Below, one piece after another: positions 1 to 37,690 of a stretch of DNA of 37,690 bases. How positions within the stretch are numbered: the first letter of the stretch is position 1; the number at the start of each line of letters is the position of its first letter. Below the pieces are notes generated by a model that made no database searches, had not been told where the DNA came from, and saw nothing but the letters and a program-made list of their open reading frames with translations. A program made the position numbers and the translations under genes. Origin of the DNA: SAR92 bacterium BACL16 MAG-120619-bin48 (GTDB taxonomy: Bacteria; Pseudomonadota; Gammaproteobacteria; Pseudomonadales; Porticoccaceae); NCBI GenBank assembly GCA_001438605.1, contig LIDE01000034.1, positions 1-37,690 of the forward strand, read 5' to 3'.

Positions 1-1209
1 AATGATAAAGGTGGAAAAAATTGCGACTATACATAGCGCTATGAGCAGATTCCAGCCAGTTGTGTAGCTATCGGAAGCGTCTCTCATACTGGCCATAACT
101 CTAGTCCCAAGTCCTCCGGCTAGAGAATCTATCATGACAATTATAGCCAGTATCTTGCCATAGGAGTTGCCAGCGTAATGTTCGGCAATTAAAAGCTGGA
201 TCGTGGTGAAAGCACCGCTAAAACCAATTCCTCCGATGACTGCATAGGCGAATAGCATCGTCACGTCATCCGCATTTAGTGAGCGAATAATCAATAATCC
301 AACGGTAAGTAATAAGATGGATGCGATCATCGACAATTCTTTATTCAGATGGTCACCGAGCCAGCCGAAGCTAAATTTGCCGATAACAGAACATCCAAAA
401 AAGGCCGAAAAAACCATCGGCAATAGCTTGGAATCAATGCCTACATCTAAGACTAAGTGGAGTGATTGATGCTGCGTTAAGGCAATCACCGTGAACCATA
501 TGGCACCTGTCGCAATTAGGACAAAATAGAATGTTGGGGTTTTAATTGCCGCTCTCAATGTGGGCCCCTGTAGAGTCAGTGGAGGCGCTTGGTTAATGGG
601 TTCTGCGTTACCCCTTATGTCAGAGTTATTCGGTTTGTCTAAGAGTAAAAAAATTATTGCCGGGAGTGTCATGCATGCTGCAATGATCGATACAAGGACG
701 ACAGCGTTGCGCCAGCCAAGTGCTTCAATACCGGAACCAAGGATCAATGGGAATATAGCGCCTCCTAAACTGGAAGACATAAGTAATAAGCCAGTAGCTA
801 TGCCTCGCTTGCCGTAGAACCATTTGGTGAGTATGACCATACTAGCGGTCAAGCCGCATAGGGACATGGCAAGACCAAAGACCAAATAGACGGTCACTAG
901 CTGCCACAGTGATGAGATAAAGGAAAAGCACATTAGGCTTAAAACAATGCCGATTGTGCCGACTAACATTATTCGACGCACTGAAAAACGATCAAAGAGC
1001 ACGCCTGCAGGCGGCGAGGTAATGGCGCCAAAGATGGACAAGACAGTTGCCGGCAGGGTCATTTGAGTTATAGTCCAGCCAAATTCGTCAATCAGCGGCG
1101 GGTACAATAAGGGTAGCGTGTGCACGATAATGCCACTGCTTGCGGCATAGATGAGCATTAAACCGAACAAAACGAACCAACGGCGGTATTGTTCAAAAAA
1201 GTTGTTCAT
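1..1209 (-). CDS. MFS transporter, monocarboxylate/oxalate-formate type (3' end outside window)
   Basis: An open frame of 403 codons runs from an ATG at 1209 off the left edge with no stop, so the C-terminus is missing. The protein is a chain of hydrophobic segments with an MFS motif A-like loop (GVLFDRFSVRR, residues 69-79) between the second and third helices, and a long polar loop near the middle. The pattern (short N-terminus, 12 predicted helices, YAASSGIIVHTL in TM1) is typical of carriers for small carboxylates. It is the last visible gene of a minus-strand run that also holds another MFS gene 72 bases upstream. A role in uptake of the substrate or export of an intermediate is inference from context; specificity cannot be read from sequence. 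Confidence 0.85.
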   Translation of the reverse strand, partial: MNNFFEQYRRWFVLFGLMLIYAASSGIIVHTLPLLYPPLIDEFGWTITQMTLPATVLSIFGAITSPPAGVLFDRFSVRRIMLVGTIGIVLSLMCFSFISSLWQLVTVYLVFGLAMSLCGLTASMVILTKWFYGKRGIATGLLLMSSSLGGAIFPLILGSGIEALGWRNAVVLVSIIAACMTLPAIIFLLLDKPNNSDIRGNAEPINQAPPLTLQGPTLRAAIKTPTFYFVLIATGAIWFTVIALTQHQSLHLVLDVGIDSKLLPMVFSAFFGCSVIGKFSFGWLGDHLNKELSMIASILLLTVGLLIIRSLNADDVTMLFAYAVIGGIGFSGAFTTIQLLIAEHYAGNSYGKILAIIVMIDSLAGGLGTRVMASMRDASDSYTTGWNLLIALCIVAIFSTFII

Positions 1210-1281
1210 AAGTACATTGCTCTATATCTGGATCCATCTTTACTGGTTATATTGAGTCGGTAATAGTGCATGTAGCACTGC

Positions 1282-2502
1282 CTAAGTCATCACGGCTAAG
1301 TCATCACCTGACCTACGGTTGGGCAATGCGAACGCTGTCATCGCGGATAGCGCCAATAGTGGGCAAATAATAATACTAAAACCCATCTGCCAGCCAACGG
1401 AACCCACTACAAATGGAACAATCAAGGGGAATACTGCGAAACCCAGACTCAACGGGGCCGAAGCGCAAACCGATAGGGCGCTGGCCCGGACTTCTTCGGG
1501 AAATATTTCTGCAATCAAGACCGGCAATACGGCAAGGGAACCATAAAACAATGCAGCGGTTAAGCCATACCAAATAGTGTCAGCAGTGCGGCTTTCCGAA
1601 AACCATAGCAGACCAATCAGGGCAATGGTTCCCCCTAGTGCCCATATAATAAAGACGGAGCGGCGGGTCAAAAGATACTCGCCAACGAAAGCTGCCAACA
1701 GGTAGCCGCCAATGCCAATAAAATTTGACATGCCCACTAGGCTAGCGGCGTCCGACTGTGAGTAACCTCGTACCTCAGCGAAAAACGTTGGGAAATAAAA
1801 TGCTGAGCCAGCATAGGCGCCTCCGAAAGCAAAATAGGTTGCGATACTGGCCAGTGAACTCTTGCGGTAAGGGGCTGAAAAAAGCACGCGTACCTTACCT
1901 TTAATAGGGGAGTTTGCGCCTGCCAAAATAATCCCCGGTGTATCTCGGAGTAACCAATGAAAGAGACCGGCCAAGGGAACCACAAGAAAGGCTGCGAAAC
2001 ACATAGCACGCCAACCATAATCGGCCAGAAGGGGTACCGCAAAAAGCGATGCTATAAACCAGCCTAGAGGATAACCACATTGCAAAACACCCATGGCCAT
2101 TCCGCGCATTTTGGGTTTGACATTTTCCACGACATAGGCACTTGTGATAGGTGATAGGCCTGTACTGAAACCAAAACCTAATGCCCGAAAGATGGTCAAC
2201 ATGACAATGCCGCCGGCCAACCCCTGAAAGCCAACTAGCAGTGCAGACACTGCCAGATAAAGGCTCAATATGGGGCCGCGTCCAAAACGATCCGCTGCAA
2301 TACCTATGAACAGGAGCATGATAGAGGCAATAACAAACGAGATGGTTAAAATTATTCCTGCAGCTTCTAAGGGCAGGTTAAACTCTTTAAGAATTCCTGG
2401 AATGGCGTAACCAAAGAACGCCTGATCCATATTAGTTAACGTCCAAGCAAGGAAGCTGATCACTAATATTTTAGTATTTGTTTTGGTAGTAGATTGGGAC
2501 AT
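1282..2502 (-). CDS. MFS transporter, aromatic-acid/organic-anion type
   Basis: Inner-membrane carrier of about 406 residues with 12 hydrophobic segments. Visible marks are TNMDQAFFGYAIP in TM1, the motif A loop AADRFGRGP between TM2 and TM3, and a central RDTPG loop. I place the start at the ATG at 2502, because an AAGAGG Shine-Dalgarno sits 7 bases upstream; a GTG at 2538 would extend it by 12 residues (MALPKLRHKRPI) without a comparable site. It lies 91 bases downstream of an FAD monooxygenase on the same strand, a common pairing of an aromatic-acid carrier with its hydroxylase. The pairing supports, but does not prove, import of the monooxygenase substrate. Confidence 0.85.
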   Translation of the reverse strand: MSQSTTKTNTKILVISFLAWTLTNMDQAFFGYAIPGILKEFNLPLEAAGIILTISFVIASIMLLFIGIAADRFGRGPILSLYLAVSALLVGFQGLAGGIVMLTIFRALGFGFSTGLSPITSAYVVENVKPKMRGMAMGVLQCGYPLGWFIASLFAVPLLADYGWRAMCFAAFLVVPLAGLFHWLLRDTPGIILAGANSPIKGKVRVLFSAPYRKSSLASIATYFAFGGAYAGSAFYFPTFFAEVRGYSQSDAASLVGMSNFIGIGGYLLAAFVGEYLLTRRSVFIIWALGGTIALIGLLWFSESRTADTIWYGLTAALFYGSLAVLPVLIAEIFPEEVRASALSVCASAPLSLGFAVFPLIVPFVVGSVGWQMGFSIIICPLLALSAMTAFALPNRRSGDDLAVMT

Positions 2503-2593
2503 TATTGGCCTCTTATGTCTTAGTTTAGGTAAAGCCACCGAGCCTTAAATATGCCTGTTTGGTTACCCGGCTCTATTCTGTATTCTTTTGGCT

Positions 2594-3769
2594 TTAAATT
2601 ACAGCGGTCCTAGGGTCATAATCCATCGCATTGCCGAGTCCTGAAGAAGGCCCCATGGCTCGTTTTGCGGGATCGTTGTGCATATAGGATTCTGCCCGCT
2701 CTAGGGAGATCTGTTGAATGTGATTGGTTCGTGCCATACGCGCCCGCTGATATCTCTCCAGCGCGCTTTGCCAATTATCATTTTCGGCCTCAAAACATCT
2801 CGCTAGAATAAGTGAATCTTCAATTGCCATAGCGGCCCCCATGCCAAAAAATGGCGTCGTGGGGTGTGCAGCGTCTCCCAGCAGGCACACTCGGCCATTG
2901 ATCCAATTATTTAGTGGCGCGCGAGTAAATAGGGCCCATCGCATACATTTATCCGATGGCGTGGCTAGAATAATGTCCGAGACGTTTTGGTGCCATTCAG
3001 AAAATTGTGCGGCGACTTCGGACACGTCAGCGGGCTCCGCCCAGCTTTCTGAGAGGAAGTCATCTTTCCTGGCAATTGCGACGTAGTTAATCAGATCACC
3101 ATTTCTGACAGGGTAACGAACAAATAATTTATCATTAGATGAATAAGTGGCGAATTGGGGATCTAGCGCAATATCCTTTACCAGCGTTCGATCGACCAAC
3201 CCACGCCAGGCAACAAATCCCGTAAAATTAGCGGGCTCTGACGAATATAGGCGCTCCCTTACCGCCGATTTAAGGCCGTCAGCACCGATAACTATATCGC
3301 AATGATCAACCTGTCCATTGGCAAACGATAGTTTCACCTGTGAAGTACCTTGGCTGATGTCCTGCAGTCTGTGATCGAGGTTAAGGCAACTGTCTGCGTC
3401 TATCAATGAGGCTGCCAGTAATTTGTGTAGGTCGGCTCTGTGTACCTGTCGGCTGGCAATGACATTGCTGCTTAGAGTCTCTTTTTGATCACGCGGTTCG
3501 TAAACCAGAATATCACCGCTTAGATGATCAATCACACCCATATTAGCGCAGGGGCTATCCAGAGCGGCCAATTGCTCACCTAGCCCTAAGGCTTCAAAAA
3601 CCCGGGCGGCATTTTTACTAATTGTGAGGCCTGCTCCAACCTCAGCAAGTTTTTCTGCCTGCTCATAAATAACCACCTGCATGCCGCGCTGCTGAAGTGC
3701 GATTGCTGTTGTAAGCCCACCTATACCTGCGCCTACAATACCGATTTTTAAGCTATTCGAAACGGACAT
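2594..3769 (-). CDS. FAD-dependent aromatic-ring monooxygenase (salicylate/6-hydroxynicotinate hydroxylase-like)
   Basis: Class A flavoprotein monooxygenase of 391 residues, full length for the family. The three diagnostic motifs are present: the dinucleotide fold GAGIGG (residues 13-18), the DG motif around D164-G165 (DIVIGADGLKSAV), and the FAD-ribityl GD motif GDAAHP (298-303). Enzymes of this group (NahG, NicC, 3-hydroxybenzoate 6-hydroxylase) use NAD(P)H and O2 to hydroxylate an aromatic or heteroaromatic acid. An AGGAAG Shine-Dalgarno lies 7 bases before the ATG at 3769. It heads a minus-strand pair with the MFS carrier at 1282-2502. The exact substrate is not decidable; the coexistence of an isochorismatase-type amidase elsewhere makes a NicC-like role possible, but that is inference. 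Confidence 0.85.
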   Translation of the reverse strand: MSVSNSLKIGIVGAGIGGLTTAIALQQRGMQVVIYEQAEKLAEVGAGLTISKNAARVFEALGLGEQLAALDSPCANMGVIDHLSGDILVYEPRDQKETLSSNVIASRQVHRADLHKLLAASLIDADSCLNLDHRLQDISQGTSQVKLSFANGQVDHCDIVIGADGLKSAVRERLYSSEPANFTGFVAWRGLVDRTLVKDIALDPQFATYSSNDKLFVRYPVRNGDLINYVAIARKDDFLSESWAEPADVSEVAAQFSEWHQNVSDIILATPSDKCMRWALFTRAPLNNWINGRVCLLGDAAHPTTPFFGMGAAMAIEDSLILARCFEAENDNWQSALERYQRARMARTNHIQQISLERAESYMHNDPAKRAMGPSSGLGNAMDYDPRTAVI

Positions 3770-4042
3770 ATGTCACTTCCTAGGGCTGTTCAGCCTGTCG
3801 TATATTTGAATATATTTGATAGATTAGAATTTCGCTTTCGGGGGCACTTTTACGTTGGTAGTTAGACACATTGGAACTGGAATCAATAGCTCTGAAGCCA
3901 ATGCCCATTGTTCTGTCAACGGCTTCCGTCTGCTTTGTACTGGCACTGGAGCGCCTATCCGAAGCTCCAAGCCAATACAGGCGATGCCTACTTTGGATGT
4001 CGGCTATGGGTTGATAGACCGCGAAAACAGACTCCCCATGGT
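3770..4042. other. Gap between NmrA-like and monooxygenase genes, no supported gene
   Basis: This 273-base gap lies upstream of the monooxygenase ATG. It has an AT-rich stretch at about 3801-3832 with the repeated octamer ATATTTGA, suitable for a promoter. An 88-codon frame on the minus strand begins at a TTG overlapping the upstream stop, but its composition is not protein-like and I recognise nothing in it. I treat it as non-coding or decayed sequence. Confidence 0.4.
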
Positions 4043-4900
4043 TCAACGAATAAACGCAGGTTTATGACGCGCAACAAATCCTCGGACATCGGTCAGTGGC
4101 CTGCCTAGAATATCTTCAGCATCGCTGGTAGTCGATTCTAGAGCGCCATTGGCTATTTCCTTAAACAGTAGCGAAACCGCCTCGACATGCCAAGGGCTAG
4201 GGATTGTCCTGGCTAGGAGAGCATGGAAATCGTCATGGGACTGCTCGTTGTAGGTTACTAATTTACCTAATTCGTTTGAGATTAGCTCGGCCACTTCGTG
4301 GAAGTCTAAAAGTGTCCCACCCGTTAGCTTTCGAACTGAGGATGTCTCTGGGATACTTGAAGCAATTATACCGGCAATCTCGCCAACATCGTTCGCATCT
4401 ATAATTCCAGTTTTTGCCTTACCTAAAGGAAGTGAAAATTGATCAGACATTTTAATTGATTGGGCAAACAGCATTAGGTTTTGCATAAAGAAATTCGGCC
4501 GTAAGAAGGTATAGGTAAGGCCTATTTCCTCAATGTATTTTTCGACCTTAAAATGCACGACAGGGATAGGCGCGGTGGCGGTAGGGCTTGCCTCCATAGA
4601 CGATATTTTGACGATATGCTGTACACCCGCGGCGGCACTCTCTCGGGCGATGAGGCACTCAGCTTCCAATTGGTGAGGCCCGTTACCGGTCACTAGCAGA
4701 ACCGTACTTACTCCCTTTAAGGTGTTCTTTATCAGAGTATCATCGGAGATATCACCCTCAATAATATCGGCGCCTAGCGCGGCTAGATCGATGGCTTTAG
4801 CTGAATCACGTGTTAGGCCTTTAACGTCCAGCCCATGTTTAAGTAAGTAACGAGCGGCACTCGAGCCAACCCTTCCGGTTATACCGGTAATAAAGATCAT
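4043..4900 (-). CDS. NmrA-like NAD(P)-binding atypical SDR
   Basis: Rossmann-fold protein of 285 residues opening with the atypical SDR nucleotide motif TGITGRVG (residues 5-12). It has an NmrA-type layout: ITGxTGxVG, a basic residue after beta-2 (LTRD) and no clear YxxxK catalytic pair. That places it with NmrA/quinone-oxidoreductase-2-like proteins, which act as NAD(P)H-dependent reductases or redox sensors. The start is the ATG at 4900, with only a weak upstream purine tract. It lies between an MFS gene and the monooxygenase on the same strand, with gaps of 132 and 273 bases, so it may be its own unit. A CATAACATTA motif shared with other promoter regions of the window sits about 90 bases upstream. 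Confidence 0.8.
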   Translation of the reverse strand: MIFITGITGRVGSSAARYLLKHGLDVKGLTRDSAKAIDLAALGADIIEGDISDDTLIKNTLKGVSTVLLVTGNGPHQLEAECLIARESAAAGVQHIVKISSMEASPTATAPIPVVHFKVEKYIEEIGLTYTFLRPNFFMQNLMLFAQSIKMSDQFSLPLGKAKTGIIDANDVGEIAGIIASSIPETSSVRKLTGGTLLDFHEVAELISNELGKLVTYNEQSHDDFHALLARTIPSPWHVEAVSLLFKEIANGALESTTSDAEDILGRPLTDVRGFVARHKPAFIR

Positions 4901-4989
4901 AGTTTTCTGGGCCTGTTATCGTCAGCGGTGGTTTCAATCTAAATGTTTGAGTCGTCCCATTAGGGCCTTTTCAAGTTATGACATATTAC

Positions 4990-5007
4990 CATAACATTAG
5001 CTCAATA
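4990..5007. promoter_or_regulatory. Recurring promoter-region motif, copy A
   Basis: CATAACATTAG followed by nnCAATA, 90 bases upstream of the NmrA-like gene. A near-identical copy (ATAACATTAGnnCAATA) is at 35469-35486, and related 10-mers occur in three other intergenic regions. It could be an operator, or only an AT-rich -10 element. Confidence 0.35.
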
Positions 5008-5032
5008 GTCGCTGTCGATTGCCCGTTTCTCT

Positions 5033-6292
5033 CTATTTTGTAGTCTTTTTCCTGGGCTGGAACGGCTCTATCCGAGGAATAAATAAAGACACAATGATCG
5101 CTGAAACTAGGTGCATAGAGGCCGCAATATAGAACACTGGTTCATAGGATCCTTGATCGACCAGTCGACCGATAATGCTTTGAAAGGCGGCTCCCCCCAA
5201 ACTACCGGCAGCGCCAAAAATACCCCAAACCGTGGCCACTGAAGAACTTGGGTAAAGGTCTGCCGGTAGTGAAAATAGATTGGTGTTCTTCAACTGAATG
5301 GCGAACATTGAGATACAAATTAAGCCTATTAATGCCGTTGTTGTTTCAAGTGCGGCGGCTTGTGACATGCAAATGGCTAGCACTGCTCCCGCCCATATGA
5401 GAATTTTACGCGCTGCGTTTATGCTATAACCTCGATCAATCATAGCTTTACCAGCCCAGCCGCCGCCCAGAGCACCTATATCCGCGGCCACAAACGGAAT
5501 CCAGGCAAACATCGCGATGGCTGGAAGGTCTAGTCCGCGCTCAGTGGTGAGGTAGAGCGGTAGCCAAAAAACCACAAAGTAAAAGGCACCATCACTGACG
5601 AATCGAGAGAGCATGAGACCCCACATGGCAGGCTGTCGGAATAAAGACCCATAGCCATATGCGCTATCCGTATTCTGGGCAGACGGGTGAACCTTCTTGT
5701 CTTTAGTCACATCAGGTTCAGCGTAGACCCGGTGCCAGGCCAATAACCAAACGAACCCGAAAAGCCCAGGCACAATAAACGCCCATTGCCAACCGAACTG
5801 AATAATAAGCCAGATCAAGAGAGGCGGGGCAATAATCGTCCCTAGACCTGTTCCCGCCGTCACAATCCCTACCGCCAACGAGCGCTCGTTGGCAGGAAAC
5901 CACTCTGCAATAGCCTTATTGGCTGCGGGAAAGTTTACCGACTCGCCAATGCCTAGTAAAAACCTAACGCTCAGTAAACTGCGAAATCCCTGAGCAAAAG
6001 CATGAGCCATGCCCGCAATACTCCAAAGTATCACGGCAAAAGTTAATGCCTTGCGAGTGCCAATTTTATCAATTATTGGGCCGCCAAATAGTTGTCCCAG
6101 AGCATAGGCCACCAAAAAACCTGCTGAAATATCGCCATAATCACTAGCCGTGAGAGAAAATAATTTGGTCAGTGTCGGAGCGGCCACGCTCAGAGCCAGC
6201 CGATCCATATAGTTGATGGTGGTAATGAGGCACAGTAGTCCCGCGATTTGCCATTTGCGCTGCCGCCACCAGCGCACGCTACCGTGTTTCAC
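5033..6292 (-). CDS. MFS transporter, anion:cation symporter (ACS) family
   Basis: Carrier of 419 residues with the ACS signature in TM1 (NYMDRLALSVAAP), the motif A region GGPIIDKIGTRKA and the ACS block RFLLGIGESVNFPAANKAIAEWFP in short form (LLGIGESVNFPAANK). ACS carriers import organic anions such as hexuronates, tartrate, phthalate or 4-hydroxyphenylacetate with protons. The start is a GTG at 6292 that overlaps the stop of the upstream VOC gene by four bases (GTGA), so the two are very probably translationally coupled and used together. The protein ends in a basic tail (PRKKTTK), normal for a cytoplasmic C-terminus. The substrate is unknown. Confidence 0.88.
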   Translation of the reverse strand: MKHGSVRWWRQRKWQIAGLLCLITTINYMDRLALSVAAPTLTKLFSLTASDYGDISAGFLVAYALGQLFGGPIIDKIGTRKALTFAVILWSIAGMAHAFAQGFRSLLSVRFLLGIGESVNFPAANKAIAEWFPANERSLAVGIVTAGTGLGTIIAPPLLIWLIIQFGWQWAFIVPGLFGFVWLLAWHRVYAEPDVTKDKKVHPSAQNTDSAYGYGSLFRQPAMWGLMLSRFVSDGAFYFVVFWLPLYLTTERGLDLPAIAMFAWIPFVAADIGALGGGWAGKAMIDRGYSINAARKILIWAGAVLAICMSQAAALETTTALIGLICISMFAIQLKNTNLFSLPADLYPSSSVATVWGIFGAAGSLGGAAFQSIIGRLVDQGSYEPVFYIAASMHLVSAIIVSLFIPRIEPFQPRKKTTK

Positions 6293-7212
6293 GATGCTGT
6301 CATCAGGTCAATGCGCATGCCCGCGGGGGTATAAAGTGTCCAGTACTCACCGCTACCAGCAAGGGTACTTAATCGGCCGCGATGGATTACTAAGCTGCCT
6401 CCGGCTGAGGCTTGTAAGGCTATTTCAGCGGCATCGGTGGTTTTAAAGCAGACCTGATGCAGGCCACAGTTTGGCAGTGCCGCACGCGAAAAGAGGCTGT
6501 CGCCGACCACGCCGACATATTGAACGAGTTCCAGTTGGGCTTCGCAGTCGCCTTTACGACCCCAGATACTGACCTCCAGTCCGGCGCCAGAGGGCAGTCC
6601 TATCATTTGTTCTATCGCCTCACCATCAAAGAAATTATCGGTGAGCAGTTCGAGTTTGAGTATCTCCTGATAGAACCGCTTTTCTTCCACCACGTTAGGC
6701 ACCACAGTGATAATCGGGCCTATAGCCCCAAACCCTAGTGCATTGGTGACTATGGCCTGATCCGGCAATTCCAGCAGTACCAGATTAATGTCGTCGTGTA
6801 TCCCAATGTGCATCTCACAAAATCGCGTTCCATCTTCAGCGGTAACCACACTGTGCTTGGGACTGCGGAAAATATAGCCCAATGCTTTTAGGGCCTTGAT
6901 ACGTTGTCCAATATCGGTCACATAGACATCAATGTTCTTAGGGCAGGCATCAAAAACGGCGGCGCCAGCTCTTACCGATGGTCCGGGCTCATGCATTTCA
7001 ACCAGATGCAAATAACCACAGGTGGTGTTGGGAGCCCCGATAAAAGCCTGTCGCTTAACTGCGCAGGCATCAAGTGACCACTGCTGGGCTAAGTCGACAT
7101 CCGCTCCTTCGGTTGCTGCGACAACTTCGTAGCCTACGGCCTCGATCCAGAACTCGAGCGCCGAGTCAAGATTGGCAACCCCCATGGTTGCCGCGTGCCA
7201 CTGACTTATCAT
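6289..7212 (-). CDS. Two-domain VOC protein (glyoxalase/extradiol dioxygenase fold)
   Basis: Protein of 307 residues with two tandem VOC modules. The first begins HAATMGVANLDSALEFWIEAVGYEVV; the second begins at about residue 165 with IGPIITVVPNVVEEKRFYQ. The family uses a divalent metal held by His/Glu residues at module edges; candidates here are H6 in QWHAAT, the HLVE segment and GLHQVCF in module two. I choose the ATG at 7212, where AAAGG lies 8 bases upstream; an in-frame extension to 7293 (27 residues, SNHRFYF-rich) lacks family similarity. It is coupled by GTGA overlap to the ACS transporter. The reaction is not known; ring cleavage, isomerisation or lyase chemistry are all possible. 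Confidence 0.8.
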   Translation of the reverse strand: MISQWHAATMGVANLDSALEFWIEAVGYEVVAATEGADVDLAQQWSLDACAVKRQAFIGAPNTTCGYLHLVEMHEPGPSVRAGAAVFDACPKNIDVYVTDIGQRIKALKALGYIFRSPKHSVVTAEDGTRFCEMHIGIHDDINLVLLELPDQAIVTNALGFGAIGPIITVVPNVVEEKRFYQEILKLELLTDNFFDGEAIEQMIGLPSGAGLEVSIWGRKGDCEAQLELVQYVGVVGDSLFSRAALPNCGLHQVCFKTTDAAEIALQASAGGSLVIHRGRLSTLAGSGEYWTLYTPAGMRIDLMTAS

Positions 7213-7352
7213 TGATATACCTTTATATTGTTTGTCATTTTGTATGGTAAAGTAAAAGCGATGGTTTGAATACAAACTGAAGCCTAATCTCACATTGAAT
7301 AATGTATCTTCACTTTGCCATATTTTTTTTTACAAAAAGAGGTACCTGACAA

Positions 7353-7904
7353 TTGATCGACAGTATTTTCCCCGTGAAGGACAAGTCCGAGCTGTCCGAA
7401 TCCATGCAGCGGGCATTCGACAAGTCGTTATCCCGGCGGGGGGAGGCAAAGCTGATAAGTGCTATGGGCCATTCTCCCGCTCTGTTTGATTGGTACATGG
7501 ATGATTTTTATAAAAAACTTTTTTATGAAGGCAGCGCCCCGGTTATTTATAAGGAACTAGGTCGCTTACGACTTTCTGAGGTACATGGCTGCCGGTCATG
7601 TAACCGGGGCAATCGACTTGACGCTGACTCGGCTGGATTATCCTCGGTGAAAATAGCGGTGATTGGTGACGCTGAACACGCAGTGTTCGACGCTGCTGAC
7701 AAAGCGGTGATCGAACTGGCAGACTTGATGTCGCTGCATGCGCATCGCGGTCGCTTATCCCAACCGTTGTATGATGCGCTGGCAGTGCATTTTGATGACG
7801 GTCAAATTTTGGAGCTCGGTCTGGTGTTTTCATTACTTGCCGGTATGGCGCATTTTATGTTCGCTTTTGACATGATCGAGCGAGAGGATAATTGCCGGCT
7901 GTAA
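7353..7904 (+). CDS. AhpD/carboxymuconolactone decarboxylase-like protein
   Basis: Protein of 183 residues with a CRSC pair (C80, C83) at the start of a helical region, the layout of AhpD/CMD-fold proteins, in which CxxC gives peroxidase or thiol-relay activity. Flanking features (ALFDWYMDDFYKKLFYEG before, helical DAADKAVIELADLM after) match the all-alpha fold. The start is TTG at 7353 with AGAGG about 10 bases upstream; no good ATG exists before the helix at residue 19. It is divergent from the VOC/ACS operon across about 140 bases. A true CMD decarboxylase normally lacks the CxxC, so the AhpD-like reading is preferred. Its role in the cluster is unknown. Confidence 0.7.
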   Translation: MIDSIFPVKDKSELSESMQRAFDKSLSRRGEAKLISAMGHSPALFDWYMDDFYKKLFYEGSAPVIYKELGRLRLSEVHGCRSCNRGNRLDADSAGLSSVKIAVIGDAEHAVFDAADKAVIELADLMSLHAHRGRLSQPLYDALAVHFDDGQILELGLVFSLLAGMAHFMFAFDMIEREDNCRL

Positions 7905-8201
7905 TAAGTCCGCAGAGATAAAAATGGTGAGGCATGTTGGTAACGCTTAAATCCCCTTGCTCTATGTTGGTGTTTTCGAGTCTTGTTTTGGTCATGCTTT
8001 ATTCTTTAGTCTGATGCTAGACTATGCAATTTGTTTGAATATGTTGTTGATCGATAGGATAGATTAATGTCGATAGTTCTGCATAATATAAAAAACCAAT
8101 CCGATGCTCAATTATCTATATTAACATCGTTGCTGGTTTAACATTTACTTAGTGCCCGACATTTATAAGTCGAGTCTGTTAATCAATAAAGGAAATTATC
8201 G
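7905..8201. other. Intergenic region, 297 bases
   Basis: AT-rich non-coding spacer between two plus-strand genes. No hairpin followed by a T-run is visible. An AAAGGA Shine-Dalgarno for the next gene lies at its right edge. It probably contains the promoter of the VOC gene at 8202, but I cannot fix the boxes. Confidence 0.4.
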
Positions 8202-9071
8202 ATGATTTTGGAATCGCTGCTAATGGTGAGCGTGCTTGCTGTCGACCTTGATGTCACAGCAATTGCCTATAGGGATCATTTAGGGTATGAGGTCAAGCAG
8301 ACCGGGGTTATTCAGAAAACCTGCGCGGTTCAGATGGGCGATGCGTCTTTAGCAGGTCGGGCCTTTATGAATATGCGGCCACCGAAAGGAGAGCGGGAGG
8401 TCATATTGCGGTTCATCGAAGGTGCTAGCGAGGCTTACAAACCAATGTTGTCGCCGGGGTGGAGTGCCGTTGAGCTGCTGGCTCAGGACCCGAATACATT
8501 GAGCCACCAAATGTCTAACAGCGCATTTACGGTGGTTGGGGAGCCGGCTTATCTGACCGCTGCAAAAAAAATCTTAGCCATGCAAGCCTCTGGGCCATCA
8601 GGGGAGTTGCTGTACCTCACTAAGATGTTTGAGCCCGAAAGTTCGCTACTTAAGCCGACTGCACCGCAGTCGCCCATTGGTAATACTTTTATCATGGTAG
8701 CAGGGAGTTCAGACCTGAAGGCTACCCGAATTTTTCTCGAGGATACCTTCGGAAATTTGGTGACTAATCCGGTGCCATTTAAAATTGATGTGCTGGCGAA
8801 GGCAAGAGGAGATTCATCGGATACCCGTTATCCAATCATGATGTTGAAGTTTTCTGGGCCATTTGGTTTTGAGTTTGATGAATACCGTAAAGCAAGTGAC
8901 AGGCCCCAGGGACCTGGCGGCATCATACTAGTGAGTGCGTCGGTGGATACACTCACTAGCATTAATTCATCCCGGCAATTTGATACTGTTTCTAGTTGCC
9001 CCGGTATTCAGGGGCGCTCTAGCCTAATTCAACTGCCCTCGGGTGCTCTGCTGGAGGTCGTTGCCCCCTGA
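8202..9071 (+). CDS. Two-domain VOC-like protein, paralogue of the gene at 29899
   Basis: Protein of 289 residues with two weak VOC modules (starting near residues 5 and 160). It shares a conserved central block with the protein encoded at 29899-30798: GEPAYL..., AMQASGPSGELLYLT here versus GEPADL..., AMQVVGSAGEVLYLT there. The two are therefore distant paralogues of one subfamily. The Shine-Dalgarno AAAGGA is 8 bases before the ATG. Canonical metal ligands are hard to place; the LEVVAP C-terminus carries a Glu in the position of the last VOC ligand. It is convergent with the next gene, with only three bases between stop codons. Function is unknown; a lyase, isomerase or binding role is possible. 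Confidence 0.7.
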   Translation: MILESLLMVSVLAVDLDVTAIAYRDHLGYEVKQTGVIQKTCAVQMGDASLAGRAFMNMRPPKGEREVILRFIEGASEAYKPMLSPGWSAVELLAQDPNTLSHQMSNSAFTVVGEPAYLTAAKKILAMQASGPSGELLYLTKMFEPESSLLKPTAPQSPIGNTFIMVAGSSDLKATRIFLEDTFGNLVTNPVPFKIDVLAKARGDSSDTRYPIMMLKFSGPFGFEFDEYRKASDRPQGPGGIILVSASVDTLTSINSSRQFDTVSSCPGIQGRSSLIQLPSGALLEVVAP

Positions 9072-9074
9072 CGC

Positions 9075-9962
9075 CTACATTACTGGTATGTCATCATTAC
9101 TGGAGACCATAAAACAGTTTGCGAGCATCCATTTGAGATTAATACCGATACGATTGGCTTCGGGTAAGGTGAATGCGTAGCCGTGTTCACGGCGGCCTGA
9201 ATCGTCTTTTTCCATGACGTAGATAACTAGCGAATCACGAGTGAAAAATCCGGTGTAATTGTTGATGGGCCAGTCTACTGAAAATAAACTTATTCCGAGT
9301 GTTCGGCCTTTTTCTGTTGTGAACCAGGCCTCTCCTCCCTGATCGTGAATGCGAATATTCTCAAATCGATTGTAAGGTTCATCTCGTCCTCCACCAACGC
9401 CGGGTACATCCGCATAACAGCTAAACTGGCGTGCGCGATGGAGCTTCAAGTCCCCTGTCTGTGCGCCGGGTATCATCCACCATAATTGCTGTTGCGACAA
9501 TACGAGTTCCTCTGGTGCCAATGTATTTTGCTTGCAGTCAGGTGCGAGACTAGCGCGAAACTGGGCGGCTTCACGTGACCAGTAGAGTGGACAGACCGCT
9601 TCACCTGTCGCCAATGAGATATCCATTCGCACGGCCTTTGCGTCGGTATCATTAACTAGTACCCATGTCAGTGGTTGGGTATCCGACTCGTTAGACACCG
9701 TCAGTGTGGCGCTAAATATTGACTTGTTGTCGGCGCCTTCTATTAAAAGGTCATGGGGGAGATGTGCTGGGGTCACCTTGGTGCGTTTGTCAAAATAGGC
9801 CTGATTGCCGTTACTATAGATACCATTCAACATAGTGCTAATAACAATATGGTCACGCTCCCATCGGCTGCTGTCTTGTCCCTGAGCGAGAACCGCCATG
9901 GGTTGTAACAAAAGTAAAGCGGTAACTATTCGGGTTAGTCGAGTAATGATAGATCGCATCAT
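9075..9962 (-). CDS. Exported CpcT/CpeT-like protein
   Basis: With the start at the ATG pair 9962/9959 (GGAG 8 bases upstream), the product has 295 residues and a clear Sec signal peptide: basic MMRSIITRLTR, then TALLLLQPMAVLA, with cleavage likely after AVLAQ. A longer frame to 10112 would overlap the sulfurtransferase gene and bury the signal peptide, so it is rejected. The mature part has the hallmarks I associate with CpcT/CpeT fold proteins: a YSNGNQAYFD block near residue 49, a CPLYWSREAAQFRASL...C block in the middle, and a C-terminal Phe-rich strand. In cyanobacteria this family attaches bilins; in other bacteria its role is not established. The family call is by pattern only and is moderate. 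Confidence 0.5.
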   Translation of the reverse strand: MMRSIITRLTRIVTALLLLQPMAVLAQGQDSSRWERDHIVISTMLNGIYSNGNQAYFDKRTKVTPAHLPHDLLIEGADNKSIFSATLTVSNESDTQPLTWVLVNDTDAKAVRMDISLATGEAVCPLYWSREAAQFRASLAPDCKQNTLAPEELVLSQQQLWWMIPGAQTGDLKLHRARQFSCYADVPGVGGGRDEPYNRFENIRIHDQGGEAWFTTEKGRTLGISLFSVDWPINNYTGFFTRDSLVIYVMEKDDSGRREHGYAFTLPEANRIGINLKWMLANCFMVSSNDDIPVM

Positions 9963-10057
9963 AATTGGCACTCCAGGTGCAGTAGAATTGGTTAAGATAG
10001 GTTCGATGTCTGTTTCTGAGTCGGTATATAATGAGGCGCACGGCAATTCTTTAGTCA

Positions 10058-10915
10058 TCAAGCGTCCCCGATTTCTATGGGTAGGTTTGGATTTAAGCCC
10101 CATTCTGCCCAACTGCCGTCATATAGGAAATGGTCGGTCTTTCCTATTTGAGTCAATGCTAGGCTTAAAATAGCCGCTGTGATGCCTGACCCGCAGCTAG
10201 TAATGACCGGCTGACTGAGTACAACGCCGGCAGCGATGAAGGCGGCGCGGAGATCGTCCGGACTCTTCATAGTTTGGTCTTCGTGCAGAATCGTTTTATA
10301 GAAGAGGTTTTTCGACCCTGGTATATGACCAGACCTAAGTCCTCTTCGGGGCTCTGGATCTATCCCTTGAAAGCGACCAGGCGCGCGTGCATCTACAATC
10401 TCATAACCGTTAGATCTTGTCGCCTCAGAGATCTGTGCTGCATCTTTAGTCATTGGTTGTTGAGTACAGATTATGGGTTTTCCGCGCTCTGGCTGGGGAA
10501 TTGTATTGTCAGTTGTGCGGTTCTCAGCGGTCCATTTTGGTAGGCCGCCATCGAGCACGGCTGCGTTGTCTAGGCCCATTAATTTAAAAAGCCACCATAC
10601 CCGCGCAGCCGAGAGCAGACCAGCCCCATCATAGACTACCACCTGATCTGAACCGCTTACGCCCATCGCGCAGAGAGCCGCGATAAAATCCGCCACGGTC
10701 GGGGCCATATGCGGTAAATTTGATGTTTGATCAGAAATCTTATCTATGTCGAAAAATATTGCACCTGGAATGTGCGATGTACTGTATTCATCATAGGCAT
10801 GACGTTTCATGCTGGGTAAATACCAGGAAGCATCTAAGATCTTTACATTAGGATCGTTGATACGGTCGTTTAACCACTGGGTGGAAACAAGCGTCTTAGT
10901 ATTGCTGGCGGGCAT
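10058..10915 (-). CDS. sseA: Thiosulfate/3-mercaptopyruvate sulfurtransferase
   Basis: Tandem rhodanese protein of 285 residues, standard length. The N-terminal non-catalytic domain (to about residue 140) has the DASWYLP and SHIPGAIFFDID blocks. The C-terminal domain has DARAPGRFQG, SGHIPGS and the active-site loop CGSGITA with the catalytic Cys at 241, the form preferred by mercaptopyruvate sulfurtransferases. These soluble enzymes transfer sulfane sulfur from 3-mercaptopyruvate or thiosulfate to thiols or cyanide. GGAG lies 8 bases before the ATG. It is followed 95 bases later by the exported CpcT-like gene. It is probably housekeeping rather than part of the catabolic route. Confidence 0.9.
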   Translation of the reverse strand: MPASNTKTLVSTQWLNDRINDPNVKILDASWYLPSMKRHAYDEYSTSHIPGAIFFDIDKISDQTSNLPHMAPTVADFIAALCAMGVSGSDQVVVYDGAGLLSAARVWWLFKLMGLDNAAVLDGGLPKWTAENRTTDNTIPQPERGKPIICTQQPMTKDAAQISEATRSNGYEIVDARAPGRFQGIDPEPRRGLRSGHIPGSKNLFYKTILHEDQTMKSPDDLRAAFIAAGVVLSQPVITSCGSGITAAILSLALTQIGKTDHFLYDGSWAEWGLNPNLPIEIGDA

Positions 10916-11214
10916 AGTGAGTCTCCATATTTGATGTGGAAATCATCCGCGTGTTAGCGCGGGAGGGTAAGTGAATTCTACAACGCTTATTGCGCCAACT
11001 AACATCCGATTCTAAACATATTGACTTAATACTATAACAATATACTATATATTGGCTTCGGGAGTTTTATATTCTTCGAATATATGAAATAACTATTTTA
11101 GATTGGTCGACGATATAGGCCCTAAGTAATATGTATTGTGGCCAGTGATGAATGATCGAATCTTTATCTGTCATGATCTAATGACAAAATTTAGCGAATA
11201 TCAGTAGGTTCAAC
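10916..11214. promoter_or_regulatory. Divergent promoter region, sulfurtransferase/exported VOC
   Basis: Non-coding, AT-rich, 299 bases between divergent genes. It holds TATAACAATA at 11033-11042, identical in reverse complement to 21977-21986, and a perfect inverted repeat of 7-base arms, TATATTC-ttc-GAATATA, at 11068-11084. Either may be an operator; both could also overlap -10 elements. Confidence 0.4.
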
Positions 11215-11781
11215 ATGAAACGAATAGCTATTATAATTGCACTGTCTTTTGCGTCGGTCCTAGTCAGTTTTGTTGCCGCTTCGGAGAAGCCGCAATCAAC
11301 CAATAATATTGCGGCGGAGGAGCTGGTACTGCGACGGTCTACTTTGATTGTAAGGAATATTGAGAAATCTCTGGCACTCTATAGAGACTCGATTGGGATG
11401 ACATTAATTTATGACCAAATTATCCAACGTAAGGGCAAAGAGATCCGATTGATATTTTTGAAGACGACAGAAGATTTGGTCGGTGTGTTGGGGTTAGTTG
11501 ATTACGAATACAGTAATCCAGATGCGGAGGTTAAGAAAAAACCTGTCCGTAAAGAAGGGTTTGTACCTCAAAATACGGTTCTCGTATTCAATACTAGCGA
11601 CCTCGAAACACGCTGGGACAAGATTGTTAATACCCCTGGAATAGAGGTTATTCAGAAGCCGAAATATACCGAATACCCCTCATATGATGGATCAAGTGTT
11701 ATTAAGGTAAATGTCTCAAAATTCTATGACCCTGATGGAAATCTAGTTGAGTTAAATCAGATAATTAATTCAATTCATTAA
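11215..11781 (+). CDS. Exported single-domain VOC protein
   Basis: Protein of 188 residues. Residues 1-22 form a Sec signal peptide (MKR, then IIIALSFASVLVSFVA, cleavage likely near VAA-SE). The rest is one VOC module: LRRSTLIVRNIEKSLALYRDSIGMTLIYD opens the first beta-alpha-beta unit and FYDPDGNLVELNQI closes the second, with the Glu of LVELNQ at the usual metal-ligand place. It is a relative of the cytoplasmic protein encoded at 15358-15849 (TTLIVRDIQTS..., LFDPDGYFFECNQL). Glyoxalase-fold proteins are usually cytoplasmic, so a periplasmic copy is unusual. The gene stands alone on the plus strand between the sulfurtransferase and the Lrp regulator. Confidence 0.8.
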   Translation: MKRIAIIIALSFASVLVSFVAASEKPQSTNNIAAEELVLRRSTLIVRNIEKSLALYRDSIGMTLIYDQIIQRKGKEIRLIFLKTTEDLVGVLGLVDYEYSNPDAEVKKKPVRKEGFVPQNTVLVFNTSDLETRWDKIVNTPGIEVIQKPKYTEYPSYDGSSVIKVNVSKFYDPDGNLVELNQIINSIH

Positions 11782-11902
11782 TGTGGTTGGAAGCCTTTTG
11801 CTGGACAGATATTCTTTAGAGTTCGAGAAATTTTTAGATTAATTTAATTGAGAGTTTTGTTAATTGCGATTTCTGCGGGGGCTGTTGTGTCTGAGGAAGT
11901 GG

Positions 11903-12349
11903 TTAGAGAGGCAGCTCCGTCGTACACTTAATTTCTTCCATGACAAAGCCCGCGGTTACATCGAAGAGATCAACCTTGATTATTTGTTTATACAGTCTGT
12001 CGTAATCGGGCATATCCTTCACTATAGCCTTTAGAAGGTAGTCAGCTTCGCCACCCATTCGATAGGCTTCGAGAATTCCAGGGATGTTTTTTACCACCTC
12101 ATTGAACTTAACTGCCCAGCTCTCTGTGTGCATATTGGTTTTAATGGAGATAAATACAGTAAGGGAAAGACCCACAGCGCTGGCATCTAAGAGGGTAATT
12201 CGATCTTTAATGATGCCGTCCCGCTCTAACTTTTGAATGCGTCGCCAGCATGCCGATTTAGAAATACCGACGCGGTCCGCGACGTCCCCCACAGAGAGCG
12301 TGGCTTTGCGTTGCAGATGTCTTAGAATATCTCTATCCAAATTTTCCAT
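11903..12349 (-). CDS. Lrp/AsnC-family transcription regulator
   Basis: Regulator of 148 residues, normal for the family. The N-terminal winged helix-turn-helix (LDRDILRHLQRKATLSVGDVADRVGISKSACWRRIQKLE in the family layout) is followed by a RAM ligand-binding domain (residues 65-140) with GEADYLLKAIV. The ATG at 12349 is preferred over a TTG two codons upstream, and GAG lies 8 bases before it. It is divergent from the class V aminotransferase across 173 bases, the classic arrangement for a local Lrp-type activator sensing an amino acid or related ligand. That it controls the aminotransferase and itself is inference. Confidence 0.9.
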   Translation of the reverse strand: MENLDRDILRHLQRKATLSVGDVADRVGISKSACWRRIQKLERDGIIKDRITLLDASAVGLSLTVFISIKTNMHTESWAVKFNEVVKNIPGILEAYRMGGEADYLLKAIVKDMPDYDRLYKQIIKVDLFDVTAGFVMEEIKCTTELPL

Positions 12350-12522
12350 AGTCAAAACTCAGGTATTATCGGTATTATCAATATAAGTGAGTCAATATAT
12401 CACTATTTGACATAATAACGGAACAAACACTCGATAAAGTTACAATATCCGCTATAACTAGGCACAATCATTCGCGCATTTTTGATTAAAATAGCACTGA
12501 CACTTATCTAAGGCAGTTCGCT
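12350..12522. promoter_or_regulatory. Divergent Lrp/aminotransferase control region
   Basis: This 173-base spacer contains a perfect tandem repeat GGTATTATC GGTATTATC (12362-12379) and, next to it, the inverted pair AGTGA...TCACT (about 12385-12403). Repeated AT-rich half-sites on one face of the helix are what Lrp-family octamers bind. The assignment as operator is inference. Confidence 0.4.
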
Positions 12523-14166
12523 ATGAGTACTTTGGTCCAGCATGTCCGTAACTCAATCATAGGCGATCGGCAACGTATTGGAACGCCCTTTGGCGACAAG
12601 CCGTTAGTCTACGCAGATTATGTCGCCTCTGGCCGTAGCCTTAGTTTTATTGAGGATTTTATTCGTGAGCAGGTATTACCCTATTACGGTAATACACATA
12701 CCGAGGCTTCCTATGCTGGTGCTCAGATAACAGCGCTGAGGGAGCAGGCTCGTAGTGAGATAAAAAGGTGTCTAAATTGTGGGCCTGATGACCAGCTGAT
12801 TTTCTGTGGGTCTGGTGCCACTGCGGCTATCAACAAACTCATCGATGTTTTACATTTAGGCTTTCCGGCTGCGCTAGCAGAACGCTATTTATGTGATGCT
12901 AGCATCTGTGAAAGTCAGCGCCCGGTGGTATTTATAGGGCCCTATGAGCACCATTCTAACGAGTTGCCTTGGCGGGAAAGTCTCGCCGAAGTTGTGTCGA
13001 TTCCACAGACGGAGTCTGGTGAGATTGACATGACCATACTGGAGCATCGGCTTAAGCATTATGCTGACCGGTCTTTGTTAATAGGAAGTTTTTCGGCGGC
13101 ATCGAATGTGACTGGCATCAAAAGTGATGTTGCTGCTATAACCGCATTATTGAAGCAGTATGGTGCCTTGGTGTTTTGGGATTATGCCGCGGCAGCTCCC
13201 TACATGAGGATTGATATGAATGGTGAAAATCCTAAGGATGCGGTATTTATCTCCCCCCATAAATTTATTGGCGGCCCTGGAACTCCAGGTATTTTAGTTG
13301 TTAAAAAGGCTCTGCTAAAAAATACTGTGCCGACCATAGTTGGTGGTGGAACCGTGATGTATGTTACGCCGGAAGACCATCTTTATATTGAGAATCTAGA
13401 GCGTCGGGAAGAGGGTGGAACCCCTGCAATTGTTGAGTCAATACGCGCAGGGCTAGTATTTAAACTCCAGAGGGAAGTGGGTATAGAGCAGATTGAACAT
13501 CTAGAGGGAAACCTAATTAGGCGCGCAATCTCGCGGTTTCACAACTGTCTCAACCTAGAAATTCTTGGCAATCCCAATCTGCCTCGCTTGTCTGTTATAT
13601 CTCTTCGCTTCAAGCATGGTGACAAGGATTTGCATTATGGTTTTGTGGTGTCCCTGCTAAATGATCTGTTTGGCATTCAGGTTCGAGGTGGCTGCTCCTG
13701 CGCTGGTCCGTATGGTCATAGTTTACTTGGGATGGACATGACTTATAGTCGCGCCATTGAAGCCGAAATTCGGCGTGGAATTATGGTCATGCGGCCCGGT
13801 TGGGTGCGTTTGAATTTTAATTACTTTATCGATGAAGATGAGTTCGATTACTTGATGAGCGCCATTGAATTGGTTGCTGGTTTGGGTTGGAAGATGTTGC
13901 CTTTTTATCAGGTTGACCCTGCGACAGGGGTGTGGCGGTTTAACGGGCCTCCGACTAAGCTGGCCAGTAGCTTAGACGCTTGGTCATTTGCCGACTACTG
14001 TTTAAGTGTTATGGAAAATGAGCCTAAAAAGATAGGTCTAACGGGGCTGTGCGCTGCGGCTGAAAAGGTAATGGAAACCGCGGTTCATGACGAAGAGATA
14101 GCTACTATAAGATTGAGTGATGAAAGTGAATCTGTCCGCTGGTTTGTGCTTCCCCACGAGGTGTGA
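12523..14166 (+). CDS. Class V aminotransferase / cysteine-desulfurase-like PLP enzyme
   Basis: PLP enzyme of 547 residues, about 130-150 longer than SufS/IscS. Key parts are seen: FCGSGATAAINKL (phosphate-binding turn, near 95-105), EHHSN (H143, cofactor-stacking His), FWDYAAAAPY (D220, pyridine N partner) and ISPHKFIGGPG with the Schiff-base Lys at 247. A CSC motif sits in RGGCSCAGPYG (near 385). The extra length is mainly a C-terminal extension after about residue 460. The CSC loop resembles the mobile cysteine loop of desulfurases, but group membership by sequence alone is open; amino-acid lyase or desulfurase activity are both possible. It is divergent from the Lrp gene that likely controls it. 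Confidence 0.85.
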   Translation: MSTLVQHVRNSIIGDRQRIGTPFGDKPLVYADYVASGRSLSFIEDFIREQVLPYYGNTHTEASYAGAQITALREQARSEIKRCLNCGPDDQLIFCGSGATAAINKLIDVLHLGFPAALAERYLCDASICESQRPVVFIGPYEHHSNELPWRESLAEVVSIPQTESGEIDMTILEHRLKHYADRSLLIGSFSAASNVTGIKSDVAAITALLKQYGALVFWDYAAAAPYMRIDMNGENPKDAVFISPHKFIGGPGTPGILVVKKALLKNTVPTIVGGGTVMYVTPEDHLYIENLERREEGGTPAIVESIRAGLVFKLQREVGIEQIEHLEGNLIRRAISRFHNCLNLEILGNPNLPRLSVISLRFKHGDKDLHYGFVVSLLNDLFGIQVRGGCSCAGPYGHSLLGMDMTYSRAIEAEIRRGIMVMRPGWVRLNFNYFIDEDEFDYLMSAIELVAGLGWKMLPFYQVDPATGVWRFNGPPTKLASSLDAWSFADYCLSVMENEPKKIGLTGLCAAAEKVMETAVHDEEIATIRLSDESESVRWFVLPHEV

Positions 14167-14295
14167 GCCAAAATTTTGTAGGCTTTGCTCCGAGAACCTC
14201 AGATATTAAAGAGTTCAATTGATCTAACACTCAGGTGCGAAGGCCATGCCTGAATCTGTTTAGGTTACTAACATGTGATTCAATATGCCTGTTGG

Positions 14296-15351
14296 TTATT
14301 CCAGATCATAGCAGTCGCCTTGCACTCGGCAATAAGCCGGGCCAATATTTTTATGTGAATACAGTCTGGCAAGTCCTTCAGGCATCGCCTCGAAACCCTC
14401 TACCACATCCACTAGAGGGGTCAGTTCACCGCTTAGGATCCAGGTGGCTAAATCTTCCTCTGCCTGAGCAAACTCTTTTTCATAGTTGTAGACAAAGAAG
14501 CCAAGCATTGACGCGTTGGCGCTCCTCAGTCGGGCATAATTCTTTAAGCCATATGGCTCGTCGGTTGTGTACTCTGATATAGAGCCGCAGAGCACAATCC
14601 GTGCGCCGGCATTCATATTATCCATGCAGGCATCTAGTGTATCGCCGCCGACGTTATCAAAGTAAATATCAAACCCATTGGGTAGCAAGTGCTCTAATCG
14701 AGCGGGGACATTTTCGTTGCGATAATCAATGGTGTCATCACACCATTGGGTGATTCTGTTACATTTTTCTGGCCCTCCAGCGATACCTATTACCCGGCAG
14801 CCATAGATTTTAGCGATTTGTATGACAATGGAACCGACGCCGCCGGCGGCCGCAGATACGACCACCGTATCCCCCTTTTTTGGGCTGCCGCGATCAATAA
14901 AACCAAAATATGCTGAAAATCCAGTCATGCCTAGGGGCCCTAGACTTAGTCCATAGGAGACGCCACGATCTGGAATCTTTCGCATAAGTTCAGCCGCAGT
15001 CATTGCGGATGTTTTGTAGGTTTGCCATCCAAGCTGACCCTGAACGATATCGCCGACTCGATAGTCGGGGTGATGAGACTCTACTACCTCTGCAACACCG
15101 CGACCATGGATAACATCCCCAATGCCCAATGGCTTTTCGCGGGCGGCCCCAACCCCCATCATATACATTCGCATAACGGGTGCGAGATTTAAGTAAAGGG
15201 TCCTTAATAGCACCTGGCCATCACCACAGGCCGGGATATTTTCTTCATGCAGAGAAAAATCTTGCCGCTGCACATTGTTGCCGGTTGGTCGACGGGCAAT
15301 GCGCCACTGGGTATTAACTTCATCTAGTATTACAGGTGTTTTTTTAGGCAT
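14296..15351 (-). CDS. NADP-dependent MDR oxidoreductase (CurA/alkenal reductase type)
   Basis: Zinc-independent medium-chain reductase of 351 residues. The N-terminal half has LRTLYLNLAPVMRMYM, the characteristic block of the leukotriene-B4-dehydrogenase/CurA branch, and the nucleotide-binding motif AAAGGVGSIVIQIAK follows at about 160-175. There are no zinc-ligand cysteines. These enzymes reduce the double bond of alpha,beta-unsaturated ketones or aldehydes with NADPH. It is the last gene of a three-gene minus-strand operon; only six bases separate it from the VOC gene upstream. With the aldehyde dehydrogenase of the same operon it suggests processing of an unsaturated carbonyl intermediate (inference). 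Confidence 0.88.
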   Translation of the reverse strand: MPKKTPVILDEVNTQWRIARRPTGNNVQRQDFSLHEENIPACGDGQVLLRTLYLNLAPVMRMYMMGVGAAREKPLGIGDVIHGRGVAEVVESHHPDYRVGDIVQGQLGWQTYKTSAMTAAELMRKIPDRGVSYGLSLGPLGMTGFSAYFGFIDRGSPKKGDTVVVSAAAGGVGSIVIQIAKIYGCRVIGIAGGPEKCNRITQWCDDTIDYRNENVPARLEHLLPNGFDIYFDNVGGDTLDACMDNMNAGARIVLCGSISEYTTDEPYGLKNYARLRSANASMLGFFVYNYEKEFAQAEEDLATWILSGELTPLVDVVEGFEAMPEGLARLYSHKNIGPAYCRVQGDCYDLE

Positions 15352-15357
15352 CTGGGG

Positions 15358-15849
15358 TCAGTCGGTTTCTGATGTCAGTTGATTGCATTCGAAAAAGTAT
15401 CCGTCAGGATCAAACAAAGACAGGCCGAGAAAATGTTTCATGCGTCCATTGGCGCCTAAGGTAGACCATTCGTGTGGTGCAGAATGCACTTTTGTACCCA
15501 GCTCTGAGGCTCGACTATGGGTGAGATTTACATCGTCGGAGCCAATCACAAAGGTTGGTTTACCATAGCCGACACTGTAGTCAATAGGAGGAGCGGGCAT
15601 TATAGGGTCGATCCACTGCAGTAGGCCAATCATTCCAATGACTGGATCATCGCATTTGAGGATAATAAGATGTGTTTTGTCTCCCTCCTTGCCTGCCGCG
15701 AGACCTATACCTGAGAGTATAAACTCGCTGTCATAATAAACTGACAGGCCTAGAACATGTTGATACCAGTGCCGTGATGTCTGAATATCGCGGACAATTA
15801 ACGTTGTCCGTTTGACTATATTACGCGCGCGTTCAAATTCGTCACTCAT
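15358..15849 (-). CDS. VOC family protein
   Basis: Cytoplasmic single-module VOC protein of 163 residues: IVKRTTLIVRDIQTSRHWYQHVLGLSVYYD opens it and LFDPDGYFFECNQL closes it. The Glu in FFECNQ fills the usual last metal-ligand position. No signal peptide. AAGGA lies about 8 bases before the ATG. It is the middle gene between the aldehyde dehydrogenase (25 bases upstream) and the MDR reductase (6 bases downstream), so all three are probably one transcript. It is most similar within this window to the exported VOC protein at 11215. A lyase, isomerase or dioxygenase role is possible. Confidence 0.85.
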   Translation of the reverse strand: MSDEFERARNIVKRTTLIVRDIQTSRHWYQHVLGLSVYYDSEFILSGIGLAAGKEGDKTHLIILKCDDPVIGMIGLLQWIDPIMPAPPIDYSVGYGKPTFVIGSDDVNLTHSRASELGTKVHSAPHEWSTLGANGRMKHFLGLSLFDPDGYFFECNQLTSETD

Positions 15850-15874
15850 TATTAAATCCTTAAATTAGGGCTGG

Positions 15875-17317
15875 TTATTTAGGCTGTTCTGAGAAAATAG
15901 TAACCGGGAGGACATCACCACGATTAACATAAAGGGATTTTTGGCGCAGAAAACGAGTCAAACCACTGCCACCGACACGAGAGGGTCCCATGCCTGAATA
16001 GCCAAAGGCTGATTTTTCTGTTTCAAATACCATGGATGTTAGGCCTGCATCGTTGATGCTAATGCCCCCCGCATTTATCTGCTTAGCCACGCTGAGTGCA
16101 GATTCGTCATCTTTTCCGAATACCGCCGCCGATAGGCCATAAGAGGTATCATTGGCTAATGCAACTGCTTGCTCCGGACTGCAAAAGGCCATGACCGGCA
16201 TTATTGGGCCAAATGTTTCTTCGGTCATTATCAACATTGAATGGTCGACATTACCCAAAACCGTTGGCGCTATCCATTTTGCACCTCTGTGATCCTCGAT
16301 TTTCCCTCCACAATAAATGATAGCGCCTTTTTGCAATGCATCATCGAGATGTTGCTGGATAACGGCTGCTTGGAGACTAAAAATCAGTGGCCCAACAATA
16401 CCCTTATTTGGATCATCTTTGGTTAAGGTAGCCGCCATAGCTTTTTCGGTGAGCAGTTGAATAAATTCATCATGGTCAGCCTGTGCGACATAAAGGCGTT
16501 CTAATGACTGGCAGGCCTGACCTGTCGCCACGATAGAGGCGCGCAATATGGCCGTTGTGGCGCGATCTAAATCGGAGCCCTCAAGCACAATTGCGGGGTC
16601 CTTACCGCCCAATTCAAGATACGCTGGGATAAATTTCTGCGCAGCGGCTATAGCTACTTTTTTACCGGTTGCAACGCTTCCGGTAAAAGCAACCACGTCA
16701 ACTGAGTCGATAAGTGCCTGGCCGGTCAAGCCGTCCCCGGGCATGATTGTCAGGACAGCGGCCAATTCCTCTACCGCGGCAATACTTCGGGCTATGGGAA
16801 CAGCGAATCTAGGGGTGACCTCACTCGGTTTAATGACAGCACTGCAGCCCGCTAAAAGGGCGGGAATAACGTCGATAAATGACAGCAGGAGAGGGAAGTT
16901 CCAAGGGCTGATGGCGCCAAGAACTTGGTAGGGGGAAGTTGCGCCATGAATTTCTACATTAGGCATAGCCACTGCGGCCTGCTTGGAGGGTGCAAGCAGG
17001 GCCGGGGCCTGAGAGCACCACCGATCTATACTTCTGTGTAAACCCTCAAATTCTTGATCAGCTAGCATTATACGACCGGTATCTTGCTGTAACGCCCCTA
17101 CAATAGCCGAGCGCTCGAGGTGCATGGCTGCCTGCCAGCGTTTGATAACCGCGATGCGGTGTTCGATGCCAGCGTCACGCCATTTGGACTGGTTCTTTCG
17201 CAGGCGCTCTGTTGCAGCTTTAATGGCGGACTTACTGGCCGCTGTAAACTGATAGTCTAACTGTCCTGTGCGCGGGTTGCGCGCCTCTATTTGCCGTTCT
17301 AATGCGTCGTCGTTCAT
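15875..17317 (-). CDS. NAD(P)-dependent aldehyde dehydrogenase
   Basis: Enzyme of 480 residues, the usual ALDH length. It has the oxyanion Asn in SPWNFP (N140), the cofactor Lys in KPSE (K163), the FTGSVATG Rossmann turn (211-218), the general base Glu in LELGGKD (E235) and the catalytic Cys in ATGQACQS (C269). ALDHs oxidise aldehydes to acids via a thiohemiacetal. The Cys context and overall layout resemble the coniferaldehyde/succinate-semialdehyde branches, but substrate is not decidable. First gene of the operon with the VOC and MDR genes, divergent from the 17582 operon across 264 bases, so the two operons are likely co-regulated. Confidence 0.92.
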   Translation of the reverse strand: MNDDALERQIEARNPRTGQLDYQFTAASKSAIKAATERLRKNQSKWRDAGIEHRIAVIKRWQAAMHLERSAIVGALQQDTGRIMLADQEFEGLHRSIDRWCSQAPALLAPSKQAAVAMPNVEIHGATSPYQVLGAISPWNFPLLLSFIDVIPALLAGCSAVIKPSEVTPRFAVPIARSIAAVEELAAVLTIMPGDGLTGQALIDSVDVVAFTGSVATGKKVAIAAAQKFIPAYLELGGKDPAIVLEGSDLDRATTAILRASIVATGQACQSLERLYVAQADHDEFIQLLTEKAMAATLTKDDPNKGIVGPLIFSLQAAVIQQHLDDALQKGAIIYCGGKIEDHRGAKWIAPTVLGNVDHSMLIMTEETFGPIMPVMAFCSPEQAVALANDTSYGLSAAVFGKDDESALSVAKQINAGGISINDAGLTSMVFETEKSAFGYSGMGPSRVGGSGLTRFLRQKSLYVNRGDVLPVTIFSEQPK

Positions 17318-17581
17318 CGGGGTTTCCAGTTAGTTACACAATAAATCTGGCGATAGGCGCCAATCGCAATCATTAAACGCTGGGCCGCATATTTTAAGAA
17401 TAGGATAATATCATGTAATGACCTATAGATATAATGTTAAATCTTTTGTAAGCTGTCAGCTAGCGAGTAGGCCCTTGATAGAGTAAGTTTATGTGATAAA
17501 CCAAGATCATATGCTGGAATAAATACCTGCTCTTAACAAGATAAATTTGGTAAGTAAAAAGGGGTAATTGGGAGAACGGCG

Positions 17582-18025
17582 ATGGAAATAGAAAAGGATT
17601 CAGTACGCTTTCAGAGAGCCAACTTTGTTGTCAGTGATTTGGCTGAGTCGTACAGGTTTTATTGCGGTGTCTTAGGGCTGACGGTAACGTTTGAAAAAGA
17701 GTCTAAGTCTGATTCTTATTCCTATGATGTTTTCGAGATTGATAAGACTCATGCGCTTCGCTTTGCGATACTCAGCACAGCCTCTCAGCAGCGAGTGATG
17801 GCTCTCACTGAGGTGCGTGAATCTAGGCCGGAGGAGGTAGCGCTGCCTAGACGCAGTGCGATTGTTTTAGATGTCCCCGATATTGACAATATCGTCCTTG
17901 GCGCCAGAGGACTCGGCCTTAAAGTGTATGACGAGAGTGTGCTGGAAACCCATGATGGTCGAAGTGGGCGAGAAGTAGGCATAGTTGATGTGGACGGTAA
18001 TTTGGTCGTTATTTATCATATTTAA
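17582..18025 (+). CDS. VOC family protein
   Basis: Single-module VOC protein of 147 residues: VRFQRANFVVSDLAESYRFYCGVLGLTVTFE forms the first unit and GIVDVDGNLVVIYHI the last. The final metal-ligand Glu is replaced (VVIYHI, where relatives have VELNQ), so a metal-dependent reaction is less certain than for its relatives. GGAG lies 8 bases before the ATG. It heads a plus-strand operon VOC-MFS-lyase-DUF1330-nitrilase-like, with 23 bases to the next gene. Confidence 0.82.
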   Translation: MEIEKDSVRFQRANFVVSDLAESYRFYCGVLGLTVTFEKESKSDSYSYDVFEIDKTHALRFAILSTASQQRVMALTEVRESRPEEVALPRRSAIVLDVPDIDNIVLGARGLGLKVYDESVLETHDGRSGREVGIVDVDGNLVVIYHI

Positions 18026-18048
18026 ACCACCTAATTAGGGAGTCAAAA

Positions 18049-19395
18049 GTGGACACAGGTGCAGTATCACAGACGGGTAAAATCTCTTCTGAAAATCAAT
18101 ACCCTAGTTCTCGGTATGCTTGGTTTATGGTCATTATGCTCACGTTGGCTTATATCTTGTCCTTTGTAGATCGTTACATATTTGGTTTATTAGTGGAGCC
18201 TATCAAGGCTGACTTTAATTTAACAGATACCCAGATTGGCTTGCTTATGGGGCCGGCGTTTGGGGTCGTTTATGCCACCATGGGGCTGCCTATCGGTTGG
18301 CTTGCTGACAGAAAACGGCGCACATTAATTGTTGCTGCGGGTATAGCCCTGTGGTCTGCGGCCACGGCGGCGACTGGGTTGGCAAAGACGTTTTCGCATA
18401 TTTTTGCCGCCAGGATGAGTGTTGGTGTAGGAGAGGCCGCCTTAAGCCCGGTTGCTATGTCTATTATTTCAGACAGTTTTGAACCTAAAAGTCGCGGCAA
18501 GCCGATCGCCTTTTATACCGCAGCGTTAACACTGGGGGCTGGTATTGCATCTCTGGTGGCAGCCGGTGTCCTAACCTGGGCCAAGACAGTGCCGCAGATC
18601 GAATTGCCGATTATTGGCGTGTTAGCGCCATGGCAATTTATTTTTATTATCGTTGGATTACCAGGGCTTATTCTTGCGATAATTTTTACCCTATTGCGTG
18701 AGCCCGTACGAATTAAAGAAACAGATGAAGACGTCGCACCGGCACTAGGTTTAAGAGATATGCTGAGATATGTGTTTCAGCGTTTTGGAGCCTATTTTGG
18801 TATTATTGCAATGGTCGGATCCATGTTGGTTGTGGTATACAGTCAGGGCTGGATGGCGGCTACATTTGAGAGAACCTGGGGTTGGAGCGCAGAAAAGTAC
18901 GTATTTGTTAATGCTATCATCATGCTGTCCTTAGGTCCGCTGACGGTAAATTTTGCCGGTTGGCTGTCGGACCGGCTGTATCAAAAAGGACGCCGTGATG
19001 CTCCCTACCTTATCATGCTGGTAGGAATGTGTATTCTTGTGCCGTCGGCGATTGCGGCAACATTAATGCCGAGTCCAACGTTGGCATTTGTATTCCTAGC
19101 GATTAATCTCGTTGGAATAGCGCTGGCATCAGCCGTGGGGCCTACAGCTTTGTTGAACATTACCCCAAGTAACATACGTGCTCAGGTCACAGCACTGTAC
19201 TATATGATTATTAGTCTTCTCGGTTTAATGCTCGGACCGTTGGCTGTCAGCTTGTTATCAGACTATGTTTTTGGTAATGAAAATCTGCGATTCGCAGTTT
19301 CTACAGTGCCCTTGATTTTTGGTGTGCCCGCATTGCTGTTCGGATTCTATGCCCGCGGGGCATATGTCTGCGAGCTCAATAAAATACAAGGCTAG
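18049..19395 (+). CDS. MFS transporter, spinster-like
   Basis: Carrier of 448 residues with the spinster-family signature FVDRYIFGLLVEPIK in TM1, the motif A loop GWLADRKRR and RMSVGVGEAALSPVA in TM4. About 12 hydrophobic segments. GTG start with AGGGAG 7 bases upstream; 23 bases after the VOC gene. Bacterial spinster-like carriers are common beside catabolic genes for steroids, aromatics and other hydrophobic acids, but the substrate is unknown. The gene is inside an operon that ends in CoA-thioester and C-N hydrolase genes, consistent with uptake of the operon substrate (inference). Confidence 0.88.
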   Translation: MDTGAVSQTGKISSENQYPSSRYAWFMVIMLTLAYILSFVDRYIFGLLVEPIKADFNLTDTQIGLLMGPAFGVVYATMGLPIGWLADRKRRTLIVAAGIALWSAATAATGLAKTFSHIFAARMSVGVGEAALSPVAMSIISDSFEPKSRGKPIAFYTAALTLGAGIASLVAAGVLTWAKTVPQIELPIIGVLAPWQFIFIIVGLPGLILAIIFTLLREPVRIKETDEDVAPALGLRDMLRYVFQRFGAYFGIIAMVGSMLVVVYSQGWMAATFERTWGWSAEKYVFVNAIIMLSLGPLTVNFAGWLSDRLYQKGRRDAPYLIMLVGMCILVPSAIAATLMPSPTLAFVFLAINLVGIALASAVGPTALLNITPSNIRAQVTALYYMIISLLGLMLGPLAVSLLSDYVFGNENLRFAVSTVPLIFGVPALLFGFYARGAYVCELNKIQG

Positions 19396-19421
19396 CGATA
19401 GTTATTATATGCTGGTAAAAA

Positions 19422-20375
19422 ATGACTAACGAGGTGCAGGCTGTCATGGAAGGGATCGACATAGAGGTGAGTGAGGTTGGGCTAAGGGATGGCTTGCAAA
19501 GTATCAATCAAATAATGCCTACCGAGGCAAAAAAGCGCTGGATAAGCGCTTTGGCGGCAGCCGGTGTTCCCGAAATTGAAGTTGGCTCTTTTGTTCCTGC
19601 GAGGATACTACCCCAGCTAGCCGACACGATGGAAATTGCACAGTATGCTAGAACCATCGAAGGGCTTAATGTCGCCGTGTTAGTGCCCAATTTGAAGGGT
19701 GCAGAGCAAGCGATAAAGGCGCGCGTCCACAAGCTTACAATTCCCTTATCGGTTAGTGAAACTCACAGTCTGCGAAATGTAAATCGAACCCATCTGCAAA
19801 TGCTTGAGGAAGTTGGCCATATAGCACAGCTCATTAAGCGTCTTCCGGTGGATGAAAGGCCTATACTTGAAGGCGCTCTCTCAACCGCATTTGGCTGCAC
19901 GATTGAAGGTACGATACCCGAGGATCGGGTGGTCGAAATCGCGGTGGCGTTAATGGAGGCCGGATGCGATGAGGTGGGGCTATCCGATACCACTGGGTAC
20001 GCCAATCCGGTGCAGGTTAAGCGTCTGATAGGTAAGGTCTGGGCGGCTATTGGTCGAGAACATCTTAAAGGTATTCACCTTCACAATACACGTGGTCAAG
20101 GGTTGGCCAATGTTCTGGCGTCGGTGGAGATGGGCTTGACTACAATTGACTCTTCAATGGGTGGCATCGGTGGTTGTCCTAGCGCACCTGGTGCCAGTGG
20201 TAATATTGTTACTGAGGATCTAGTTTTCTTGCTTGAGGCAATGGGATTGAAAACTGGTATTGATTTTGATGCATTGATGGCTGCCAGAAATGTGGTTGCA
20301 ACGGCGCTGCCGGATGTAGAGTTGTATGGCTTTACACCTGATGCTGGTTTGCCTCTTGGCTTTTGCTCAAGGTAG
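19422..20375 (+). CDS. Hydroxymethylglutaryl-CoA lyase-type lyase
   Basis: DRE-TIM metallolyase of 317 residues with EVGLRDGLQ near the N-terminus (the RDGLQ metal/catalytic block), EVGLSDTTGYANP, the metal His pair in HLHNTRG and the active-site loop GGIGGCPSAPGASGN. HMG-CoA lyases cleave 3-hydroxy-3-methylglutaryl-CoA to acetyl-CoA and acetoacetate; relatives act on other 3-hydroxy-3-substituted acyl-CoAs. In the loop, Ser (CPSAPG) stands where most family members have an aromatic residue (CPYAPG). An ATG at 19446 has a better Shine-Dalgarno (GAGGTG) and is an alternative start. The three CoA-transferase genes nearby could make its substrate. Confidence 0.88.
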   Translation: MTNEVQAVMEGIDIEVSEVGLRDGLQSINQIMPTEAKKRWISALAAAGVPEIEVGSFVPARILPQLADTMEIAQYARTIEGLNVAVLVPNLKGAEQAIKARVHKLTIPLSVSETHSLRNVNRTHLQMLEEVGHIAQLIKRLPVDERPILEGALSTAFGCTIEGTIPEDRVVEIAVALMEAGCDEVGLSDTTGYANPVQVKRLIGKVWAAIGREHLKGIHLHNTRGQGLANVLASVEMGLTTIDSSMGGIGGCPSAPGASGNIVTEDLVFLLEAMGLKTGIDFDALMAARNVVATALPDVELYGFTPDAGLPLGFCSR

Positions 20376-20398
20376 TCTTTAATTTAGTGGAGAACGAT

Positions 20399-20686
20399 AT
20401 GCCTGCTTACACGATTGTTCAGGGGTTGGTGACTGACCCCAAACTATTTGTACAATACATGCAGGCGGTACCTGCAGTCGTTGAGCAATATGGAGGGCAG
20501 TACCTCATTAAGGGGAGTGGGTCTGAAATATTAGAAGGCAATGTTGATGAGAGAAAAGTCGTTGTTCACCAGTGGCCAAATGCTGATGCGGCCAGAGAGT
20601 TTTGGTATTCACCTGAATATCAGGTGGTGCGAAAACTACGTGAAGCTGCCGGTGAATTTCAAGTGACATTGGTAGAGAGTTTATAA
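20399..20686 (+). CDS. DUF1330 family protein
   Basis: Small protein of 95 residues with the DUF1330 ferredoxin-like layout: AYTIVQGLVTDPKLFVQYMQ, a central YGGQYLIKG, and the VVHQWPNADAAREFWYSPEYQ block that ends the domain. Starting at the ATG at 20399 gives a GGAG 9 bases upstream; a longer frame from 20363 overlaps the lyase stop and is not needed. Twenty-three bases follow the lyase gene. DUF1330 members are dimeric alpha-beta proteins found in catabolic operons; no reaction is established. Confidence 0.85.
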   Translation: MPAYTIVQGLVTDPKLFVQYMQAVPAVVEQYGGQYLIKGSGSEILEGNVDERKVVVHQWPNADAAREFWYSPEYQVVRKLREAAGEFQVTLVESL

Positions 20687-20747
20687 GTTTGAGACGGGCC
20701 AAAGACCCGGCTGAAAATTAGATTAACCCTGTAGGGACATAAATAGA

Positions 20748-21812
20748 ATGACGAAATCTGTGGAGCCTTATAACGCACTAGCACTTCAGGTCACCTGCCA
20801 TGCAGTCAACGGCCTAAGTTCACGGCAAGACGTCAGCCAGCGCATGGCGAAAACCATCGCCAATTTAGCTGATCAAATTCGCGGCAGTAAAGGCTTTATC
20901 AGTTCATTTAGTGGGCTCAATACTCGGCTTGTGGTGCTGCCTGAGTATTTTTTGACGGGATTCCCTATGGGAGAGAGCGTTGAAGTTTGGTCAGAAAAAG
21001 CCTGTATTGAAATGGAAGGCCCCGAGTATTTGGCGCTGGGTAAAATTTGCCAGGACAATGATATTTTCCTGTCCGGAAATGTCTATGAACTAGATCCAAA
21101 CTTTCCTGGGATTTATTTCCAGGTGAGCTTCATTATCGATCCGTCTGGGGAGGTTATTCTCCGCTATCGGCGTCTCATCTCTATGTATGCTCCGACGCCC
21201 CATGATGTGCTTGAGCGCTATATAGAGGTGTATGGTGAAGAGTCTTTGTTTCCTGTTGTGGATACGGAAATAGGGCGGCTGGCGGCCGTTGCGTCCGAAG
21301 AGATTCTTTATCCCGAGATTATTCGGGCTCTCACATTGAGAGGTGCTGAAGTGATCTGCCACTCCTCCAGTGAAGTTGGAAGTCCGTTGGCAACTCCGAA
21401 AAATATTGCTAAGCAGGCAAGAGCGTATGAAAATATGGTCTATATCGTTTCAGCCAACAGTGCTGGCATTGTGGATATCGCCTTTCCCGCCGCCTCGACT
21501 GATGGAGGCTCAAAAGTTGTCGACTTCCACGGTAGTGTTTTAGCTGAGGCTAGCGTGGGCGAGTCAATGTGTGGTAACGCGGAGGTGGATGTTGCCGCGC
21601 TTCGCAGTGCGCGACTGAGGCCGGGTATGACTAACATCTTGGCCCGACAGAGGCTGGAAATTTTTGCCCCCACCTACGAGAGATTTAACGTGTATCCAGC
21701 CAATAATTTGTTAGCTGATGGCGAAATAATAGTGCCTGACCGTAAGCATTTCGTCGCGACCCAGCTGCAGGTGATTGAAAAGCTCATCAAGACTGGGATT
21801 TTGGCGCAATAG
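20748..21812 (+). CDS. Nitrilase-superfamily (C-N hydrolase) protein with altered active site
   Basis: Protein of 354 residues with the alpha-beta-beta-alpha nitrilase fold: LVVLPEYFLTGFP carries the canonical Glu (E66). At the usual Lys position (YRK.HL) the chain reads YRRLIS, giving Arg at 142; at the nucleophile position (ICxDxxFPE) it reads VASEEILYPE, giving Ser at 183. The codon there is TCC in an intact frame. Amidases and nitrilases of this superfamily need Glu-Lys-Cys, so hydrolysis by the standard mechanism is not supported. It may be a binding or scaffolding protein, or a divergent subfamily with another chemistry. It ends the plus-strand operon begun at 17582. Confidence 0.8.
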   Translation: MTKSVEPYNALALQVTCHAVNGLSSRQDVSQRMAKTIANLADQIRGSKGFISSFSGLNTRLVVLPEYFLTGFPMGESVEVWSEKACIEMEGPEYLALGKICQDNDIFLSGNVYELDPNFPGIYFQVSFIIDPSGEVILRYRRLISMYAPTPHDVLERYIEVYGEESLFPVVDTEIGRLAAVASEEILYPEIIRALTLRGAEVICHSSSEVGSPLATPKNIAKQARAYENMVYIVSANSAGIVDIAFPAASTDGGSKVVDFHGSVLAEASVGESMCGNAEVDVAALRSARLRPGMTNILARQRLEIFAPTYERFNVYPANNLLADGEIIVPDRKHFVATQLQVIEKLIKTGILAQ

Positions 21813-21976
21813 TAACTTCGGATTAAATCAAGCCGTATTTATGCCGCGGGCTTTGTCGAATTAACCTCGATATAGGGTAGAAAGACACCTTGCGTCAACA
21901 CTCCACGCCTCCAATTTAGCCGCTTTTATCAATGATTAGTGCAGACTTTCGAATTAACTACTGACATTAAATGAGT

Positions 21977-21986
21977 TATTGTTATA
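21977..21986. promoter_or_regulatory. Recurring promoter-region motif, copy E
   Basis: TATTGTTATA, the exact reverse complement of TATAACAATA at 11033-11042. It lies 65 bases before the CoA-transferase ATG at 22051, where an operator or a -10 element is plausible. Confidence 0.3.
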
Positions 21987-22050
21987 TCATAGGCTCAAAT
22001 ACGAATAGGGCTGTCTTTAGGCCTTTGTCACCTACTAGGGTTGTTAACTC

Positions 22051-23253
22051 ATGGATAATAAGACATTGCCACTGCAGGGTATAAAAGTGGTTGAGTTTAC
22101 CCATATGGTGATGGGCCCGACCGTAGGTTTGATTCTAGCTGATTTAGGCGCGGAAGTTGTTAAAATAGAGCCTTTGAATGGCGATAAAACTCGCCACCTT
22201 GAGGGCTCCGGTGCTGGATACTTCCCCATGTATAATCGCAATAAAAAAAGTGTCTGTGTGGATTTGAAATCAGAGAAGGGTAGGCAGTTGGCACGACGTC
22301 TGGTCAAAAAATCTGACGTGGTGATAGAGAACTTTCGCTTAGGGGCTATGGACAAACTAGGTTTTGGTTATGAACAGTTATCGGCCTTCAATCCGCGTTT
22401 AATTTATTGTTCTTTGAAGGGCTTTTTGCCGGGCCCCTATGGTAGTCGTACAGCTCTTGATGAGGTCGCGCAGATGATGGGCGGGCTGGCATATATGACA
22501 GGTTTGCCGGGTAAACCGATGCGTGCAGGTTCTTCGGTGATTGACATCACCGGCGGTATGTTCGGTGTTATTGGCATCCTGGCTGCGGTGGAACGTCGTC
22601 ATAAAACGGGCCTCGGTGGTATCGTCACTAGCGCGCTGTTTGAAACGACAGTGTTTATGATGGGTCAGCATATGGCGCAGCAAGCTGTATCAGGTGAGGC
22701 GCCTATGCCGATGTCTCAGCGTCAGTCGGCTTGGTCGATCTATGATGTATTTCGCAGTAAGGAAGGCGAGAGCGTGTTCATCGGCGTTGTTAGCGACACA
22801 CTTTGGGTTAAATTTTGTGAGGTATTTGAACTGGATACCTTTGCGGCTGATGCAGCCCTTGCAAGCAACAGTGGAAGAATTAAATGCCGAGACAGTATTA
22901 TACCGGTTATTACTGCGCTATTTGCGAGCATGAGCAAGCAGGAATTGATGGATCGTCTTGAGCTGGCTGGCATTCCATTCGCGCCGATTAATCGGCCCGA
23001 AGATTTGTTAGATGACCCTCACCTTGAGGCTAGTAAAGGTTTGTTGCCTGTTACGTTAAGTGATGGTAAGAGAACTGGAACGCAAGCCAGACTGCCGGCT
23101 CTTCCTCTTGAAATGAGTGATGGAAAATTTGAGCTTCGCTCCGATCTGCCTCGCGAAGGCGAGCATAGTATCGAAGTAATGCGCGATGCTGGATATAGTA
23201 TAGACGAAATCGATGAGATGCTGCGCGAAGGTTTTGTTAAGGTTGCGATATAA
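22051..23253 (+). CDS. Family III (CaiB/BaiF) CoA-transferase
   Basis: Enzyme of 400 residues. The N-terminal domain (IKVVEFTHMVMGPTVGLILADLGAEVVKIEP) and the SLKGFLPGPYG block are typical, and the catalytic Asp is D165 in SSVIDITGG. Family III enzymes move CoA between carboxylic acids through an aspartyl-CoA thioester; relatives handle succinyl-HMG, itaconate, mesaconate and others. It stands alone on the plus strand, 238 bases after the nitrilase-like gene, and faces the LeuC/LeuD-like pair with 56 bases between stops. It could activate the di-acid that the LeuCD-like enzyme produces or uses (inference). Confidence 0.92.
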   Translation: MDNKTLPLQGIKVVEFTHMVMGPTVGLILADLGAEVVKIEPLNGDKTRHLEGSGAGYFPMYNRNKKSVCVDLKSEKGRQLARRLVKKSDVVIENFRLGAMDKLGFGYEQLSAFNPRLIYCSLKGFLPGPYGSRTALDEVAQMMGGLAYMTGLPGKPMRAGSSVIDITGGMFGVIGILAAVERRHKTGLGGIVTSALFETTVFMMGQHMAQQAVSGEAPMPMSQRQSAWSIYDVFRSKEGESVFIGVVSDTLWVKFCEVFELDTFAADAALASNSGRIKCRDSIIPVITALFASMSKQELMDRLELAGIPFAPINRPEDLLDDPHLEASKGLLPVTLSDGKRTGTQARLPALPLEMSDGKFELRSDLPREGEHSIEVMRDAGYSIDEIDEMLREGFVKVAI

Positions 23254-23309
23254 GTCTGCGGGTCAAAGTAGCGCTATAAGATTGTGGTGCGGGCTCAGAA
23301 AAAGTAAGT

Positions 23310-23933
23310 TCAGTCGAGATATATCCATGGCCTCTCAAGCCTATCTTTTTGTTCAAAAAGGTCAATTTTGTTGTCGAGAACCTGTGTTAGCGAAATGGCA
23401 TCTAGGCCCTTAATTAGCATATTTTTTTCTGCTTCATCCAGTTCAAACTCAAAGTATTTTCCCGTAGACCAATGGATCTTTTGTTCGGGTAATGCAATGA
23501 TGAGATAATTGTGTTGCGGATCTTTCTCAACCCAATCAGCCATCTCTTTAATCATATTATTGCTGAGCACAATGGGCAGAACGCCATTACGGATGCAGTT
23601 GCTTTGAAAGATGCTGCCAAATGACGGCGCGATAATGGCACGTATGCCGTACTCTTTAAGTGCCCAAACTGCATGCTCCCGAGATGAGCCGCAGCCGAAA
23701 TTATCGCCCGAAAGAATAATGCTAGTATTACTGTAGGCCGGACGATTGAGAATAAAATTGAGATTGGCTTCGCGGCTCCCCGGCAAGGTATAGCGCCAGG
23801 CGGCAAACAGACCATCTTTTAATCCTTCCCTAGAAACGCGTGTCATCTCGCGTGATGGGATGATTGTGTCAGTGTCAATGTTGGGGCGCAGCAGGGCGGC
23901 AGCGATTCCTGTGTGACGATCAAATTTATCCAT
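23310..23933 (-). CDS. leuD: Isopropylmalate isomerase-type small subunit
   Basis: Swivel domain of the aconitase superfamily, 207 residues. TGIAAALLRPNIDTDTIIPSRE and the signature GDNFGCGSSREHAVWAL are present, with YGIRAIIAPSFGSIF after it. It partners the large subunit encoded immediately upstream; the two genes are three bases apart and a strong GGAGG precedes this ATG. The pair forms a [4Fe-4S] hydro-lyase. The leu symbol marks homology; the context (no LeuA or LeuB nearby, CoA-transferases around it) favours a catabolic hydratase on a related branched acid. Confidence 0.88.
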   Translation of the reverse strand: MDKFDRHTGIAAALLRPNIDTDTIIPSREMTRVSREGLKDGLFAAWRYTLPGSREANLNFILNRPAYSNTSIILSGDNFGCGSSREHAVWALKEYGIRAIIAPSFGSIFQSNCIRNGVLPIVLSNNMIKEMADWVEKDPQHNYLIIALPEQKIHWSTGKYFEFELDEAEKNMLIKGLDAISLTQVLDNKIDLFEQKDRLERPWIYLD

Positions 23934-23936
23934 GGC

Positions 23937-25334
23937 TTAATCCTCCGCGGCAGAAATATAGCCTTTGCAGGCCGATGCGGCGACTGTTAATGGGCTGGCG
24001 AGATGGGTGCGAGTTTCAGGGCCCTGGCGACCTTCAAAATTTCGGTTGGTCGTGGATATAATACGTTTTTGCTTGCCGAAGGTTTCACCACCAGCATAAA
24101 AACACATGGAGCAACCAGACTCCCGCCACTCAAAGCCTGCCGCTAGGAATATCTTATCTAGTCCCTCTGCTTCGGCAGCTACTTTTACCTGCGAAGAGCC
24201 AGGAACACACACCGCTCTTACCCAAGGGGAAACTGTTTTACCCTGTAAATACTGTGCTGCGGCACGTAGATCGCTTAGCCTGGCATTAGTGCAGGAGCCG
24301 ATGAAAGCTGCATCCAATTTGACCGAGGTCATAGGCATGCCAGGGCTGAGGTCCATGTAGGTAAGCGCTCTTGTCATCGCGTTGGCTGTTATGCTGGATG
24401 TCTCTCGCTTTGGGTCAGGGATCTCATCCTCTATACTGATGGCGTGTTGCGGGCTTGTTCCCCATGTCACAGTGGGTTTGATTTCCTCGCATTGGATGGT
24501 GATTGTTCGGTCAAATTCTGCGCCGATATCTGTATGCAATGTGTTCCAGTGATTAATCGCTTGTTTTAGCTCATTCCCTTTGGGGGCGAATGTACGGTCT
24601 TGGATATAGTCCAAAGTTGATTGATCGACAGCTACCAAACCGGTAAATGCAGAAAACTCCACGGCCATATTACAAAGTGTAAAGCGTGCCTCAATACCTA
24701 GTTCACGGACAGTCTGACCGGAAAATTCTACGGCATATCCTGCACCCCCCCCCGTACCCTCCTGCGAGATAAGATGCAAAATCATGTCCTTGGCGGTTAC
24801 GCCTTGACTGAGCTTGCCACGAAAGTCGACTCTCATGGTTTTGGGTTTCTTAACTCTGAGCGTATTTGTCGCCATAGCGTGCTCTGCTTCAGTAGAGCCA
24901 ACGCCCCAGGCGAGCGCCCCTAGGCCACCAAGCGTACAGGTGTGACTGTCTGGACAAATGAGAGTGGATCCTGGCAGTGCGATACCCAATTCGGCAGAGA
25001 CTACGTGAGAAATCCCTTGATTTTGATCGCCAATGTCAAATAGGCGTATGCCGGCACGCTGGGCGGATTTCCGCGTTGCAACAATAAAGTCTCTGCCGTT
25101 TGGCATAAGTGTTTCGTCGCCGCGCCCCAGTGTGGTGTCCACGATATGGTCCATCGTGCAGAACACATGTTGTGGGGACTTTATTGCTCGCGCGGCATCT
25201 TCGAGCCCCTTAAGTGCGATAGAACCCGTTCGCTCATGAAGGAACATTCGGTCAATGAAAATCAAACACTCACCGTTCCCGATAATAGAAATCTCGTGAA
25301 GTGTCCAAAGTTTTTCAAATAAGGTCTTTAACAT
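23937..25334 (-). CDS. leuC: Isopropylmalate isomerase-type large subunit, diverged substrate loop
   Basis: Aconitase-superfamily large subunit of 465 residues, standard LeuC length. MLKTLFEKLWTLHEI starts it, PDSHTCTLGGLGALAWGVG follows, and the three [4Fe-4S] ligands are C348 (IGSCTNARLSD), C408 and C411 (ESGCSMC). Just after the last Cys, canonical LeuC has LAMNPD and GERCASTSNRNFEGRQG; here it is FYAGGE and KQKRIISTTNRNFEGRQG. The usual Cys before the substrate-recognising NRNFEGR motif is therefore gone. This points to a relative acting on another malate or maleate derivative. A run of nine G on this strand (24744-24752) codes for part of a Gly tract near residue 195. Confidence 0.88.
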   Translation of the reverse strand: MLKTLFEKLWTLHEISIIGNGECLIFIDRMFLHERTGSIALKGLEDAARAIKSPQHVFCTMDHIVDTTLGRGDETLMPNGRDFIVATRKSAQRAGIRLFDIGDQNQGISHVVSAELGIALPGSTLICPDSHTCTLGGLGALAWGVGSTEAEHAMATNTLRVKKPKTMRVDFRGKLSQGVTAKDMILHLISQEGTGGGAGYAVEFSGQTVRELGIEARFTLCNMAVEFSAFTGLVAVDQSTLDYIQDRTFAPKGNELKQAINHWNTLHTDIGAEFDRTITIQCEEIKPTVTWGTSPQHAISIEDEIPDPKRETSSITANAMTRALTYMDLSPGMPMTSVKLDAAFIGSCTNARLSDLRAAAQYLQGKTVSPWVRAVCVPGSSQVKVAAEAEGLDKIFLAAGFEWRESGCSMCFYAGGETFGKQKRIISTTNRNFEGRQGPETRTHLASPLTVAASACKGYISAAED

Positions 25335-25634
25335 AGTTTTTGATAGGTCTTCTGGCCTTAAAATACTGGTTTCCGGCTGCGATGCGATGAGATATTGGCC
25401 TGCTTATATGACTGCCAATATCCTGACTATCCAAGGCGTTAGGTCCGAGAGAAATGGGTAAACCCTTGGCGGCTCCCCGCGCTTGTCTAATTAGTTAACA
25501 AACTCTTGAATTGTAATTATATCCAGATTACAATAAGATATAAAGACATATTAATAATACAAAGTATAGCGCAATTATTATTACACAAAATGGGCGATTT
25601 GGGGCAGTGATGTTGATTAAATTTGGGGCAGCCC
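25335..25634. promoter_or_regulatory. Divergent LeuC / NicO-operon control region with inverted repeat
   Basis: Non-coding 300-base spacer between divergent units. A 25-base inverted repeat lies at 25510-25534: ATTGTAAT, nine bases, ATTACAAT, perfect in both 8-base arms. This is an operator-like site 176 bases from LeuC and about 100 from the NicO-like start. A short direct repeat, ATTTGGGGCAG, occurs at 25597-25607 and 25621-25631; the second copy provides the Shine-Dalgarno of the next gene. Confidence 0.45.
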
Positions 25635-26342
25635 ATGACCTCTGAGATTATGCTTTTATCGATCACTGCCGCGACCGTTGCTTTTGTGCATACTTTGCTC
25701 GGCCCCGACCATTATTTGCCCTTTGTGGCGATGGCGAAAGCAAGAGGCTGGACCATCGCCAAGACGGTCAAGATTACTATGTTGTTTGGGGTTGGGCACA
25801 TTATGGGCTCAATACTTATCGGCTTGGTTGGGGTATACGCGGGCGTTCAGCTAGGTACGCTTGAGTGGTTAGAGAGTACTCGCGGTTCATTTGCTGCCTG
25901 GATCCTGATTGCTTTCGGGCTTGTATATATGGTCTGGGGCATGCGCAAGGCCTATAAAGACCGACCTCATAGTCATGGTCATCTCCACGGCAGCATGTGG
26001 CATACGCATCAACATAACCATCATGACAAGCATGCCCACGTGCATAAAAAGGCGGATGGGGTTGTCGCACCCTGGACGCTGTTTGTTGTATTCGTGTTGG
26101 GACCCTGTGAGGCGCTGATTCCAGTACTCATGTATCCCGCGGCTAAGCAGAGTATGGCAATAGTTTTCCTCGTTACAAGCATATTTAGTATAGTAACAGT
26201 GCTCACGATGCTGATGGCCGTAGTCTTTTCTGTCTGGGGTTTAAAGGATATTAAACTGCCAAAATTGGAGCGGTTTAGTCATGCACTCGTAGGCGGTACA
26301 ATGTTTGTCTGTGGCTGTTCAATAACATTATTAGGACTATAG
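25635..26342 (+). CDS. NicO/UreH-like divalent-metal transporter with His-rich loop
   Basis: Membrane protein of 235 residues with about six hydrophobic segments. TM1 has HTLLGPDHYLPF (19-30), a variant of the NiCoT/UreH HxxxxDH motif with one extra residue, and VGHIMGS follows (53-59). Between TM3 and TM4 there is a His-rich loop (112-137) with PHSHGHLHGSMWHTHQHNHH and more His to HVHKK: about 12 histidines in 26 residues. Such proteins move Ni, Co or similar ions. ATG at 25635 has GGGG 7 bases upstream; a TTG at 25623 is the alternative. It heads the operon that ends with a polyHis-tailed cupin. Confidence 0.75.
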   Translation: MTSEIMLLSITAATVAFVHTLLGPDHYLPFVAMAKARGWTIAKTVKITMLFGVGHIMGSILIGLVGVYAGVQLGTLEWLESTRGSFAAWILIAFGLVYMVWGMRKAYKDRPHSHGHLHGSMWHTHQHNHHDKHAHVHKKADGVVAPWTLFVVFVLGPCEALIPVLMYPAAKQSMAIVFLVTSIFSIVTVLTMLMAVVFSVWGLKDIKLPKLERFSHALVGGTMFVCGCSITLLGL

Positions 26343-26350
26343 GTTGATTT

Positions 26351-27223
26351 ATGACAGAAGGCTTTAAGGTCGTTGATGCAGTGGTAAACATTTGGACCGC
26401 TGAGGCACTCTCCCACCGGCCCTCTTGGACCGATGAGTTTTTTGTCGGCAAAGTCAAGGGCCAGCATAGTAGTGCAGGAATCAGTCTAGAACAGATGATT
26501 GAATCCATGGACGACGCTAATATTCAGAGCGCTTTTTTAGTTGCAGCTAAAGCCGGTCGGAAAGGTCTGCCCGGTTGCTATCACATGCCTGCGGAGGTAG
26601 TGGCTGAGGCAGTTGCTAAGTATCCAGATCGATTTTTCGGCCTGATTGGTATTGACCCTTTCACCGGAATGGATGGCGTGAGAGCAATGGAAGATGCCGT
26701 AACCAATATGGGCTTTATTGGGGCTCATCTCTACCCCCACTGGTTCGATTTGGCTCCCAATGAGGCGCGTTACTACCCGTTTTACGCGAAATGTATCGAA
26801 CTGGGGATTCCGATTCAAATGCAGGTGGGCCAGTCGCTTATCTACTCAAAGCAGCATCGCTGTCGCTCTGTGGGTCGGCCCATTTACTTAGATGATATCG
26901 CCTGTGATCTGCCCGAACTAAAGCTGATTGGCTCTCATGTTGGTATTCCTTGGCATGATGAAATGATTGCGATGGCCTGGAAGCATGAAAATGTGTACAT
27001 GTGTACCGACGCCCACAGTCCAAAATTCTGGCCGGAAACTGTGATCAAATTCTTGAATTCTTACGGACAGGATAAGGTTATTTTTGCTACTGATTTCCCT
27101 GTGCTAAGGTTTAAACGCACCCTCGATGAAATAGAAGATTTTGGATTAAAGCCAGAGGTTCGAAGAAAGTTTCTCCGAGATAACGTGATCAAGCTATATG
27201 GTCTTGAGGGGCGCATAAAATGA
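26351..27223 (+). CDS. Amidohydrolase-fold (ACMSD-like) protein lacking canonical metal ligands
   Basis: TIM-barrel protein of 290 residues from the amidohydrolase-2/ACMSD group, as shown by AHLYPHWFDLAPNEARYYPFY, GSHVGIPWHDE and FATDFPV (D248). The metal-binding HxH that normally follows the first strand is absent: the chain reads VVDAVVNIWT (8-16). The later metal His in the HTG motif is also missing: it reads IPIQMQVGQS. Only H196 and D248 of the usual ligands remain. The fold and the Asp suggest ancestry in decarboxylase/hydrolase chemistry, but a standard Zn/Mn site is not supported. Its stop overlaps the next ATG by four bases, so it is translated with the CoA-transferase. Confidence 0.75.
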   Translation: MTEGFKVVDAVVNIWTAEALSHRPSWTDEFFVGKVKGQHSSAGISLEQMIESMDDANIQSAFLVAAKAGRKGLPGCYHMPAEVVAEAVAKYPDRFFGLIGIDPFTGMDGVRAMEDAVTNMGFIGAHLYPHWFDLAPNEARYYPFYAKCIELGIPIQMQVGQSLIYSKQHRCRSVGRPIYLDDIACDLPELKLIGSHVGIPWHDEMIAMAWKHENVYMCTDAHSPKFWPETVIKFLNSYGQDKVIFATDFPVLRFKRTLDEIEDFGLKPEVRRKFLRDNVIKLYGLEGRIK

Positions 27224-28422
27224 CGACACCTCTTGCAGGTATTCGCGTTGTAGAAATGACCAGTGTGGTTTTGGGGCCTTATGCTTGCCAGATGCTCGGC
27301 GATCTAGGGGCGGACGTCATCAAGATAGAACCTATCGGTGGTGATACCAACCGCAATCTGGGACCTCACCGTAACAATAGCGATATGAGCGCACTGTTTC
27401 TCACCTGCAACCGTAATAAACGCTCTGTGTCGCTGGACCTTAAATCCTCCAGAGGGAAAGCCGCCGCGATGGAGATTATTAAGACCTCTGATGTGGTCGT
27501 GCATAACTTTAGACCTGCCGCAATGAAGCGCCTGGGTCTTGATTATGAGTGCATTAAGGCTGTTAATCCTGAGGTTATTTACTGTGCCACCTATGGTTAT
27601 AGTAAAAAAGGCCCCTATGGTGACAAAGGAGCGTTGGATGATTCCATTCAGGCAGCCAGCGGTATTGCAATGTTACAAAGCATGGTGGGGGGTGAGCCTC
27701 GTTATTTGCCGACCATTATTGCCGATAAAACAACCGCATTGATGGTCGTGCAAGCAGTGTTAGCCGCATTGTTCCACAAGCAGAGAAGTGGTGAAGGCCA
27801 AGAAATCGAAGTGCCAATGTTTGAGTCGATGGTGTCTTTTATGATGACTGAGCATCTCTGGGGTCAAACCTTTGAGCCCCCTATAGGTAAGGCGGGGTAT
27901 GTCCGCTTGACGGCCAAACACCGGCGACCCTATAAAACGCTGGATGGCCAGTATCTGGCCGTTTTACCCTATTGGGATAATCACTGGGAAACCTTTTGCC
28001 GGCTTTGCGGCCGAGAAGAGTTAGCTGCCGATTCACGTTTTACAGATATGGCGACTCGATTAAAAAATATTGATGAGTCTTACCGTGTAACGGGAGAGAT
28101 TATTTCGTCGCGCTCCCGCGCAGATTGGGTGGAGCTACTCGGTGACACTAATGTCCCCATGATGGTGGTCAATACGTTAGATGACTTGATCACAGATCCC
28201 CAGTTGGTTGAGTCTGGGTTTTGGCAAGAGTTTGACCACTCAACTGAGGGCCGCATAAGGATGAGCAGTCCACCCATCAACTTTAGCAAGACCCCAGCAG
28301 CGATTGGGTCACTCCCTCCACGGCTTGGAGAGCACAGCGCCGAGGTGTTACTTGAGGTGGGCATGTCTCAGAGTGTAATCGATAGTATGTTGGATTCCAA
28401 AGAAGTAAAAATAGTTAATTGA
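27220..28422 (+). CDS. Family III (CaiB/BaiF) CoA-transferase
   Basis: Second full-length CoA-transferase, 400 residues. N-terminal IRVVEMTSVVLGPYACQMLGDLGADVIKIEP, the ATYGYSKKGPYG block and the catalytic Asp at 169 (PTIIADKTTAL) are present. ATGA overlap with the amidohydrolase-fold gene (27220-27223) implies coupling. It differs clearly from the enzyme at 22051 (GALDDSIQAASGIAML versus TALDEVAQMMGGLAYM), so the two probably serve different acids in the pathway. Seven bases separate its stop from the next frame. Confidence 0.92.
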   Translation: MTTPLAGIRVVEMTSVVLGPYACQMLGDLGADVIKIEPIGGDTNRNLGPHRNNSDMSALFLTCNRNKRSVSLDLKSSRGKAAAMEIIKTSDVVVHNFRPAAMKRLGLDYECIKAVNPEVIYCATYGYSKKGPYGDKGALDDSIQAASGIAMLQSMVGGEPRYLPTIIADKTTALMVVQAVLAALFHKQRSGEGQEIEVPMFESMVSFMMTEHLWGQTFEPPIGKAGYVRLTAKHRRPYKTLDGQYLAVLPYWDNHWETFCRLCGREELAADSRFTDMATRLKNIDESYRVTGEIISSRSRADWVELLGDTNVPMMVVNTLDDLITDPQLVESGFWQEFDHSTEGRIRMSSPPINFSKTPAAIGSLPPRLGEHSAEVLLEVGMSQSVIDSMLDSKEVKIVN

Positions 28423-28438
28423 AGAGAGGTTGAAGATA

Positions 28439-28729
28439 ATGACATTTAAAAATTTATTTATTGAGCATGAGCTCTCGCCAGAAATTGAGGCTTGGATTAA
28501 AGAGGAAGTCGATGAGCAAGAGCTGCGCTATAGAGCGGTGTCTCATGATATGGACAATCTAGCGTCGATGCGTGAGAAGTGGTACCAGGAATTTTTTGAT
28601 CGTATTACCACAAGTGGATTTAACGAAGACGGTGACGCGAAAACGCCAATTAAACCAGAACATTTGCCTGTCAAGCCCGAAGGGCGCAATGATCAGGTGA
28701 TCTGGAAATACGGCATAGATGACGAATAA
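28439..28729 (+). CDS. Small acidic protein of unknown function
   Basis: A frame of 96 residues starting at the ATG at 28439, with GAGAGG 9 bases upstream; a TTG at 28430 would add three residues. The sequence is acidic and mostly helical at the start (SPEIEAWIKEEVDEQELRYRA), with a Pro-rich end (PIKPEHLPVKPEGRN). I recognise no family. It sits tightly between the CoA-transferase and the cupin gene, sharing their operon, which makes it likely real. It could be a small subunit or chaperone of one of its neighbours, as a guess from position only. Confidence 0.65.
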   Translation: MTFKNLFIEHELSPEIEAWIKEEVDEQELRYRAVSHDMDNLASMREKWYQEFFDRITTSGFNEDGDAKTPIKPEHLPVKPEGRNDQVIWKYGIDDE

Positions 28730-28769
28730 AGTCGATTTAATATTTAAAAGATAGAATTGGAGAAGAATT

Positions 28770-29804
28770 ATGGCACGTCCACACATTGAACCGTTTTGCG
28801 ATAGAGACGTTCACTTTAAGAATATGCGGCTTCCTGGTTTTAGCCGTGGAATGGGATATAAGATGCTCAGCCTTGACGCCGATTCCGGTGCCTGTAGCAT
28901 GACTGTCCAGTTAGATGGCGGTTATCACCAGCCCCCCGGATTTTCATGGTCAGAGCGAGAGATGATCATTGTTGAGGGCGAGCTAAAGGTGGGCGATCAG
29001 ACGTGTCGCAAGGGGCATTATTTCTTTATTCCAGCAGGATACTGTATGCCGGCAATTTCCACTCAGCAAGGCTGTCTGGTAATGATGATGTATAACACAG
29101 GTGAACCGAGTCATGAGCCTTCAGGGGAGCATCATCCTTTGGCGCAAGTAGACCTTTATCACAGCATTGACTCCTATATGGATATTCCCTGGGCTATGGG
29201 TAATCTGGTCAAGCCATCAGTGGCTGCGGGCTGTTTGATAAAGCTGTTGAACTTTAATCCTATTTCCCATGCGATGACTTTTTTGTACTGTATGACTCCA
29301 TGTTTTAAGCAGGACAATATTTCGTATCATGATTGTGCAGAGGAGTCTTATCACCTATGGGGTACGTCTTGGATGATGCAGTTTGGTGATATTCCTACAG
29401 GAGGATACTTCTGGCGACCAGCCTATATAAACCACGGTGCCTTCGCCTCTGAATACGGCTGCATCGCTTTGGGCCGCACGGATTCGAAGCTGTTTAATCA
29501 CTTTCACTATAATCCATGGACGACACCTAAGGAAAATCAAGAGCGAGCAGGGGCACGATTATATCAACGTGATCCGTTACTTTATAAGTGGGCACTCAGT
29601 TACGACCACAATCATCCCCATGGACCAGAAGATTTTGAGAAGACCATGCAGCTGCGTGGTAATGAGCAGGGGCATGATAACGAGCACAAGTCTGATGGCA
29701 AGCGTCACGATCATTGGCATGGGCACGATCATCAAGAAGATGGAAGTCCGCACCACCACCATCATGCCGACGGGAGCCATCATCACCATCACCATGATGA
29801 CTAG
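28770..29804 (+). CDS. Two-domain cupin with natural polyhistidine tail
   Basis: Protein of 344 residues. Residues 1-115 form a cupin half with GYHQPPGFSWSEREMIIVEGE and KGHYFFIPAG (DUF4437-type bicupin pattern). A second half covers about 125-250 (ESYHLWGTSWMMQFGDIPTGGYFWRPAYINHG), with metal-type His/Glu in both. From about residue 280 the chain becomes a His-rich tail with 21 His to the end, including runs of five (328-332) and six (337-342). Codons are mixed CAC/CAT. GGAG lies 7 bases before the ATG. It is the last gene of the operon headed by the NicO-like transporter. Cupins bind Fe, Mn, Ni or Zn; enzyme activity and metal are unknown. Confidence 0.8.
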   Translation: MARPHIEPFCDRDVHFKNMRLPGFSRGMGYKMLSLDADSGACSMTVQLDGGYHQPPGFSWSEREMIIVEGELKVGDQTCRKGHYFFIPAGYCMPAISTQQGCLVMMMYNTGEPSHEPSGEHHPLAQVDLYHSIDSYMDIPWAMGNLVKPSVAAGCLIKLLNFNPISHAMTFLYCMTPCFKQDNISYHDCAEESYHLWGTSWMMQFGDIPTGGYFWRPAYINHGAFASEYGCIALGRTDSKLFNHFHYNPWTTPKENQERAGARLYQRDPLLYKWALSYDHNHPHGPEDFEKTMQLRGNEQGHDNEHKSDGKRHDHWHGHDHQEDGSPHHHHHADGSHHHHHHDD

Positions 29805-29822
29805 TGCTAGTAATTGTCGATC

Positions 29823-29847
29823 AAGGGGCTTTATAAGCCCCTTTTTT
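29823..29847 (+). terminator. Rho-independent terminator after the cupin gene
   Basis: A perfect 9-base stem AAGGGGCTT / AAGCCCCTT with a three-base loop TAT, followed directly by a T-run (TTTTTT including the stem end). It lies 18 bases after the cupin stop and ends the 25635-29804 operon. The stem also works for the opposite strand, with an A-run before it. Confidence 0.92.
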
Positions 29848-29898
29848 ATGTCTCCTTAAAAGTGGATGTTTAGTCAGAGTAGAGCGATGGGCTTGTAA

Positions 29899-30798
29899 TC
29901 AAGCGAGTTTTTTCTCAATAAGCTCTATTAATTCACCGGCTTGGCCTCGTATCAGGCTGGCACGAAAGTGGGCATATGGCCCTTCGTCAATTGTATAGAC
30001 AGGGCTGTTGGCAGGTAAAACATCTAAGTCCTTGATGGCAAAGCTAATCATGCTAATACCTGAGGTCATAGTAGAGGAACTAGCAGCATTGTCAGGCGAT
30101 GGTATCTTTAAACTGCTGATCTCATCTATTTCAATCAAGTTGCTACCGGCCAAATGTATCACAGCTACCGGATGCCGCTGATCAATAGGTAGGTTATGGG
30201 CTCGATTGACAACTGTTATCTTCGTGTCAAATTGACTGCTCTTTGTGTCAGGGAACTGTTGGTAGATGGCCGCCGCCGCTTCGCGACTGGTTGCTAGTAA
30301 TATGGGAATGAATAGCTTGTCTACAGGGCATCTGGCCACTGGTAGGTCAAACCCGGGGACTGGCGCTTTAATTTGAGTGAGGTAGAGTACTTCTCCCGCC
30401 GACCCAACCACCTGCATCGCCCGGATGTCAGGGCTGATATCGAGGTCTGCTGGTTCCCCGATAATTTCAAATGGGGACTCGCCAAGCTCTTCTCGTAGAC
30501 TGTCGACATCCGTTACACAAATTTCTAGGGATAGCCATCCGGGCTGTTGGAACGGCGTGATTGTAGTTGCATGAGGGTCTTCAATAATACGTAGCCAAGG
30601 ATCTCCAATCAGATTTTCGAGCCAGGTTACTCGGGTACCCTCCAGCGCAGGAAAGTTCCATGCCTGCGCCTGTGCTGCAGAAAGTCGTGTTTGGCTATGT
30701 ATCCGTTGATGCAAATGATCGCACCAGTCAGCCACACAGACATCAAGTCGAGCCGTGGTTATTGTTGAGATTAAAGTTGGTCCTAGTGCGGGCGTCAA
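29899..30798 (-). CDS. Two-domain VOC-like protein, TTG start, paralogue of the gene at 8202
   Basis: Protein of about 299 residues with two VOC modules. LISTITTARLDVCVADWCDHLHQ opens the first, and the family block GEPADL...AMQVVGSAGEVLYLT matches the protein at 8202. The C-terminal ELIELIEK has the Glu expected of a VOC last ligand. No ATG or GTG is available near the N-terminus; a TTG at 30798 is the best start and overlaps the stop of a 10-codon leader that has a strong GGAGG. It follows the GntR gene by 86 bases on the same strand and may be its target. Confidence 0.75.
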   Translation of the reverse strand: MTPALGPTLISTITTARLDVCVADWCDHLHQRIHSQTRLSAAQAQAWNFPALEGTRVTWLENLIGDPWLRIIEDPHATTITPFQQPGWLSLEICVTDVDSLREELGESPFEIIGEPADLDISPDIRAMQVVGSAGEVLYLTQIKAPVPGFDLPVARCPVDKLFIPILLATSREAAAAIYQQFPDTKSSQFDTKITVVNRAHNLPIDQRHPVAVIHLAGSNLIEIDEISSLKIPSPDNAASSSTMTSGISMISFAIKDLDVLPANSPVYTIDEGPYAHFRASLIRGQAGELIELIEKKLA

Positions 30799-30827
30799 AA
30801 GTACTCTCTCTGGTCAGTAGGTTGCAT
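30795..30827 (-). CDS. Possible 10-codon leader ORF coupled to the TTG start
   Basis: ATG at 30827 with GGAGG 3 bases upstream in rank (GGAGG TTT ATG), encoding MQPTDQREYF and ending in TGA at 30797-30795. Its stop overlaps the TTG start of the VOC gene as TTGA. This looks like a translational-coupling leader. It could also be a frameshift that split a longer N-terminus, but the paralogue at 8202 aligns to the TTG, so no extra residues are missing. Confidence 0.45.
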   Translation of the reverse strand: MQPTDQREYF

Positions 30828-30884
30828 AAACCTCCAATGGTAATGGAGGTAGGTTTGAATCCCATTGAGAACCGGCGTAAAGCG

Positions 30885-31664
30885 CTAGTCAAGTTTGAGA
30901 TCCATTTTGTACTGGAATCGTTCAGGATTATAGAGCACATAAAGGTGGTCCATCAGGCGCTCCTGATCGTTGACCCTATTGTATGAACGTCTAGTGAGAC
31001 TGAGCAGTGGACTTCCCACAGGAACTTTCAAGGCTAGTGCGCTTTCAGGAGATGCTGCGCAGGCGCTAATGGTCTGAGTAACGTGAGTGATCTCCAATCC
31101 GTTGTCACGAAAGTAAGTTAGCCGCGGAGTAGTCTCGAGTAATTTTTTATTTTTTGGCTTTACTACACCAGCAGTCCAACTAATATAATAGGCGAAGTTC
31201 AAACCTTCTTTGCTGCGCACACGAATAAGATGTAGTGCTGTATCACCTGCATCGAGTTCAAGTTCGTTAAGGATATCCTGAGGCGGTCGCATCATCTCAC
31301 ATTCCAGAATACTTGCCTCGGAGTTGCGCGCCATACTCTCGATTTCTTGCAGCATACCCGTTAAGGGTGCCTGAACCGGTTTAGGCATGTATTTGTAAAT
31401 GACATGGGTCCCTTTGCCCCTTCGTCTCTCGACTAAGTTTTCGGCAGCAAGTTCGTCCATCGCGCGTTTTGCAGTGATCCTTGAGACCAGAAAGATCGTC
31501 GAAAGCTGCTCTTCGGTAGGCATACGTTCTCCGGCAGGCAATGTGCCATTGAGAATAAATCCATGGAGCAAGCTATATAGTTGATGATAGAGCGGCGTAG
31601 GGGATTCTTTGTTTAATCCTTCACGTATTCTTTTGCTGAATAATGTGTCTAGTGTAATAGGCAT
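30885..31664 (-). CDS. GntR-family regulator, HutC/UTRA type
   Basis: Regulator of 259 residues. The N-terminal winged HTH has the GntR signature LYHQLYSLLHGFILNGTLPAGERMPTEEQLSTIF in family order, with VSRITAKRAMDELAAENLVERRRGKGTHV as recognition helix and wing. The C-terminal UTRA domain (about 105-255) includes LIRVRSKEGLNFAYYISW and PLLSLTRRSYN. UTRA regulators usually sense a small carboxylate or sugar-like ligand and repress nearby catabolic genes. It is divergent from the membrane protein at 32024 across 359 bases that contain a 36-base palindrome, and it is upstream of a VOC gene. It is the best candidate for cluster-wide control. Confidence 0.92.
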   Translation of the reverse strand: MPITLDTLFSKRIREGLNKESPTPLYHQLYSLLHGFILNGTLPAGERMPTEEQLSTIFLVSRITAKRAMDELAAENLVERRRGKGTHVIYKYMPKPVQAPLTGMLQEIESMARNSEASILECEMMRPPQDILNELELDAGDTALHLIRVRSKEGLNFAYYISWTAGVVKPKNKKLLETTPRLTYFRDNGLEITHVTQTISACAASPESALALKVPVGSPLLSLTRRSYNRVNDQERLMDHLYVLYNPERFQYKMDLKLD

Positions 31665-32023
31665 TTAAGGCTGTCCAAAAAAATATTGCTATAATGATAT
31701 ATCAAAATAGATGTAAATCGATGAATTATATCACTGTTAATACAGTAATTACTTGATATTTTGATTGGCTACTGTGACGAATATGTCTATTCATTACAGT
31801 AGCTATGACTTTTTTACGCGCCTAGTGTCTCTGTCGGCTCAAATTAATTTTTCTGTTGGTTTGAGAGACCTCTGCGGGTTGAATTCGAGGTTGTAGTATA
31901 GTCGTAAAAGTGAGTTGAATTTACCCTCTAAATAACTATAATGTTATTACTATAGGACAAATAAAAAAGAATCTTTTGTTTTGTTATTTACGAGTTTATT
32001 GATTGTCTAATTGGAGATTACTG
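31665..32023. promoter_or_regulatory. GntR divergent control region
   Basis: This 359-base spacer has candidate promoters on both strands. For the membrane-protein gene: TTGAAT (31915-31920) and TATAAT (31937-31942), spacing 16. For GntR: TATAAT on the minus strand (31730-31725). It also holds ACTGTTAATACAGT (31733-31746), the perfect 10-mer palindrome TGATATATCA (31695-31704) and the large palindrome entered separately. TAATGTTATT at 31939-31948 is the reverse complement of the recurring AATAACATTA motif and overlaps the -10. Confidence 0.5.
31768..31803. promoter_or_regulatory. 36-base palindrome, candidate GntR operator
   Basis: GCTACTGT, three bases, GAATA, four-base centre, TATTC, three bases, ACAGTAGC. 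Thirteen of the sixteen positions in each arm pair. The half-site ACTGT/ACAGT occurs again as ACTGTTAATACAGT at 31733-31746, 22 bases away. Position between the regulator and its divergent neighbour fits an operator; the binding protein is inferred. Confidence 0.5.
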
Positions 32024-32704
32024 ATGGGTATTACGGAGCTTGCTGTCCTTAAGTGGTTGCATATCATTTCTATGGTTTATTGGCTAGGTGGTGAGTGGGG
32101 CGTTTTTCAAACTTCAAACAATGTTGTCAATAGAGCTCTGAGTATGGATGAGCGCCATCGTCATTTGGAAACGCTCTATAGAATAGATATTCTAGCGCGT
32201 ACGGGTATCATCCTGCTGCTTCCACTTGGCATGCATATGGGTTATCTATGGGGTGTGCAGCCCTATGGTGGAAACTTTTTAACGGTGATGTGGATCTTGG
32301 TGGGGGGCTGGCTTGGGCTTTGCTGGGCGTCGTTTGTCTACCGAGAGACGGACCGCGGAATCACCCTAACCAAGTGGGATGAGGTTATTCGCTTTGTAGT
32401 GATCCCTGTGCTGTTCTTTTGTGGGCTTTTCTCGTTGATGGGCAAGGGACCATTCGCTGCCGGAGATATGCAGAAATGGTTTTCTATGAAAATCATGGGC
32501 TACAGCTTGATGCTGGTAATTGGGTTGAAAATGCGGTTTATTATGCGTGAATGGACTGGCATGTTTCGAGTGCTTGCAGGTGGACCTAATGCTGAAGTGG
32601 AAAATATGTTGGAAAAGTCTCTTCGCACAGGTCGCCGTTTGGCATATGTATACTGGATTGGTATAAGTGCCGTTGCTTTCTTTGGTGTAACCAAGTTTAT
32701 GTAA
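32024..32704 (+). CDS. Integral membrane protein, DUF2269/CopD-like
   Basis: Membrane protein of 226 residues with four to five hydrophobic segments. TM1 contains LKWLHIISMVYWLGGEWG, the H-x-G-G pattern of DUF2269/CopD-like membrane proteins, and later helices include GIILLLPLGMHMGYLWG and GYSLMLVIGLKMRF. Start is the ATG at 32024 with GGAG 9 bases upstream; a TTG at 32003 would add seven residues. The conserved His in helices could bind a metal or heme, but this is uncertain. It is a single gene divergent from GntR and followed by a convergent operon. Function unknown. Confidence 0.7.
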   Translation: MGITELAVLKWLHIISMVYWLGGEWGVFQTSNNVVNRALSMDERHRHLETLYRIDILARTGIILLLPLGMHMGYLWGVQPYGGNFLTVMWILVGGWLGLCWASFVYRETDRGITLTKWDEVIRFVVIPVLFFCGLFSLMGKGPFAAGDMQKWFSMKIMGYSLMLVIGLKMRFIMREWTGMFRVLAGGPNAEVENMLEKSLRTGRRLAYVYWIGISAVAFFGVTKFM

Positions 32705-32828
32705 TTCTACAGCTCAATGACGATGCAGTCGGGCGATGTTAGACAATCGGCGGCGGACTGTCATGGGGGCTATGACGGCCAAATAATAGTGCGGCGTGAT
32801 AGCCCAGAGCTAACATAGGTGATGGGCG

Positions 32829-33755
32829 TTATGGTTGCTGGCCACAAAAGCTGCTTAGTATATCCCCAGCGCTAGCGCTCCAAACGCCCTCCTGCGATGT
32901 AACATACTCGAGTACTTGCTCTAGCTTCTTTATACGATGAGGTTGGCCAAGCATCCAAGGGTGGAGGTTCAGCGCTAAAATACGTCCGCCCTGTGTTTCA
33001 GATTCTTGTAGTAGGAAGTCGCAGGCGTCGCATATTTGCTCAACATAGGCTTCTTCTGAATGGAGATTTTCCATTAGAATGAAACGGTCCTCGAGTTCGT
33101 TGGATAAGGGCATTGCCCACAGCAGACCTTTGTCGGTTCTGAACTGATAGGGCATGTCGTCGTTGCACCAATCACTAAAGTAGTCGATACCATTTGCGGC
33201 CAGAAGTTCAGGCGTATTTGCACTTTCATTGCGAGCCGGACTTAACCAGCCGCGTATGTCCCGCCCGGTGAGGTCCCTTAGTCGACCCAAAGAGCGTTTT
33301 ATCAACTCACTCTCTTCATTGATGTCCTGCCCGCCATAGTGCAATGCATCCATATGCAACCCATGACAGTTAATCTCATCTCCCCGCTCCATAATACTGT
33401 GCAGCAGGTAGGGGTTGTTTTCGGCTAATCGTGTATTTAATGCAAAGGTTGGTTTGACGTTGTACTTATCAAAGGCTTTAAGAAAACGATAAATACCCAC
33501 GCGATTACCGTAATCACGCAAGGTGAAGTGGCGCAGATCAGGATAGGGCATGGTCATGCCCCCGGGCACCGGAAAAGGTTTTCCCTTTTGATCTAGAGGA
33601 AAAAATTGTAAGCAGACATTAACCCAAAGGGCGAGTCTATTATTGTTTGGCCAGCTGACTGGGTTGCGGTCAGATAGCATGGACCAATCGTAGCGGTCAT
33701 GGTCCATACCATATCTGCGATGGGGGTACTGCAGGTACTCTGGGTCTAGTGGCAT
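32829..33755 (-). CDS. NodB/PuuE-type polysaccharide-deacetylase-fold hydrolase 1
   Basis: Protein of 308 residues with the NodB fold in its PuuE-like branch: TLRDYGNRVGIYRFLKAFDK is the typical block, and NCHGLHMDALHYGG gives metal-site His (H-x3-H followed by LH). ILALNLHPWMLGQPHR near the C-terminus has the last conserved His. The group includes a cofactor-free allantoinase and other cyclic-amide or N-deacetylating enzymes. AGGAG lies 8 bases before the ATG. Last gene of a three-gene minus-strand operon; two bases separate it from its paralogue. Substrate unknown. Confidence 0.85.
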   Translation of the reverse strand: MPLDPEYLQYPHRRYGMDHDRYDWSMLSDRNPVSWPNNNRLALWVNVCLQFFPLDQKGKPFPVPGGMTMPYPDLRHFTLRDYGNRVGIYRFLKAFDKYNVKPTFALNTRLAENNPYLLHSIMERGDEINCHGLHMDALHYGGQDINEESELIKRSLGRLRDLTGRDIRGWLSPARNESANTPELLAANGIDYFSDWCNDDMPYQFRTDKGLLWAMPLSNELEDRFILMENLHSEEAYVEQICDACDFLLQESETQGGRILALNLHPWMLGQPHRIKKLEQVLEYVTSQEGVWSASAGDILSSFCGQQP

Positions 33756-33757
33756 AC

Positions 33758-34672
33758 TTAAATCTCCTGTTTGGCCACGATGTCGGCAGTCACGGCATCG
33801 TAATAATGATCGATAAAATAGTCAGCTATTTCACGACCAGTCGTGACCCATACATCCGAATGCCCTGTGATGTATTCGAGCGCCTCTTCATAGGCTTTCA
33901 TTCGGTGAGGACAGCTAACTTGATAGTTATGCGTAGGGATACACATGACGGTCCCACTGGTATCGCCTTCTTCATACAAGCGATCAAAATTATCTTTGAT
34001 CATCTGCCCATAGCGACGAGGCTCCACTTTATTGACGGCATAGGCAATAGTGTCGTTCATTTCAAGTGAGTATGGGACAGATATAAACTTGGCGCCGCTG
34101 CGTGTGCGCACAGGAGTGGGCTGATCGTCATGGAAAAGATCGCAGGTATAACTGCCGCCAGCCTCTGCAAACAGGTCGAGCGTCACCTCCGAATGGGACA
34201 GTGCTGGTGCTAAGTATCCCGCCGGCTTTATACCGGTATGGCGCTCAATAGTGGCAATCGAATCAAGAATCATTTCTCGTTCCTGATCCTCCGAGAGCCC
34301 ATATGTATAGCGAGTGTTGTAGATGCCGTGACTGAAAAACTCCCAGTTACGTTCTTTGCACAGTTCGATAATCTCAGGATGGTGATCGCAGAGTGCCGTG
34401 GATAATGAGATGGATCCACGGATACCATATTTTTCCAGTAGATTCATCTGACGCGCATGGCCGACACGGTTGCCATAATCACGAATGGTATAACCGGGCA
34501 GGGCAGGACTGGGTTGCGGCCAGGCTTTACGGTGCGGATTGAGCGGTGGATTAAGCTCATAGAATTCGATATTGGGCGCCACCCAAAAAGCCAGTTTTGC
34601 GTCATTGGGCCAACGGATCTTTGGGCGATTTTGGTAGGGCCAGTAGTCATACAATGCTGGAGTCTCATTCAT
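33758..34672 (-). CDS. NodB/PuuE-type polysaccharide-deacetylase-fold hydrolase 2
   Basis: Protein of 304 residues, paralogous to its neighbour: TIRDYGNRVGHARQMNLLEKYG and WEFFSHGIYNTRYTYG match in order, and CIPTHNYQVSCPHR is the C-terminal block. At the motif-2 position only one His remains (SHGIYN against CHGLHMDALH in the paralogue), so the two probably differ in metal binding or substrate. It follows the isochorismatase-type gene by 40 bases. Adjacent but diverged copies suggest either a two-subunit enzyme or two successive hydrolytic steps. This is inference. Confidence 0.83.
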   Translation of the reverse strand: MNETPALYDYWPYQNRPKIRWPNDAKLAFWVAPNIEFYELNPPLNPHRKAWPQPSPALPGYTIRDYGNRVGHARQMNLLEKYGIRGSISLSTALCDHHPEIIELCKERNWEFFSHGIYNTRYTYGLSEDQEREMILDSIATIERHTGIKPAGYLAPALSHSEVTLDLFAEAGGSYTCDLFHDDQPTPVRTRSGAKFISVPYSLEMNDTIAYAVNKVEPRRYGQMIKDNFDRLYEEGDTSGTVMCIPTHNYQVSCPHRMKAYEEALEYITGHSDVWVTTGREIADYFIDHYYDAVTADIVAKQEI

Positions 34673-34712
34673 AGCTGCCGTAACCCCTGGTCAGTTATTG
34701 AAGATGTGGCGC

Positions 34713-35372
34713 TCATTTGTTTAGACGATCAAAGACTTCCTGCACATCCATAACGTCAGCATATTTAATGGCGAGATCGGTCAGGTTGGCAAAATGGTAA
34801 CTCTCATGCTTATCCGCCACACATTGTTCCGGTATTATGGTGCGATAGCCTCTGGATAATGAATCCACCGCCGTGGCGCGAATACAGCCTGAGGTTGAAC
34901 CGCCCGTTAAAATAACGGTGTCGACCTTGTGCCAAACGCAGAGTGACTGGAGTTGGGTTTCAAAAAAGGCAGAGGGCATTTTTTTACAATAAATGACATC
35001 GTTTACCTTATCAATTTCAAGGCGATCGTCAAACTCACTGCGCTGCGAGCCGAAGCCTATATTCTGCAGAGAATCTGGGGTGTTGGTTCTGGTGCCCCAG
35101 ACGCCGCAATCCTCACCGGATTCCATATAGGCTACTTGCGTCCAAACCACGGGCCACCCAATTTTTCGGAACTGCTTGGCTAGTTGGTTAATATGCTGCA
35201 TTTGATTGGGGTCTGTTTCATAGGCTGTTTTAAATAGGTCTGTTCGCGTATAGGCCTTTTGTGGGTCGATATTCACCAAAATGGCTTTATCGCCAAAGCC
35301 AAAACGCGGTCTAGATGGATTTGATTTTAGCTCGAGGTATATTTCACGAGCTGTTTTGTCGCTGGATTCCAT
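34713..35372 (-). CDS. Isochorismatase-family cysteine hydrolase (amidase-like)
   Basis: Protein of 219 residues with the Asp-Lys-Cys triad of the family: D36 in VNIDPQKAYT, K130 in YCKKMPSAFF and C163 in GGSTSGCIRATAVDS. The SGCIRATAVD form resembles N-carbamoylsarcosine amidase and maleamate amidase (NicF) more than true isochorismatase. Such enzymes release ammonia (or carbamoyl) from small amides. CGGAG is 6 bases before the ATG. It leads the operon with the two PuuE-type genes; a cyclic-amide-opening then amide-hydrolysis sequence is a natural reading, as inference. Confidence 0.87.
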   Translation of the reverse strand: MESSDKTAREIYLELKSNPSRPRFGFGDKAILVNIDPQKAYTRTDLFKTAYETDPNQMQHINQLAKQFRKIGWPVVWTQVAYMESGEDCGVWGTRTNTPDSLQNIGFGSQRSEFDDRLEIDKVNDVIYCKKMPSAFFETQLQSLCVWHKVDTVILTGGSTSGCIRATAVDSLSRGYRTIIPEQCVADKHESYHFANLTDLAIKYADVMDVQEVFDRLNK

Positions 35373-35468
35373 GTCTACTCCGTTACGCTTGTTTAAACGA
35401 TAGTCAGTTTTTCATGTTTATTTGGCAATGGTGTTGTACTCAAGGCCATATATTTATTGTCATAATAA

Positions 35469-35486
35469 CATAACATTAGTACAATA
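35469..35486. promoter_or_regulatory. Recurring promoter-region motif, copy B
   Basis: CATAACATTAGnnCAATA, matching copy A at 4990-5007 at every position but the two spacer bases. It lies in the 165-base divergent spacer between the isochorismatase operon and the GST gene. It may be a shared operator or an AT-rich core promoter part. Confidence 0.4.
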
Positions 35487-35537
35487 AATGCAGTGATTTT
35501 AAGTCAGTACTTCTATTAATGTACTCGTGGCGGTTCG

Positions 35538-36182
35538 ATGATAAAACTGTATGATCTTTCCAGCTCACCCTATGCCGCTCGTGTGCGGATTCAAATCCGG
35601 CTAAAGGACTTGCCGATAGAATTGGTTAAGCCTCCTTTTGCTCTACGCAGCAGTGAGTTTTTGCAAACATTTCCATTGGGTAAGCTACCACTTTTACAGC
35701 TCCACGATGGAAGCACAATTGCCGAGTCTACAGTTATTATGGATTATTTGGAGGCGCTGTTTCCAAAGGCTCCGCTGATCCCTCCGAGTCCTATTAGTCG
35801 AGCTAACAATAGCATGCTGGTTCGCTACGCGGATAATCATCTCGCGCAGAGCCTTTTACCCCTCTTCATTGAATTTATGTCATTTGAAAAAAATAAGGTT
35901 GGTATAACCAATAAGCTAGAAAATCTTCAGGCTGAGTTGAACAAATTGGAGGCCCTGTTAACGACGCAGCCTGATTTTCGTCAACGCAGTATACAGACCG
36001 GGGATATCTGTCTTGCGCCAGTAATTTACTATGCTATCGAGTTGGCGGGCTGGTTTGGTAAGCAGGAGATTATCAATGATTTGCCCGCTGTCTTTGATTG
36101 GTGGCAATGGATCAATCAGCACCCTGCGGTCGCCGACACTATTGCTGAAATAGATCGAGCTCATAAAGCAGTTATTAAGTGA
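35538..36182 (+). CDS. Glutathione S-transferase family protein
   Basis: Protein of 214 residues. The N-terminal thioredoxin-like domain has SSSPYAARVRIQIRLKDLP with the catalytic-type Ser in the SxxxxxR pattern of maleylacetoacetate-isomerase/zeta-like GSTs, the cis-Pro segment GKLPLLQL and the ES pair in IAESTVIMDYLE for glutathione binding. The C-terminal all-helical domain follows from about residue 90. A zeta-type GST could isomerise a maleyl-type ring-cleavage product, which would fit the pathway; detoxification is an alternative. It is divergent from the amidase operon. Confidence 0.85.
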   Translation: MIKLYDLSSSPYAARVRIQIRLKDLPIELVKPPFALRSSEFLQTFPLGKLPLLQLHDGSTIAESTVIMDYLEALFPKAPLIPPSPISRANNSMLVRYADNHLAQSLLPLFIEFMSFEKNKVGITNKLENLQAELNKLEALLTTQPDFRQRSIQTGDICLAPVIYYAIELAGWFGKQEIINDLPAVFDWWQWINQHPAVADTIAEIDRAHKAVIK

Positions 36183-36189
36183 AATTTAG

Positions 36190-36237
36190 TAAATATACGT
36201 TTTGGTTGATTGAATGATCAATTAAAACGTATATTTA
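36190..36237 (+). repeat. Long hairpin directly after the GST gene
   Basis: Two 21-base arms (36190-36210 and 36217-36237) around a six-base loop TGAATG. Fourteen outer and five inner pairs are perfect in DNA; the two remaining positions would be G-U pairs in RNA. It starts eight bases after the GST stop and has no T-run, so it is not a classic terminator. Processing signal, attenuator or operator are possible. Confidence 0.65.
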
Positions 36238-36276
36238 GTAGACCTCTTTGGATAAACATTTACAGCGAGAAGATTA

Positions 36277-37008
36277 ATGTCTCATAGAACTATCCGCGGA
36301 ACTATCCGCTATACAAGTAAAAAGCCTGAACGGTTGAATCAGGAGCGCGGTAGAGAATACTTTACCCTGACTCAGCAAGCTGATGGTACTGATGTGCTGC
36401 TGGCCCATTGTGAAATCGATGACGGGCCCAATGTGATTCGTGATATTTCTTTAGCGCTTAGTCATGCGGACTCGAGCCCTCTGGATTGCTCGGTTCGATT
36501 GACTGTGGGTGATGAATTTGAAGGTAGTGGTTGGATGCGCTTTGCTGACGGCTATGCTGAGTGCGAGACATTTAATCGTAAAGATGGTCGCATGACTCAA
36601 CGGATCGAAACAGATAAGCCGGTGGCCTGGTTGCAATCACACCCCATTGTTGGGGATGCGTTGTTGATGAAATTATACGACTTGAAGCGAGGACCAGGAA
36701 AGATCTTTTTCCCAAATTTGTTTCTTACTTCTCCCGACCATCGCGGTGCGACGGGTCCGCTGTTGTTTGTTACCGGCTTCGCGATAGTGTACGTTGGAGA
36801 TGAGAGGATTGCGGTAGAGGCCGGCGAATTCGATGCTCGGCATTTTCAGATAACGGGAACTGCAGGTAATTTACCTGAGGAGCATCCGCCCTACGACGTG
36901 TGGTGCACGGCAGACGATGATTATATCTTGCTTAAGGCCAGTGCCGGAGGGTATATGCAGACACACTATGAGCTTACTGATTTAACCAGAGACGAGATTA
37001 ACGAATGA
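36277..37008 (+). CDS. Conserved-looking protein of unknown function
   Basis: Soluble protein of 243 residues, no signal peptide or membrane segment. It appears to be mostly beta (RGTIRYTSKK..., YAECETFNRKDGRMTQRIE, LLFVTGFAIVYVGDERIAVEAGEFDARHFQI). I recognise no family with confidence; the layout vaguely recalls lipocalin- or DUF3108-like beta proteins. GAGAAG is 6 bases before the ATG. Its stop overlaps the next ATG (37005-37008), so it is coupled to a CoA-transferase and probably acts in the same step. Confidence 0.75.
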   Translation: MSHRTIRGTIRYTSKKPERLNQERGREYFTLTQQADGTDVLLAHCEIDDGPNVIRDISLALSHADSSPLDCSVRLTVGDEFEGSGWMRFADGYAECETFNRKDGRMTQRIETDKPVAWLQSHPIVGDALLMKLYDLKRGPGKIFFPNLFLTSPDHRGATGPLLFVTGFAIVYVGDERIAVEAGEFDARHFQITGTAGNLPEEHPPYDVWCTADDDYILLKASAGGYMQTHYELTDLTRDEINE

Positions 37009-37400
37009 GTCAACCGCTTGTAGGTACGAGGATCCTCGATTTAACGCATATGCTGTCGGGGCCCTATGGCAGTATGATCTTGGCTGATCTTGGTGCCGAA
37101 ACCATTAAAGTTGAACCACTGCAGGGGGAGGGGACGCGAAAGCTACTGGCGACAGACCCCAACAACTCATTGAATGGAATGGGTGCCTATTTTATAACCC
37201 TAAATCGCAACAAAAAGAGCGTTTCGATTGACCTTAAGACTGAGCAGGGCCTCGAGGTTTTTAAGGCTTTGGTTGCCGAGGCGGATATTGTGCTGAGTAA
37301 TTTTGGTGCGGGCGTGCCCGAGCGCCTCGGCATTGACTATGAATCTTTAGCCAAGGTAAACTCCCGTATTATTACCTGTGAATCGCCCCCTGTTTGCTAG
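37005..37400 (+). pseudogene. Family III CoA-transferase, truncated by an IS3-family element
   Basis: The first 125 or so residues are a normal family III N-terminus: TRILDLTHMLSGPYGSMILADLGAETIKVEP, then NRNKKSVSIDL and IDYESLAKVNSRIITC. The frame then enters foreign DNA at about 37379 and stops after SPPVC. The catalytic-Asp region, about residue 165 in the other two copies, is missing, so this fragment cannot work as it stands. The 3' remainder may lie beyond the IS, outside the window. It is coupled by ATGA overlap to the unknown gene upstream. Confidence 0.88.
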
Positions 37401-37690
37401 ACACTTTTCAGTCATACAAAATGACTATGAGAGAGGTGAATATGAGCAAGAAGCGATATCCAGACGAGTTTAAGATAGAAGCTGTTAAACAAGTAATAGA
37501 TGCTGGCCACAGCGTTGCCGATGTGGCTGGCAGGCTCGGTATGACAACCCACAGTCTGTATGCTTGGATAAGTAAGTTCGGCCCCGATTCCAGCGAGCAC
37601 ATAGCCAAGTCTGACGATCAGGCCGAGATTCGACGATTGAAGAAGGAACTCAAACGCACCACAGAGGAGCGTGATCTCCTAAAAAAAGCC
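37379..37690 (+). mobile_element. IS3-family insertion sequence, left part
   Basis: The left end reads TGAATCGCCCC from 37379, a TG-starting end typical of IS3-group elements, followed by about 60 bases and then OrfA. The junction falls exactly where the CoA-transferase similarity ends. The right end, the OrfB part and any target duplication are outside the window. Confidence 0.8.
37442..37690 (+). CDS. IS3-family transposase OrfA (partial)
   Basis: Eighty-three codons to the window edge, open. The start MSKKRYPDEFKIEAVKQV and the HTH region SVADVAGRLGMTTHSLYAWI are the IS3 OrfA (HTH_Tnp_1) pattern, followed by a Leu-zipper-like coiled coil (AEIRRLKKELKRTTEERDLL). A strong AGAGGTGA lies before the ATG. 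OrfA binds the IS ends and joins OrfB by programmed frameshift to make the active transposase. The A7 run at the edge is a possible slip site, although the real one is usually further on. Confidence 0.92.
   Translation, partial: MSKKRYPDEFKIEAVKQVIDAGHSVADVAGRLGMTTHSLYAWISKFGPDSSEHIAKSDDQAEIRRLKKELKRTTEERDLLKKA

Follow-up and report, generated by a model that had tools for sequence, protein, structure and literature searches.

Histidine-rich tails are already known from nickel proteins. Excerpts of PMC7055735 describe SlyD, whose variable tail abounds in His, Cys, and acidic residues, binds several Ni, and is important for the maturation of hydrogenase; a His-rich tail in UreE that is dispensable for urease maturation; and His-rich regions in HypB and SlyD that are suggested to store nickel. 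In low-complexity regions of nickel-binding proteins His is enriched 33-fold, and both His and Asp are enriched in such stretches of nickel-binding and cobalamin-related proteins (excerpts of PMC6821194). With respect to transport, UreH-family transporters are predicted nickel permeases, some of which have been shown to carry nickel (excerpt of PMC2667541), and RcnA has a His-rich loop (excerpt of PMC11247825). Here, we describe a two-cupin (bicupin) gene in a 37,690-nt stretch of SAR92 bacterium BACL16 MAG-120619-bin48 (contig LIDE01000034.1; the window), whose product shares with SlyD, UreE, and HypB, as the excerpts characterize them, a variable stretch rich in His and acidic residues. SlyD, UreE, and HypB are separate chaperones, whereas here the stretch sits on the apparent metal-using enzyme itself, and the bicupin tails are nearly Cys-free (1 Cys in 2262 residues), unlike this comparison set. 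The point of difference is thus a His tail on a probable metal-using enzyme. A His-rich N terminus on a Cu,Zn superoxide dismutase was considered as a precedent and dropped, since the excerpts of the sources did not show it.

The bicupin ORF (28770-29804, + strand) encodes 344 aa between an ATG start and a TAG stop. Residues 1 to 282 (28770..29615, + strand) form a core of two cupin domains, delimited by Pfam, homologue loci, and invariant residues, and residues 283 to 344 (29616..29801, + strand) form the His-rich C-terminal tail, recognized from the sequence and as a low-confidence part of the structure model. As the original prediction had claimed, this is a native polyhistidine tail: 21 of the last 65 residues are His, among them a His5 run (29751..29765, + strand) and a His6 run (29778..29795, + strand) read from sequence and codons, and the 19 His among the 62 residues after position 282 are encoded by a mixture of 11 CAT and 8 CAC codons. 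By comparison, in 329 other ORFs of the same loci (called mechanically, at least 150 aa each) the C-terminal 65 residues contain 1.7 His on average and 9 at most; at the His frequency of these ORFs (0.029), the binomial probability of at least 21 His in 65 residues is ~1e-16. Native proteins with His5 and His6 runs would be likely contaminants in metal-affinity purification. The predicted native terminator stands in part: a terminator-like hairpin of 9 pairs followed by five T lies just 3' of the bicupin stop codon (29823..29843, + strand), but it is only this position that supports it, the region holding 3 such sites versus 4.7 in shuffles.

Contigs were searched with residues 1 to 282 alone, so that there was no bias towards the tail. 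We found 45 loci at 56 to 100% identity; the 100% match is L004 (Porticoccaceae UBA4026), whose residues 1 to 282 equal those of the window's bicupin and whose tail is the same. Loci L010 and L027 come from the cultured carriers Exilibacterium tricleocarpae R142 and Pseudohalioglobus sediminis NY5. A His/Asp/Glu-rich low-complexity terminus is common to these close homologues (45/45 loci), which rules out both a vector tag, as predicted, and a strain-specific expansion, and which is the opposite of the uniformly tail-less homologues that had been named as counterevidence. The tails hold 4 to 28 His after residue 282 and are 21 to 79 aa long, with 19 to 37% His (median, 27%) and a median of 23% Asp plus Glu; pooled, they comprise 27.5% His, 22% Asp plus Glu, and the single Cys. 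The HNHPHGPEDFE stretch at the tail start is mostly retained, and beyond it order and length vary. The tail is thus conserved as a property while its sequence drifts, and its make-up resembles that of low-complexity stretches in proteins that bind Ni or Co. The gene itself, single-copy in this genome, is rare: 2 of 114 relatives have a match, and at the phylum level so do 3 of 398 genomes, one of them the window's own and two with distant matches only. The viral contigs searched and PHROGs yielded no relative.

Low-complexity drift, in which a His-rich repeat is tolerated without function, would be compatible with the variation in tail length and order, with HD repeats that look slippage-prone (L014 and L030), and with a His-rich state that changes at least seven times on a 109-row tree. 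Against this, all 45 loci retain His even where core identity falls to 68% within the window's clade (56% with L044), the rest of the tail changes while His stays, and the codons are mixed. Across the 21 nearest pairs (non-overlapping, with L005, L044, and one unpaired row left out), aligned tail His are identical at 446/490 positions versus 630/890 for other residues, a count biased by an alignment matrix that rewards His-His matches and therefore support rather than proof. In addition, differences at codons with His in the same pairs are mostly synonymous (78 synonymous versus 44 non-synonymous). We consider functionless drift very unlikely.

With respect to the wider family, a threshold of E 1e-5, which admits weak matches, gives a bicupin match in 134 of the 296 genomes in the order of L044, and as many as seven in a single genome. 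One genome (G622) has at least four close full-core copies, the most among the matches listed, and such multiple close copies suggest paralogues for different substrates. From this order 70 matches were examined (30 loci and 40 fetched), fewer than were listed, the total being at least the number listed. Tails were called His-rich at a minimum of 4 His and 15% His. The tree, obtained by a short search from these matches together with the 45 loci, omits L005 (which holds an X), scores below 380 bits, sequences that cover the core incompletely, and any core that duplicates one from the 45 loci; it contains 88 His-rich and 21 His-poor rows, a proportion that is not a family-wide rate because only 70 matches, from a partial list, were examined, and the seven state changes are a minimum. 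All 46 rows of the window's clade (SH-aLRT 100), which excludes L044, are His-rich; beyond it, the rows examined have rich tails in 42 cases and poor or absent tails in 21. L148, L150, and L151 stop exactly at the core end and have no tail, and they keep the domain 2 motif (H187, EE, and H222) and a small partner gene upstream. The core can therefore exist without the tail, which is accessory. Distant bicupins have 0 to 2 His after the matched part, both on sphingomonad plasmids (L053, L054, and L055, all without a His tail, the three examined among six plasmid records at 26 to 30% identity) and in weak matches from the window's own order (among L104 to L115). In L103 and L109 (G927), one bicupin gene is spread over two overlapping reading frames, which looks like a frameshift or a misassembly.

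The bicupin domains of the original prediction are borne out by Pfam, with DUF4437 (8e-13; 48.5 bits against a cut-off of 24) and Cupin_7 (4e-10, in two stretches; 39.9 bits against a cut-off of 27) both over cut-off. The domain 2 motif from H187 to H222 (YHDC-EE-YH...INHG; 29328..29435, + strand) is invariant in 43 aligned bicupin sequences, in which H187, D188, C189, E191, E192, H195, H222, and H246 do not vary. By eye, the alignment of 10 tail-less distant rows shows His in the H187 column in 9 and conservation of the EE and H222 columns in all 10. Some members of the wider family have Ser or Ala in place of C189, and the tail-less sphingomonad bicupins L054 and L055 have His there. Following the general cupin motif, we propose H187, E191 or E192, and H222 as the likely metal ligands. 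A metal site in domain 2 is likely from these residues, and no matching His ligands were seen in domain 1.

Two AlphaFold2 models of the bicupin have a mean pLDDT of 56; domain 1 is good, domain 2 falls below 50 over residues 180-224 and 180-226, and the tail block, from residue 281 on, lies at 29 to 38. Given the low confidence in domain 2, we claim no metal geometry. The best match both by sequence (2e-8) and by fold (Foldseek, 3e-12) is 2QDR, a "putative dioxygenase" of Nostoc punctiforme, and the best shared sequence stretch covers residues 30-148 only. The Foldseek query was the full-length model, confident only in domain 1, and the matches after 2QDR are ChrR, quercetin dioxygenase, and other cupins. 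Acetylacetone dioxygenase (3BAL), 2,4'-dihydroxyacetophenone dioxygenase (5BPX), quercetin dioxygenase (1Y3T and 8HFB), and the DMSP lyase DddK (5TFZ), all catabolic metal enzymes, share the cupin fold at about 1e-6 to 1e-4, and the bicupin sequence search, taken to an E value of 1, retrieved none of them. A literature search found no mention of DUF4437 and no function for the DUF4437/Cupin_7 (ChrR-like) family, and one on bicupins with polyhistidine gave a barley paper as its sole match.

Directly upstream of the bicupin lies a gene for a small protein of 96 aa with no Pfam family (28439..28729, + strand); its ORF is listed as 99 aa from TTG 28430, and the ATG start at 28439 was read from homologues. 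This small partner is encoded upstream of the bicupin in 44/45 loci, at a gap of 17 to 159 nt, and in the 45th (L035) the sequence begins 76 nt before the bicupin, cutting off the upstream region. Among wider family members with flanks examined, it adjoins the bicupin in 34/43 and is not in view for 9 (a count that omits the cut L069 and the split L103 with L109 and includes some repeats of the 45 loci). The small partner may be a subunit of the bicupin enzyme or activate it, and the pair would constitute an uncharacterized two-gene unit. The adjacency of the two genes in 44/45 loci could also fit a tail that serves assembly, with His strands bridged by metal or charge holding together oligomers, the small partner, or the transporter of the operon, and a metal-dependent polyhistidine tetramerization motif has been solved (excerpt of PMC10382482). 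The small partner is nevertheless also encoded beside the tail-less L148, L150, and L151, and a tail length ranging from 21 to 79 aa speaks against such a role, which we regard as highly doubtful.

The operon further encodes a membrane transporter with a His-rich loop (25635..26342, + strand; ORF listed from TTG 25623), for which DsbD_2 (PF13386) is the only Pfam match over cut-off and NCBIfam gives no match. An alignment of 19 sequences shows the motifs HTLLGPDHY, GHxxGS, and LGPCE; the His count of the loop reaches 13, and two of the 24 proteins have 0 and 1. By its motifs we read it as a putative UreH-family member. Like the UreH- and RcnA-type Ni/Co transporters, it is a membrane protein in which an early His/Asp motif is combined with a loop rich in His, and it differs in matching only DsbD_2 over cut-off; we regard it as a probable metal transporter. 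Distant relatives adjoin a CobW-type GTPase gene in 2/2 scanned loci (L175 and L176, out of three fetched, L177 having been left out of the scan) and in one of the two (L175) also a CDF cation-efflux gene; the closest specific hit for the CDF product is a zinc exporter, at a score below cut-off. Such neighbors fit metal traffic rather than one particular metal. No tie between the transporter and a Ni enzyme was found: five Ni-SOD loci showed no transporter relative within flanks of ~1.5 kb or less, which are too short for this comparison. This genome (99.6% complete) has one clear transporter copy, and urease alpha, NiFe hydrogenase, and Ni-SOD are all without a match in it, which leaves the bicupin as a candidate user of the transporter's metal.

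The transporter gene lies upstream on the same strand in 24/45 bicupin loci. It is not upstream in the other 21, of which 12 have at least 4 kb upstream in view, and all 21 keep the His-rich tail; a copy elsewhere was found in 5 of these 21 genomes (of unstated completeness), one being a fragment at a contig end. A strict linkage of tail and transporter is ruled out by these tailed loci and by genomes without a detected copy. The median number of tail His is 17 with an adjacent transporter versus 11 without (p = 0.011); the tree did not confirm this difference, since well-supported branches give 4 independent contrasts and the number of His differs in no more than 2 of them. Metal delivery from the transporter, as originally proposed, thus fails as a general rule, and it may apply in part of the clade.

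Our preferred reading, to which we assign a probability of about 50%, is that the tail is a cis-acting metal reservoir that keeps the single metal site, in domain 2, of a metal-dependent bicupin loaded within a catabolic operon. The bicupin would be a two-cupin enzyme acting together with the small upstream protein, in an operon that degrades a probably nitrogen-containing compound. We infer that its disordered His/Asp-rich tail binds a divalent transition metal and, as a local reservoir, passes it to the domain 2 site (H187, E191/E192, and H222) when metal is scarce; where the operon includes the His-loop transporter, that protein would probably import the metal. Nickel or cobalt is favored, as a guess from the tail composition and the transporter type. 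The tail-less L148, L150, and L151, with intact motif and small partner, count against this reading, as do the dispensable tail of UreE, the absence of the transporter beside 21 tailed loci, and the 9 of 43 wider family members with no small partner in view. These same tailed loci and intact tail-less cores mean that loading its own site need not be the task of the tail, which could instead be a general metal buffer or detoxification sponge of the cell, with the cupin site acquiring metal by itself; the suggested nickel stores of HypB and SlyD (excerpt of PMC7055735) are in line with this. Yet the tail sits on a single-copy gene in an apparent catabolic operon with a GntR-type regulator nearby, and no evident metal-response gene is tied to it, so that we hold a general buffer to be unlikely. 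Since the closely similar cores of one family bear His tails that are long, short, or missing, and a transporter is co-encoded in some cases and not in others, the value of a built-in metal reservoir is directly testable in what amounts to a natural experiment.

Between transporter and small partner, the operon encodes an amidohydrolase (Amidohydro_2, PF04909, 4.9e-44; 26351..27223, + strand), with counterparts in 30/45 loci at no less than 40% identity, and a class III CoA-transferase (CoAT2, PF02515, 2.8e-110; 27220..28422, + strand), with counterparts in 24/45 loci at the same threshold. On both sides, 17582-25334 and 29899-35372 form what appears to be an island of genes for the catabolism of a nitrogen-containing compound. 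Further products encoded in the window are class III CoA-transferases, a LeuCD-type hydratase, an HMG-CoA-lyase-like enzyme, a CN hydrolase, an N-carbamoylsarcosine-amidase-like protein, a GntR regulator, and two deacetylase-fold enzymes related to PuuE (32829-33755 and 33758-34672). Identity of the latter with the allantoinase PuuE is rejected, as TIGR03212 scores of 108 and 118 bits against a cut-off of 425 make them related, not PuuE. Some bicupin loci additionally carry hydantoinase A or B. 3QBU, a solved protein that a fungal cyclic imidase, HxnM, resembles (excerpt of PMC9304392), is also matched by the window's deacetylase-fold protein. Taken together, the gene content suggests breakdown of an N-heterocycle via alkyl-maleate and CoA steps.

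Sphingomonas plasmid pJE1 (L056, 1-40000) has counterparts of ten window genes at 27 to 67% identity (isochorismatase-type, 67%; lyase, 65%; deac2, 55%), adjoining a tail-less bicupin, and these 40 kb give no match to the transporter, the Amidohydro_2 protein, the small protein, or the CN hydrolase. A literature search on strain JE1 and its plasmid did not return the strain name among the matches listed. A fuller version of our reading is quite unlikely as a whole: a Ni/Co two-component cupin with the tail as its own metallochaperone, and with an importer in many genomes, would open or split an N-heterocycle (imide, lactam, or pyrrole-like) in a pathway shared with the sphingomonad plasmid. 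Furthermore, one pJE1 gene has the annotation REDY-like HapK, a name from prodigiosin clusters, which may hint at a pyrrolic substrate. At 37005-37400, the window holds a 131-aa ORF that matches only the first third of a class III CoA-transferase profile.
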